Shown piece after piece: positions 1-43,202 of a stretch of 43,202 bases of DNA. The stretch is from a virus, in the IMG/VR virus record IMGVR_UViG_3300027788_000022, positions 1-43,202 of that record. The stretch is one strand, 5' to 3'. The notes beneath the pieces were generated by a model. It was not told the origin of the DNA and made no database searches. It saw only the letters and a program-made list of their open reading frames with translations. The position numbers were made by a program, and so were the translations under genes. Within the stretch, counting starts at the first letter, position 1. Every line of letters starts with the position of its first letter.

Positions 1-7
1 ACTGCCA

Positions 8-415
8 TTATTGAATTTTTTTAGTTATTTCATAGGAAGGGTTTTTGTCAACCGTGTATCCTAATTTTTTATGTTTATCTATAAGGCTTTTACTTCTGCC
101 TATACTTAAAACTACATTAAATCCACCTTCAAGAGCCCATTGTTCTAGTGAAGATATTAATAATAATATAGCTTCTGATTTATCTACTTTTGCTATTGGA
201 TTAGAAACAATCCACTCCATCCATGCTATTTTTGAGTTTGTTCCATATAAGAACCCAGCAACTAAAGGTTTACCGTCTTGCTCTACCATGATACCACCTG
301 TTCCATTTTCAGGTAATAAATCTCTACCTAATGGTACCCATTCTGGCCAAGCGCTCCACCATTCTACAAGCGTGTCGTAATCGTCGTGTGTTAATCTTCT
401 AGCTTCTAATTTCAT
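8..415 (-). CDS. GNAT-like N-acetyltransferase fold protein
   Basis: Small 135-residue protein, last gene visible in the late (minus-strand) block, 6 bases after the 435-aa tail gene. The layout suits a compact GNAT domain: an N-terminal strand and helix (MKLEARRLTHDDYDTLVEWW), central beta strands around GGIMVEQDGKPLVAGFLYG, then helices and a C-terminal KLGYTVDKN segment like the last strands of acyl-CoA N-acyltransferases. I cannot identify the acetyl-CoA pyrophosphate loop (Q/RxxGxG/A) with certainty, so enzymatic activity is doubtful. Small GNAT-like proteins are often found beside tail genes in marine phages; substrate unknown. The call rests on fold resemblance only. Confidence 0.5.
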   Translation of the reverse strand: MKLEARRLTHDDYDTLVEWWSAWPEWVPLGRDLLPENGTGGIMVEQDGKPLVAGFLYGTNSKIAWMEWIVSNPIAKVDKSEAILLLISSLEQWALEGGFNVVLSIGRSKSLIDKHKKLGYTVDKNPSYEITKKIQ

Positions 416-421
416 TTGATT

Positions 422-1729
422 TTAATAAGATGATTCTTTATAATTTGTTGATACTGCAAATAATTCATTAGTTCCAGATACCGCTGTGTTTGTAGCTTCT
501 AAGAGTACAGTTGCAAAAAATCCTTTAACACCTGATATTGATTTTCCAAATACAACTTCACCTTGAGTGAAAGCAGATGTGTTAACTAAGTTTGCAAAGT
601 ACTTATCTTCTTTTTGTTTAAATTCATTTTTAAGTAAACTGTTTTCCATGTCAGCTAGTGTTAATGGCATGCTAAAAACATCTACACTATTAGCTTGGTC
701 TTCATTTGTTACAAAGCTAGTCATAGACCAGTTAGGCGCACCTTCGTAGTTTATTGTTTGGAAAGTTTTAACTAAAGAAGGGTTTGCATTAAATACACTT
801 TTTACTTGACTAACGTATTGAGTTTTATAAAAATTAGCTCTATTAACGTTTGTGCTATAGTGCTCGTATATATCTCCAATTGTAACGCTAGGATTGTTTG
901 CTTTTTCATCAGAAGTAGTTGTAGAATAAAAATTATTCTGAATACTAAACATGTTGCTTGGTAGGTAGCTATATCTACTTGTCCAACCTTTAATGTTTTC
1001 GTCAAAGCTAAGTATTTCTGAGGCTATAGCAGCTGATGCTGGTTGTAAAGATAGTGTATAACATTTGTTATGTATGTCATAACCACCTATAGCTTTACCG
1101 CTTGATAAAGATCCTAGTTGATCTCTAAAAAAGTCATACATACCATAGTTTGAAATTTCAGTTAAACCGTCTTGAGACAGTCTTAAAACAGATCCTTGTG
1201 TTGCATCTGTAAAATACTTTCTATATCCATACACAGCAAAACTTTCAGGATTAGTTGAAATACCAAATTCTCCAGCATATGGAGTTATTGCACCAATTAC
1301 AACATTTGAGGTTGTTTGAACAGGTACTCCTTCTTGAGTATAAATCGCGTCTTTGTCTATCAAAGCTCTGTTCACTTTTCTTTCTTGAAATATAGTTAAG
1401 TTAGTATCTTCTGCATACAACTTTTGTATACTACCTTTAGAAGGATCTACGGTTCTAGTTATATCTTGTCCAGAAGGAAATTGGTTAGATTGATTTATAC
1501 CAGTTCTAGAATTAAATATTCCAGAGTATATAATAGAATTACTTAAAGTTTCTTGAGCGTTATTTTCAGAAACCAAAAAAGCTCTTGGAGACAGACCAGT
1601 TTGAACATTATTATATCCACCTCTTATTCTAGCTTCTTCAATATACCAGTTTCTATCCTGAATCGAAGACACTGCCAATCTTTTTAATACATAAGTATTA
1701 TAGTATTTTACTTGAATCTGGAAGCCCAT
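422..1729 (-). CDS. Tail nozzle-associated structural protein (C-terminal half-like)
   Basis: A 435-residue structural protein following the giant 1643-aa tail protein by 35 bases. It has the Gly/Asn/Ser-rich strands and the segment SFDENIKGWTSRYSYLPSN (about residues 243-261), a pattern I associate with the nozzle/muzzle proteins of P22 gp10-like and crAss-like tails, where a beta-propeller wraps the tail tip. In related phages such sequence often lies in one long polypeptide; here it seems to be a separate gene, so it may complete the nozzle together with its upstream neighbour. Late virion protein, no signal peptide or membrane segment. Assignment is by motif and position, moderate certainty. 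Confidence 0.55.
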   Translation of the reverse strand: MGFQIQVKYYNTYVLKRLAVSSIQDRNWYIEEARIRGGYNNVQTGLSPRAFLVSENNAQETLSNSIIYSGIFNSRTGINQSNQFPSGQDITRTVDPSKGSIQKLYAEDTNLTIFQERKVNRALIDKDAIYTQEGVPVQTTSNVVIGAITPYAGEFGISTNPESFAVYGYRKYFTDATQGSVLRLSQDGLTEISNYGMYDFFRDQLGSLSSGKAIGGYDIHNKCYTLSLQPASAAIASEILSFDENIKGWTSRYSYLPSNMFSIQNNFYSTTTSDEKANNPSVTIGDIYEHYSTNVNRANFYKTQYVSQVKSVFNANPSLVKTFQTINYEGAPNWSMTSFVTNEDQANSVDVFSMPLTLADMENSLLKNEFKQKEDKYFANLVNTSAFTQGEVVFGKSISGVKGFFATVLLEATNTAVSGTNELFAVSTNYKESSY

Positions 1730-1764
1730 ATATATTATTATTACTTGTTTTTTTTATTATTAAC

Positions 1765-4700
1765 CTAGTTACCTGTTGGTCCTTGTGCCGCGTCAGGAAC
1801 AAGAGTATTTGCCGAGGGAGAATTTGCAAAATTTGAACCTCCTATTGCATCTGGATAAAAAGGTAATTGCGGAGCATCAATCAAACTAGCTAAGTTTACG
1901 CGTGTGCTTGCTGTAGGTGCTTGCCCTGTAGCTGTAAAATTTGGCGACCAGAAAAACTCTACTCTAGGAAAGAAAGTATTTACAAGAGAAGTTCTGCTGT
2001 TTGGAGGTAATTGACCACTACTGTCAGGACTACCACCAGATATACTAGCAGCAAAATTAACAACAGCGCAATCTACAAAATCATAATTACCTAAACCTCC
2101 ACCAACGTTTCTTTGACCTGGTCTAACGCCAGCGTTTATAAGGGTGTTACCTGCAGGGCTTCCATCATTAGCGTCAAACTTTTTTAATTTCATAAAAGTA
2201 CCAGTCCAGAATTCAAAAGGTCCTGTTACCCCTTGTGGATTACAGTTGAATACCGTAGCATTGTAAAGTGAATACCCAGCACCCGTGTTATTAACACCAT
2301 CTAGTCTTTCACCTATAGTACCACCACTAGGGAAGTCAGCTCTTGCTACGTTTCCAATTCTAGCTGAAAAACCATTACTAGCCACACCTACGCCTGGACT
2401 TACTGACATTCTAGCTGATATATATACATCACCAGTTGTCCAGTTCTGAATTTGACCTATAAATCTGGGAGGAACAGGATTATTAACACCTGTTGCAATA
2501 GCAGCCAACGGAAGGTTTTGAGTCATACCTGTATCGACATTGGTAAAACCTGTTCCAGAAGTATAATATGTCATAGCTACTTCAGTGTTTGCATAAGTTG
2601 CAGCCGCAACGCTATAACCTATGGTTGTAGTAGTTGAAGCTCCTCTAGTATCTGTTAGTTTCATAACTATCACATAGGCAAAGCCTGGAGTGTTTGCATT
2701 GCCATTAACAGAGTTTAATTGAAACCTTAAAGCATCACCGGCAACAGTTTGATTTGCTGCAAGTTTAGCTACTTGTATTATAGTTGCTGGTGTAGTGTAT
2801 TGTGTTATTACAGGTGGATTCGCAGGGCTTGTTGTTTGTATAGATTGAATACTCCAACCAAAACCAGGTGGATCAAATGTTGCCCAGTTAGCATTTCCTG
2901 GTACACCAGTCGTTGAAGGATCAGCAGCACTACCATTATAACCTTTTGGAGAATTGCTTGTCAAAAACAATGCTTCATTATTAGGAAATCCTGTTGGATT
3001 AGGATTTGCTGTTGGTGTAATAGTAGGTGCTGAATTAACAAGTTGAAGCGTTATAGTTTGATCAACAACAACACCAGCCGCGTTAGTAAATCTTATTGTA
3101 GCAAGATATTTTCCAGCATATTCTACATCAGTTCCTTGTTCATTTATCGAACCAGCGTAAAAAGTAGACTCTGTTTGTATTTTGTAACTACCATTTGCGG
3201 AGCCAGGTTGTAAAGAAAACCTTTGATTAACACCTGGAGTAGCGTAGTTAGTAGCATTTAAATTTGTAGTACCATACGAGTAATTAAAAGCAGATAACAA
3301 TACAGCGTTGTACGTAGGATCTATTTGACCGCCACTTGTTGGAAAAAAGTCAGAGGTTACACGAGTTCCACTAAATGCTGATTCTGAGAAAGTAGCGTCA
3401 CCTATACTTATACCATTTATTCCACCTGTAGTATTTTGAATTCCATAATTTAAATCAGATATTAAACCAGTGGTTGTAGCCTCATAAAACAATTCTAATT
3501 GAGAAATAAAAGGAGTAGTTTCAAATATAGCTAATCCCATAACGCTAGGATACTCGTACCCTGCTACTGGAGTTCCAAATAAATCTTCAGTAACACCTAT
3601 AGCTAATTGAGTAGATATCTTAGCCACGTAAGGCTTTGTATCAAAATCATATATGCAAAAAGGGTTTCCTTTGTCAACAGTAGCAGCGTTAAACTCTAAG
3701 CTAGGAAAAACGTCGCTAATAGTACCAATTAAATCTACATCATCTGCAGAAGAAGATGGGTCGAACTGAGTGTTTCTATATGTAACACCACCAGTGGTTA
3801 CATCAACGGTGTTTGTAACTCTACCAAACATTCTCTCGTCGCTAGTAAATTGATTTTGTAAAGGACCAACTTCTTGTAAGTTTCTAGGAATTTTGTTTAT
3901 ATTATCAGATACTAACGTAGTAAACGCAGTTTCACCTTGCTCTAAAATAGAGCCGTTTATTGGATATCCATTTACAATACCAGGAAGATATACGTTGTAA
4001 TAATCTTGTTGCTGTTGTTTGATACCTATTCTAAAACTATAAAACCCATCTACATTTATATCATAAGTGGCGTACGTTCTAGGTAATTCACTAGCTAACA
4101 AACGAGGTTCTGGTCTTCCAGTTGCTGTCTGATCAAATAAATATTTTTCAGCAACCTCACCGTTAGTGTATAATTCAACAGACGTTGGTAAGTTAGTTCC
4201 AGGTAAAGGGTTAACATTTTCTATATTAACATAGTCGGTAAATAATCCTGCAAATTCTTTACCTATAAGAAAGTACTTACTATAAAATTCAGCAAATTCT
4301 GCAAACAAAGGTTTTGTTGAGTCTGTTGTGCCTGTTTGGTACTTATAGTAATTGTTTTCAGTAAATAATAATTCAAACTTAATAACATTACCAACGCTTG
4401 CACCTGTAACAAGTGTTACAACTGGACTACCACTACCATCGTCAGCTATAGTATAATCATTTGTTGCGCCTTCAGTTAGTTTAATAAATCCATCATTTTG
4501 ATTTTTATAAACACTATAAGTATTAGCCGCTACAGCCCAATTTGTTATTCCATTAAACGTAAAAACCGTTTGAGCGGCGGTAGCTGTTATAGACTGGGTT
4601 GATAAGTCTCTAAAAAATATAGGGAAATTTAAAGAAGAAACGGATATAGTGTAATAGTTACCTACAGCATAAGCGCCAGGATAACCACCAACATTGTTTG

Positions 4701-6696
4701 CGTTTGCGGATTCAGGTATTAAACTGTTAAAATTAAGATTTAAACTATCTCCTTGCCACCCAGCTACAGAGCCGTTGAATGAAACGTTACTGTAATCACT
4801 AAAAACATTTGATCCTGGTTGTGGATCTCCAACAGAATCTAATAAATTATCATAATTAGACAATATTATATCTGTTTGTCTACCAAATTTATCAGCAAGT
4901 ATTATACCTACTTGGTAGTTTCTATTTTGCTTTAAAGAATGCTGAGGATATTCTTCAAAAACTTGATTACTTTTATCTACAATATCCACATAATAATCTA
5001 AACCTTTTTGACCACTTTTTCCTTGAACAAAGTTGCCGTACATTACTCTATTACCAGAAGTTTCTTGAGCTAAAGTTGTGACTGGAACTTTATCAAACAC
5101 TCTAGATGCTTCACCAGGTGGTAAAGTTTTAATAGGTAATGTTGATTGATAATCGTATTGATATATATTAGTATTGTTTAAGTTATCTATAAATGTTTGG
5201 TCAATAACAACAGAGTCTAAAATTTGATAAGCTTGTCTATCTGATTGCTTAAATAATATATCTATACCCTTTATTTTGTAGTCAATTAAAACATCTAGAC
5301 TAGGTAATTCTATGTTTAAAACAGCATTGTTTACAACATTCTGCATAAACTCTACAACAGTTGAAACAAAAGCTTTTGTCTCGTCGTCGTTTAAAAATTG
5401 ACCTTCTTGTTCTGGAATAAAAACATCTTGACTAAAAGGAGCTACAACAGAATATTCATTATCATCGTATTTAAATCTATAACTGAATTTTACAAATTTA
5501 TCTGTTAAATAATCTGGATCACCGTTCCAGCCATTATATGCAGAATCTTTTTGAAGTCTAACAGAATACCCGTTAAAACTGTCAGCATCAGGAGCTGCAC
5601 TTAGTATCGCATCATCTTGATTTGTTGAAGTCATTTCTACATAATTACCAGTGGCTGCTATAGGAGAAACAGGTGAGTCATCTTTAGCCCACAGTCGAGC
5701 ACTAGTTCCTAATCCAGCAAAACCACTAACATCTCTATAACCTCCAGCTTTAACATTAAAACCTGTGGTATTTGTCCCTGGTAAAGCATCCCAAGTTGTT
5801 TGTGATTTTAACCGAGTTGCACCACCGGTACCAGTTACAATGTCACTTGTATAAACTCCAGTGCTTATTACAGAAAAGCCAACAGGTGCTAAGCCTCTAG
5901 TGTCTTCTACAGCGTATCTATTATATAGTTTACCATAAACAGAGCCATTAGCTAAAGAGTTTTCATAATAACACCAAGCTCCTTGTTTGTTTGTAGCGGC
6001 ATCACTCCAAGCGGATGCATCTTGAGCTTCAGGTATAGTTTCACCATTTCTGTATTTAGAAGTATTTAAATTTACAGCTGAAAAAACAACTGAATTTATT
6101 GTAGTTTGAAGAGGATCGCTAGCATCTGACATTGTAGATGGCTTAAGTGCTGCTGTAGATCTTAGATCTATAAACTCAGGCGCTTTGTAAGGTGCGAATT
6201 TAGCTACAGATATTTGATCTTCGCTAGTATAGTATCCAAAGTCTTTTGTTACATTTATTTTTCTAGGTTGATTTCTATTGTCAGTAAAAAACAAAAGATC
6301 TTCTATTAAACTAATACCAGTCATTATGGATTTCTTAGAAAAATTTAGCCAACTTCCAGAAACTAATACTTGACTAGAATTACTAGATGTATTAAATACA
6401 GCTATAGCACAGTAAGAGCTTAAAGGCGCTTTGCCGGTTCCATTATAATCACTTAAAAAGTAGTAAGCTAACGCTCTTGTTTGATCAACTTTAACTCCTA
6501 TTACTTGTGCCTTAATATTAGATGCATCAATTATCATCTCGTTACCAAGTATAGATTCTAAAGCTCCAACATCACTTCCTTCTGATCTAGATACAGCTAC
6601 GTTTAAAGCATCTCTGTATTCGTTATTTGGTACAAGTCTATCATCTAAATCTTTATTCATTTTAGATTTGATGAAACTGTTTTTAGCTTCTGCCAT
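1765..6696 (-). CDS. Giant tail nozzle/muzzle-like structural protein
   Basis: The longest gene in the window, 1643 residues. The N-terminus (FIKSKMNKDLDDRLVPNNEY, then a DALNVAVSRSEGSDVGALES stretch) is the signature opening of tail nozzle/tubular proteins in Bacteroidota podoviruses (functionally like T7 gp12 or the crAss-like muzzle). These form the tail extension below the portal and adaptor rings. The middle is rich in beta strands; the last 500 residues are Thr/Asn/Gly/Pro-rich with Ig-like stretches and no clear enzyme motif. It lies 6 bases after the connector gene 6703-7971 and before the 435-aa protein, in the order expected for portal-proximal to distal tail parts. Position and N-terminal motif are seen; exact structural role is inferred. 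Confidence 0.7.
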   Translation of the reverse strand: MAEAKNSFIKSKMNKDLDDRLVPNNEYRDALNVAVSRSEGSDVGALESILGNEMIIDASNIKAQVIGVKVDQTRALAYYFLSDYNGTGKAPLSSYCAIAVFNTSSNSSQVLVSGSWLNFSKKSIMTGISLIEDLLFFTDNRNQPRKINVTKDFGYYTSEDQISVAKFAPYKAPEFIDLRSTAALKPSTMSDASDPLQTTINSVVFSAVNLNTSKYRNGETIPEAQDASAWSDAATNKQGAWCYYENSLANGSVYGKLYNRYAVEDTRGLAPVGFSVISTGVYTSDIVTGTGGATRLKSQTTWDALPGTNTTGFNVKAGGYRDVSGFAGLGTSARLWAKDDSPVSPIAATGNYVEMTSTNQDDAILSAAPDADSFNGYSVRLQKDSAYNGWNGDPDYLTDKFVKFSYRFKYDDNEYSVVAPFSQDVFIPEQEGQFLNDDETKAFVSTVVEFMQNVVNNAVLNIELPSLDVLIDYKIKGIDILFKQSDRQAYQILDSVVIDQTFIDNLNNTNIYQYDYQSTLPIKTLPPGEASRVFDKVPVTTLAQETSGNRVMYGNFVQGKSGQKGLDYYVDIVDKSNQVFEEYPQHSLKQNRNYQVGIILADKFGRQTDIILSNYDNLLDSVGDPQPGSNVFSDYSNVSFNGSVAGWQGDSLNLNFNSLIPESANANNVGGYPGAYAVGNYYTISVSSLNFPIFFRDLSTQSITATAAQTVFTFNGITNWAVAANTYSVYKNQNDGFIKLTEGATNDYTIADDGSGSPVVTLVTGASVGNVIKFELLFTENNYYKYQTGTTDSTKPLFAEFAEFYSKYFLIGKEFAGLFTDYVNIENVNPLPGTNLPTSVELYTNGEVAEKYLFDQTATGRPEPRLLASELPRTYATYDINVDGFYSFRIGIKQQQQDYYNVYLPGIVNGYPINGSILEQGETAFTTLVSDNINKIPRNLQEVGPLQNQFTSDERMFGRVTNTVDVTTGGVTYRNTQFDPSSSADDVDLIGTISDVFPSLEFNAATVDKGNPFCIYDFDTKPYVAKISTQLAIGVTEDLFGTPVAGYEYPSVMGLAIFETTPFISQLELFYEATTTGLISDLNYGIQNTTGGINGISIGDATFSESAFSGTRVTSDFFPTSGGQIDPTYNAVLLSAFNYSYGTTNLNATNYATPGVNQRFSLQPGSANGSYKIQTESTFYAGSINEQGTDVEYAGKYLATIRFTNAAGVVVDQTITLQLVNSAPTITPTANPNPTGFPNNEALFLTSNSPKGYNGSAADPSTTGVPGNANWATFDPPGFGWSIQSIQTTSPANPPVITQYTTPATIIQVAKLAANQTVAGDALRFQLNSVNGNANTPGFAYVIVMKLTDTRGASTTTTIGYSVAAATYANTEVAMTYYTSGTGFTNVDTGMTQNLPLAAIATGVNNPVPPRFIGQIQNWTTGDVYISARMSVSPGVGVASNGFSARIGNVARADFPSGGTIGERLDGVNNTGAGYSLYNATVFNCNPQGVTGPFEFWTGTFMKLKKFDANDGSPAGNTLINAGVRPGQRNVGGGLGNYDFVDCAVVNFAASISGGSPDSSGQLPPNSRTSLVNTFFPRVEFFWSPNFTATGQAPTASTRVNLASLIDAPQLPFYPDAIGGSNFANSPSANTLVPDAAQGPTGN

Positions 6697-6702
6697 GTAT
6701 AG

Positions 6703-7971
6703 TTATTTTATCCATTTAGATTTACCTCTCATTGTTTGAATTATTTCATCAAGCTTTATGTTAGATAGTCTTATTTTAGCATTTCTTAATTTAGAACTTT
6801 TATCACGTCTTAGTCTTTGAACTATGTACTCAGGTTGGTTTATTCTAGTTGAAATTATCGCGTGTAGTATGTAAGCATACATTGCTTCTTCAGCCATTTT
6901 AGGAACTCTGCTGTCTAAATCAAAAGCTAATCCATCTGATATATATTCTAATATTATTAATTGATCAACTAAATTGCTTGAGAATGATATTTTACCTTCT
7001 CTTTCATTCATGTTAAACCATCCATTCATTTGAGAATATTGCGGATCCATACCATACATTTGGCCATAGCCAGATCCTATAGTGCTACCTAAGCCTCCCC
7101 AATTATAAGCCCACATATCATTTGTAAAGTCATTAGTAAAGTTACCGTTAATAAATTGTTGGTTAGCATTATGCCATCTTTCTTGTGTGATTGAAGTACC
7201 TTCTAAATCATTACCCCATTGATCTTGTGTAGGTATACCAGTTGAATCTTGAGCTTGAGTATAGTAAGGGCTTGTTGTTAGGTTATTTACTGGGTACAAA
7301 GGACGTTTAACACCTAAAGCGTCTATAGAAGATATATCTACATAGTTTACATAATCTTGAGGTAAGACTATAGTTAACTCGTTAGGTACTGTTAGCTCTG
7401 CTTGCTTTATACTTTTTAAAGTATCGTAGCTAAATTCTTGCATTGCTCTTTTTGTGTGAAAAATTACATCTGTTCTTTTTACGTTTGGTATCAATTTACT
7501 TTGGCCAACATAAGCAATCATAAAATTATTTACTACTTCGTTTAATTTAATATATTGATAACCTCCATAATTATCTTCAACGGTTTGTCCATAAGCTTTT
7601 TCAGCTTCTGTTGAAGCGTATTTACCACCAGTTAATATAGTCAATTGAACAACTATATAGGCATTGGCTACCGGTGAAGCTGTAGTTAAAGTTATAGTGT
7701 TGTCATTAGTGACTACTATTTCTGTAACCCATTGGCTCCAAGATCCAGCTAAACCTGTTGAGCTAGTGTATACTTTAAAATTATTTAAACCATAATCTAC
7801 ATCATTAGGACTCCAACTAGTAGCGCTTCCCAATATCAAGCCACTATCAAAGTCAGTTATAAAAATCTGACCATTTGCAGGCACAGCAGCGCCTCTAAAT
7901 TCTTGTGAACCTTGATAATATTGCTGAGAGTTTTCTGTTACTATCCCGTTATTTGTTGGTTGTATTGCCAT
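6703..7971 (-). CDS. Head-tail connector / tail stabilization protein
   Basis: A 422-residue structural protein. The region from residue about 145 (helical segment YIKLNEVVNNFMIAYVGQSK, then PNVKRTDVIFHTKRAMQEFS) and the C-terminus (KLRNAKIRLSNIKLDEIIQT, ending RGKSKWIK) match the pattern of the adaptor or stabilization proteins (P22 gp4 / T7 gp11 type) of crAss-like and marine Bacteroidota podoviruses. It would sit between portal and nozzle. The N-terminal 120 residues look like an added beta domain. It overlaps no neighbour: 6 bases to each side, so it is co-transcribed with the nozzle and the 310-aa protein. Role is inferred from motif and order. Confidence 0.65.
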   Translation of the reverse strand: MAIQPTNNGIVTENSQQYYQGSQEFRGAAVPANGQIFITDFDSGLILGSATSWSPNDVDYGLNNFKVYTSSTGLAGSWSQWVTEIVVTNDNTITLTTASPVANAYIVVQLTILTGGKYASTEAEKAYGQTVEDNYGGYQYIKLNEVVNNFMIAYVGQSKLIPNVKRTDVIFHTKRAMQEFSYDTLKSIKQAELTVPNELTIVLPQDYVNYVDISSIDALGVKRPLYPVNNLTTSPYYTQAQDSTGIPTQDQWGNDLEGTSITQERWHNANQQFINGNFTNDFTNDMWAYNWGGLGSTIGSGYGQMYGMDPQYSQMNGWFNMNEREGKISFSSNLVDQLIILEYISDGLAFDLDSRVPKMAEEAMYAYILHAIISTRINQPEYIVQRLRRDKSSKLRNAKIRLSNIKLDEIIQTMRGKSKWIK

Positions 7972-7977
7972 TTTCTA

Positions 7978-8910
7978 TTAATTTCTTTCGTTTTGTTGCT
8001 CTTGAGCTATTTCACTAGCCGCTGCTTGAACTATGGTTGGATCTTTTATCACAATACCTGCATACAATAATATTTGTATTATCACGTTAACTTGCTCTGT
8101 AATATCTAATTCAAAATTAACAGAAGTAGCTGGATCCCAAACATAATAACCAGTTGCAGAACTAAAGTTCCAACTTGGATCTGCTGGTTTTTTAATATAA
8201 GTAGCTTGAACCTGACTATTTATTGATTGAGGATATATAATTACTTTATTTTCTTGAAATAAATAAACAGGAAACTGCTCTGCTGGTTTAGTCAATGAAG
8301 ACATATTGAGAAGCGCTAGTTCATTTCTTTGTACTGGTTCTGCTATTCTATCATCTCTATATAGTATTGTTCCTAATTTATAAAAATCTTGTGGAAACAA
8401 AGTTATAACTATATTATTAGCAGCACCCGTGGGTAAAGATCCAGCTGTTAAACTAAATACTCCACCAGATATAGTAAAATTAGTATATGCAACCCCTAAG
8501 TATGTTACTACTACAGTGCTGTTTTCTACCTGACTTTGTGTTACAGTTGTTAAAGGATATGTTATTTGATTTGTTACAGTGGAAAATAATTGTGTTCCAC
8601 TAGCTGCGCCAGAAGAGGTGGGCAGCGTAAAAAAAGCTGGGTTCGTACCAGCTGCGGCATTAAATGTACAATTGCCTATTTTTTTAAAAACATCTAGTTT
8701 TTCTTGTACTGTTTTATAACGATCACCATATTCGCTCTCGTTTTGTGGCACTCGTAGTTGTTGATTTATAGTTTCAAAATAAGTATCTAGTATGTCAAGT
8801 TGAACTTGAGCAGCTAACTTGTTGAACTCATTAGGTGTAAGATAACCTCTTTGTTCCTTATTTATTATTAACAAGACTGTTTTATAAACTTGATCTACGT
8901 TTATTGCCAT
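7978..8910 (-). CDS. Head-tail connector ring-like protein
   Basis: A 310-residue virion protein. The N-terminal 60 residues form a helical opening (YKTVLLIINKEQRGYLTPNE, then FNKLAAQVQLDILDTYFETI) common at the start of small connector or ring proteins in marine podoviruses; the middle is a beta domain (about 75-180), and the C-terminus is helical (DITEQVNVIIQILLYAGIVI). It lies between a head gene (254 aa) and the stabilization protein, which suits a ring between portal and tail. No catalytic motif. The start at 8910 has no Shine-Dalgarno, only an A/T-rich leader, as for all late genes here. Confidence 0.55.
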   Translation of the reverse strand: MAINVDQVYKTVLLIINKEQRGYLTPNEFNKLAAQVQLDILDTYFETINQQLRVPQNESEYGDRYKTVQEKLDVFKKIGNCTFNAAAGTNPAFFTLPTSSGAASGTQLFSTVTNQITYPLTTVTQSQVENSTVVVTYLGVAYTNFTISGGVFSLTAGSLPTGAANNIVITLFPQDFYKLGTILYRDDRIAEPVQRNELALLNMSSLTKPAEQFPVYLFQENKVIIYPQSINSQVQATYIKKPADPSWNFSSATGYYVWDPATSVNFELDITEQVNVIIQILLYAGIVIKDPTIVQAAASEIAQEQQNERN

Positions 8911-8930
8911 TTTTATTTGTTTATTATAAT

Positions 8931-8957
8931 ATAAAGGCCCGAGTAAACGAGCCCTAT
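8931..8957 (-). terminator. Hairpin downstream of 254-aa head gene
   Basis: On the minus strand, AGGGCTCG and the following CGGGCCT arm form a roughly 10-bp stem with one bulge around a short TTTACT loop, followed by a T-rich run. It lies in the 61-base gap after the 254-aa gene and before the connector gene. It may be a weak terminator or attenuator; with no long U tract, partial read-through is likely. Confidence 0.45.
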
Positions 8958-8971
8958 ATTAGTATTACATG

Positions 8972-9736
8972 TTATTTAAGTTTTTTCTCGATAGACTTAT
9001 ATATTTCTACACCTTCGTCTGTTTTCAAGAAAGCAGCAAAAGCTGCGTAAGGATTTTCTTCAAATGGAACTGTCATTAATTTCTTTTTATTACTAGTCCA
9101 AGTAAACGTACGTTGGTCTTGTGATAAGGTTATTATCCTAGCTTCCGCTGCTTTAATACCAAAATTTCTTAATTGAACATTTTCATCTCTTGCTAACTCC
9201 ATAAACAACTGTGGATTTGATTTAGCAAACAAAAGTAAATCTCTTTTAATTTCTTTAGAGCTTAATTTATTAACGCTTGTACCCATCTCAACTCTAAGTA
9301 CTGCCTCAGCTTGGTCAATTTCCATATCTTGAGCAGCTAATAATGCTTCAATTTCCCACTCAATAATTGCTAATTCAGATATAGCGTTTTCTTGTGGCTT
9401 AAGTTCTTTGAATCTATGCCCAGAAAGTGGGTGATATAAAGAAAGCATTTTTTGTAAATTTTGTTGAGCTTTAGGAACACCTAAGGTACCATCTCTAAAA
9501 GTTATATGGCCCATTGTTGCTTCACCTTTTTGCTCATCTACAAATACTGATGATTGATTTGTTGCGTATTTTAATTCTCTTTGTGTTCCTGTAGCTTCAT
9601 CGAAATAAAGTAAAGGATGTTTTCTAGTATGTTTACTAGGTATTGTAAAGGTTAATGGTGATTCATTACCTGTAAGATAGTAATTTCTATCTTTAATTTC
9701 CCAACCTTCTGGTTGAGTTGATTTTTCTTTTGACAT
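8972..9736 (-). CDS. Conserved virion-associated protein, unknown function
   Basis: A 254-residue protein placed between major capsid protein and connector ring. It has an N-terminal beta region (residues 15-75), a central acidic helical region (about 110-150) and a conserved-looking C-terminal part (NPQLFMELARDENVQLRNFG, then SQDQRTFTWTSNKKKLMTVP). I recognise this combination as a family recurring next to capsid genes in uncultured marine phages, but know of no assigned function. Position suggests a head or neck component. Hairpins flank it on both sides (8931-8957 and 9771-9797), so its mRNA level may be set separately from the capsid gene. Confidence 0.5.
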   Translation of the reverse strand: MSKEKSTQPEGWEIKDRNYYLTGNESPLTFTIPSKHTRKHPLLYFDEATGTQRELKYATNQSSVFVDEQKGEATMGHITFRDGTLGVPKAQQNLQKMLSLYHPLSGHRFKELKPQENAISELAIIEWEIEALLAAQDMEIDQAEAVLRVEMGTSVNKLSSKEIKRDLLLFAKSNPQLFMELARDENVQLRNFGIKAAEARIITLSQDQRTFTWTSNKKKLMTVPFEENPYAAFAAFLKTDEGVEIYKSIEKKLK

Positions 9737-9770
9737 AATATAATATAATTTAATAGTTTAAAAGTAATAG

Positions 9771-9797
9771 TTACCCCCGTAGTTATAACGAGGGTAA
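9771..9797 (-). terminator. Hairpin terminator after major capsid gene
   Basis: On the minus strand TTACCCTCGT pairs with ACGGGGGTAA (10 bp, one G-T pair) around a 7-base TATAACT loop, about 20 bases after the capsid stop codon, followed by CTATTACTTTT. A strong hairpin with a modest T run just after the capsid gene is a usual way to raise capsid transcript over downstream genes. Confidence 0.65.
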
Positions 9798-9817
9798 AAA
9801 TTACATAATTTGAATCC

Positions 9818-11296
9818 TTAGATTCCTTTAAATAACACGAAGTTATTTGCAGCTTGAGTTACTAAACATCTTTCAGATAAGAAGTTTACTTCCATTGCAT
9901 CTAAAGATGAAGTGAAAGCACCACCTACAGAACCAGTTAACCAAGACTTCATACGTCTGTCATCAGCTTGTGAAGCTCTGTAACGAACGTGTAAGAATGG
10001 TCTTCTAATGTTTGTTCCTAAGATTTGATCATATACCGTAGAAGTTCCAGCAGGAATTAATACACCTTCAATAGATGCAGGTCCTACTATTGCTCCACGA
10101 GTAGAAGCATCATTTAAGTATTTCCAGTCAGTTTTGTAGAAATCGTAAGATCCACGTCTGAAACCAGAGAAACCTAAGTTCAATGCCATTTCTTCAGAAT
10201 TTTCAAATAATCCGAAAGCAGTACCTCCAGAGAATCCTCCAGAGATAGAAGCTAACATATCGTCAAAATCAAGAGCAGTAGATCTGTTCAAGAATAACAT
10301 GTTTTCTTCAATTGCTCCTTGAGTATCTAAATTCTTTAAGATAGCATCAAAAGAATCTAATCCAGCAGCAGCTGTAAATCCTGTTTGCACATTACCTCTT
10401 GCTTGAATTGCAGCAAATAAACCTTGAGTACCTCCAGACTGAGCCACTAAAGCAGCAGGTCCACCAGCACTTAATTCACCTTCAACCATTGCCATTTCCA
10501 AGTAATCTTCGAAACGTAGTCTAGTTTCAGATTCAGCTTTTAAATACCATAAGTATCCTCCAGTTCCATCTTCAGTAGAAACTTCTACCCAACCGATCTG
10601 AGCAGTGTCAGAACCATTGATAGTGTAAGTACTTCTAATTATAATAGGAGAGTTGTTGAATTGAGTAAAGGTAGGATCTACAGTAACCATAGGGTTGTTT
10701 GCAGCAGCGTAAGTATTTGCAGCTGATCCAGCGTTACCTGTAGAAGTTCCTTTTTGGAAATCAGAACCGTATACAAATATTTTGATATTAGCAGAATCTG
10801 CTATACCAGCTAAAGCTAATGTAGCAAAACCATAAGGTTCTACAATTAACTGTCCTGGATTACCAGCACCACCACCCGGACGAGTGTCAGATGTTCTAAC
10901 GAAGCATTTTGCTTCTCCACCAAACTGATCCATAGCAACAATTGTTGCACCAGGAGATATAACGTTTAGTATTGGGTTTGCAACATTTGCAGCTGTTACA
11001 GGAATAGTAATTGTTCCAGCAGCAGATACAGATGTACAAGCGTTATACGCAATGTGTAATCTATTTTGTTCAGACCAAATTACTTGATCAGAAGTCATTG
11101 GCATTTCAGCGCCAACCATTCTTAAGAAACCTGACAAAGTTCTGTTTCCATAACGCTCTACTTCTTGCTCATAAAGCTCTGGTAAATATTGTTGTGCAAA
11201 ATCATTTGTCCCGTTTGTAAAATTTAAATAGTTGTTTTGCAGCGCTTGTTGCGACTGCGAGGGTACTATCGACCCAAATTGTGGAGCTAATGCCAT
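9818..11296 (-). CDS. Major capsid protein (HK97-type)
   Basis: A 492-residue protein. After an N-terminal arm, the segment TLSGFLRMVGAEMPMTSDQV and following IWSEQNRLHIAY (about residues 53-85) is the pattern seen at the start of the major capsid protein in crAss-like and related Bacteroidota podoviruses. Position agrees: just downstream of the scaffold-like gene and portal. The coding sequence is clearly less AT-rich than its neighbours, as expected of a highly expressed gene. No Shine-Dalgarno: the leader is an A/T run. A strong hairpin follows the stop codon. It is probably the main folding client of the phage chaperonins encoded in the same block (inference). Confidence 0.8.
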   Translation of the reverse strand: MALAPQFGSIVPSQSQQALQNNYLNFTNGTNDFAQQYLPELYEQEVERYGNRTLSGFLRMVGAEMPMTSDQVIWSEQNRLHIAYNACTSVSAAGTITIPVTAANVANPILNVISPGATIVAMDQFGGEAKCFVRTSDTRPGGGAGNPGQLIVEPYGFATLALAGIADSANIKIFVYGSDFQKGTSTGNAGSAANTYAAANNPMVTVDPTFTQFNNSPIIIRSTYTINGSDTAQIGWVEVSTEDGTGGYLWYLKAESETRLRFEDYLEMAMVEGELSAGGPAALVAQSGGTQGLFAAIQARGNVQTGFTAAAGLDSFDAILKNLDTQGAIEENMLFLNRSTALDFDDMLASISGGFSGGTAFGLFENSEEMALNLGFSGFRRGSYDFYKTDWKYLNDASTRGAIVGPASIEGVLIPAGTSTVYDQILGTNIRRPFLHVRYRASQADDRRMKSWLTGSVGGAFTSSLDAMEVNFLSERCLVTQAANNFVLFKGI

Positions 11297-11312
11297 AATT
11301 TTTTAATTTTAA

Positions 11313-12551
11313 TTAGTTAAACTTTCTTGTTTTAATTTTTAATTTTGATGAGTCTAATCCACTAATTGATTTTACTTTTAATCCGTTTACAAAAACATTA
11401 CCATCGGCAACTTGCCTAGGTCCGTCTTGAGATGGATTCTTAGATCCACTAATAACATTTTTAATGCCATCAGCTTTTCCTTGTTCATAAAAATGACTAG
11501 CTAATTTATCCGCATTCATAGCAGCATACATTGCTTTGTGGTAACCAGCTGGATCTACTAAACCACCTTTATCGTCAGTATACTTACTAACAAAGTTGCT
11601 TACATCCACCTGTGTTTCTCCAACTTTACCAGGATCTTTAATTCCGTATCTAAATTTCTTTTCTCCAACGTTAAAATCAAAACCTTTGAATTCATTGCTA
11701 AATAATTTTTTAGTACGATCTCTAAAATCACCATGTAATTGTGTTGCAGTTTTTTGCTGCTCTTTATATTGGTTGTAAAAGCTTATAGCTTCTTGCTGTT
11801 CTTGAGTTACGCCTGGTCTCAACTTGATCTCATCGTAATATTTACTCTTTGAACTTTCTAAATAGCTTTTAGCGTTCGCAACCTCTTCCTTAAACGCAAG
11901 TTTCTTCTTACGTATATCTCTTGGCTCGTCTACATCTTCGTCAAATTCAAAATTGTCTTCCATTAAGAAACCAATTTCTTCTTGATCTAAGTGAGGTTTT
12001 GCCTTTGTGTAATATTCTTTTAAAACATCTTTAGAACTGTACTTACTATAGTCTTTATTTAAAGCTACGTAATCTTGGACAGATCCACCTGTTTCTTCCA
12101 TAAAAGAAACTAACTTGTTGATGTTTTCTGGTAATGGTTTACCAAGAACCTTTTCATCTCTTTTAGCCTCGGCTATGTCTTTAGATATTTGACTTACTTC
12201 TTGTTTGTCTTCTTCTGTTATTTCTTGGATTGGTGAAACTTCTTCAACAACTTGTTTGGGCTCTGGTATTTGTTCGTCCACTCTAGCGCTATCTCCGGTT
12301 TGTTCTTCCACATCCACTTTCGTTGTTTCTCCGACTTGAATGGCATCTTCTTCTGTTTTTAACGCGTCTGCAGGTATGTTAATTTTTACCACATCAGGCA
12401 TAATTTCACCAGTTGCTTCTGCTTTTGAAAGATCTACTTTCGTTATGTTGTTGTTTTTAGTTTCTAAACCTAAGTTTTTAGGTTTTCTTTTTTTAATCTT
12501 AAAGTCACCCTCTTGTTTCACGGGTTCATTTGTTTTTGTTTCTTCTGACAT
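11313..12551 (-). CDS. Putative scaffold protein
   Basis: A 412-residue, highly charged protein between portal and capsid genes. The N-terminal 140 residues are acidic and low in complexity (many E, V, K, T), the middle (about 145-290) is predicted helical with charged repeats, and the C-terminus is basic (KSISGLDSSKLKIKTRKFN). High charge, helix content and location directly upstream of the capsid gene in transcription order are typical of capsid assembly scaffolds, whose basic C-terminus binds capsid. No protease domain is seen here or next to it. Function is inferred from composition and context. Confidence 0.6.
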   Translation of the reverse strand: MSEETKTNEPVKQEGDFKIKKRKPKNLGLETKNNNITKVDLSKAEATGEIMPDVVKINIPADALKTEEDAIQVGETTKVDVEEQTGDSARVDEQIPEPKQVVEEVSPIQEITEEDKQEVSQISKDIAEAKRDEKVLGKPLPENINKLVSFMEETGGSVQDYVALNKDYSKYSSKDVLKEYYTKAKPHLDQEEIGFLMEDNFEFDEDVDEPRDIRKKKLAFKEEVANAKSYLESSKSKYYDEIKLRPGVTQEQQEAISFYNQYKEQQKTATQLHGDFRDRTKKLFSNEFKGFDFNVGEKKFRYGIKDPGKVGETQVDVSNFVSKYTDDKGGLVDPAGYHKAMYAAMNADKLASHFYEQGKADGIKNVISGSKNPSQDGPRQVADGNVFVNGLKVKSISGLDSSKLKIKTRKFN

Positions 12552-12579
12552 GATAAAATATTATATAATTATTAAATAG

Positions 12580-14994
12580 TTAACTAGGCGGCATTATATT
12601 TTGTAAACCAAACGTACCTAGTTGCGATGAGTCTCCACCCTCAAAATCGACTGGAGCTGAATCGTTTTGTCGTTGATTTATTAATTGACTTTGTTGAGTT
12701 CCTTGTAATTTAACTCTTTTATCTTTTCGGTCTTCAATTTGTTTTTCTTTATCACCTTCAACACCTAGCTTTATTTGAGCTAATTGTTTTTGGTATTCAA
12801 ATTCTTGAGCCATTAATTGTTTTTTAACCGAAAGCTCTGTCTGCATTCTTTCTATTTCGAATTGAGACTTAGCTTGTTCAACCTGCACTTGAGATTGTGT
12901 TAACGCTTGATTTTTTTGAACTTCAGCCATAGCCGCGGCTTCTGAAGCCTGTGCGTTAGCTTGACCTTGAGCTTGAATCATTTTTTCTTGATTAGCTTGA
13001 TCTCTTTGTAATTTTTTAGTTCTTTTCTGTTTTAACAGTTGGTTTGCTAATTTTAAATTCTTTATTTGTCTTATATCTATAGCGTCTTCTAGATCTATAC
13101 CTTGATTTTGTAATGATATCTGTATGTTGTTTTCTAGCTGAGCTTTTTCTTCGTCATCAGGTTCGAGTTCTAGGAATATACCAAAATCGTGTAAATTTAA
13201 ATTAGAAACTTCAGTTAAAGTATTTGCGTTAAATAACGATATACTTTCTATTAAAGCATTTTTTGTTAATGGAAAATTCAATACATCAACCATTTTTAAA
13301 GATATGTTTTCACATATTCTAAGAGCTAAAAACAAACTACCTTGATTAATATGTTTAGTTGCTATGTTTGATTGATTAGCGGCCATCTTAGCTATACCTA
13401 CTAACGCATCTTTATCTTGCATGCTTCCATCTCTAGCTTCATTAAGCCCAGTGACGTCTCTTATCATTTGTAAATAATAATTATAAGTCATTATTAAACT
13501 TTGAAGCTTAGCGCTACCAGCTGAGGAAGTTAGTTCTTGAATAGGAACTTTACCTCTGTTTAATTCACCATCTTGGGTAAGTGATCTACCAACTATAGAA
13601 CCAGTTTGGAAGTACATGTTTAGTGCTTCTGCTGGGTTGTAATTAGTTCCATTACCTAGGTCAACTTCAGCTAAACCATCCATATCTAAAAATACACCGT
13701 CTGGTACCATTCTAGACAGTACTTGTTGCATTTTTAAATGTGTTATTTGAATCATGTCAGCAAAACCAGTTATTTTACTTACTAAAGATTCTATACGTCC
13801 TTTATACATCCTAGGCGCACATATAGCATAATTCATTTCAACTTTAGTAGAATCAGAAGAAGGTCTTGTCATGTTCTCCGCTAATTCCCATTTAAGCATA
13901 GTGTTAGTACCTAAAACTTTTACACCTGAGTACAATACCTCTATACTTCTTGAAACTTTATCATACGTATCAGCTTCTGGTGGATTAAATTCATCTGTTT
14001 TTTGAATAATTTTCTCTAAGCCATTATCATTGTATTTTAATTTAAATACTTGATTCATGTATGTTTTATACTCAAAATACATTATCTGCACTGTATTAGC
14101 GTCATAATTTCCCCAACCAGTTATATATTGTCTATTACCTGGCATCTCTTGAATTCTTTGTAATTCTTTATCAGATATGTCTGGAAATTGTTTTTTAAGT
14201 TCAGGTATTGTAATTGATTTTACTTCTCCAACATAGTATATGTCTTCAAAGTTTGGATCATCAGTATATGAGTATATTATATGAGCTGGATCAACATAGT
14301 CAACTACTATGCCGTTTGATTTATTAAAGCTAGTTTTTGAACAAGCTATACCACATACAACTAGATCTTCATTTAATCTACGTTTTGTTAGTGGCCATCT
14401 GTTTTTTGCTAAGGTAGTTGTTATTGCTTCTTCTTCTGCTATTTCTATAGATTGCTTATAAGAAAGCTGCATATGCAGTTCTAGCTCTTCTTTAGTTTTA
14501 GGTAGTTGATCTGCCGGCATGTTAGATTGACCTGTATCTATGCCGAGATTATCTTTAGCCATTTGCATTAACTCTTGAGCATACATGTCTTCAGCTATTG
14601 CAGCAGCATAATTAGTTCTTTTCTTTACTGACTCAGGGTCTTGAGAAAAAGCTTTTATGTCAAATTCTTTATTAGAAATACCATTTACTACTATATCAAC
14701 AAATTTAGATATCACCGGTACTGGTTTCCAGTCTAAATTTAAATAAGACAAATCTCCATTAATAGATAATTCATCTTTGTATTTTTGAACAGACTGTTCT
14801 CCTCTTGCGTATAATCTTAGATTATGAAAATTATTCCAACTAGTAAGATATCTATTACCATTAGTTCTGCCTTGATTAAACCACTCTGTTTCAATAGCGG
14901 ATGCTACTTGAGATCCATACTCCCATGAAGCTTTTTCCGCGTCTGGTACTACCTGACTTGGAAAAGCACTATTTGAATTAGTATATATTTTCAT
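12580..14994 (-). CDS. Portal protein
   Basis: An 804-residue protein directly after the large terminase (adjacent, no gap). Length and order (terminase, portal, scaffold, capsid) fit the portal of crAss-like podoviruses, a dodecameric ring at the head vertex through which DNA is pumped. Visible parts: an N-terminal wing region (DLSYLNLDWKPVPVISKFVD near residue 90), a helical core, VPDGVFLDMDGLAEVDLG near residue 440, and a C-terminal Gln-rich coiled coil (about 655-765), perhaps the barrel facing the head interior. No catalytic motif, as expected. Good confidence from size, order and sequence character. Confidence 0.78.
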   Translation of the reverse strand: MKIYTNSNSAFPSQVVPDAEKASWEYGSQVASAIETEWFNQGRTNGNRYLTSWNNFHNLRLYARGEQSVQKYKDELSINGDLSYLNLDWKPVPVISKFVDIVVNGISNKEFDIKAFSQDPESVKKRTNYAAAIAEDMYAQELMQMAKDNLGIDTGQSNMPADQLPKTKEELELHMQLSYKQSIEIAEEEAITTTLAKNRWPLTKRRLNEDLVVCGIACSKTSFNKSNGIVVDYVDPAHIIYSYTDDPNFEDIYYVGEVKSITIPELKKQFPDISDKELQRIQEMPGNRQYITGWGNYDANTVQIMYFEYKTYMNQVFKLKYNDNGLEKIIQKTDEFNPPEADTYDKVSRSIEVLYSGVKVLGTNTMLKWELAENMTRPSSDSTKVEMNYAICAPRMYKGRIESLVSKITGFADMIQITHLKMQQVLSRMVPDGVFLDMDGLAEVDLGNGTNYNPAEALNMYFQTGSIVGRSLTQDGELNRGKVPIQELTSSAGSAKLQSLIMTYNYYLQMIRDVTGLNEARDGSMQDKDALVGIAKMAANQSNIATKHINQGSLFLALRICENISLKMVDVLNFPLTKNALIESISLFNANTLTEVSNLNLHDFGIFLELEPDDEEKAQLENNIQISLQNQGIDLEDAIDIRQIKNLKLANQLLKQKRTKKLQRDQANQEKMIQAQGQANAQASEAAAMAEVQKNQALTQSQVQVEQAKSQFEIERMQTELSVKKQLMAQEFEYQKQLAQIKLGVEGDKEKQIEDRKDKRVKLQGTQQSQLINQRQNDSAPVDFEGGDSSQLGTFGLQNIMPPS

Positions 14995-17229
14995 TTATTC
15001 AATTATTTGTGATAATGTACCTTCATTATTATATTTTTTAAAACCTAAGCTAAACGACGGTCTTTTAAATTCAGGATTTGGTTTATATTTATTCTTGTTA
15101 CAAGCCATTATAGCTAATCCAGAACTAATTGAAGCATCATGAGAAGTTCTATTATTAATATTAAACCTAGCCCAATCTTCTAATGTTCTTTGAAAATATA
15201 CATCTCCATATTCTCCATCTTCTTTCAAACCAACGTGATCCTCTATATATGACTCTATAGCGGCTGCGTGTGCTTGCTTTATATCTTCACTAGAATTAGG
15301 TATTCCACCTATTTCTCTCTCTGTTGTTGATAGTTTGTTATATTTTTTATCAGGTCTATTTATTGAGTAACCTCTATAACCTCTTCTTTTAAAGTAATAC
15401 AATAACCTAGGTTTATTATTTTCAGCCAATATAGGCATTCCATAAAAAACACAAGCCATCAAAACATCTTCAAAAAATATCTCAGCGGTTTGTGGTCTAG
15501 CTATGTACTCTAAAAAAAAGTGATTAGGTGGAACGTGGTCCATGCTAAATTTAGTTAACCCAGTAAGAGCTCCATTAGAACCTCTGTTATCGACTGTACC
15601 TGATATATCGTAACTATCACATCCAAATGCTCCAGCATGCTCATTACCTGGCCATTTTAATCCATTTTTAAATATTACACTATTTTGCATATCTAAAGAA
15701 GGTATCCATGATACGAAAAATCTACCTTGCTTGCTTGGTTTAAAAACAACCTTAGTATCTTTAACTCCATTAACCCAATGAAAACCACCTTGTGTGATTA
15801 TACCGCTATTTTTCAAATCAGAATTCCAATCTATTTGCTGGTATATCTTAGTTAGATTAAATAAAGAAGACTTCGCTTCATCTCTAAACGCGTGTTCTTC
15901 GGTTCTTGGAAACTGGCGATAAAATTCATTTAAACCATCTTGATCTTCCTTTAAACCATTTACTTCATTTTGCCAATACTCAATTACACCTGTTTTAATT
16001 TTATTACCATGAGGATCTTCTACTTCTTTCTTTGGTGTGTCGAAGACAGGTAGGCCATAAGAATCAATGTATCCTTCGTAGTTCCACTCCATAGGAATGA
16101 ACAAAGAATAGAGTCCTGAACCAGTCTGTCCATTGGCATTTCTCTTTGTAACGTCTGAAGCATTGTATAGTTTTTTAAAGTTTGCACCTCCTTTATCTAA
16201 AGCGTTTGATGTTGATCCCATCATACACTTTCCAATAACTCTACTACCTAATCTGAGGGTGGTTTTCGTAACCCTCCAGTTGTTTTGGATATTGTTGGGC
16301 CTTTCCCATTTCCCGCTTTCATCATGGACGAGGAGCCTGAGCTTCTCTCCATCGTAGGCATTGTCCCCCGTGTTCTTCCAGTCGATGGTGGTGTCCAAAC
16401 CGGTAATCTCTTTTTGGGCTTTATTGGAATCAAGTTTTCTACGTGTGAATTTGGAGGCAGGGACTCTGTAGGCAAGTTCGGTCTTTGGACGGTCCATTCC
16501 GTCCTGAATCGGTTTGAAAAAGAAGGGATAATTAACGGAGATGGGTACAACCTTATCTGTGAACATCTTCTTAGCATCGGCACCAGATTTGGACAATATT
16601 CCGTACCGTGAATCCGTTGATATCGTAGCAAGGTTGACTGATTCAGCTGAGGACATAAATGAAAAGCCTGACCTACGGTTTTTAAGATAACACATTCCAT
16701 AAGACCGTGCGTCTGCTTTGCAGGCTTCCCAGAAAATGTAGAATAATCTATTTGATTCCCTAAAGTCCGGCTGCCCAACATCAATTTTGGACCACTGCAG
16801 GTACATATAATTAGTGCCAGTAATGTAAGTAGGAACACCTTTATTAGTGAACCAAAAACCTTCTTCACGCCTTGTAAATTCTTTGTCAATATAGTCATAC
16901 CATTTTTCTTTAAAGTCTGAAGGGTATTCTTCCCAGTCAAACACAGATTTGATTCTATTTAATTCTTTTGGGTATGATGTATAAGTCCATTTATCTTTTT
17001 CAAAGTTAAAAACATCTTTTTGTTTAGGTAAAGCTATTTTAAGATTTTGTATTTCATAAATCTCGTCAATTTCACCTGTTTTGCTTATAACTATTAAGTC
17101 GTGTTCTTTATTATAACCATAATCCCATTTTTTATACCTATTCATTCTATTAAGAACTTTAGGCTCTACGCAGTCTTTTAAGACTTTGTATAAACTTTGC
17201 TTATACATTTTTAGATCTACCTTCTGCAA
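14995..17229 (-). CDS. terL: Terminase large subunit
   Basis: A 744-residue DNA-packaging motor: N-terminal ATPase, C-terminal RNase H-like nuclease. ATPase: Walker A-like KNRRSGFSF (183-191; unusual, no canonical GKS/T), hydrophobic Walker B ending in D303-E304 (LRLLVHDESG), and GSTSN (338-342) as likely coupling motif. Nuclease: GCDSYD with D538, an acidic residue near 603, and HDAS near 695. Portal follows with no gap; the putative small subunit precedes it with a 29-base overlap. Odd: about residues 143-410 are encoded by DNA near 45-55% GC while flanks are around 25-33%, suggesting exchange of the ATPase region. Family certain enough; Walker A departure worth checking. Confidence 0.85.
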   Translation of the reverse strand: MQKVDLKMYKQSLYKVLKDCVEPKVLNRMNRYKKWDYGYNKEHDLIVISKTGEIDEIYEIQNLKIALPKQKDVFNFEKDKWTYTSYPKELNRIKSVFDWEEYPSDFKEKWYDYIDKEFTRREEGFWFTNKGVPTYITGTNYMYLQWSKIDVGQPDFRESNRLFYIFWEACKADARSYGMCYLKNRRSGFSFMSSAESVNLATISTDSRYGILSKSGADAKKMFTDKVVPISVNYPFFFKPIQDGMDRPKTELAYRVPASKFTRRKLDSNKAQKEITGLDTTIDWKNTGDNAYDGEKLRLLVHDESGKWERPNNIQNNWRVTKTTLRLGSRVIGKCMMGSTSNALDKGGANFKKLYNASDVTKRNANGQTGSGLYSLFIPMEWNYEGYIDSYGLPVFDTPKKEVEDPHGNKIKTGVIEYWQNEVNGLKEDQDGLNEFYRQFPRTEEHAFRDEAKSSLFNLTKIYQQIDWNSDLKNSGIITQGGFHWVNGVKDTKVVFKPSKQGRFFVSWIPSLDMQNSVIFKNGLKWPGNEHAGAFGCDSYDISGTVDNRGSNGALTGLTKFSMDHVPPNHFFLEYIARPQTAEIFFEDVLMACVFYGMPILAENNKPRLLYYFKRRGYRGYSINRPDKKYNKLSTTEREIGGIPNSSEDIKQAHAAAIESYIEDHVGLKEDGEYGDVYFQRTLEDWARFNINNRTSHDASISSGLAIMACNKNKYKPNPEFKRPSFSLGFKKYNNEGTLSQIIE

Positions 17230-17482
17230 AACCTTTAAAAGCTTTTTCTTCTTTAGCTTCTTTTGGTTTATTGTTTAATAAATCTTCTTCCAATTGTATT
17301 CTTGCTAATATTTCAAAAGCATCAAATATAGCTAATTTCTTAGTAGCTGCCGCGTTTTTTAAACGATCAGCAGATATATCTTCGTCAGAATCTACAATAG
17401 CTTCTTTCGCAACTTTAATTAGTTCTTCAACCGCTATTTGCCCAGCTTGGATTATATTCTTTTTTGTTTCGTTGATCTTCAT
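17201..17482 (-). CDS. Putative terminase small subunit
   Basis: A 93-residue, largely helical protein immediately upstream of the large terminase, its 3' end overlapping the terL start by 29 bases. The helices (NIIQAGQIAVEELIKVAKEA and LKNAAATKKLAIFDAFEILA) and acidic C-terminus are compatible with a small terminase subunit that recognises phage DNA, but a helix-turn-helix is not obvious. Assignment rests on position and overlap with terL. Its 5' part overlaps the GroES-like gene by 56 bases, so the three genes are tightly coupled in translation. Confidence 0.45.
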   Translation of the reverse strand: MKINETKKNIIQAGQIAVEELIKVAKEAIVDSDEDISADRLKNAAATKKLAIFDAFEILARIQLEEDLLNNKPKEAKEEKAFKGFAEGRSKNV

Positions 17483-18032
17483 ATTTGATTACAATATCAT
17501 TTGATTTCATACAATATAAACGCTCTTTCTCTACTAGAAAATCGTATTCTCCGTAAGGTGTATAACCAACAGTGTCTCCTTCGGTTATTCCTAAAGCATC
17601 TAACGAACTATTACCTATTTTTAGTATACCAATAAGCTTTTGTTCTTTAGTGTTTTCTAAGTCATCGTTAGACTTTAACGGTTTAATGAAACATCTATTA
17701 TTAATAGATTTCCATTTGCTATCTCTCTTATAAAGATAAACTTGATCTAATGCACAGAAATACATACCATCTATAAAAGATGATCTACTTTTCTTTTTAG
17801 TACCTTTAACGTCATAGAAAGTTCTAAATACATTATGATGAATAATTACAAAATCGCCTTTTTTTACAGGAGTGTTAAATGCCGCTGGCACTTCTATAAC
17901 TTCCGCTACATTGTTGACAAATTTAAAACTTTCAATTTTAGTATTTAATACAATTTCTTTATCACCGACAAGAATCTTATTATCATATTCTTCTCCAACA
18001 GGTCTAACTATAAAGTCGTATAAACTTCTCAC
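17427..18032 (-). CDS. Tandem GroES-like (Cpn10) co-chaperonin protein
   Basis: A 201-residue protein that looks like two GroES folds in one chain. Half 1 (about 4-103): YDFIVRPVGEE opening, a candidate mobile loop with the tripeptide IVL (27-29, KEIVLNT), then VKKGDFVIIHHN and MYFCALDQVYLYK. Half 2 (about 113-185): CFIKPL opening, no obvious mobile loop, then EGDTVGYTPYGEYDFLVEKE and LYCMKSNDIVIKY, which align by eye with the C-terminal half of GroES (GDxVxF...GEEYLLLxESDILAI). Canonical GroES is about 95 aa. A second, normal GroES is encoded at 24065-24325. It sits among packaging genes, so it may serve capsid or terminase folding, or be structural. Fold is fairly sure; function is not. Confidence 0.7.
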   Translation of the reverse strand: MRSLYDFIVRPVGEEYDNKILVGDKEIVLNTKIESFKFVNNVAEVIEVPAAFNTPVKKGDFVIIHHNVFRTFYDVKGTKKKSRSSFIDGMYFCALDQVYLYKRDSKWKSINNRCFIKPLKSNDDLENTKEQKLIGILKIGNSSLDALGITEGDTVGYTPYGEYDFLVEKERLYCMKSNDIVIKYEDQRNKKEYNPSWANSG

Positions 18033-18259
18033 TAGTATTCAAGATCATATTCAACGGATATCGCCATGTTAGAATTAAATTTCTTCCATGGCAATATGTC
18101 GTTGTTTTTTTTAATATGTATATTATAAGAATTGTCTGAGTCTTCAAAAAGTATATGTGATATTTCATGACCTCCATATACTTGTTGACCTACAGAATAA
18201 TGCATAGCATCATTTTTGTAATCTGACCCAATACTAATTTTTCTTATATTATTTTTCAT
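18032..18259 (-). CDS. Conserved small phage protein
   Basis: A 75-residue protein using the ATG at 18259. An ATG at 18301 would extend it by 14 residues but with a much longer overlap with the previous gene, so the internal start (MKNNIRKISIGSDYKND) is preferred. Contains HYSVGQQVYGGHEISHI and PWKKFNSNMAISVEYDLEY, a pattern I associate with a small family recurring in uncultured marine phages next to packaging genes. No known function; no membrane segment. Stop and next start share one base. Confidence 0.5.
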   Translation of the reverse strand: MKNNIRKISIGSDYKNDAMHYSVGQQVYGGHEISHILFEDSDNSYNIHIKKNNDILPWKKFNSNMAISVEYDLEY

Positions 18260-18512
18260 CTTCTTTTTCGATGTCAGTATAAGAACCGTCTTTAAGATCA
18301 ATGTTTATTTGACCATACTCGTCTTCTAGTTCTTTTTTAGTAACTTCAATTTCTTTAGAAATTTCCTTAACTTTATCGTGAAGGTTCATTTTTTGAACAT
18401 CTAAAACCCCTAAGGTTCTTAGTATTTCATTTAATTTACTTTGCTGATCAGTAACAACTTTCAATTGTTCTTTGCTAATCATTGCTTTTACCATTTCTTT
18501 TACTTTACTCAT
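18249..18512 (-). CDS. Small coiled-coil protein
   Basis: An 87-residue charged protein, mostly one long helix with heptad-like hydrophobics (LNEILRTLGVLDVQKMNLHD and following KVKEISKEIEVTKKELEDEY). It lies between holin and a small conserved protein. No known domain. It might be a spanin-like or regulatory partner of the holin, but it has no signal peptide or membrane anchor, so that is not supported; function unknown. Confidence 0.55.
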   Translation of the reverse strand: MSKVKEMVKAMISKEQLKVVTDQQSKLNEILRTLGVLDVQKMNLHDKVKEISKEIEVTKKELEDEYGQINIDLKDGSYTDIEKEDEK

Positions 18513-18538
18513 TATTAGATTTTATTTAATTGTTAAAC

Positions 18539-18943
18539 TTACTTATTATTATTACTTATACTTTTAAATTTTTCCACTCCACGTGAACCAAAATAAGCTA
18601 TATAGACAGTTGTCAATAATTGTTTTAACAAACCTATCCATTCTTGCTCTACCGTAAACGATATTTCATGGTGACTATCTACCCAAATAAAGGCTATAGT
18701 CATAAAAGAAAGAAAAATTAAAGCCATAGGACGAACATTTTTTGATAACCAAGAATCTGATCTCATATCGCTTTGCCAGCGTTTAGTGATTTCAGACTCA
18801 GCGTTTACCCTAGCTTTATCCATTATTTCTTGAACCTGCTTTTTAATTAAAAGCTTTTCTTCCTCCGTGGTAGTAAGCTTATCAATGACGTTACCAATTT
18901 CTTTGATAACGCCACCTGTAAGCCATTGAATTATTTTTTTCAC
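18539..18943 (-). CDS. Holin, 3TM/GTA-holin-like
   Basis: A 134-residue protein with an amphipathic N-terminal helical half (about 1-65) and two hydrophobic segments: ALIFLSFMTIAFIWVD (about 74-89) and IGLLKQLLTTVYIAYFGS (about 103-120), ending in RGVEKF. The motif RPMALIFLSF before the first segment and YFGSRGVEK after the second are typical of the Holin_3TMs type found in gene transfer agents and many marine phages. It would permeabilise the inner membrane at the end of infection. No endolysin gene lies next to it or elsewhere in this window. Confidence 0.75.
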   Translation of the reverse strand: MKKIIQWLTGGVIKEIGNVIDKLTTTEEEKLLIKKQVQEIMDKARVNAESEITKRWQSDMRSDSWLSKNVRPMALIFLSFMTIAFIWVDSHHEISFTVEQEWIGLLKQLLTTVYIAYFGSRGVEKFKSISNNNK

Positions 18944-19783
18944 CTATTGAAAATCTTCTTCTGTAAAAACGCCGCCTTCAGTTCCTGATCTAGCTTTAGC
19001 TGAATTTCCTTTATTTGACGATGTTCCATAACTTGGAAACGCTTTTGTTGCTCCATCGTTTCCTAATGCACCTCTAAGAGATCTTCTTCCTGCTGCATTT
19101 GCTTTAGCGGTTATTTTATCAGCAATTTCTTTTCTAAGAGGAATTTTACCGTCTCTTGTACTTAATTTTCTACTTTTATTTGACACATTTGTTGAATCGC
19201 TTTTAGCTCTTATTATTGCAGCTTGTTTTTCTGCACTTCTTTTACTTCTAGCGTTTCCTTTCTTTTCTACTCCTTTTGCTTTAACTTGATTCTTAGTTTG
19301 TGTGCCAAGGGATGTTGTTTTTGACCTGGTTGTTGAACTAGTAGTAGAGCTATCTTTCTTTGCTCTAGATTCTACTTTTTTCTTATCATTAGATGATTTA
19401 GCCGGATCTCCCGCCGCCGCTTTCTTTTTTGCGTTGTATGCTTTAGCATCTGCTGTAAACTGCTCACGAGAAAGTGTAGATTTTTTCTTAGGACTAAGAG
19501 CATCATAAGCTTTATCATAGCCTGGTAGTTTCTTCGAAGATTTTTTCTTATTACTGCTAGAGCCAGAAGCGGACTCTTTAGATTGAGTCATTGATTTTGT
19601 ACTAGTACCACTCCCACTAACTGAGTTCTTACTAGTAGTAGTGTTTTCAGTGTAAGAAGGTAATTGATCACCGCTCATTACATCTTTTTTCTTTGCTTGA
19701 TTTAACGGAGATTGGAAAGCTTGTGGAATTCCTCTACCTGTTTTTTGCATTGGGCCTCGACCCGGATTCATTTTAAATGCCAT
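18944..19783 (-). CDS. Basic Ser/Lys-rich low-complexity virion-like protein
   Basis: A 279-residue protein, very rich in Lys, Ser, Thr and Ala, strongly basic and probably disordered. It opens with MAFKMNPGRGPMQKTGRGI, and a short motif near residue 90 (LPGYDKAYDALSPKKKSTLS) could be a small folded region. Such basic disordered proteins in the structural block often bind DNA inside the capsid or are ejected cargo proteins; that is inference only. Directly abuts the holin gene. Confidence 0.5.
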   Translation of the reverse strand: MAFKMNPGRGPMQKTGRGIPQAFQSPLNQAKKKDVMSGDQLPSYTENTTTSKNSVSGSGTSTKSMTQSKESASGSSSNKKKSSKKLPGYDKAYDALSPKKKSTLSREQFTADAKAYNAKKKAAAGDPAKSSNDKKKVESRAKKDSSTTSSTTRSKTTSLGTQTKNQVKAKGVEKKGNARSKRSAEKQAAIIRAKSDSTNVSNKSRKLSTRDGKIPLRKEIADKITAKANAAGRRSLRGALGNDGATKAFPSYGTSSNKGNSAKARSGTEGGVFTEEDFQ

Positions 19784-19813
19784 TGTTTTTTTTTGTTATT
19801 TGTTTGGTTTGGT

Positions 19814-20185
19814 TTAAATTATTTTTTTGTAAAATATAGTTACATCAACAGAGCCTTTTATAACTCTCTTCATGGTAAACTCGTCTATTGATATAAGTTT
19901 AGATGTAACAGCGTAATCGTTTCTTTTGATATAATGAGTTGAAATTACATAATCATAATCTTGTTCTAAGATTTGCTCATGAAATTCTTTCTCTTCAGAT
20001 GTTTTATCTGGATCAAAACTAACATTATAAACGCTAGTTACTGTATCATCAATATCAACTGCTATTATAGTTAGATATGTAGTGCTATCGTTAGTGTTTT
20101 TCCAAACACCTTCTAAATTTGATATGTGTTGTGCGTTTGTTATAAATGTTATAAATAACGCGGTAATTAATAGTAATTTTTTCAT
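19814..20185 (-). CDS. Exported protein with Sec signal peptide
   Basis: A 123-residue protein starting with a classical signal peptide (MKKLLLITALFITFITNAQ), cleavage expected after NAQ, a common end in Flavobacteriia. No lipobox cysteine. The mature part, about 104 residues, begins HISNLEGVWKNTNDSTTYLT, resembling the start of lipocalin-like or ligand-binding beta proteins. A promoter-like core lies just upstream (20203-20220), so it may be expressed alone. A phage gene for an exported small protein could act in superinfection exclusion or envelope change; no direct support. Start chosen because the signal peptide begins exactly there. Confidence 0.65.
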   Translation of the reverse strand: MKKLLLITALFITFITNAQHISNLEGVWKNTNDSTTYLTIIAVDIDDTVTSVYNVSFDPDKTSEEKEFHEQILEQDYDYVISTHYIKRNDYAVTSKLISIDEFTMKRVIKGSVDVTIFYKKII

Positions 20186-20202
20186 TTGATTAGATTTTAA
20201 GT

Positions 20203-20220
20203 TCGTATACTTATATTATT
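20203..20220 (-). promoter_or_regulatory. Possible promoter for exported-protein gene
   Basis: Minus-strand AATAATATAAGTATACG resembles the phage promoter core GATAATATAAATGTAAC and lies about 18-35 bases before the start of the exported protein gene. The upstream ACAAACAAAATAC box is not recognisable at the usual 11-base distance, so this is a weak member or coincidence. Confidence 0.35.
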
Positions 20221-20539
20221 ACGTGTATTTTAACTTATTTGCCCTCCACGCTTCTTTTTCCCAAGGAAGACTTTTTTTACCTTCATCCATTATAGATCTT
20301 GGATATCTTTTTCCTTTCCAGTATACGTATTTTTCATCATAATCTAAATCACCTCTTTTCATTTGGTCTAAGTGCACTTTTTCATGACGCACAACGTCTT
20401 CTTGAACCTCTGGCAATAAAGAATCATTAACTATTATAGATCCATTTTTATTAGCTTGACCATAAGCACCATCTAGTTTTACCTGATATATAGGGGTGTT
20501 ATCCATTTTAAGTCCACCCTTTTTCATTTTATATCCCAT
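20219..20539 (-). CDS. Minimal zincin-like putative metallopeptidase
   Basis: A 106-residue protein with HEKVH (residues 52-56), an exact HExxH zinc-binding motif on a helix after VQEDVVR, and a distal acidic cluster PWEKEAWRA (92-100) that could supply the third ligand. The pattern of HExxH, about 40 residues, then E-x-E-A is typical of very small zincin domains. It lies among small virion or accessory proteins, so it could process virion proteins or attack the host envelope, or be an inactive structural relative. The start MGYKMKKGG is followed by alternative Met at residues 5 and 12; the first is chosen because it abuts the previous stop. Confidence 0.6.
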   Translation of the reverse strand: MGYKMKKGGLKMDNTPIYQVKLDGAYGQANKNGSIIVNDSLLPEVQEDVVRHEKVHLDQMKRGDLDYDEKYVYWKGKRYPRSIMDEGKKSLPWEKEAWRANKLKYT

Positions 20540-20540
20540 A

Positions 20541-20771
20541 CTATTTTATAGGTGTTTCTGTTACATGCTTAGCATGTGGAAATATGTAGTCATAACCAGG
20601 ATACATAATTTTAGCATATCCTTTATCATCAATACCTAAGACTTTAAATTCAACTCCTTTCATTGTTATATGACCTCCTTGTATTACATTTTGAGATTTA
20701 TTAACATCAGGGCTATTTTTTAAATATCCGGTTTTAGTAGTGCTTTTCACCTTTACCCATTTTTGGACCAT
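20541..20771 (-). CDS. Small hypothetical protein
   Basis: A 76-residue protein, likely all-beta (HITMKGVEFKVLGIDDKGYA, then KIMYPGYDYIFPHAKHV), perhaps an SH3-like barrel. Its start overlaps the previous gene by 38 bases, and its stop is 1 base before the zincin-like gene. No known family recognised; translation is probably coupled. Confidence 0.45.
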   Translation of the reverse strand: MVQKWVKVKSTTKTGYLKNSPDVNKSQNVIQGGHITMKGVEFKVLGIDDKGYAKIMYPGYDYIFPHAKHVTETPIK

Positions 20772-20967
20772 AACCTTTGTCCATTTTTGGACCAGCTTTA
20801 GCTATGCCAGCTAATAATCCAGGATTTGGATCTGTTCCATTAGGACCAAAAGCTTTAACCTGACTAGCCGATTGCATTACAGGAGACATGTGTCTCATTA
20901 TGTTAGCTCTTTTGGCAATAGGGTTGACACTTAATAAGTTTTGTTCGTGTTGTTTATTCGATTCCAT
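20734..20967 (-). CDS. Small hypothetical protein, Gly/Pro-rich tail
   Basis: A 77-residue protein with a helical N-terminus (EQNLLSVNPIAKRANIMRHM) and a Gly/Lys/Pro-rich C-terminus with near repeats (AGPKMDKGYGPKMGKGEK). No family recognised. Begins 4 bases after the 50-aa gene stops and overlaps the next gene by 38 bases. Confidence 0.45.
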   Translation of the reverse strand: MESNKQHEQNLLSVNPIAKRANIMRHMSPVMQSASQVKAFGPNGTDPNPGLLAGIAKAGPKMDKGYGPKMGKGEKHY

Positions 20968-20971
20968 ATCG

Positions 20972-21124
20972 TTATTTATAAGGTAATATTTTATTTAATA
21001 TTTTTCTTCTATTCTCGCACCCACAAGGAATATTAAGACCGCTAGATATTTTATCTACAACGGCCTTAATTCCTGTTTCTTCAGTGAATTTAGCAACACT
21101 GTCACCTAATCCCCTAGATTTCAT
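20972..21124 (-). CDS. 50-aa conserved phage protein with CGC motif
   Basis: A short gene found by reading the gap between 20967 and 21126. It encodes 50 residues beginning MKSRGLGDSVAKFTEETGIK and ending in a CGCENRRKILNKILPYK tail. I recognise the layout GLGDxxxKxTxxTGIKxxVD, then CGC, R, LN and PY as a small family common in Bacteroidota phages, of unknown function. The pair of cysteines could bind metal. The start is 2 bases after the preceding stop (21126) and the stop is 4 bases before the next start, so it fits the operon perfectly. Confidence 0.7.
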   Translation of the reverse strand: MKSRGLGDSVAKFTEETGIKAVVDKISSGLNIPCGCENRRKILNKILPYK

Positions 21125-21125
21125 A

Positions 21126-21557
21126 TTAAGCTATTGAAGCAGTAGCTATTACGAATGATTTGAACCACATTTGTAATGGAGCAGCAGCTTGATCAGAACC
21201 TAATTGAACTGTTGACTGGATTCCTCCTGGATTAGCAGTCATTGCAGCGTAAATAGCTTTGTCTGGCGCAGAAGCTCCGTTAGTAATTGTTGGAATAGCT
21301 TGAGCTCCTGATTTAGATGTACTAACTACAAGAGAAATAACTCTAGCTCCGTAAGTTTGCTCAGCAAATAATTCTGCCCCTACTGGTGCAGCGCTTAAAC
21401 TTACAGCACCATCTAGTGTAATAGAAACTACACCTGTTGCTGCGTTGTACACTACGCTTTGAATGTCGTCAGAATTCACTAATTGAATTCCTTCAGTTAA
21501 TAACGATGCAGCATTTGTTTGATCTACAATGTTAAATTTTAAAAATTTGTTTACCAT
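21126..21557 (-). CDS. Probable abundant virion protein (decoration-like)
   Basis: A 143-residue Ala/Ser/Val-rich beta protein without signal peptide (NSDDIQSVVYNAATGVVSIT at 28-47; PLQMWFKSFVIATASIA at the end). The DNA is less AT-rich than neighbouring small genes, resembling the capsid gene, which suggests high expression. It could be a head decoration or minor capsid protein; no motif proves it. The leader of 58 bases is T-rich on the plus strand and has no Shine-Dalgarno. Confidence 0.5.
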   Translation of the reverse strand: MVNKFLKFNIVDQTNAASLLTEGIQLVNSDDIQSVVYNAATGVVSITLDGAVSLSAAPVGAELFAEQTYGARVISLVVSTSKSGAQAIPTITNGASAPDKAIYAAMTANPGGIQSTVQLGSDQAAAPLQMWFKSFVIATASIA

Positions 21558-21615
21558 GATAATTGTTTTTTGTTTGGTTTGGTTTGTTTTTTTTGATTTT
21601 TCAGTTTACTCTGTT

Positions 21616-21855
21616 TTATTTATATTTCTTGTCATCGTACTTAAGATCACCAGCTAACTTAGATATGTGTTTCTCATCTTCTGTCATACTGTGATCACTA
21701 TGATTGTGATGATTATCATATTCTATATCTTCTTTAAGATATTTCATATGATGCATATCATCAGATCTAGTAGCTTTGTAATTATCTTTTGTAACTCTTG
21801 TGTGTCTAGCATAATTACCTGAGTACTGTCCTGTGTATCCTTTTTCTGATTCCAT
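21616..21855 (-). CDS. Small His-rich hypothetical protein
   Basis: A 79-residue hydrophilic protein, very rich in His, Asp, Tyr and Lys (DMHHMKYLKEDIEYDNHHNH, then SDHSMTEDEKH). Probably disordered and able to bind divalent metals. No family recognised. Lies between two probable virion genes. Confidence 0.5.
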   Translation of the reverse strand: MESEKGYTGQYSGNYARHTRVTKDNYKATRSDDMHHMKYLKEDIEYDNHHNHSDHSMTEDEKHISKLAGDLKYDDKKYK

Positions 21856-21868
21856 TTTTATTATTTTG

Positions 21869-22264
21869 TTAAAATTTTATTTTAAGACTACCACCTATGT
21901 TACTACCGAATTGTCCCGTGTTATAGTTAACACCTCCAGATATATTTCCCTTATTATTAGACAAGCGTAGTCCAACGTTATAGTTTTTATTCGTATCACC
22001 AGAAGCATTTAAATTTAAATTACCTCTATTATAGTCTACTCCACCACTAAGGCTTGAAGTAGATTTACCCGCGTCAGTTTCACTTTTTTTAGTGTTCCTA
22101 TTAGCTCTTAGGTTAACTTCGTTTTTCTTCTTGTCTTGTTTTAAGGGACTTTTTTTATTCATGTCTTTAGCATGAGAAGCAAGCTCTTTAGATTGTCTAA
22201 GATGCATTTTAGAAGCGTTTTGTAACTCTTCTATTATAGTCTGTATTTTAAAAGGCTTAGCCAT
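21869..22264 (-). CDS. Hypothetical virion-type protein with beta repeats
   Basis: A 131-residue protein: N-terminal helix (IQTIIEELQNASKMHLRQSK), Lys-rich linker, then C-terminal repeats of alternating Gly/Asn strands (SGGVDYNRGNLNLNASGDTN; SGGVNYNTGQFGSNIGGSLK). The repeats recall short beta-solenoid or outer-membrane-like strands but are too few for a barrel. It shares its first base with the stop of the next-upstream 189-aa gene. Function unknown. Confidence 0.5.
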   Translation of the reverse strand: MAKPFKIQTIIEELQNASKMHLRQSKELASHAKDMNKKSPLKQDKKKNEVNLRANRNTKKSETDAGKSTSSLSGGVDYNRGNLNLNASGDTNKNYNVGLRLSNNKGNISGGVNYNTGQFGSNIGGSLKIKF

Positions 22265-22833
22265 TATCTTCCTACTATTATATCTGTTGCAGTTGATGCT
22301 GTTACGTAATCTACAGCCACTGGCAATATGGTTCCAGATGGAACTCCTTTAAAAGTTATTGCTTGAGCGGAAACTGGTACTCCGTCGTTTACTGCTGTTA
22401 TAGTGATTGTTGCATTTGTACCTCCAGCGCCATTTACAGTAACTATATCACCTACATTGTAACCGCTTCCAGCTGAGTTACCTATCGTAGGATCAACTAT
22501 AGCATTACCAGCTACTGTTGAGTCTATATTTAAACCCGATGCTAAATTATTAGAGCATAATGTAGGTATGTTAACTTGCGCGCCATTAGTATAGCCAGTT
22601 CCTCCAGATAGTAAACTTAATGCACTAACTGATCCTAAACTAACACCAGGTAATATAACTGATATATCACCAGTTACTCCTACATATAATGCAGAACCAT
22701 TTAAATAAGTTCCTAATACACCTGATTGATTTTCAAAAACCCACGCAGGTGCAGCGTTAGGAGCTCCAATTAACCCTGCGGTTAAAGGCATAGCTCTTCC
22801 TATAAAAGTATCTGTTGTTCTAAATATTCCCAT
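22264..22833 (-). CDS. Putative virion surface protein with Gly-rich beta domain
   Basis: A 189-residue protein, all-beta, without charged helices. It has two similar Gly/Thr-rich segments, GGTGYTNGAQVNIPT (about 77-91) and AGSGYNVGDIVTVNGAGGTN (about 121-140), typical of repeats in phage decoration or tail surface proteins. It lies in the small virion-gene cluster and has a T-rich plus-strand leader. Function is inferred from composition and context. Confidence 0.5.
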   Translation of the reverse strand: MGIFRTTDTFIGRAMPLTAGLIGAPNAAPAWVFENQSGVLGTYLNGSALYVGVTGDISVILPGVSLGSVSALSLLSGGTGYTNGAQVNIPTLCSNNLASGLNIDSTVAGNAIVDPTIGNSAGSGYNVGDIVTVNGAGGTNATITITAVNDGVPVSAQAITFKGVPSGTILPVAVDYVTASTATDIIVGR

Positions 22834-22844
22834 TTTTTTTAGTT

Positions 22845-23066
22845 TTAATATTTTTTACCTTGAGCACATAAAACAGCATTAAGACCTTTATAAGGCACTG
22901 GTGCTTTTAATATTTGCATCCCTGTTATTCCTGAGCTAGAACCTTTACCGTGAGGTCTTCCTTGTTGGTCTAAAGGTCCATCCCATAAATGAGATTCACC
23001 TACTACACCTACTTTTTGTCCTGGCTTTAATTTTTCCATTGAAGGATCGTATTTTTGATTATGCAT
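22845..23066 (-). CDS. Small hypothetical protein
   Basis: A 73-residue protein with Gly, Pro and Lys (KLKPGQKVGVVGESHLWDGP), no helix-rich region and one Cys near the C-terminus. No recognised family. Ten bases separate it from the Gly/Ala-rich protein gene upstream. Confidence 0.4.
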   Translation of the reverse strand: MHNQKYDPSMEKLKPGQKVGVVGESHLWDGPLDQQGRPHGKGSSSGITGMQILKAPVPYKGLNAVLCAQGKKY

Positions 23067-23076
23067 AATTTGTTAT

Positions 23077-23619
23077 TTAAATTGTTTTAGATGGATTGAA
23101 CGTTAATTCTTCTTGTCTTTGTTGAGGTTGAAACATACCTGCAATTGCGCCTTCGGGTCTTGAAAACGCTTGTTCACTAGTAGGACTTGCTTTCATTTGT
23201 GATTGGCCTAACATGTCTTGAGCTCTTGATTTTGGCGGAGCTGCATCCATTATTCCTCTAGTTTCAACACCACCTGAGTAACTCCCAGTTCCTAGTTTAT
23301 TACCAAAACCAGCATCTCCTAGTTTAGGGTTTGATACTGCGCTAGCAATATTTCCAATTGAACTCATACTTGATTGGGCTTCTCCAGAACTACCTGCACC
23401 AGCGGCTTGCGCTTGTTGTGCAGCTTGTTGAGCTTGTGTCATTGCATTACCTGCAATATTTCCACGCCCAAATCCACCAACTATATTGCTGGAATTTAAA
23501 GCCAGATTTGAGGATCCACCAAGCATTGCAGCTGTTACCCCGAAAGGGCCGCTTGCTTCTTCTGATGCTCCTGCGTTACCTCCGCCTCCTGTTAATGCCC
23601 TTGCTGCTGCTCCTGCCAT
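23077..23619 (-). CDS. Gly/Ala/Ser-rich low-complexity protein
   Basis: A 180-residue, probably disordered protein rich in Gly, Ala, Ser and Gln (ex. AMTQAQQAAQQAQAAGAGSS), with an Arg- and Met-containing C-terminus. It is adjacent to the winged-helix-like gene (2 bases). Similar low-complexity proteins in structural blocks can be capsid cargo, but nothing here proves it. Confidence 0.45.
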   Translation of the reverse strand: MAGAAARALTGGGGNAGASEEASGPFGVTAAMLGGSSNLALNSSNIVGGFGRGNIAGNAMTQAQQAAQQAQAAGAGSSGEAQSSMSSIGNIASAVSNPKLGDAGFGNKLGTGSYSGGVETRGIMDAAPPKSRAQDMLGQSQMKASPTSEQAFSRPEGAIAGMFQPQQRQEELTFNPSKTI

Positions 23620-23621
23620 AG

Positions 23622-24068
23622 TTATTTGTTTTTATCGGTATTTACATTTTTTATAGAAGTTATTAAAACTTTATCCATATATGTTTTACCTTTCATTATT
23701 TTATTTCTTCTAGAACTAGTTGGAATTTTTTCTTTACCCAACATTGTTTTATAAATCCTATTTATCAATTGCTTACCTTTAAAAGATATTTTATATATAT
23801 TATATGTTTGAGTGGTTCTATTTCTTTTTCTCCAAACAGTAATCCAATCTTCTTTTATAAGCCTAGCCCATCTTCTATTATCCCAGCTGTAGGAATACAC
23901 ACCTGCTTCAAAATCTTTTTTAGTAAATAAATCAATACAATCTAAATATATTAATAGTTCTAAATCAGACTCACGTAAGTTGTTGTTTTTACAAGCCCAT
24001 TTGCGTATTATACGGTAATGTTTTAGCAAGTTCATATCTTTTAAATCTCCTGCTTCTAGCTTTTTCAT
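23622..24068 (-). CDS. Winged-helix (MarR-like) DNA-binding-type protein
   Basis: A 148-residue basic protein. It has HYRIIRKWACKNNNLRESDL (about 17-36), ELLIYLDCIDLFTKKDFEAG, then WARLIKEDWITVWRKRNRTT followed by YNIYKISFKGKQLINRIYKT, an arrangement of helices and a beta wing like MarR-type winged-helix proteins. Start and GroES stop overlap as ATGA (24065-24068), so it is translated with the chaperonin operon. It may be a late regulator, or a winged-helix protein used structurally. I recognise the family as recurrent in uncultured marine phages, without known function. Confidence 0.6.
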   Translation of the reverse strand: MKKLEAGDLKDMNLLKHYRIIRKWACKNNNLRESDLELLIYLDCIDLFTKKDFEAGVYSYSWDNRRWARLIKEDWITVWRKRNRTTQTYNIYKISFKGKQLINRIYKTMLGKEKIPTSSRRNKIMKGKTYMDKVLITSIKNVNTDKNK

Positions 24069-24325
24069 AAAACAACAACCACATCTTGTGTTTTAATTAC
24101 GTGGTATGATTTATTGCTTATTTCAATCTTGTGACCAGCATGTCTATCGTAGTATATAAGGTCTTGTTTTTTTAAACCCATAACTTCATCTCCTACTTCT
24201 ATTACGTTGGCTTTAACGTATCTTATATCGTCTCTATGTAATCCTGCTAAAAGTAAACCACCTGTTGTCTCGGTGGTTCCTTCTTCTATTTTTTCTATTA
24301 TTAAATTTCTACCTATTGCTTTCAT
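24065..24325 (-). CDS. groES: GroES co-chaperonin (Cpn10)
   Basis: An 86-residue GroES-like protein, slightly shorter than bacterial GroES (about 95). Opening MKAIGRNLIIEKIEEG, mobile loop TTETTGGLLLAG (18-28) with the hydrophobic tripeptide LLL in place of IVL, then VKANVIEVGDE, and the C-terminal YYDRHAGHKIEISNKSYHVI followed by TQDVVVVL. It caps the GroEL ring and contacts it with the mobile loop. The start lies inside the groEL 3' end (17-base overlap) and the stop overlaps the next start as ATGA. Gene order is groEL then groES, the reverse of the usual bacterial groESL operon, which argues against recent capture of a host operon as a unit. Confidence 0.88.
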   Translation of the reverse strand: MKAIGRNLIIEKIEEGTTETTGGLLLAGLHRDDIRYVKANVIEVGDEVMGLKKQDLIYYDRHAGHKIEISNKSYHVIKTQDVVVVL

Positions 24326-25880
24326 CTATTCTCATATTATTGATTACACAATCAGTAGATAATATTGTTGATGCCACGGAAGCTGCGTTTATTAAAGCAC
24401 TTTTAGTTACCAACAAAGGATCTATAATACCTAATTCCACCATATTTACCATTTTTCCTGTAACCACATCTAATCCTTCACCTTTTGATTTTTTCAAATA
24501 ATCGGTTTTTTCAGATGTTAAAACTATACCAGCGTTTGCTAGTAAGGTGAAAAAAGGTGCCCTAATAGCTTTTAATAATATCTTTTCCCCAATAGAAATT
24601 GGTTGTAATATGTTAGAAGCATTTAATAAAGCGATTCCTCCTCCTGGTACAATGCCTTCTTTAATAGCAGCTTTTGTAGCACAAATAGCATCCTCAACTC
24701 TATCACTTTTTTCTTTTAATTCAATATCAGAATTAGCACCTATTTTAACTACAGCAACTTTAGCGCTTAATCTAGCTAATCTTAGTTCTAACCCAACTTG
24801 AATATGAGGTTTGTTTTTATTTTTTAAATCTTCTTTTATAGTAGCAATTATATCTTCAACCTCATCAGAAGCTTCATGTATCTGTATAATTGTTTGATCT
24901 TGGGTTGATGTTGATTTAACGCAGCTACCTAAATAATCTACTTGTATCGCGCTAAGGTCGTCACCTAAATCTTCATTTATAACTGTTGCCCCTGTTAGCA
25001 AGGATAGATCTCCAAAAATTTCTTTTCTTCTTAATCCAAATGCAGGCGGTTCAACAACGTTTATTTTAATGTTGCCTTTTTTCTTGTTCATAACTAAAGC
25101 AGATAGTACTCCTGCTTCAATGTCACCTATTATTAATAAGGCTTTGTTTTTTTTGATAACGTGCTCCAACACTGGTTGCACTTGTCTTATAGAATCTACT
25201 TTTGAATCCATCAATAAAACTAAAGCATTATCTAATTCTGATATGTTTTTTTCTTTATCTGTTATGAATTCTCCATGACAAAATCCTTTATGATATTCTA
25301 CACCTTCAACAATTTCAACTTCAGTAACTCCACCATCTGATGGTTCCATTGTTACAACACCTGTTTCACCAACTGCTCTAAAAGCGTCAGCTATTAATGT
25401 GCCTAATTGCTTATCATTGTTTGTAGATATAGTTGCTATATCATCTATCATATTTCCTTCTACAGGTATAGATATAGATTTTAAATAATCTATAACTTTT
25501 TCAACTCCTGATGAAATACCGTCTTTCATTTCTCTGAAACTGTCTTTAGAACTAGCGTCCTCATAAGCATGTTTCATTATTGAATGAGCTAACACCGTAG
25601 CTGTTGTAGTTCCATCACCAGCTTCTCTTACTGTTTTTCTTGCTGCTTCTTTTAATAAAGTAGCACCCATGTTTTCTACGGGGTCTCTTAATATCACTGA
25701 ATTAGCTACCGTTACACCATCTTTTGTAATAATAGGGTTTCCGTTATTGTCTTCCATGATAACACATTTACCGCTAGCTCCTAACGTGGAGCTAACAGCT
25801 TTTGTGAGTTGTTCTATTCCTTTAAACACTTTGTTTTTAGCTTCGTCTCCAAAGCTAAGATTTTTGACGATTCCGTCCAT
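24309..25880 (-). CDS. groEL: GroEL chaperonin (Cpn60), phage-encoded
   Basis: A 523-residue group I chaperonin (E. coli: 548). Essential ATPase residues are kept: D54 in TKDGV, GDGTTTATVLA with D89, and D397 in RVEDAICATKAAIKEG followed by VPGGG. Equatorial, intermediate and apical domains are all present, so it should form an active ring. The C-terminus ends INNMRIDESNR, lacking the GGM-repeat tail. By eye, apical groove residues differ from E. coli: Y203 is E (GEF) and L234 is Q (RQVQPVLEH), compatible with a matched phage GroES and a different client range. Second gene of an operon beginning at 26264; leader is A/T-rich with no Shine-Dalgarno. Confidence 0.93.
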   Translation of the reverse strand: MDGIVKNLSFGDEAKNKVFKGIEQLTKAVSSTLGASGKCVIMEDNNGNPIITKDGVTVANSVILRDPVENMGATLLKEAARKTVREAGDGTTTATVLAHSIMKHAYEDASSKDSFREMKDGISSGVEKVIDYLKSISIPVEGNMIDDIATISTNNDKQLGTLIADAFRAVGETGVVTMEPSDGGVTEVEIVEGVEYHKGFCHGEFITDKEKNISELDNALVLLMDSKVDSIRQVQPVLEHVIKKNKALLIIGDIEAGVLSALVMNKKKGNIKINVVEPPAFGLRRKEIFGDLSLLTGATVINEDLGDDLSAIQVDYLGSCVKSTSTQDQTIIQIHEASDEVEDIIATIKEDLKNKNKPHIQVGLELRLARLSAKVAVVKIGANSDIELKEKSDRVEDAICATKAAIKEGIVPGGGIALLNASNILQPISIGEKILLKAIRAPFFTLLANAGIVLTSEKTDYLKKSKGEGLDVVTGKMVNMVELGIIDPLLVTKSALINAASVASTILSTDCVINNMRIDESNR

Positions 25881-25909
25881 ATTTGATTAGATTAAATTAA
25901 ATTGATAGT

Positions 25910-26224
25910 TTACTTAAAGGTTTTAACGACTTGTGGTCCACGAATATGAGCTAATTTTTTCTCATAATGGTTAATTGAAGCATCTATTGCTGATTCAGCA
26001 CCTTCAATTGTTTCGCGTCTCGTTACGTCGATCCAACTTTCTTCTTTTTTTGGATCTAGGTATTCTGTTTGGTAGAATCCATTTGGTAAATGAACTATTC
26101 TCCAGTTCTTTTTTTGAGCAACATGCTCCCAAATTGATTTGGTTTCTTCCGTAATTTGTGGTTGACTATTCCACGTACTAGTCTGGTAAAATAATGTCAT
26201 TGGTTTTGGTTTTAAATTAGACAT
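25910..26224 (-). CDS. Conserved small marine-phage protein, first gene of chaperonin operon
   Basis: A 104-residue protein with LFYQTSTWNSQPQITEETKS near the start, then WRIVHLPNGFYQTEYLDPKK, WIDVTRRETIEGAESAIDAS and a C-terminus ending VVKTFK. I recognise the pattern (STW..QP.IT, LPNG..QTEY, DVTRRETIEGAE) as recurrent in uncultured marine phages; function unknown. It is the first gene after the promoter at 26247-26264, 29 bases before groEL, so it is co-expressed with the chaperonins. No membrane segment. Confidence 0.6.
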   Translation of the reverse strand: MSNLKPKPMTLFYQTSTWNSQPQITEETKSIWEHVAQKKNWRIVHLPNGFYQTEYLDPKKEESWIDVTRRETIEGAESAIDASINHYEKKLAHIRGPQVVKTFK

Positions 26225-26246
26225 TGGTTATTGCTCTTCCCGAGCC

Positions 26247-26264
26247 GGTTATATTTATATTATC
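26247..26264 (-). promoter_or_regulatory. Promoter of the chaperonin operon (phage promoter family)
   Basis: Minus-strand GATAATATAAATATAACC, 23 bases before the start of the 104-aa gene. It matches the core of the recurring early-region promoter (GATAATATAAATGTAAC) almost exactly, and contains the T4-late-like octamer TATAAATA. The upstream A/C box is only partly present (CAAAC ends exactly 11 bases upstream). A hairpin, GCTC loop GGGAA GAGC, sits at 26233-26245 between promoter and start codon, unlike the unstructured leaders of the plus-strand promoters. Confidence 0.65.
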
Positions 26265-26282
26265 ACTTGTTAATTGTTTGTT

Positions 26283-29200
26283 TTACACTGATTTAAATGA
26301 CAATACTACTATTGCACTTGCGCCTTGCCAGTATTTACTACCTGCGCTTTTTTGATATGCAAATCTTAATCTATCTCCTTTTGAAAAACTAACGTTTGCA
26401 TCGTATTCTACGTAACTTCCATCGTTAGCACCGTTTGAGGGCGTTAGTTCTCCTGACGTAGCGGCTGTAATTCCATTTTTTAAAACTCTTAACTGCGTAG
26501 TAAAAGAGGTGCTCATGCTGCCAGAAGTATGCATTAACATTATTTTTTCAACTCTACCGTTAGCAGCAGCGGGAATATTATTATAATATTGATTTGAAGT
26601 AGATTCAATGTTGTTATTAAATGGTATCATAAAGTAAGACGTGCTTGATGAAGAGTCAAGAAAATTACTTGTAAATTGAGTTTGCTGAAAGTTAGGTAGT
26701 GTTTGTAATTCTTGATTTATTTCATAAACCGCATCGCTATAACTAATCCTGCAGCTTTCATCTTCGCCAGAAACTACAACAAAATCTTTTATTTCTGGAT
26801 CATCTCCATCAATGTCATTTAACTCGTTAAGATCCACACCTAATGATACCGTTCCAGACGATCCTCCACCACTTAAGCCTGTGCCTGCTGTTACACCAGT
26901 TATATCTCCTACGTTTGAAGTATAGCCTTGATTTTTTACAAACGCAGTTGTAGCTAAGTAAGTAGAACTATCTGCTGTTGCCCTTGTTACAGATATAGGT
27001 GTTGTTGTAAATGTTTTTGTACCAGCAATACTTTGTGTGCCTGATGTTCTTACTACTGTGCCATCTACGACAATATTATCTGCGTTAGCCGTTATACCGT
27101 CTCCGCCAATTACATTTAATGTAACTGAACCTGAAGAGCCGCCTCCTGTCATACCTGTCCCTGCTGTAACATTTGTTATATCACCTTGGTTATTACTAAA
27201 ATTATTAGTTACCCATTCAGAGTTTACTGCTTTTTGAGAATCATCGCTGTTACCAACAGTAGGTACTATTGGTGAGCTTGTAAATGTTTTTATATCAGCA
27301 ATACTTTGTGCACCAGATGTTCTTACAACTGTACTATCAACTACAATATTATTTGCGTTAGCCGTTATACCGTCCCCTCCAATCACATTCAATGTAACTG
27401 AACCTGAACTACCGCCACCTGTCATACCAGTTCCTGCGGTAACATTTGTAATATCACCTTGTGGTATACTTGGAAAAGTAGCCAGCGAACCATCACCTCT
27501 TACGTAAGAAGCGGTATTGCCTTTCCAGGTTAATGTCAGCGTGCCGTTTGCTGTTAGCGTGTTAGATCCTTCTAAAGAATTACCGTTGGTTGTTGCAGCT
27601 ATACTGCTTATTGTACCTGTGTTAGTAGTATATCCTGAGTTATTAGTCCATTGACTAATATTACCACTTTTATTAGTAAAAGCTTGTGCATTAGAGGCGG
27701 TTGTTGTTCCAGTGTTTGTTGTATACCCTTCGCCATTGGTAAGTTGATTATTATTAGTAATGTAGTTTGCGTTAGCTGCACCAGAATATCCTAAGTTAGC
27801 TAAAGTTAACGTTCTACTGGCAAATGAGGTTAAAACACCTTGCGTGTAATTCATCGTTTGCAGAACTGACGCGTTATTAAGAGTAATATCGTCGTTGGTC
27901 CCTATAGTGGTATTACCTGTGTTAGTAATTTGTATAGTTCCTCCACTTGAAGTACTAGTCATTTCAGATGTAATTCCTACTCCTTGAGCTATAGTAAATG
28001 TTTCTCCATTTGTAACTGTAGTGCTCTCTGTTCCATTACCTTCTTTAATAATCCAAGAAGACATTGATCCTCCTGAAGATGTTACATACCCAGAGTCATT
28101 TGTCCACTGAGATATGTTACCACCTTTGTTTATAAAGGTTTGTGCATTGCTTGCGGTAGTAGTTCCAGTATTAGTAGTATACCCTTGACCATTAGTTATA
28201 GCGTTATTATTTAAAGATATATTTGCTGAACCATTAAATGAAACACCAGCTATAGTTCTTGCTGTTTGCAACACAGTTGCAGAACCTGCATTACCTGTTA
28301 TTGTTGTCTGAACAATATTAGGTTTTGTGTTAGTTATAGTTAATGTTCCTCCACTTGAAGTAGAAGTAAGTTCAGATTGTATACCATTACCCTGTGCAAA
28401 AGTTACTGTTTCGCCATTTGTAACAGTACTTGTTTCTGTACCATTTCCTTCTTTTAAAATCCAGGTAGACATTGAACCTCCTGAGGACGTTACATATCCT
28501 GAATCATTAGTCCATTGTGATATGTTACCACCTTTGTTTGAGAATGTCTGTGCGTTAGTAGCAGTTGTGGTACCTGTAAAATAATCTCCTAATTCTCCAG
28601 AACCTAATATAACTTGTGCGTTATCTCCTTCAAATTGTAATTGTAAAGTTCCTGAACCTGTTACTGGTGAGCCAGATACTGATATAGCATCATCCACGTC
28701 CATTAAAAGACCTACACTTGTAACTGTACCTGTTGAGGACGAGGTTCCAGCACCTATTAAACTTCTAACCTCAGATGCTAATATACCTGAATTTAAACTT
28801 GGTACACTACCATTAGATAAAATTGCGGGAATACCTGTATCATTGACAACTCCTAAGTTAGTCCTTGCGCCAGCCGCAGAACTTGATCCAGTACCGCCAT
28901 TTGCTACAGATAAGTCTGTACCTGACCAGTTTCCGTTATTAATACTAACTGATCCACCTAAAGTAATAGTTCCTGTAGAGGTTATTGTCCCCCCAGTTAA
29001 TGTTATTCCATTTACAGTACCACTTGTTGCAACAGATGTTACACCTTGCCCATCAGTAGTAGCGTTAATAGTTATTGTATCACCAGATCTAACCGTAGTA
29101 ATATTGCTACCAGCTGCAATAGTTAAAGTGTCATTGTTACTGTTTGCTGTGGCTGTTCCACCTGAACTTGCTGTAAAGTTTTTATATATAGCTTGTGATG

Positions 29201-31106
29201 ACCCTCTATCTGTGTTAGTTAAAGTTCCAGTGCTTGTTATTGTACCACCAGATAATCCTGTACTTGTTGCTATAGATGTTACTCCTGCACTACTTGATGT
29301 ACCTGCGCCAATTAATGTACGAATCTCCGGACCTGTAACACCTGATGCTAAAGTAGGTGTTCCTCCACCAGAGAATATACCTGGTTCAGCAAATGATGTA
29401 AAACCTGAATCATTTAAAAATATGCTTAAAGGTATATCTACAAATTGAGTCTTTAAAGAAGAACCATCATCAGAAGAATCAGATCCGTAAATCATATAAT
29501 CATCACCATCTGGAGTAGATCCACCTGGAGCAGCCATAACAAGAGAATCAGAACCTAAGTAATCTATAGCCACATCATTTGCATTAGCGGTAATACCTGT
29601 TCCTCCTATAACGTTTAGTGTTACTGAACCTGAAGTACCACCACCTGTCATACCTGTACCTGCGGTAACTCCAGTTATATCACCCTGAGGTATACTCGGG
29701 AAGGTAGTTAAATTACCTGCACCATTTACATACTGAGAAGCAGATCCTGCCATTGTAATAGCAAGTGTACCTGATGTAGTTACTGCTGAACCTGTGTTAA
29801 ATGCATTTCCTCCATGAGAAATTCCTACACTTGTTACAGTTCCTGTGTTTGTAGTATACCCAGCTCCATTAGTAAGTTGGTCATTGTTTGTTGCTATTGT
29901 AGTGCTATTAAAAGCATTAGAGCCATATGTATACGTTTGGTTTGTAGTACCTAATACACTAAACGTAAGTGTATTTCCTGATTTACTTATACCATCAAGA
30001 TAAAAGTTATCGTTATTATCATTTGGATTAAACGTAATAGTATCTGTAGTAGCGTTAGTTGTAATAGTCATTCCACCACTTGCAACAAAAGTAAGCGTGT
30101 CATTATTGCTATCAGCTACCACGGTTGATTGCCCGCTTACAGCTATGTTTTTAAATATGTTTTGTGAAGAACCTTTATCTGAGTTTGTTAAAGTTACTGT
30201 TCCGCTTGTACCACCACCTCCCAAACCGGTTCCCGCGGTTACACCAGTGATATCACCTTGTGGTATACTTGGAAAAGATACTAAATCACCTTCTCCATTT
30301 ATATAATCAGTTGTATCACCTTGAAAAGTTATACCTAAGTTTCCACTAGTTGTTACAGGCGTACCTATAATTGCTATTGCATCTCCTTGAGAAGTTAACC
30401 CTACACTTGTAACTGTACCTGTTGAGGATGAAGTACCTGCTCCAATTGCTGTTCTAAACGCACTAGCGCTTAGCGCGGTAACGCTATTATTTGCGTTAAA
30501 CCTTGGGAAAGTTATAGCGCTTGGATTTGCAAGCGTGAACATTGATTTACCAATAGTTGCAGCTCCTAAGTTACCTAATGCTGATGTTGCTGAAGAAGCA
30601 CCTGTACCTCCGTTGGCAATTGATAGATCTGTACCTGACCAATCGCCATTGTTAATAGCAAGAGTTCCACCTAATGTTATAGTTCCTGTAGAAGTAATAG
30701 TACCTCCAGTTAGTGTTAGTCCGTTTTTTGTGCCTGATGTAGCTACAGATGTTACGCCTGAAGATGTAACGTATCTTCCATCGAGATCTACTGTTACGCT
30801 ACTTAAACCTTGTCTTGCTGCTGTTAATATACCACTAGTAGTATTAAAACTTAAGCTGGTCAAATAATTGTTACTTCCTGATTCGTCTGCCCAAGAAGCT
30901 GTAATAGTACCCCCGTCTTGTTGAGTAGCTGTTAACGTTTTTGTATTAGTTCCTGTTACAGCTAATCCAGTAATCATATTATCATAAGATGTATTCCATT
31001 GGGTAGAAGTACCCCCTGGTGCCGTTATGACACCACCAGAGGTTATAACTCCCCCGGTGGTCAACGTGCCTTTTACATCTTGATCTGCATAATATATTAT
31101 AGCCAT
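26283..31106 (-). CDS. Large repetitive tail fibre protein
   Basis: A 1607-residue beta-rich fibre. It contains at least five copies of a Gly/Thr/Ser repeat (GDITGVTAGTGLxGGGTSG type, near residues 282, 475, 1215, 1307, 1400) and two copies of a longer block (NISQWTNDSGYVTSSGG...), so it grew by internal duplication. The C-terminal 150 residues (FTSNFLDSSSSTSYFMIPFN, ending QGASAIVVLSFKSV) differ from the repeats and look like a receptor-binding or trimerisation head. N-terminal virion-attachment part: MAIIYYADQDVKGTLTTGG. Such fibres bind host surface glycans or proteins. Expected to work with the three other fibre genes just upstream. Confidence 0.75.
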   Translation of the reverse strand: MAIIYYADQDVKGTLTTGGVITSGGVITAPGGTSTQWNTSYDNMITGLAVTGTNTKTLTATQQDGGTITASWADESGSNNYLTSLSFNTTSGILTAARQGLSSVTVDLDGRYVTSSGVTSVATSGTKNGLTLTGGTITSTGTITLGGTLAINNGDWSGTDLSIANGGTGASSATSALGNLGAATIGKSMFTLANPSAITFPRFNANNSVTALSASAFRTAIGAGTSSSTGTVTSVGLTSQGDAIAIIGTPVTTSGNLGITFQGDTTDYINGEGDLVSFPSIPQGDITGVTAGTGLGGGGTSGTVTLTNSDKGSSQNIFKNIAVSGQSTVVADSNNDTLTFVASGGMTITTNATTDTITFNPNDNNDNFYLDGISKSGNTLTFSVLGTTNQTYTYGSNAFNSTTIATNNDQLTNGAGYTTNTGTVTSVGISHGGNAFNTGSAVTTSGTLAITMAGSASQYVNGAGNLTTFPSIPQGDITGVTAGTGMTGGGTSGSVTLNVIGGTGITANANDVAIDYLGSDSLVMAAPGGSTPDGDDYMIYGSDSSDDGSSLKTQFVDIPLSIFLNDSGFTSFAEPGIFSGGGTPTLASGVTGPEIRTLIGAGTSSSAGVTSIATSTGLSGGTITSTGTLTNTDRGSSQAIYKNFTASSGGTATANSNNDTLTIAAGSNITTVRSGDTITINATTDGQGVTSVATSGTVNGITLTGGTITSTGTITLGGSVSINNGNWSGTDLSVANGGTGSSSAAGARTNLGVVNDTGIPAILSNGSVPSLNSGILASEVRSLIGAGTSSSTGTVTSVGLLMDVDDAISVSGSPVTGSGTLQLQFEGDNAQVILGSGELGDYFTGTTTATNAQTFSNKGGNISQWTNDSGYVTSSGGSMSTWILKEGNGTETSTVTNGETVTFAQGNGIQSELTSTSSGGTLTITNTKPNIVQTTITGNAGSATVLQTARTIAGVSFNGSANISLNNNAITNGQGYTTNTGTTTASNAQTFINKGGNISQWTNDSGYVTSSGGSMSSWIIKEGNGTESTTVTNGETFTIAQGVGITSEMTSTSSGGTIQITNTGNTTIGTNDDITLNNASVLQTMNYTQGVLTSFASRTLTLANLGYSGAANANYITNNNQLTNGEGYTTNTGTTTASNAQAFTNKSGNISQWTNNSGYTTNTGTISSIAATTNGNSLEGSNTLTANGTLTLTWKGNTASYVRGDGSLATFPSIPQGDITNVTAGTGMTGGGSSGSVTLNVIGGDGITANANNIVVDSTVVRTSGAQSIADIKTFTSSPIVPTVGNSDDSQKAVNSEWVTNNFSNNQGDITNVTAGTGMTGGGSSGSVTLNVIGGDGITANADNIVVDGTVVRTSGTQSIAGTKTFTTTPISVTRATADSSTYLATTAFVKNQGYTSNVGDITGVTAGTGLSGGGSSGTVSLGVDLNELNDIDGDDPEIKDFVVVSGEDESCRISYSDAVYEINQELQTLPNFQQTQFTSNFLDSSSSTSYFMIPFNNNIESTSNQYYNNIPAAANGRVEKIMLMHTSGSMSTSFTTQLRVLKNGITAATSGELTPSNGANDGSYVEYDANVSFSKGDRLRFAYQKSAGSKYWQGASAIVVLSFKSV
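27054..27189 (-). repeat. Near-identical DNA repeat within fibre gene (copy 2 at 27329-27464)
   Basis: About 136 bases recur at 27329-27464 (period 275) with scattered, mostly third-position differences. Both encode the GDITNVTAGTGMTGGGSSGS module. Synonymous divergence shows protein-level selection after duplication. A second duplicated block lies near 27930-28150 and 28340-28560. Confidence 0.7.
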
Positions 31107-31148
31107 TTATATTTAGTTTATTTATTAATTAAATTAAATTGAATTTTA

Positions 31149-33266
31149 TTATCTCATTCTGTTTACTAATACTATAACCCCACCTGAAGGGAAAGTACCA
31201 GTACCAGAAAGAGTAACTTGGTCTATTGAATTTCTTTCTACCTCCATGTTTATTGTATCTTTTGTAGTTTCATCATAAATCTGAACCATTACATCAAAAC
31301 TACCTAAACTATGAGTTACAGCTCCGTAAGCTGTTATTGTCCCAGACTTAAAAGTATTTATCTGTGAAAAGTCCTCAAGATTTATTTTATAATTTGCATC
31401 AGCAGAATCATCATTAATTACTAGATAAGTGTCATCAAAGTTTACAGCTGCTTCAGTAGTTTGTGTAAGACCGGCAATATCTAAGCCGACAACAACAGCA
31501 CCGGTTGTTGGTGAAACAGCAATACCTTTTTTATTATCAACTGAAGAAGCTGCAACACTTGTTACGCTATCTGTATCTGTAGGAGTAACCCAAGTACCAT
31601 CACCACGTAAGAACGTAGAAGCAGAACCACCAATTGGTACATAACCTGCGTTACTACCACCAGCATATTTATTAGAAGTTAAAGTTAACTCTCTACCTGA
31701 TATACTTTCCTCTAATACATTTGCTTGACCTGTTGAAGTTCCTACGGCTAGCGTAACACCTGTTATACCAGTGTCATCATTAGCAGGTAATCTCCAGTTT
31801 CCATCACCAGCGTAGAACGTAGAACTACTTGGTGTTCCACCTGAACCATTATTTACTAAATCTACAGTACCTACACTAACCGCGCCAACAGCGTTTGTAT
31901 TAGTTGTACCTGTTATAAATGTTCCAAATGTACTTGAGAAATCAGTCACACCTTCGTCAGCTTGTACTACTGACCATCCAGCTACTACTGAAGAATCTGC
32001 AGCAGCGGCAGCTGTAGCTATTACCGAATCCCCAACGTCTAATGCAGAACCAGAACAATAAAATGAACCAGCCGTTGCAACTACGTAGTAATCACCAACA
32101 GCTACAGCAACTCTTGTTCCTGCGCCACCTGGACAGTTATATAAGAAAGAACCTGAATTACTTCCTGATACGATAGAACCAGTGCTAGCGTTAAATGTTC
32201 CTTTAAAACTTAAACCTCCAGTAACTAAACTATCAACGTAAGCTTTTGTAGCAGCATCTTGAGCTAAAGTAGGATCAGCAACATCTAAAATTTTATTGCC
32301 GCCCATATCAATAGTTGATATAGCATCACCCCAATCGTTTAAATGAATATCCTCAGCGGGTATTACTTGGTTTTTATCAGAATTCTCATCCCAATATACA
32401 ATATAATCTGTGCTTGGATCATCTAAAGCAGCTACTGTTTGTATCTTACTAAGATCAAGTTCTAGTGTAAGTTGATCTGTTGCGCTAACAACTGGTAAAA
32501 TACCTGCATTAGCTGCATCTTGAGCCTTTCCACTAACCGTAAGTGTTTGGCCACTTCCTAGTGTTTGTGAGGTAGTTCCGTCTGATATTGACCATCCAGC
32601 GTAATTTGCTTTTAATTCTAGTATATCTGTAATTTGAGCTTTTCTAGTAGAGCCATCGTCTGAAGAATCTGTTCCTACTAATATGTAGTCATCTAAATCT
32701 GGAGCAGTTGCGTCTGCAGCTGCCATAACAAGTGAATCAGCACCTGCGTAATCTACCGCGATACTTAATTCATTTGGAGTTGCAGCTGATACAGCAGTAA
32801 TTATACCGGCACCTCCTGCGAAATCTACTCTTAAGCCATCAGTTATATCTACTGTTGTAGCGTTGTCTCCTTCTAAACTCCAAGAAGTATATGATCCTGC
32901 TGGTGTTGCCCAAACATTATCACCTCTTAAGAAGGTAGTGCCTCCTGGTGTACCTGTTGCAGAAAGATCTGCTGTAACGGTCACTGCGCCAGTTGAGGCT
33001 GTATTTGGGGTTAAATCAATGAATGAGCCATCTGTTGTGTTTACACTAGAAACGCCAGACGCAGATCCATCCATACTTACCCAAGCAGAACCACTATAAA
33101 AATACATCTTATTATCTGTTGTATTCATGTACAGCTGACCTGCTTTTTCATTTCCTGTTGCAGGGGCTGACGTTTCTTGATCTATTACTGGTAGTAATAA
33201 TTCGTTGTAGTTAAGTGCTATATTAGAGCCTATCAGTTCAATATTAGCGTAATATTTAATTGCCAT
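31149..33266 (-). CDS. Tail fibre protein
   Basis: A 705-residue beta-rich protein with the fibre-typical opening MAIKYYANIELIGSNIALN, similar to the start of the 1607-aa fibre (MAIIYYADQDVKG), and the motif DPTLAQDAATKAYVDSLVTG (about 321-340) widely found in phage tail fibres. The Gly/Ser/Thr-rich shaft continues to a C-terminal domain (AYGAVTHSLGSFDVMVQIYD, ending GGVIVLVNRMR), common at the tips of marine phage fibres. Similar N-termini suggest that both fibres dock to the same virion site. Confidence 0.72.
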   Translation of the reverse strand: MAIKYYANIELIGSNIALNYNELLLPVIDQETSAPATGNEKAGQLYMNTTDNKMYFYSGSAWVSMDGSASGVSSVNTTDGSFIDLTPNTASTGAVTVTADLSATGTPGGTTFLRGDNVWATPAGSYTSWSLEGDNATTVDITDGLRVDFAGGAGIITAVSAATPNELSIAVDYAGADSLVMAAADATAPDLDDYILVGTDSSDDGSTRKAQITDILELKANYAGWSISDGTTSQTLGSGQTLTVSGKAQDAANAGILPVVSATDQLTLELDLSKIQTVAALDDPSTDYIVYWDENSDKNQVIPAEDIHLNDWGDAISTIDMGGNKILDVADPTLAQDAATKAYVDSLVTGGLSFKGTFNASTGSIVSGSNSGSFLYNCPGGAGTRVAVAVGDYYVVATAGSFYCSGSALDVGDSVIATAAAAADSSVVAGWSVVQADEGVTDFSSTFGTFITGTTNTNAVGAVSVGTVDLVNNGSGGTPSSSTFYAGDGNWRLPANDDTGITGVTLAVGTSTGQANVLEESISGRELTLTSNKYAGGSNAGYVPIGGSASTFLRGDGTWVTPTDTDSVTSVAASSVDNKKGIAVSPTTGAVVVGLDIAGLTQTTEAAVNFDDTYLVINDDSADANYKINLEDFSQINTFKSGTITAYGAVTHSLGSFDVMVQIYDETTKDTINMEVERNSIDQVTLSGTGTFPSGGVIVLVNRMR

Positions 33267-33288
33267 AGTTTTTTTTTATTAGTTTAGT

Positions 33289-33993
33289 TTAGTTTAAAAT
33301 TGATGACCCTGCTATATTGCTGTTAAAGTCGACTGTTATTGTTGTTGCGTTAGTATATTCAACTGATCCGTATATTTCATCTCCACCGTTATTAATTAAC
33401 GTTACAGATGGTTCTGCTTTGCCTGTTGTATTATTAATCACCCATTGATTGGATGCATTAAAGTTTTGTTTTAAGTTTACATCTCCACCACCCGATATAT
33501 TAAAATCTATAACAGTGTACTGAGTACCTTGCTGCGCTACGGTACCGTTTCCTCCGATGTATGTTATTGTTGCTATATAGTAGCTGGATGTTGCCGGATC
33601 TACTGTATACGTATCTAATTTGTAATGTCCAAATTGACTTATCTGATCACCTTGACCAATTAATATATCTGTTCCTATTAAGTAGTTTAAAAATTCTACA
33701 ACTCTTTGTCCACTTTTTTCTTTAATAGAAAATCTTAATTCAGTTAAAGTATTAAAACCTGCTCCAGATCCACCGCCACCAGTTTTAGAGACAGTACCTG
33801 TTCCACCGTTTTGTGTGTCAGACCATGTAAATATCATTTGACCACCAACACTTACTTTAGAGTTAAGATTAAGATAAGCCGCTACCGCTGATGCAGTGAA
33901 TTGTTTTGTGGTGCGATTACTTGCATTCGTGCCTATCCAGGCGTCATTATCAGTAACAACCGTACTATATGGGTACGTACTTATTCTTGCCAT
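33289..33993 (-). CDS. Tail fibre or fibre-associated protein
   Basis: A 234-residue beta-rich protein beginning MARISTYPYSTVVTDNDAWI, a start resembling the next gene (MANITAYPTGTSPKATDLLL), then Gly-rich strands. The start motif is typical of small fibre adaptor proteins in marine phages. It lies 3 bases after its upstream neighbour, in the fibre operon. No enzyme motif. Confidence 0.6.
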   Translation of the reverse strand: MARISTYPYSTVVTDNDAWIGTNASNRTTKQFTASAVAAYLNLNSKVSVGGQMIFTWSDTQNGGTGTVSKTGGGGSGAGFNTLTELRFSIKEKSGQRVVEFLNYLIGTDILIGQGDQISQFGHYKLDTYTVDPATSSYYIATITYIGGNGTVAQQGTQYTVIDFNISGGGDVNLKQNFNASNQWVINNTTGKAEPSVTLINNGGDEIYGSVEYTNATTITVDFNSNIAGSSILN

Positions 33994-33996
33994 GTG

Positions 33997-34473
33997 TTAT
34001 GAGTATATTCTTATTTCTATTGAAGTACCAGCTGACATACCATCTACGGGACCGCCGCCACCTGAACTAAATTGATCAACGTCTATTTGAGTAGTGGTAG
34101 TTATTATTCCACCTATACCTTGGTCTCCATTGCCGGAAGACAGAAATATAGCTACTTTGTTGGCAGGTAACGTTATACCTGAAACTGCTATTCTAGATTG
34201 ACCGTTGTTAATATATGACCACGTAAATGTTCCACCTGTAGTATTTTGAAGTACTGTAGCCACTGGAGCCGATGCACCTGTTTGAATTAACGATGCTGTG
34301 TATGATTTATATCCTCCAGTAAAACCCGTATTAATTAACGAACCTATACCACCTATTGTGAAGTTCTGTGTAACAGGCATGTCATCTGAGTCAGCTGATG
34401 GTATCTTTGTACCAAGAAGCAAATCTGTAGCCTTAGGACTAGTCCCAGTAGGATATGCTGTTATATTAGCCAT
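33997..34473 (-). CDS. Small tail fibre adaptor-like protein, first gene of the late operon
   Basis: A 158-residue protein, first gene transcribed leftward from the divergent region. Its N-terminus (SPKATDLLLGTKIPSADSDD) is characteristic of small fibre or collar proteins that carry a docking segment in uncultured marine phages. The middle and end are beta strands rich in Thr, Gly and Ile. The leader upstream (34474-34560) is A/T-rich with no clear copy of the phage promoter, so late transcription may start from a different promoter type. Confidence 0.55.
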   Translation of the reverse strand: MANITAYPTGTSPKATDLLLGTKIPSADSDDMPVTQNFTIGGIGSLINTGFTGGYKSYTASLIQTGASAPVATVLQNTTGGTFTWSYINNGQSRIAVSGITLPANKVAIFLSSGNGDQGIGGIITTTTQIDVDQFSSGGGGPVDGMSAGTSIEIRIYS

Positions 34474-34801
34474 TTATGTGTGTTTTTCTTGTTATATGTA
34501 TACTATATATACTTACAGGAATACCACTTTATTTACATATAGTGTGACAATAGCCTATTACTTATACTTCTTATAAGGCTTATGTCCTGTTTTAAAAAAA
34601 CGTCACGTACATAGGGGTATAGCGCTGCAACTTAATTTCTACTATAATTTTTTTTAGGAAAATCGTTTTTAAATTTGGCGGGTCCCCATTGCTTTCTTGT
34701 TTTACTTTCCATATATACGACTTTTACATGCCCCTTCCTGATGGCATTCTGTGTTTTTACCTAGGATTTCGGTGTTGTGCTATACATACTCACTCGTTCA
34801 C

Positions 34802-34842
34802 ACATACACAATACATATTCACTCTGATAATATAGTTGTAAC
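34802..34842 (+). promoter_or_regulatory. Phage two-block promoter, copy 1
   Basis: Upstream box ACATACACAATAC (11 of 13 to consensus), exactly 11 bases, then GATAATATAGTTGTAAC. Lies in the divergent region; its transcript would run through the repeat cluster before the first early gene. Confidence 0.6.
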
Positions 34843-34934
34843 ACATTAGCCTGACACTGCAAGACTGTCGGAAGAGTATACTCCGTCCTACTCCACACTG
34901 TATTGCCACCACATCACCACACTCGACTGTGTAT

Positions 34935-35018
34935 ATGACAGATTGTCATGACATTACTGTTAATAATATATATTAATATGTATGACACATTGACACATTG
35001 TGGTATGACATCATGACA
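34935..35018. repeat. ATGACA repeat cluster (iteron-like)
   Basis: Five ATGACA copies (34935, 34948, 34982, 35005, 35013), one TTGACA (34990) and one inverted TGTCAT (34944) within 84 bases. They flank the AT palindrome-like TTAATAATATATATTAA at 34960-34976. The arrangement of short direct repeats plus AT-rich unwinding-type DNA resembles iteron origins. The first two form a small hairpin (TGACA GAT TGTCA). Confidence 0.55.
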
Positions 35019-35040
35019 TATCTAACTACTAAACTAATAT

Positions 35041-35081
35041 ACACACTTAATACAGATATCTATTGATAATATAAATGTAAC
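35041..35081 (+). promoter_or_regulatory. Phage two-block promoter, copy 2
   Basis: Upstream box ACACACTTAATAC (10 of 13), exactly 11 bases, then GATAATATAAATGTAAC, preceded by TT. The RNA would begin at the left edge of the G-free tract. Confidence 0.65.
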
Positions 35082-35293
35082 CAATTAAAACTATATAATA
35101 TCAAACTAACTACAAACAAATATCAAATTAAAAAAACTATTAATATTCTAACAAATAATCATTACAATATTAAATCTTTAAATAATAAAATAATTATATT
35201 ATCTCAATATCAAAAACATAATATAACTAAACTATTAAATACTAATTATATAAAATACAAAATAACAAATTAATACAAACAAAATACAAAACA
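35078..35293 (+). other. 216-base G-free tract
   Basis: Not one G occurs on the plus strand between the G at 35077 and the G at 35294, while C is common. It contains no ATG, so it is not coding on this strand. It lies between promoter copies 2 and 3. An RNA from copy 2 would have a G-less, nearly structure-free leader over 200 bases long. See findings. Confidence 0.9.
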
Positions 35294-35315
35294 GTATTGA
35301 TAATATAAATGTAAC
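35275..35315 (+). promoter_or_regulatory. Phage two-block promoter, copy 3
   Basis: Upstream box ACAAACAAAATAC, exactly 11 bases, then GATAATATAAATGTAAC. Drives the first plus-strand gene (start 35355) through a G-free, A-rich leader with no Shine-Dalgarno. Confidence 0.7.
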
Positions 35316-35354
35316 TAACAAACTAATAATAATAATAACTTAAATAAATAAACT

Positions 35355-35582
35355 ATGTCAAAATTAAATTCAAAAAGATTTGTAATCAGAAAATCTTTAA
35401 TCGGAAAAAACACTACTATCAATGTAGTATTCAAAAATGGAAAATCAGTAACTTATAATCACGATAAAGTGTATGAAGTAATGAAGTCTAAACTTGAAAC
35501 TATGAACTGTTTCATTAAGTATAAATCATATACTTCTTCAACTTCAGTTCCTGTATTAGTCAGAGAATTAATGGAAGTATAA
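35355..35582 (+). CDS. Small hypothetical early protein
   Basis: A 75-residue basic protein (MSKLNSKRFVIRKSLIGKNT), likely alpha/beta; no known domain. First gene of the rightward block, directly under promoter copy 3. First-expressed small basic phage proteins often target host functions, but nothing in the sequence shows it. A 17-base imperfect palindrome (GAAGTATAATATACTTC) overlaps its stop codon. Confidence 0.6.
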   Translation: MSKLNSKRFVIRKSLIGKNTTINVVFKNGKSVTYNHDKVYEVMKSKLETMNCFIKYKSYTSSTSVPVLVRELMEV

Positions 35583-35596
35583 TATACTTCAAAAAA

Positions 35597-35683
35597 GGGT
35601 GACTCATCGAACCCGAGTGGTACACAAACTGATGAGGAAAAATGAAGTAATGGTTCATGTGAGTTCGATTCTCACAACTTCAA
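35597..35683 (+). ncRNA. tRNA-like RNA 1: pseudoknot plus acceptor/T-arm minihelix
   Basis: Intergenic. 3' part: a T-arm (GTGAG, loop TTCGATT, CTCAC at 35659-35675) carried by an acceptor-like stem TGAAGT (35643-35648) with ACTTCA (35677-35682); D and anticodon arms are missing, only a 9-base bulge lies between. 5' part: GGGT (35597-35600) with ACCC (35611-35614), and CTCATC (35603-35608) with GATGAG (35631-35636) form an H-type pseudoknot of good geometry (2-base loop over a 6-bp stem). No CCA. A stacked acceptor and T-arm is a known minimal substrate for tRNA-processing enzymes, so it may be an mRNA processing site; biochemical role unknown. Confidence 0.5.
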
Positions 35684-35708
35684 CTAACAATAAATAAATA
35701 ATTAAACT

Positions 35709-35858
35709 ATGAGAAAATTTCATCACAATAAAGTATTAAATATACTTACAGGAGTAGTAGTATACTCTTCAGTCACACTAATAATAACTTGTTCACTAAT
35801 GATATTGTTTAATCTTTTTGTAAACGGTGCTCCAACTTCCTTCGGAATATACGGGTAA
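35709..35858 (+). CDS. Small membrane protein
   Basis: A 49-residue protein read directly from the sequence: MRKFHHNKVLNILTGVVVYS, then a hydrophobic stretch (TLIITCSLMILFNLFV) and a short tail ending FGIYG. One or two membrane segments. Leader AACAATAAATAAATAATTAAACT fits others here. Its stop (35856) lies 2 bases before promoter copy 4. Confidence 0.55.
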   Translation: MRKFHHNKVLNILTGVVVYSSVTLIITCSLMILFNLFVNGAPTSFGIYG

Positions 35859-35859
35859 T

Positions 35860-35899
35860 ACAAACAAAATACGATTCAGAATGGATAATATATACGTAA
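35860..35899 (+). promoter_or_regulatory. Phage two-block promoter, copy 4
   Basis: Upstream box ACAAACAAAATAC, exactly 11 bases, then GATAATATATACGTAAT. The leader after its last G to the start codon of the next gene (35925) is G-free. Confidence 0.65.
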
Positions 35900-35924
35900 T
35901 CAATAATTAATAAATAATATTCAA

Positions 35925-36047
35925 ATGAAAAATTTAATCAATCAAATCAAATCAGAATTTCCATTCAATCCAGAAACTGACTGTCGAGAAAAATATAATG
36001 AAATGATTCAAGATTATTTATATGAAGAAATAATAATAAAACTATAA
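35925..36047 (+). CDS. Small hypothetical protein (40 aa)
   Basis: Forty residues, MKNLINQIKSEFPFNPETDC followed by an acidic helical segment ending EEIIIKL. First gene after promoter copy 4, typical A-rich leader. No family recognised. It and the next two short genes are 4 bases apart, which suggests an operon. Confidence 0.5.
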   Translation: MKNLINQIKSEFPFNPETDCREKYNEMIQDYLYEEIIIKL

Positions 36048-36051
36048 TAAT

Positions 36052-36186
36052 ATGAAATATACACTAACCTGTGATAACGGTAAAGAAATCGATATGACTT
36101 CTTACATAATACAACAATCAGAAAATAAAATAACTAGACAAGATGTTCTTAACAGAATAGAGTTCTATAAATCAACTAATAAATAA
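36052..36186 (+). CDS. Small hypothetical protein (44 aa)
   Basis: Forty-four residues, MKYTLTCDNGKEIDMTSYII followed by QQSENKITRQDVLNRIEFYK. Alpha/beta, no known domain. Starts 4 bases after the previous stop (TAATAATATG). Confidence 0.5.
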   Translation: MKYTLTCDNGKEIDMTSYIIQQSENKITRQDVLNRIEFYKSTNK

Positions 36187-36190
36187 TAAT

Positions 36191-36310
36191 ATGTCACACA
36201 TGAATACTACCTTACTTAAAATAAGTTACAGAAAATACAATAAATGTTACAGTGAATTAACTAGTAACGAAAGATCAACAGTTTTAAATATATACTATGA
36301 CTTCTACTAA
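36191..36310 (+). CDS. Small hypothetical protein (39 aa)
   Basis: Thirty-nine residues, MSHMNTTLLKISYRKYNKCY, then SELTSNERSTVLNIYYDFY. Starts 4 bases after the previous stop and overlaps the next gene start by 14 bases. No family recognised. Confidence 0.45.
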   Translation: MSHMNTTLLKISYRKYNKCYSELTSNERSTVLNIYYDFY

Positions 36311-36491
36311 ATTTAAAGATTACCCTCAAGAACAGATCGACGCGAAACTTAAACAAGTAGAAGAGTTCGAGTTAAAATTCGGTGAAAAATCTGTAAGTAA
36401 ATCATGGAGAAGATGGTGTACTGACGCGAAATACAGACAAAACGAGTGGAAATTCAGACAGAATATCGCTAACTGGATGGAGAAAATGTAG
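36297..36491 (+). CDS. Small basic helical hypothetical protein
   Basis: A 64-residue protein, Lys/Arg/Trp-rich and helical (LKQVEEFELKFGEKSVSKSW, then RRWCTDAKYRQNEWKFRQNI). May bind nucleic acid, judged only from its charge. Overlaps the previous gene by 14 bases. Confidence 0.5.
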   Translation: MTSTKFKDYPQEQIDAKLKQVEEFELKFGEKSVSKSWRRWCTDAKYRQNEWKFRQNIANWMEKM

Positions 36492-36505
36492 ACTACAAAT
36501 AGTTT

Positions 36506-36546
36506 ACAAACATAATACAAAAACTATATGATAATATAGACGTAAC
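36506..36546 (+). promoter_or_regulatory. Phage two-block promoter, copy 5
   Basis: Upstream box ACAAACATAATAC (12 of 13), exactly 11 bases, then GATAATATAGACGTAAC. G-free leader up to the start at 36570. Confidence 0.65.
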
Positions 36547-36569
36547 AAATAACAAATAATAAATATACT

Positions 36570-36770
36570 ATGCAAAAAATTAAATTCATTAATTCATCAA
36601 CTATTAAATTAAATAACGTAACTTACAAAGGTTATAATATAGGTGAATTACCAAAAAGATTCGCTTTCATTTATGATTCAGATAATGATCAAGAAGGTAT
36701 CACTGAGTGGTTCAATTACAAAGGTCTTACTTATGTAGAACACACGCCTTCATTCTGGTCTTATGTCTAG
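36570..36770 (+). CDS. Small hypothetical protein
   Basis: A 66-residue alpha/beta protein, MQKIKFINSSTIKLNNVTYK then GYNIGELPKRFAFIYDSDND. Directly under promoter copy 5. No known domain; acidic middle and a Trp-containing C-terminus (HTPSFWSYV). Confidence 0.5.
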   Translation: MQKIKFINSSTIKLNNVTYKGYNIGELPKRFAFIYDSDNDQEGITEWFNYKGLTYVEHTPSFWSYV

Positions 36771-37020
36771 TCCAAGTAATATGAAAGAATTGTGCGCCTA
36801 TGTTGAAGCACAGAAAAAAATCAGAGCAGACGGGCATAGACGTCTAACTCTCCTCAACGGAACGTGTAGTGGACTGACTGACGCAGAGTACAACAAAGTT
36901 GTAACAAGACAGAAATCTAGTTTCTCAAAAGCTAGAAAGTTCACTCACAACCGTATGTGGCAAGAAACACACAAGAAATTTGACATCAAAGAATTAAAAT
37001 TAATAAAACAAACACTATGA
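36763..37020 (+). CDS. Small basic hypothetical protein
   Basis: An 85-residue basic helical protein (LCAYVEAQKKIRADGHRRLT; VVTRQKSSFSKARKFTHNRM). It overlaps the previous gene by 8 bases and the next by 4 (ATGA). DNA less AT-rich than neighbours. Its charge suggests nucleic acid binding; not proven. Confidence 0.5.
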   Translation: MSSPSNMKELCAYVEAQKKIRADGHRRLTLLNGTCSGLTDAEYNKVVTRQKSSFSKARKFTHNRMWQETHKKFDIKELKLIKQTL

Positions 37021-37211
37021 ATCAAGAAAAACTATACTGGAATCCAGAAACTATTGAATATTTTGTTGAAATGTATGAACTTAACGACTTTGCATCTATA
37101 TCTAAATCTATACTAGCATTTGTAATAGAAGATTGTGATCAAACTCACAACTCAGTTCAATTTATATTTAATGATCTAATAACAGAAGTAGAATCTAAAA
37201 TAAAATACTAA
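37017..37211 (+). CDS. Small acidic hypothetical protein
   Basis: A 64-residue acidic, helical protein (WNPETIEYFVEMYELNDFAS). Start overlaps the previous stop as ATGA; stop is immediately followed by the next start at 37212. No family recognised. Confidence 0.5.
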   Translation: MNQEKLYWNPETIEYFVEMYELNDFASISKSILAFVIEDCDQTHNSVQFIFNDLITEVESKIKY

Positions 37212-37346
37212 ATGAAAATAGAATTAACAGAAAACGATTGTACTTTTGTACACTATGTACTAAGAATGTACGCACAACAGACACCTGGAATGGACGCTGA
37301 TGATAAAGCAGAAATAAGAGAAGTCGCAGCTAAATTTAAAATATGA
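37212..37346 (+). CDS. Small hypothetical protein (44 aa)
   Basis: Forty-four residues, MKIELTENDCTFVHYVLRMY then AQQTPGMDADDKAEIREVAA. Amphipathic helices. Immediately follows the previous stop; its own stop overlaps the next start as ATGA. No family recognised. Confidence 0.5.
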   Translation: MKIELTENDCTFVHYVLRMYAQQTPGMDADDKAEIREVAAKFKI

Positions 37347-37558
37347 GTAAAATGAAAGAAATAGACGAAATAGCACAAGGTATTGCTGACGTCACTAAAG
37401 AATTAATGTATGATAGTATACATTGGCAAATAGCAGATCAACACGTTGAAGGTGATTCTTACAACGACTTACATGATTACGTTATGGCTAAAGCTATCGA
37501 GTATATGTATTTATCTCAAGAGAGATTTCCACACAAACAAAATACGATTTCAAATTGA
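37343..37558 (+). CDS. Small acidic hypothetical protein with promoter in its 3' end
   Basis: A 71-residue acidic helical protein (MSKMKEIDEIAQGIADVTKE; YNDLHDYVMAKAIEYMYLSQ). Its last codons encode KQNTISN, read from the upstream box of promoter copy 6; the stop TGA is the start of the GATAATAT core (TTGATAATAT). Coding and promoter function therefore share bases. Confidence 0.5.
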   Translation: MSKMKEIDEIAQGIADVTKELMYDSIHWQIADQHVEGDSYNDLHDYVMAKAIEYMYLSQERFPHKQNTISN

Positions 37559-37573
37559 TAATATAAATGTAAC
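37533..37573 (+). promoter_or_regulatory. Phage two-block promoter, copy 6
   Basis: Upstream box ACAAACAAAATAC, exactly 11 bases, then GATAATATAAATGTAAC. Overlaps the end of the previous gene. G-free leader to the start at 37590. Confidence 0.7.
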
Positions 37574-37589
37574 AAATAAATAATAAACT

Positions 37590-37778
37590 ATGTATTGTAA
37601 ATGTGGAAGTAATGTGCACGAAGTGCGAATCGAATTAGGTTATAAAACCTGTATGCCTTGTAGTACAACACAGACATATTCCTATGTGCCTATTATCGAG
37701 CACAAAACAGGTAATACAATACAAATTGTCAGCCAAGAAGTCAGTGCATCCGTGCACCGTGCTTGGCGACGTAAGTAG
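37590..37778 (+). CDS. Zinc-ribbon-type small protein
   Basis: A 62-residue protein with CKC (residues 3-5) and CMPC (21-24), separated by an ELGYK strand: a likely zinc ribbon or knuckle. The following part (IIEHKTGNTIQIVSQEVSAS) and basic C-terminus (HRAWRRK) follow a pattern I recognise from small zinc-finger proteins of marine phages. Possibly binds RNA or DNA, or modulates transcription. The stop codon lies inside the first stem of RNA 2. Confidence 0.6.
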   Translation: MYCKCGSNVHEVRIELGYKTCMPCSTTQTYSYVPIIEHKTGNTIQIVSQEVSASVHRAWRRK

Positions 37779-37958
37779 CTAGACGAGTAGCTTAATTAGA
37801 TGAGTTTGAAGCTAACCATGAAAAATAGGTTAGATGATGGATTCTCATACATAAGTGAATTGCTAGCTACTAACGGGAGTGATAAGGTAAGCAGACATTG
37901 TTGTCAAGCGAAAGCATTGTTGTCAAGTCTAACGGCGGTTCGATTCCGCCCACTTCCA
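37774..37958 (+). ncRNA. tRNA-like RNA 2 with alanine-type acceptor (tmRNA-domain-like)
   Basis: Upstream domain: stem 37774-37782 with 37863-37871 (9 bp), inside it ATGAG (37800-37804) with CTCAT (37844-37848), enclosing CTAACC (37812) with GGTTAG (37828). Then a tRNA-like domain 37875-37958: acceptor GGGAGTG with CACTTCC (7 bp, G3-U70 wobble, A73), T-arm GGCGG, loop TTCGATT, CCGCC. The 52-base interior holds no canonical D or anticodon arm but a long hairpin with a GAAA tetraloop (37893-37930), made of a 13-base repeat pair. G3-U70 with A73 is the alanyl-tRNA synthetase signal, used by tmRNA. No CCA. No tag reading frame lies inside, so it is not a normal tmRNA. Confidence 0.55.
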
Positions 37959-37973
37959 CTAAAAAATTAAATT

Positions 37974-38180
37974 ATGAACAAAGTAACAGAGTACATTAAC
38001 AAAGAATTAAAGATGTTAGATCGCGGCATCGTGGCTACGCCTAGAGAAGAGGTATTAGATATGTTTGCACAAGCAAACCATGGAACAAATGACTTCTTAC
38101 TAATGCAAATGGCAAAAAACTATGGCTATAAATTAGCTTTAGAAAATGTAGCAGATGAAATACATAACAAACACGAATAA
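37974..38180 (+). CDS. Small hypothetical protein
   Basis: A 68-residue helical protein (MNKVTEYINKELKMLDRGIV; FLLMQMAKNYGYKLALENVA). Starts 15 bases after the RNA 2 acceptor end, as the gene after RNA 1 and the tRNA do. Its final codons lie in the weak upstream box of promoter copy 8. No family recognised. Confidence 0.5.
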   Translation: MNKVTEYINKELKMLDRGIVATPREEVLDMFAQANHGTNDFLLMQMAKNYGYKLALENVADEIHNKHE

Positions 38181-38202
38181 TAATTGATAATATAATAAAA
38201 AC
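38162..38202 (+). promoter_or_regulatory. Phage two-block promoter, copy 8 (weak box)
   Basis: Core GATAATATAATAAAAAC with TT before it; the upstream box at the standard distance matches 9 of 13 only. Leader to the start at 38205 is very short. Confidence 0.45.
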
Positions 38203-38204
38203 AA

Positions 38205-38423
38205 ATGGACAAATTAAATCTTTACGAAAGGCTAAAGCCTGAGTACAAAACAAGTATTGACAAACAATACGGCAAAGACAATAGAAAGTTTCAACACGAA
38301 GCTTTAATCAGAGCGCTTAGTAGCGAGTATTACTTTACGGAAGTAAAATATGGTGACGCGTTTGATATTATGAATTCATGTGATCTAGATTTTCTAGGTG
38401 ATGCATTTAACAAAGTAGAATAA
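38205..38423 (+). CDS. Small hypothetical protein
   Basis: A 72-residue acidic protein with helical character (MDKLNLYERLKPEYKTSIDK; FQHEALIRALSSEYYFTEVK). Shares one base with the next gene's start codon. No family recognised. Confidence 0.5.
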   Translation: MDKLNLYERLKPEYKTSIDKQYGKDNRKFQHEALIRALSSEYYFTEVKYGDAFDIMNSCDLDFLGDAFNKVE

Positions 38424-38641
38424 TGAACTACAGTAACGAAGAAATTTACGTAAGAGCAAGAGACAAAGCATTCGCAAAAGTCACATTGTTAAATTTCGAA
38501 GTAAGTAGTCTTAAAGACGATGTTAAAAACGGAAAAACAGGCGGAATTACACAACAAGAATTAGAAATGGTGTACCAAGGTACAAAAGTAGAACTGCAAG
38601 TATGGAATTACATTGCAAAATTAACAGAAATGAAATTATGA
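38423..38641 (+). CDS. Small hypothetical protein
   Basis: A 72-residue helical protein (MNYSNEEIYVRARDKAFAKV; QQELEMVYQGTKVELQVWNY). Stop overlaps the next start as ATGA (38638-38641), supporting 38638 as the next start. No family recognised. Confidence 0.5.
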   Translation: MNYSNEEIYVRARDKAFAKVTLLNFEVSSLKDDVKNGKTGGITQQELEMVYQGTKVELQVWNYIAKLTEMKL

Positions 38642-39045
38642 GAAATTTAAATCAAGAAAACATGGACTGGATCCAAAGACGTGCAGAATTAGTAGATTTA
38701 TTTGCTAAAAGAATGTACGTAGAGTACAATATCAAAGAAATGACTACTAATAGACAAAAGAATAATGGCACAAGACAATTTGTTTTACCTAACGGTGATC
38801 AATTAGCGTCTTATACTTCAGGTTATGTTAGAAGATGTGATTCAAGCGATAGAATATATCAACTAAACAAAAAGTATAAACGCGAAGAAAGATGGACTGT
38901 AATGGATGATGGTAAGCTAAGAACTATAAAAGCTATTTGTTATGCTAGAGAATTAATAAACGATCCACTAGCTAGACTTATATATATTGTAGAGTTTTGC
39001 AAAAGAAATCACGGAATGAGAAATTTAACACTATATAATATATAA
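38638..39045 (+). CDS. Hypothetical protein (135 aa)
   Basis: Starts at ATG 38638, giving 135 residues (MRNLNQENMDWIQRRAELVD). An in-frame ATG at 38602 would add 12 residues lying wholly inside the previous gene, so the ATGA-coupled start is chosen. Basic and mixed alpha/beta (YVEYNIKEMTTNRQKNNGTR; TVMDDGKLRTIKAICYAREL); no known domain. Confidence 0.55.
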   Translation: MRNLNQENMDWIQRRAELVDLFAKRMYVEYNIKEMTTNRQKNNGTRQFVLPNGDQLASYTSGYVRRCDSSDRIYQLNKKYKREERWTVMDDGKLRTIKAICYARELINDPLARLIYIVEFCKRNHGMRNLTLYNI

Positions 39046-39046
39046 T

Positions 39047-39403
39047 ATGAACAAAAAAGAACTAGAATTAAAAGTAAGTGAGTTAGAAACAACACTAAAC
39101 TCTGTAGAATTAAATGCTAAAGTATTAAAAGATGACTTAAAAGAAGCAAACAAAAAACTAGCAAACGTTAACAAACCTGAGCTATATCCTTCTCAAATAG
39201 ATGACATAAGAGAAGCTGTGCATCAAGCTTTGCAGCAAATAAGCTTTGACGAAACAAGCTCTTACAGCTATGATTTTGAAATCAACTATGACAATCAGCT
39301 AGAGCTGTCTAACATAGAGTTTACTGACGTAGACGAGATCAATGAAACTGTATGTGACTATGTAGAAGATTGCTTTAATGTTATTCCAGCAATTGAAGAA
39401 TAA
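39047..39403 (+). CDS. Coiled-coil acidic protein
   Basis: A 118-residue protein: N-terminal coiled coil (LELKVSELETTLNSVELNAK, VLKDDLKEANKKLANVNKPE), then an acidic C-terminal half (ISFDETSSYSYDFEINYDNQ). Very acidic C-terminus may mimic DNA, an idea without direct support. Stop is 10 bases before the tRNA. Confidence 0.55.
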   Translation: MNKKELELKVSELETTLNSVELNAKVLKDDLKEANKKLANVNKPELYPSQIDDIREAVHQALQQISFDETSSYSYDFEINYDNQLELSNIEFTDVDEINETVCDYVEDCFNVIPAIEE

Positions 39404-39413
39404 CAAAAAGAAT

Positions 39414-39487
39414 TGCGCGGTAGAGCAGATGGTCAGCTCGCTAGGCTCATAACCTAGAGGTCGGAGGTTCGAATCCTTCCCGCGCAC
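39414..39487 (+). tRNA. tRNA-Met (anticodon CAT)
   Basis: Complete cloverleaf, 74 bases. Acceptor TGCGCGG with CCGCGCA (7 bp), D-arm GAGC/GCTC with GG in the loop, anticodon arm CTAGG, loop CTCATAA, CCTAG, variable AGGTC, T-arm GGAGG, loop TTCGAAT, CCTTC. CCA is not encoded. U1-A72 is paired and the anticodon stem lacks three G-C pairs, so it is elongator-type Met or an Ile (lysidine) tRNA, not an initiator. Confidence 0.95.
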
Positions 39488-39507
39488 CTAATATTAAATA
39501 AATAAAA

Positions 39508-39978
39508 ATGAGTACAAGAAACTTAACAATGGTTGTAGACAGGCAAGAAGCCGAAAACAACGAACTAGGATTTGCTTGTGAACCTTCTTTACTAAGTGAC
39601 AGAAGCTATGTAAACATGTATTTACATCATGATGGTTATCCTCAATGGCAAGGCGTTCAGCTAGCTAACTGGATTAATCACATGCAAAATGATCAAGGAT
39701 TCACACAATTTAATGATGGATCAAGAATAGCTTCACACTTAGTTAAAGACTTTCACTACAACAGTCAATATCTTTATCCTAGTGTAGAAAGCATAGAGCA
39801 TCATTACACTTATATATTATGGACAGGTAAACCTAACGTATGGATTAGTTGTTATAATAACTATGAGTCTAGAAATACATTTGTATTACCTGTAAATAAA
39901 GTTATAGAAAAATATAACAGCGATATGGACTACACAGACTGGAGCTTTTACAAACAAAATACGAATAAACTTAGATAA
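39508..39978 (+). CDS. Conserved marine-phage protein, unknown function
   Basis: A 156-residue protein starting MSTRNLTMVVDRQEAENNEL; then VNMYLHHDGYPQWQGVQLAN (about 36-55) and IASHLVKDFHYNSQYLYPSV. The combination STRNLTMV and HDGYPxxQG is a family I recognise from many marine phages and large viruses, with no assigned biochemistry. It ends with KQNTNKLR, encoded by the upstream box of promoter copy 7. Follows the tRNA by 20 bases. Confidence 0.6.
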   Translation: MSTRNLTMVVDRQEAENNELGFACEPSLLSDRSYVNMYLHHDGYPQWQGVQLANWINHMQNDQGFTQFNDGSRIASHLVKDFHYNSQYLYPSVESIEHHYTYILWTGKPNVWISCYNNYESRNTFVLPVNKVIEKYNSDMDYTDWSFYKQNTNKLR

Positions 39979-39988
39979 TATATATATG
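39950..39988 (+). promoter_or_regulatory. Phage two-block promoter, copy 7, overlapping a start codon
   Basis: Upstream box ACAAACAAAATAC, exactly 11 bases, then GATAATATATATATG. The ATG of the next gene (39986) directly abuts the core, so RNA starting here would be leaderless or begin after that ATG. The core includes the stop codon of the preceding gene. Confidence 0.6.
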
Positions 39989-40252
39989 ACAAACGATGAA
40001 ATAGAAAGAATATCACAAAGAGTAGCAAAGCTAGTTATAGAAAACATGCCTGACATGAAAATAGAAATTGTAGATGATGAAAAAGACTGGAAGTTTACTC
40101 TTGATGAAGAGACTGAAGAATCTTTATTAACAACTTTAGCTAATTTATTAACGTCTTTAGATTACAATTTAAAATTAGAAAAATATAATAAATGCGCTGA
40201 AATACAAGTGCAAATAGAAAAAACAGAAGATAAACTTAAAAACTATAAATAA
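39986..40252 (+). CDS. Small acidic coiled-coil protein
   Basis: An 88-residue acidic helical protein (MTNDEIERISQRVAKLVIEN; LEKYNKCAEIQVQIEKTEDK). The N-terminus looks natural, supporting the ATG at 39986 although it abuts promoter 7; the next in-frame Met is residue 21. Possibly translated from upstream transcripts while promoter 7 serves the ligase. No known domain. Confidence 0.5.
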   Translation: MTNDEIERISQRVAKLVIENMPDMKIEIVDDEKDWKFTLDEETEESLLTTLANLLTSLDYNLKLEKYNKCAEIQVQIEKTEDKLKNYK

Positions 40253-40253
40253 T

Positions 40254-41099
40254 ATGATAAAACCAATGCTCGCATACAAAGTTGACAAAAAACCTGTCGA
40301 CTGGTCCGAGAAAGTGTATATGCAACCTAAGCTTGACGGCGTTCGTTGTGTAATTAAACTCGGCGACAATAATGAAGTACAAGCTTTTTCACGTACAGGT
40401 AAACCGTGGCTTAACATAGCTCACATTACTAATTCATTACATTATTTCTTTACGCAACACCCTGATATTATACTTGACGGTGAGCTGTATAATCATGATC
40501 TAAAAGACGATTTTAATAAGATCATATCATTAGTCAGAAAGACTAAACCAACGCCATCTGACAGAGATGAGGCATCTAAATTAGTACAATTTCATTGTTA
40601 TGACTACATAGAAACTGTATTAAATATGCCTTACAGCTACAGAAAAGATCAACTAACTACTTCTGACATGTATTCTTACTGTGTTAAACACGTATATACT
40701 ACACGTATAACTCAAGATCAAGCTAATATACAGCATCAAGCTAACCTAGATGAAGGTTACGAAGGTTCTATTCTAAGACTAGACAAGCCTTATGAATGTA
40801 AACGTTCTTACAACTTGCAAAAGTTCAAAGACTTTCACGATACGGAAGCTTTCATCGTAGGTTACGAGACAGGCAAAGGTAAGCGTGAAGGTACTCTTGG
40901 TAAGTTCTTAATGCTAGATGACGATGGTATAGAGTTCGGTTGTCCTCCAGGTAAAGGCTATAACTACAAAGATTTAGCTAATATACTAGACAATATAGGT
41001 GACTATATCGGCAAACGCGCTACGTTTACATATTTCGAACGTACACCAGCAGGTAGTTACAGACACCCAATGTTTAAAACTATTCGTAACTATGAGTAA
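40254..41099 (+). CDS. ATP-dependent DNA ligase
   Basis: A 281-residue compact ligase, close in size to the Chlorella virus type and smaller than T7 (359). It seals nicks in replication and repair. Motif I KLDG with the adenylated lysine K26 (QPKLDGVRC), motif III LDGELY (E77), motif IV EGSILR (E170), motif V NLQKFKDF (K190, K192), then an OB domain (about 195-281) with TEAFIVGYETGKGKREGTLG. All nucleotidyl-transfer residues are present, so it should be active. One base after the previous stop; last 8 bases overlap the next gene. It is the only recognisable DNA-metabolism enzyme here, so polymerase and helicase lie outside. Confidence 0.92.
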   Translation: MIKPMLAYKVDKKPVDWSEKVYMQPKLDGVRCVIKLGDNNEVQAFSRTGKPWLNIAHITNSLHYFFTQHPDIILDGELYNHDLKDDFNKIISLVRKTKPTPSDRDEASKLVQFHCYDYIETVLNMPYSYRKDQLTTSDMYSYCVKHVYTTRITQDQANIQHQANLDEGYEGSILRLDKPYECKRSYNLQKFKDFHDTEAFIVGYETGKGKREGTLGKFLMLDDDGIEFGCPPGKGYNYKDLANILDNIGDYIGKRATFTYFERTPAGSYRHPMFKTIRNYE

Positions 41100-41202
41100 G
41101 TTAATATACCAGTTATACAACGATAACATGATAAGCGAAGAAGTAGTACACTTATTATTAGATGCTCATTACAATAGAGTTAATAAAACTAGATATAGAT
41201 GA
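41092..41202 (+). CDS. Small hypothetical protein (36 aa)
   Basis: Thirty-six residues, MSKLIYQLYNDNMISEEVVH then LLLDAHYNRVNKTRYR. The same frame is open upstream to 40999, but that extension lies inside the ligase and is improbable; the ATG at 41092 overlaps the ligase end by 8 bases. Stop overlaps the next start as ATGA. Helical with a basic tail; no family recognised. Confidence 0.5.
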   Translation: MSKLIYQLYNDNMISEEVVHLLLDAHYNRVNKTRYR

Positions 41203-41702
41203 ATATATTTTATTTAGACTCTGATCCTGCAAAGGCTGCACAGATACAATACAATAAGCATGTGGTTAAAATGATCTTAGAATCAGCTCAAATGCTTTGT
41301 ACGGCTCATCATCATTACGGCAACGGAGATAATGTACCTTATAAAAAAGCTCATTACAATCATCCGTCTACTATATGGTGTAGGCAAAACGCTAGTCAAT
41401 ACATGTGGTTATATGATCACATGATTGCACTAGGTAGAGAATATACTAAAAGATATAAAAAAACACACTTAACAATAATAAAATGCGCAGAAGTTTTAAA
41501 ACAATTACCACCCACAATACCGGGAGATACTTTTACAGAACCTCCTCAATGTATGCCAGACCATTACAAAGTTCCAGATTGTAGCGTTACAGCTTATTGG
41601 AATTATTATGAACAAGAAAAGCACACAGTTGCCGCAAAAGACGAACAATTAATATTTAGACCATATGAAAAGAAGAAAATTATACAAACACATGGAAGGT
41701 AA
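41199..41702 (+). CDS. Conserved marine-phage protein, possibly DNA-repair related
   Basis: A 167-residue protein, MNIFYLDSDPAKAAQIQYNK, then HVVKMILESAQMLCTAHHHY (about 21-40), a second His-rich part (KAHYNHPSTIWCRQNASQYM) and CMPDHYKVPD. The FYLDxDPxxAA...KHVVKMxLESAQML pattern is a family I recognise across marine phages; some relatives are annotated as pyrimidine dimer DNA glycosylase-like, but I cannot see a proven active site. Start overlaps the previous gene as ATGA. Confidence 0.55.
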   Translation: MNIFYLDSDPAKAAQIQYNKHVVKMILESAQMLCTAHHHYGNGDNVPYKKAHYNHPSTIWCRQNASQYMWLYDHMIALGREYTKRYKKTHLTIIKCAEVLKQLPPTIPGDTFTEPPQCMPDHYKVPDCSVTAYWNYYEQEKHTVAAKDEQLIFRPYEKKKIIQTHGR

Positions 41703-41755
41703 TGATTCCTTCGGAATTAGAACAAAAATTAAAAATTTTACTAAACCAAGGGTGA
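41702..41755 (+). other. 17-codon ORF in an 87-base gap, possible leader or frameshifted remnant
   Basis: ATG at 41702 overlaps the previous stop (TAATG) and encodes MIPSELEQKLKILLNQG before TGA. A -1 frame continues open to a TAA at 41788 that itself overlaps the ATG of the next gene (TAATG). Both junctions are of the translational-coupling type, so the gap might be coding through a frameshift. Weak evidence. Confidence 0.3.
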
Positions 41756-41789
41756 CAAAAGCCCCTAATAGTACTAAAGTAAGACCCTA

Positions 41790-42437
41790 ATGTCACAGAA
41801 CAGAAACATGAAATGGTTGAATGATCGAAGAATAAGGTATCGGCAAGATCCTATCAACGATAAACCAACTGAAGAAACCGCTTTGTATAGCTACTATGAG
41901 AATGGTACGTACGAGTGCTATCACTTGTTTCGTAGCAAAGCAAAGATTACAACATATAGATCTTTGAAGTGGCATTTTTTAGTTTTATATTATTTAAATC
42001 AAGAGCACGGTTTACTACCATCTCACGTGTATGAGTTTATAGCTGACAAACAGAATGGTTTTGTTACCTTTTTTATCAGTGACAAAAAGCTACAAGAAAT
42101 GATAGACGATGTCTTTAATACTGGTGGCGAACCACCAATAAACAAGATACGTAAAGTAATATTTAAAGACTATAGCGGGTTAACTCCTAACGAGAAAATG
42201 AGTATCGTTGGTAAACTAGTAGGTAGGTCAAGCAGAGTAGACGAAGAGGCTATATATCAGTGCATGTTAGATTTAAACCATGACGGTGAAAAGATAACGT
42301 GGTCAAGAATAGCCGGTCTACTTGATTGCTCTACAAGAACAATTCAACGTAAACTAACACAGCAGTTAAAAGACGAAAAACAAATACTAAACATGGAATA
42401 TGAAAAAATACAATATACAGAATTATATAAGATATAA
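41790..42437 (+). CDS. HTH-containing DNA-binding protein
   Basis: A 215-residue protein with a helix-turn-helix near the C-terminus (TWSRIAGLLDCSTRTIQRKL, residues 170-189), like the recognition helices of phage regulators or sigma region 4. The basic N-terminus (MKWLNDRRIRYRQD) and middle (RSLKWHFLVLYYLNQEHGLL) show no other domain. Its 3' end overlaps the sigma-like gene by 38 bases, which suggests coordinate expression. Likely a transcription regulator of the phage; might work with the sigma factor. Confidence 0.6.
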   Translation: MSQNRNMKWLNDRRIRYRQDPINDKPTEETALYSYYENGTYECYHLFRSKAKITTYRSLKWHFLVLYYLNQEHGLLPSHVYEFIADKQNGFVTFFISDKKLQEMIDDVFNTGGEPPINKIRKVIFKDYSGLTPNEKMSIVGKLVGRSSRVDEEAIYQCMLDLNHDGEKITWSRIAGLLDCSTRTIQRKLTQQLKDEKQILNMEYEKIQYTELYKI

Positions 42438-43155
42438 GGAAGATGTTAAAAGATCTATGCCTGATGATAAAACTTACATCAAGTACACTCGTGGTGAGAT
42501 GATAATAAAGTTTATGCCATTAGTAGAAAGTTTAGCTCGTAAATTCTCAACAACTCAACAAGCCTCAGGCGTGTTAAGTATAAATGATTTAATACAAGAC
42601 GGTAACAAAGGTCTTATTTTAGCAGTAGACAAGCTAGACTGGGCCATGTTAGATGAGTCAGAAGATATAGAAAAAACTTTAAAATCATTTTTTAGTAAAA
42701 GAATCAAAGGAGCAATACGAAGAGCAATAGATATTAATAGAGGTGATATGCGTATACCTGAACATAAGTTAAGCGAGATGCGTAAGAATCCAAAAGACAA
42801 AAAACTAGTAGAAATATTTTTTAATAGTATATTCATGTCTATTGATGCTCAAGTAACTAATGATGATGAAGAGAACATGATGTATCAAATAGCTGATAAA
42901 TCAGAACCTTACAATATACAGTTATTAAATATATATTTAAAAAGTTTAATGAAAAAATATTTAAATATAAAAGAATACGAAGTACTAAGATTATCTTACG
43001 GGTTAGACTGCGAAAAGCACTCTGCAAAAGAAATAGCTAAAGTACTAGGTATAGTAGGAGTAAGCGACTATGTAAGAGTTTCAGAGCTAAAATACAAAGC
43101 TGTACAAACATTAATAGACAACGTAGATCACTCTCAAGTGCTTGACTATCTATAG
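42400..43155 (+). CDS. Sigma-70 family RNA polymerase sigma factor
   Basis: A 251-residue sigma-like protein. Region 2: LVESLARKFSTTQQASGVLS, INDLIQDGNKGLILAVDKLD (about 42-86), with FFSKRIKGAIRRAID (core binding and -10 recognition). A region 3-like part follows (PEHKLSEMRKNPKDKK). Region 4: IKEYEVLRLSYGLDCEKHSA, then EIAKVLGIVGVSDYVRVSEL (about 192-235), the -35 HTH. Region 1.1 is absent. It binds host core polymerase and could direct it to the GATAATAT promoter family that dots this arm. The first ATG is used; a Met at residue 20 (42457) would remove the overlap with the previous gene. Confidence 0.82.
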   Translation: MKKYNIQNYIRYKEDVKRSMPDDKTYIKYTRGEMIIKFMPLVESLARKFSTTQQASGVLSINDLIQDGNKGLILAVDKLDWAMLDESEDIEKTLKSFFSKRIKGAIRRAIDINRGDMRIPEHKLSEMRKNPKDKKLVEIFFNSIFMSIDAQVTNDDEENMMYQIADKSEPYNIQLLNIYLKSLMKKYLNIKEYEVLRLSYGLDCEKHSAKEIAKVLGIVGVSDYVRVSELKYKAVQTLIDNVDHSQVLDYL

Positions 43156-43202
43156 CTTACTCGTGTAAATCATAATGTAAACATGTAATTATAATAATAA
43201 GC

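Follow-up and report, generated by a model that had tools for sequence, protein, structure and literature searches.

A conserved groEL–groES operon of viral lineage and a putative tandem co-chaperonin gene in a phage probably infecting marine Flavobacteriia

Genomic context

Why would a phage encode an entire chaperonin system, and which proteins would be folded by it? This question is raised by the virus record IMGVR_UViG_3300027788_000022 (43,202 nucleotides, analysed in full and referred to as the window), in which a gene for a group I chaperonin is directly followed by one for a co-chaperonin. The window is part of a podovirus-type phage of Bacteroidota, probably of marine Flavobacteriia. 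The groEL operon is located in the late-strand arm beside a long fibre-like gene, whereas a second co-chaperonin-like gene, which codes for two GroES-like domains in tandem, lies just upstream of the terminase gene in the terminase–portal operon (Table 1). The 492-amino acid virion structural protein encoded in the window is possibly a capsid protein and a client of the chaperonin.

Table 1. Features of the window discussed in the text.
Feature	Position	Strand	Assignment	Basis
Structural gene	9818..11296	-	virion structural protein, 492 aa	PHROG 13704
Portal gene	12580..14994	-	portal protein	PHROG 6547
Terminase gene	14995..17229	-	terminase large subunit	PHROG 6681
93-aa gene between tandem and terminase genes	17201..17482	-		ORF and locus
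Tandem gene	17427..18032	-	further co-chaperonin-like gene starting with GTG; Cpn20-like product of 201 aa with a tandem pair of GroES-like domains	PHROG 13932, AF2 model
groES	24065..24325	-	co-chaperonin with one domain, 86 aa, short roof, tripeptide LLL in the mobile loop	PF00166, PHROG 3188, alignment
groEL	24309..25880	-	group I chaperonin, 523 aa	Pfam/PHROG, residue table, AF2 model
104-aa gene, first in operon	25910..26224	-		ORF and locus comparison
Promoter-like motif GATAATATAAATATAA	26249..26264	-	copy of early-arm core	motif count against shuffles
Promoter-like motif, six exact copies	34826..37572	+	early control region and arm	motif count

The groEL–groES operon

The GroEL protein matched PF00118 with 183.7 bits (cut-off 34.3) over residues 25–515 and PHROG 5725 over residues 5–517. 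Since its score against NCBIfam TIGR02348 (472.9 bits) fell below the equivalog cut-off of 582.1 while the subfamily cut-offs of NF009487 and NF000592 were passed, it is considered a divergent member of the family. Its AF2 model (pLDDT 76.4) has the full-length Cpn60 architecture and matched GroEL chains at Z 30–35 over approximately 490 residues. GroES scored 40.2 bits against PF00166 (cut-off 21.1), also matched PHROG 3188, and carries the hydrophobic tripeptide at positions 24–26, thus combining a Cpn10 domain with a hydrophobic mobile loop. The two reading frames overlap by 17 nucleotides (24309–24325) in the order groEL–groES. This order is opposite to that of the cellular control set, in which groES was found just upstream of groEL in 74 of 78 groEL loci, so that an earlier note on this DNA, which had described a full-length GroEL and a separate GroES in overlapping genes arranged in reverse of bacteria, proved accurate. 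Marine et al. (2017, ISME J) reportedly found that subunit gene order is linked to the phylogeny of GroEL and that GroEL is associated with large genomes. The earlier note mentioned neither the first gene of the operon, which immediately precedes groEL in 56 of the 64 viral loci with room for it, nor the tandem gene (17427–18032, minus strand), nor the loss of inter-ring contacts described below.

The motif GATAATATANNNRTAA occurs in seven exact copies in the window, six on the plus strand in the early control region and arm and one on the minus strand upstream of the groEL operon, which confirms an earlier proposal that the operon begins with a copy of the early-arm promoter core. Allowing up to one mismatch, 11 matches were obtained in the window compared to 0.63 expected from shuffled sequences, and in part of the viral relatives an altered but recognisable version is located approximately 345–415 bp before groEL. 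A scan of the window for sigma-70-type promoters revealed no excess (81 observed, 88.5 in shuffles). As the upstream motif is common to the early arm, expression of the operon might begin early, which would suit a chaperonin that mainly remodels host proteins in stress or defence instead of folding virion proteins. This explanation is quite improbable, however, given the position of the operon in the late-strand arm and of the tandem gene among the packaging genes.

Origin of the pair

In the GroEL tree the window protein grouped with other phage GroELs, several of which are on long branches (the joining of Panino and MW202828 was flagged as unsafe), and the best true cellular homologs were at most 43% identical to it. 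Two contigs labelled as Alphaproteobacteria and Aliivibrio MAGs (L175 and L176, at 51% and 62% identity) were rejected as cellular relatives. Both contain the 104-aa gene of the lineage beside groEL, and L175 additionally a GroES gene and a 148-aa gene; because of these phage-lineage neighbours they were counted as viral, and the cellular control retained 78 of 80 loci without them. The simple alternative that a host groE operon was captured recently, as might be suggested by the membership in the group I family and the full set of catalytic residues, is extremely improbable and was rejected based on identity, tree position, and a gene order opposite to that of the cellular loci. The recent capture that the earlier note had proposed to look for by tree and identity was thus not found, and by these sequence comparisons the pair represents a viral lineage of long standing. 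Such pairs have been seen before: isolated Flavobacterium, Maribacter, and Cellulophaga phages carry genes of this kind. The assumption that a self-contained pair is rare had to be abandoned: it is annotated in isolated phages and is the rule in this lineage, where groES overlaps the end of groEL in 72 of 73 viral loci, the remaining one being a 575-bp fragment.

Catalytic residues and predicted ring state of GroEL

The aspartates D54, D89, and D397, previously named as catalytic, are present and align with D52, D87, and D398, the catalytic aspartates of E. coli GroEL. More generally, all 69 GroELs of the clade retain T30, G32, K51, D52, D87, T89–T91, D398, G415, and D495, which are ATPase residues in the E. 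coli protein (68 of the 73 viral loci were used for the residue counts; excluded were L074 and the open or cut loci L002, L037, L039, and L065). The positions that connect the two rings differ. The contact set R452, E461, S463, and V464 is not retained by the phage GroEL: E461, S463, and V464, nearly conserved in the 78 cellular GroELs, are deleted from 49 of the 69 clade proteins and altered in the other 20, although these positions fall in a gapped, poorly conserved stretch where the alignment is uncertain. The phage protein also lacks the GGM tail and a hinge glycine. Two studies describe the role of the four residues in ring–ring contact and how single-ring GroEL is rescued when two or three of the seven lid modules are dead (PMC5575113, PMC12696368). 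From the loss of the contacts, the tail, and the hinge glycine, the phage GroEL is predicted to be a single-ring chaperonin.

A single ring may work without a lid. The chaperonins of phages EL, OBP, and AR9 are lid-independent and wholly or transiently single-ring according to the respective reports (PMC9598537, PMC5934643, PMC7185714). If the same held here, both co-chaperonin-like proteins would serve host GroEL or other ends, and the changes at two apical positions in all 69 clade GroELs (L234 to Q; Y203 to H, E, or N) would fit. We nevertheless consider this very unlikely, as groES overlaps groEL almost throughout the lineage, 23 of 27 alignment rows of GroES have LLL or LIL as the mobile-loop tripeptide, and F204 (68/69) and L237 (69/69) are kept. 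A loss of the GroES roof as a gp31-like, cage-enlarging trait was discarded: the roof has 11 residues compared to 20 in E. coli, but it is equally short in 8 of 75 cellular GroES proteins (longer in 67) and thus not special to the phage.

The tandem GroES-like gene

The tandem protein matched PHROG 13932 (E 2.7e-23). Its AF2 model (pLDDT 86.1, pTM 0.79) had as best solved match the algal Cpn20 7ekq_R, with Z 10.1 over 160 residues; the match spans residues 1–185 and hence both halves, placing two domains in one chain, with a modest Foldseek TM-score of 0.53 and 15–17% identity. The C-terminal half matched GroES profiles with 81–93% probability, whereas the kinship of the N-terminal half by hhalign was weak (18–22%), so that the assignment of the N-domain depends on the AF2 model. 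The score against Pfam Cpn10 (15.5 bits) remained below the cut-off of 21.1, and a phmmer search against solved structures retrieved a single weak, unrelated match (E 0.11). A hydrophobic tripeptide is present in the N-domain in all 61 alignment rows. The loop of the C-domain contains a run of three hydrophobic residues in only one row and is shortened and without such a run in the other 60. A mobile loop in both domains is a trait of Cpn20; the tandem protein is therefore described as one that may work like Cpn20 rather than as a Cpn20 itself. The tandem C-domain of phage phi38:1 keeps a loop-like segment, and one-loop lids are thus not universal. Based on the model, the gene product may be a Cpn20-like lid. 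No description of a phage Cpn20-like or tandem GroES protein was found among the papers listed by searches of the open-licence PMC literature. One record (G028) has two stops in the tandem gene.

Linkage and conservation

The tandem gene is tied to the packaging genes: a terminase large subunit reading frame follows within 1.5 kb in 144 of 145 loci, and the remaining locus ends there. It was detected in 39 of the 43 GroEL records of at least 20 kb (out of 73 GroEL loci), and GroEL in 19 of 24 tandem-gene records (out of 80 loci, the larger contigs minus records already covered by the GroEL loci); many viral loci are near-copies, so these counts do not represent independent events. Elsewhere the two genes are separated by 4.3–8.7 kb, and each of the nine records in which one of them was missed stops short of this spacing or inside it. 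The four records without tandem gene (L040, L041, L043, and L069) continue past groEL for 5.3, 5.3, 0.4, and 0.9 kb, the first two being indecisive as 5.3 kb is within that spacing, and the five without GroEL (L152, L135, L141, L132, and L147) have 0.5, 1.4, 2.6, 4.3, and 8.0 kb before the tandem gene. Among isolates the tandem gene is present in 77 records, with GroEL alongside confirmed in Elemovirus, Panino, MW202828, and phi38:1. The dN/dS ratios between the window and related loci were 0.07–0.15 for groEL (6 loci), 0.08–0.24 for groES (6 loci), and 0.11–0.16 for the tandem gene (5 loci). As far as sequences can tell, the groEL–groES operon is intact and long conserved, and the tandem gene is fixed to the terminase–portal operon and found together with GroEL.

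The fixed place just before terminase and portal also invites another explanation, in which the GroES-like fold has been reused for a component of packaging or head assembly, namely the tandem protein, and the 86-aa GroES alone serves the phage GroEL. The C-domain loop without hydrophobic run agrees with this, as does the resemblance of the N-half to dehydrogenase GroES-like domains (Z up to 6.1), which we attribute to the general GroES-like fold. However, the best fold match is a co-chaperonin (10.1 compared to approximately 6 for dehydrogenases), the tripeptide is kept in every N-domain, GroEL accompanies the gene in all records long enough to exceed the usual spacing, and in phi38:1 a structural annotation is given to the neighbouring virion genes but not to the tandem gene. 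A head part is accordingly possible but on the unlikely side.

A putative self-contained folding machine

We favour, with a probability of roughly 0.6, a self-contained phage folding machine consisting of a single-ring GroEL closed by GroES and/or the tandem lid and acting on late virion proteins. GroEL would form a single seven-membered ring, its lid could comprise, for example, three tandem subunits and one GroES (seven domains), and its clients would be proteins such as those of the capsid, portal, or fibre. Lid binding might be weakened by the changes at the apical positions and by the missing loop in the second tandem domain, which would allow a single ring to release its lid. We infer that host folding capacity would be replaced in this way, for capsid or fibres. 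The specific version with a natural single ring dedicated to phage heads and a mixed lid of three tandem proteins and one GroES, in which four of the seven domains carry binding loops, is a tentative and rather improbable proposal.

Comparison with known systems

Elemovirus (Flavobacterium phages, 60 kb) and the podovirus MW202828 likewise encode groEL followed by an overlapping groES and, next to the terminase gene or close to it, another GroES-like gene of greater length, but the Elemovirus GroEL is 39.6% identical to that of the window and the surroundings of the pair differ. Phages phi38:1 (Cellulophaga) and Panino (Maribacter) also have GroEL, a small GroES-like gene, and the tandem gene before terminase; phi38:1 differs in the order groES–x–groEL and in the C-domain segment mentioned above. 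The GroEL of phi38:1, which has this same gene set, was reported in infected cells and free-virion samples (PMC13288928). Group 2 marine Bacteroidetes phage genomes are phi38:1-like, and 36 of them contain GroEL homologs related to the Cellulophaga phage GroELs (Nishimura 2017; PMC5332604); a term search of that text yielded no mention of GroES.

Chloroplast and apicoplast Cpn20 share the two tandem GroES-like domains, and Cpn20 occurs beside a single-domain Cpn10 (PMC5780408) as the tandem protein does beside GroES. In contrast to Cpn20, the phage clade has lost the C-domain loop, and its gene resides in a packaging operon. T4 gp31 and RB49 CocO are phage-coded lids tied to head assembly (PMC3012670) but use host GroEL, whereas the window phage also brings its own. 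With the single-ring chaperonins (those of phages OBP and AR9, SR1 GroEL, and mitochondrial Hsp60) the window protein shares the lack of inter-ring contacts at the SR1 positions; the OBP and AR9 proteins reportedly act without a lid, however, and for the window phage the single ring is a prediction.

Implications

At the sequence level, GroEL/GroES pairs of phages are already known, but the well-studied EL, OBP, and AR9 systems reportedly do without a lid. Because the present lineage combines GroEL and GroES with a putative tandem lid and includes growable relatives (Elemovirus, Panino, and phi38:1), it makes lid use by a single-ring group I chaperonin testable, along with the questions why a phage carries the complete machine and whether the design of Cpn20 evolved on two occasions. 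A mixed lid, if true, would be the viral counterpart of the chloroplast Cpn10/Cpn20 system and an evolved version of the engineered GroES7 lids whose dead modules let single-ring GroEL cycle (PMC5575113). With a self-contained folding machine, the phage may fold its own shell proteins without the machine of its host.

Confirmation and distribution of the groEL–groES pair

The tightly overlapping GroEL/GroES pair with groEL first, described in an earlier note from the sequence alone, was confirmed in this linear virus record of 43,202 bases from IMG/VR. Pfam, NCBIfam and PHROGs agreed on both reading frames, which have 17 nt in common; both proteins scored below the NCBIfam equivalog cut-offs and are thus divergent members of their families. 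The aspartates D54, D89 and D397 named in that note could be aligned to D52, D87 and D398 of E. coli GroEL, and dN/dS for groEL was 0.07–0.15 (window versus six related loci). The GroES tripeptide at residues 24–26 is hydrophobic, with LLL or LIL in 23 of the 27 rows of the GroES alignment, which include E. coli GroES (IVL).

Features of the window
Feature	Position	Strand	Description
Tandem gene	17427-18032	-	201 aa; PHROG 13932, "co-chaperonin GroES"
GroES	24065-24325	-	86 aa
GroEL	24309-25880	-	523 aa
104-aa gene			operon start; directly upstream of groEL in 56/64 viral loci with room
GATAATATANNNRTAA, one copy	26249-26264	-	precedes the 104-aa gene
Fibre-like protein	26283-31106	-	1607 aa; internal repeats such as VTAGTGMTGGG(S/T)SGSVTLNVIGG
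GATAATATANNNRTAA, six copies	34826-37572	+	early arm
tRNA-like mini-element	35641-35685	+	
ATP-dependent DNA ligase-like gene	40254-41099	+	PHROG 114; early arm
RNA polymerase sigma-factor-like protein	42400-43155	+	PHROG 351

An IMG/VR scan yielded 73 loci with GroEL relatives, nearly all 57–100% identical. The groES frame starts inside the end of groEL in 72 of them (overlap 1–28 nt), the 73rd being a 575-bp piece cut inside groEL; the two genes thus co-occur in the phage family, a point the earlier note had proposed to check, and its view that a self-contained pair is rare is not supported. The gene order is indeed the reverse of that in bacteria, as groES lies just upstream of groEL in 74 of 78 cellular control loci (not found in three, elsewhere in one). 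Among phage records, every one of 283 tblastn matches to GroEL was below 60% identity. The genes overlap as in the window in Elemovirus (Flavobacterium) and MW202828, and in Panino groEL is followed by a small ORF and then by one resembling the window's GroES, whereas the order is groES-groEL in Immutovirus and Cpn10-x-groEL in phi38:1. The pair thus belongs to a known kind whose gene order differs between phage lineages. In the crAss-like phage cr108_1, an ORF of GroES size (92 aa, 2951-3229) comes after GroEL and overlaps it. One record of 129,537 bases (L123) matches GroEL at two places separated by about 64 kb, with the second match in two pieces; it probably represents a single genome of about 64 kb assembled head to tail.

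Origin and host

The best true cellular GroELs in the genome scan were at most 43% identical to that of the window; two higher hits, on contigs in MAGs labelled Alphaproteobacteria (DQLC01000067.1, locus L175) and Aliivibrio (JAAGZR010000009.1), were rejected as cellular relatives because these contigs carry genes of the phage lineage, and their placement in the MAGs is likely a binning error. In a 60-row GroEL tree, another check suggested earlier, the window and its viral relatives formed one group (SH-aLRT 95). This clustered with Elemovirus, Panino and MW202828 (support for the whole set 97) and was separate from the Bacteroidota GroELs, the deeper order being unsafe with long branches. 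The host is probably a bacteroidote, because related isolates infect Flavobacteriia and because Shine-Dalgarno-like sites, which are largely absent from Bacteroidota, were found for just 1 of 42 chosen genes. GroEL has been reported in 36 marine phi38:1-like "group 2" genomes (Nishimura et al.; PMC5332604).

A tandem GroES-like protein

The earlier note missed a second GroES-like gene, the tandem gene, whose homologues in Elemovirus, Panino and phi38:1 are annotated as co-chaperonin GroES or cpn10. Its C-terminal half matched the GroES profile at 81–93% in hhalign, its N-terminal half weakly (18–22%). An AlphaFold2 model from a 61-row alignment (pLDDT 86.1, pTM 0.79) had as best solved match 7ekq chain R, annotated as Cpn20 (Foldseek E 1.1e-6, TM 0.53; VIA-align Z 10.1, rmsd 4.1 over 160 residues, 1-185 on 11-194), and as best named match in a viral library the "Chaperonin cpn10" of Cellulophaga phage phi18:3. 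Cpn20 consists of two GroES-like domains in tandem and acts beside single-domain Cpn10 in chloroplasts (PMC5780408). A hydrophobic tripeptide is present in the N-domain in 61/61 rows; the C-domain loop is short, with a run of three hydrophobics in 1/61. The phi38:1 protein keeps a longer C-loop containing DNGLRV.

The scan found at least 598 relatives of the tandem gene. Among the matches listed, 144 of 145 loci have an ORF for the terminase TerL no more than 1.5 kb downstream of the tandem gene, and in the exception the contig ends 2 bases past that gene. The tandem gene was found in 39 of 43 GroEL records of at least 20 kb (from 73 loci), and GroEL in 19 of 24 tandem-gene records (from 80 loci, among the matches listed); all nine misses are contigs ending before or within the usual groEL-tandem spacing of 4.3–8.7 kb. 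Together with the varied phage orders, this linkage indicates that the tandem gene keeps its position beside the packaging genes, whereas groEL and groES are found at different places and in different orders from one lineage to another.

Predicted ring state

The GroELs of the window and of 68 loci, together 69 clade sequences, were compared residue by residue with 78 cellular GroELs, the latter being best hits of the genome scan and not a random sample. All 11 ATPase positions checked are kept in 69/69 clade sequences. The substitutions R452E/E461A/S463A/V464A turn E. coli GroEL into a single ring (PMC12696368, PMC5575113). In the clade, where this gapped stretch aligns uncertainly, E461/S463/V464 are deleted in 49 sequences and V/T/S in 20, and R452 is K (20), E (12), S (11), N (9) or others. 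A109, A or S in every cellular row, is K (21), S (13), L (12), D (9) or others. The cellular rows all have G at position 375, where 69/69 clade sequences have K or R; L234 is Q in 69/69, and Y203 is replaced by H, E or N. Within the last 20 residues, 69/69 clade sequences have 0–2 G or M, compared with 8–16 in no fewer than 65 of the 78 cellular rows. Several of the positions compared also deviate from E. coli in the GroELs of Elemovirus, Panino and phi38:1. From these changes a single ring is predicted for the phage GroEL.

Upstream motif and early arm

The earlier note placed a promoter core of the early arm at the operon start. An exact copy of GATAATATANNNRTAA, one of seven in the window, does lie there; at up to one mismatch the window has 11 matches (100 shuffles: mean 0.63, maximum 3). 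The early-arm copies share an upstream TACAAACAAAATAC-like stretch that the groEL copy lacks at the same spacing, so that it is fair to speak of a copy of the core. Some relatives (e.g., the groups of loci L004, L021 and L038) have a similar sequence with one or two changes at the matching place, about 345–415 bp before groEL; in the others no clear GATAATATANNNRTAA-like sequence was found there. The motif may act as a promoter, and a scan for sigma-70-type sites found no excess. The sigma-factor-like protein might read the GATAATATA motif.

The mini-element has a short acceptor-like stem around AATGGTT and a perfect T-arm (GTGAG-TTCGATT-CTCAC), with minus-strand matches in loci L008 (448-462), L028 (2242-2256), L062, L072 and L175. 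In four aligned phage loci the T-arm is invariant and the outer stem changed on both sides (TGAAGT/ACTTCA, GACAT/ATGTC). Neither ARAGORN nor Rfam called it, and the 101-nt stretch containing it folded no better than shuffles.

Lid model and function

The combination of pair, one-loop tandem lid and predicted single ring is a variant of which no description was found in the open-licence PMC literature searched. On the boldest reading, a mixed lid of three tandem subunits and one GroES, giving seven lid domains of which four carry loops, would sit on a single-ring GroEL. A single-ring GroEL traps its lid, and disabling two or three modules of a seven-fold linked GroES restored function (Illingworth et al.; PMC5575113). 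The chaperonins of phages EL, OBP and AR9 are described as lid-independent (PMC9598537; also PMC5934643, PMC7185714). Phi38:1 has the same gene set as the window (GroEL, a small GroES-like gene and the tandem gene), and methylated peptides of its GroEL are reported from infected cells (Table 2) and free-virion samples (Table 3) in PMC13288928, which shows that a GroEL of this sort is produced. T4 gp31 shows that capsid folding can depend on a lid encoded by the phage (PMC3012670). Since the tandem gene travels with the terminase and portal genes, the likeliest guess for the client is a head protein.

Follow-up and report, generated by a model that had tools for sequence, protein, structure and literature searches.

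Locus organisation

The stretch of DNA analysed, hereafter the window, is a virus record of 43,202 nt (IMGVR_UViG_3300027788_000022), on which all positions are counted. A conserved ORF of 62 amino acids, for which 163 relatives are present in IMG/VR, is followed directly on its 3' side by structured RNA modules in a hypervariable array, the last of which is usually the tRNA-like RNA described here, element E. The locus contains the following features.

37557..37566, plus strand: putative promoter-like element GATAATATAA, 5' of the ORF and the RNAs
37590..37778, plus strand: conserved 62-aa ORF, upstream of the RNA array in relatives
37774..37871, plus strand: module A, another structured RNA, made up of a conserved core GACGAGTAGCTTAATTAG..CATAAGTGAAT plus a hypervariable arm of its own
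37875..37958, plus strand: element E (model R1), tRNA-like RNA including A73, probably of the CDS-less tmRNA type, with the tRNA-like domain (TLD) only
37875..37881, plus strand: acceptor stem of E, 5' strand GGGAGTG, with G3 at 37877
37882..37891, plus strand: D-loop ATAAGGTAAG, GG present, D-stem absent
37892..37930, plus strand: variable arm replacing the anticodon arm or mRNA-like domain, closing stem AGAC/GTCT
37934..37950, plus strand: T-arm GGCGG-TTCGATT-CCGCC
37951..37958, plus strand: acceptor stem, 3' strand CACTTCC, and A73

The sequence GATAATATAA occurs seven times in the window (at 37557, 38186, 35065, 35194, 35299, 26255 and 3897) against 0.43 copies expected; with several copies lying upstream of genes, it is probably a phage promoter element. 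Elsewhere in the window, a phage-encoded GroEL-like chaperonin was identified (24309-25880; PHROG 5725, E 2e-139). Searches of deposited phages with the 600-bp window locus (blastn) and with the 62-aa ORF (tblastn) gave no match.

A sequence-only reading of this DNA had taken 37774-37958 as one RNA. The span is indeed structured (z -4.09, with none of 200 shuffles folding equally well), but it comprises two modules, hairpin RNA A (37774-37871) and element E (37875-37958). Module A is an independent hairpin RNA (z -4.84), whose 5' stem shares bases with the stop codon of the ORF before it. Among 41 distinct members the arm helix measured 5.8 bp, versus 3.4 bp with shuffled arms, and a compensatory change from GCTTA/TAAGT to GGTTA/TAACT was found.

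Other modules were seen in the arrays of related phages. Module G is a second tRNA-like module with an AACTAG..CTAGTT closing stem, a T-arm with a TTCGA loop, C73, a variable arm and no G3-U70; it lies near the 62-aa ORF in L017, L006, L079, L084, L112, L155 and others. Many more conserved structured modules, among them CGAGGCGGCGGCATACTGGTC.., CCTCACGGGAATACACGG.. and AGAGGGGTGGCAGATATGCAG.., appear in combinatorial order and without Rfam match in the arrays of L086, L099, L111, L117, L118, L003 and L014. At L127:8760-8860 the variable arm of a module A copy holds a T-arm-like hairpin, GTGGGTTCGACTCCCAC. Rfam searches of the array modules (16 loci; 11 loci) yielded no families besides tRNA and tmRNA.

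Anatomy of element E

The strands 37875-37881 and 37951-37957 form a perfect acceptor stem of 7 bp including G3-U70, followed by A73 at 37958, and the hairpin is closed by pairing of AGAC (37893-37896) with GTCT (37927-37930). This agrees with the earlier description of an 84-base 3' domain with a TTCGATT T-loop, G3-U70 and A73, in which a hairpin takes the place of the anticodon arm and a D-arm is missing; the D-loop carries GG and is unpaired. The GAAA cap pointed out for this hairpin is present in the 39-nt window arm, but is specific to the window cassette and not a trait of the family. The element folds with a minimum free energy of -26.8 kcal/mol (z -2.94). CCA is absent from the encoding DNA, where the bases after A73 are CTA.

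The G3-U70 pair, A73, the T-arm and the missing D-stem make up a tRNA-like domain of the tmRNA type, and the mRNA-like domain with its tag frame is absent from the alignment of E to the tmRNA model. The 5' and 3' halves are contiguous and in the usual order, so E is not permuted as in the permuted/two-piece tmRNAs (RF04321). E also differs from tRNA-Ala (RF00005), having neither a D-stem nor an Ala-anticodon arm, and its arm sequence is hypervariable. The sole call of ARAGORN and of Rfam at gathering thresholds was a separate tRNA-Met at 39414.

Conservation and covariation

A covariance model, R1, was built from 39 E sequences, as the sequence-only reading had proposed, and used to search 80 related phage loci. 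The element was found in at least 57, right after the same small ORF; many of the 23 loci without a match are interrupted by a contig end or come from more distant phages. The window element scored 59.3 bits (E 1.4e-9). When the exact T-arm/acceptor string was searched, 19 viral contigs matched, 17 of them with the same RNA. Searched against 148 genomes from a single bacterial order, R1 matched only a MAG contig bearing such a phage; since the other 147 gave none, the model does not pick up ordinary tRNA-Ala.

In the 39 aligned members, standard pairs occupied 100% of the acceptor and T-stem cells, and compensatory changes were present in all three stems. The covariation score was 0.468 versus 0.128 in shuffles. 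All 39 have G-U at pair 3-70 and A at base 73, whereas pair 4-69 varies between C-G, A-U, G-C and U-A. The relatedness of the members inflates counts of this kind, but the wobble pair is fixed across the family acceptors GGGAGTG, GGGCGTG, GGGGGTG and GGGTGTG, and also with GGGTTTG and GGGTCTG in other phages. The closing helix of the arm averaged 5.2 bp with its own partner versus 2.2 bp with permuted partners (maximum of 2000 permutations 2.78).

Element E thus represents a family of conserved, structured RNAs whose alanine signals do not vary among the aligned members, which supports the alanine identity first proposed for the window RNA. Two findings that the sequence-only reading had named as refuting did not occur: no relative carries a normal anticodon arm at this locus, and the stems do covary. 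E is therefore not a decayed tRNA. Relatives of another type exist outside the aligned set: two second-copy paralogs (L099:10147-10240 and L147:9932-10022) have the acceptor AGGCGTG/CACGCCT and U73, not of the alanine type, and distant relatives without alanine signals include L151 with C73. The broad pattern GATAAGGT..GGTTCGATTCC was found at 69 loci, mainly unrelated, with one divergent true member (L062).

Subtypes and homology to tmRNA

One subtype, E3 (GGGGGTGANNTGGTNTTGACG), matched the Rfam tmRNA model (RF00023) above its gathering score of 47 bits, with 65.0 bits for L154, 60.8 for L114, 60.6 for L118 and 49.0 for L077. These alignments run end to end (1-374) with the mRNA-like domain missing; in the L077 display, 304 model positions are absent. 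The E3 D-loop, TGGTTTTGAC, is nearly that of the tmRNA of Bacteroidota MAGs, CTGGTTTTGACAG. Of the tmRNA D-loop motif GG..UUCGAC, E3 has GG(U/A)UUGAC and the intermediates L120 and L121 (GGGCGYGATAAGGTATTGACC) a partial form; the TTGAC segment shared by E3 and tmRNA is lost in the window subtype, E1, and also in subtype E2. Together with L082, L120 and L121 bridge the subtypes.

The best Rfam match of the window element in a local scan was likewise tmRNA, at 31.4 bits, below gathering, and the same model gives a host tRNA-Ala 42.1 bits. Because E1 lacks UUGAC and scores below both the gathering score and tRNA-Ala, its descent from tmRNA rests on its linkage to E3 through the same locus, the intermediates and the shared model. 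The element is best described as tmRNA-TLD-like; E3 can firmly be assigned to the CDS-less tmRNAs, and E1 probably belongs with them. The tmRNA-domain architecture without tag frame, suggested earlier for the window RNA, is thereby supported through its close relatives. With part of the tmRNA D-loop lost, binding of SmpB by the window subtype is uncertain.

Copies in Streptomyces phages

A blastn search with one E3 element gave matches in Streptomyces phages of the BE cluster. The Streptomyces element, GGGTTTGATTGGTATGACGTTACGGAAAGCCGACAATGGAACCGTAGCCGCAGAGGGTTCGAATCCCTCCAAATCCA, consists of the TLD alone and carries G3-U70 and A73; 80% or more of it is matched in at least 82 Streptomyces phage records, and it is unannotated among the near-full-length matches listed. 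Streptomyces phage Paradiddles carries both a TLD-only RNA and a full tmRNA with the tag ANSKFAFALAA, about 11.5 kb apart. The two RNAs of this phage were noticed at L288:38285-38551 and in Paradiddles (MF347637) at about 86.64-86.72 kb; the unannotated TLD-only RNA lies in the phage's tRNA cluster. Another unannotated tRNA-like sequence, GGAACTG..CAGTTCC with C73 and no obvious anticodon arm, lies at L251:2331-2427 in Streptomyces phage Lululemon. A match in Erwinia phage Hena2 (33.5 bits) was judged by eye to be an ordinary tRNA and left uncounted.

Exchangeable hairpin arms

Arm sequences are hypervariable in E1 and E2. Of some 50 E arms, about 20 contain exact stretches of 17-62 nt that recur on another scaffold in a different phage. 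An exact copy of the window cassette (37896-37928) lies in module A of L089, hence on a different scaffold and in another phage. Its arm contains a 13-nt direct repeat; a tandem-repeat artefact was ruled out, the repeat being part of the cassette conserved in L089. The E3 arm is small and near-constant (GAAAGCC-N-TGGAA), and its motif is also present in the Streptomyces phages.

Proposed function and alternatives

The reading we favour, with moderate confidence, is that E is a phage-encoded CDS-less tmRNA, in which a short exchangeable hairpin replaces the mRNA-like domain and pseudoknots, and that it would compete with host tmRNA. The transcript would be trimmed by RNase P and RNase Z, receive CCA and be charged with alanine by the host AlaRS. 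In the infected cell, SmpB, EF-Tu and stalled ribosomes would then be contested between charged E and the host's tmRNA, so that trans-translation, with its tagging and proteolysis, would be dampened. A variable arm would be tolerated because SmpB, EF-Tu and AlaRS would read the acceptor, T-arm and D-loop; the arm itself may contribute a separate phage-specific activity. A search of 33 phage records turned up no phage gene for SmpB, so that the partner of E would be host SmpB. The covariation with invariant G3-U70 and A73 and the tmRNA match of relatives support a mini-tmRNA or decoy as the leading idea, already among the explanations offered for the window RNA. A phage holding both a full tmRNA and a TLD-only RNA is odd for a pure inhibitor; this pairing in a Streptomyces phage and the D-loop loss in E1 and E2 weaken the reading of E as a pure SmpB decoy and make an arm-dependent role possible.

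More tentatively, and with the balance against it, the arrays may represent a combinatorial RNA display, in which a shared pool of hairpin cassettes is presented on several conserved scaffolds within one hypervariable array, among them an alanine-chargeable, ribosome-directed mini-tmRNA, the arms diversifying in an arms race with host factors. That E would be only an alanylated scaffold, one of the interchangeable carriers E, A, B and G, with activity residing in the hairpins (as decoys of host factors or antagonists of them), seems unlikely. The cassettes that about 20 arms, the window's included, share with other scaffolds and the retained closing helix of the arms fit such a role; the near-constant small arm of E3, found in Streptomyces phages too, indicates that the E core works without cassette exchange. 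Identical hairpins at different sites and the direct repeats inside the window arm could also be expected of selfish palindromic mobile elements, tolerated in the loops of stable RNAs with E merely as landing site. This is quite improbable, the E core itself being strongly constrained and the cassettes, as far as incidental observation goes, having turned up in these arrays rather than as repeats scattered over the genomes.

An equally unlikely role as the display scaffold is that of a processing or stability signal, in which RNase P and RNase Z cut the acceptor/T-arm stack, freeing the upstream RNAs with a defined end, and charging is incidental. An acceptor/T-arm stack is a minimal RNase P substrate, and E lies no more than a few hundred bases downstream of the ORF, in most cases closing an array of other structured RNAs. 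Yet processing requires neither G3-U70 nor A73, both of which stay constant although adjacent pairs vary; in L016 no RNA modules precede E, and E3 retains a tmRNA-like D-loop. The invariant alanine signals could also serve the donation of alanine in a non-ribosomal reaction of the FemX/MurM type, which we regard as very improbable; no FemAB-family gene was present in the 23 phage records searched.

Comparison with known systems

The CDS-less tmRNA proposed here would not be the first in a phage. The sequence-only reading was aware of no published phage RNA with such a shape; this does not hold, as Mycobacterium phage DS6A carries a tmRNA reduced to the TLD according to two papers (PMC4131195; PMC11915505, citing Mao et al. 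2009). The same papers report that a molecule similar to the DS6A RNA strongly inhibits tmRNA, perhaps via titration of SmpB (PMC4131195; PMC11915505). By that published description, E is of the DS6A type in being phage-encoded, with little beyond the TLD of tmRNA and no tag frame, and the kind is thus already known. DS6A, as described there, is one phage, whereas unrelated phages share E as a large family, in which the arm is hypervariable and exchangeable and the element sits in an RNA array.

Bacterial tmRNA (RF00023) shares with E the acceptor with G3-U70, A73, a D-loop with GG but no D-stem, the T-arm and a long stem for the anticodon arm; E differs in lacking the mRNA-like domain, pseudoknots and tag, and measures 69-177 nt against about 370. 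Mitochondrial tmRNA (RF02544) and the plastid tmRNAs of about 65 bp in Mallomonadaceae (PMC11915505) have, like E, lost the tag frame. These are organellar; in mitochondria the genes are usually permuted and accompanied by an SmpB targeted to the mitochondrion, whereas E is unpermuted. The tmRNAs of Streptomyces phage Paradiddles, Chryseobacterium phage MA9V-3 and the crAss-like cr273_1 are phage borne like E, but either are full length and tagged or have been annotated as full length.

New are the large family in marine Bacteroidota-type phages, the unannotated Streptomyces copies, the subtypes and the cassette exchange; family size, Streptomyces members, subtypes and exchange were not found in openly licensed PMC papers. 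A TLD-only tmRNA as a phage attack on, or co-option of, ribosome rescue was previously known from one sequence. Cassette exchange across RNA scaffolds suggests that modular phage RNAs form a class not yet explored, and the copies in well-studied, cultivable Streptomyces phages make the decoy hypothesis directly testable.
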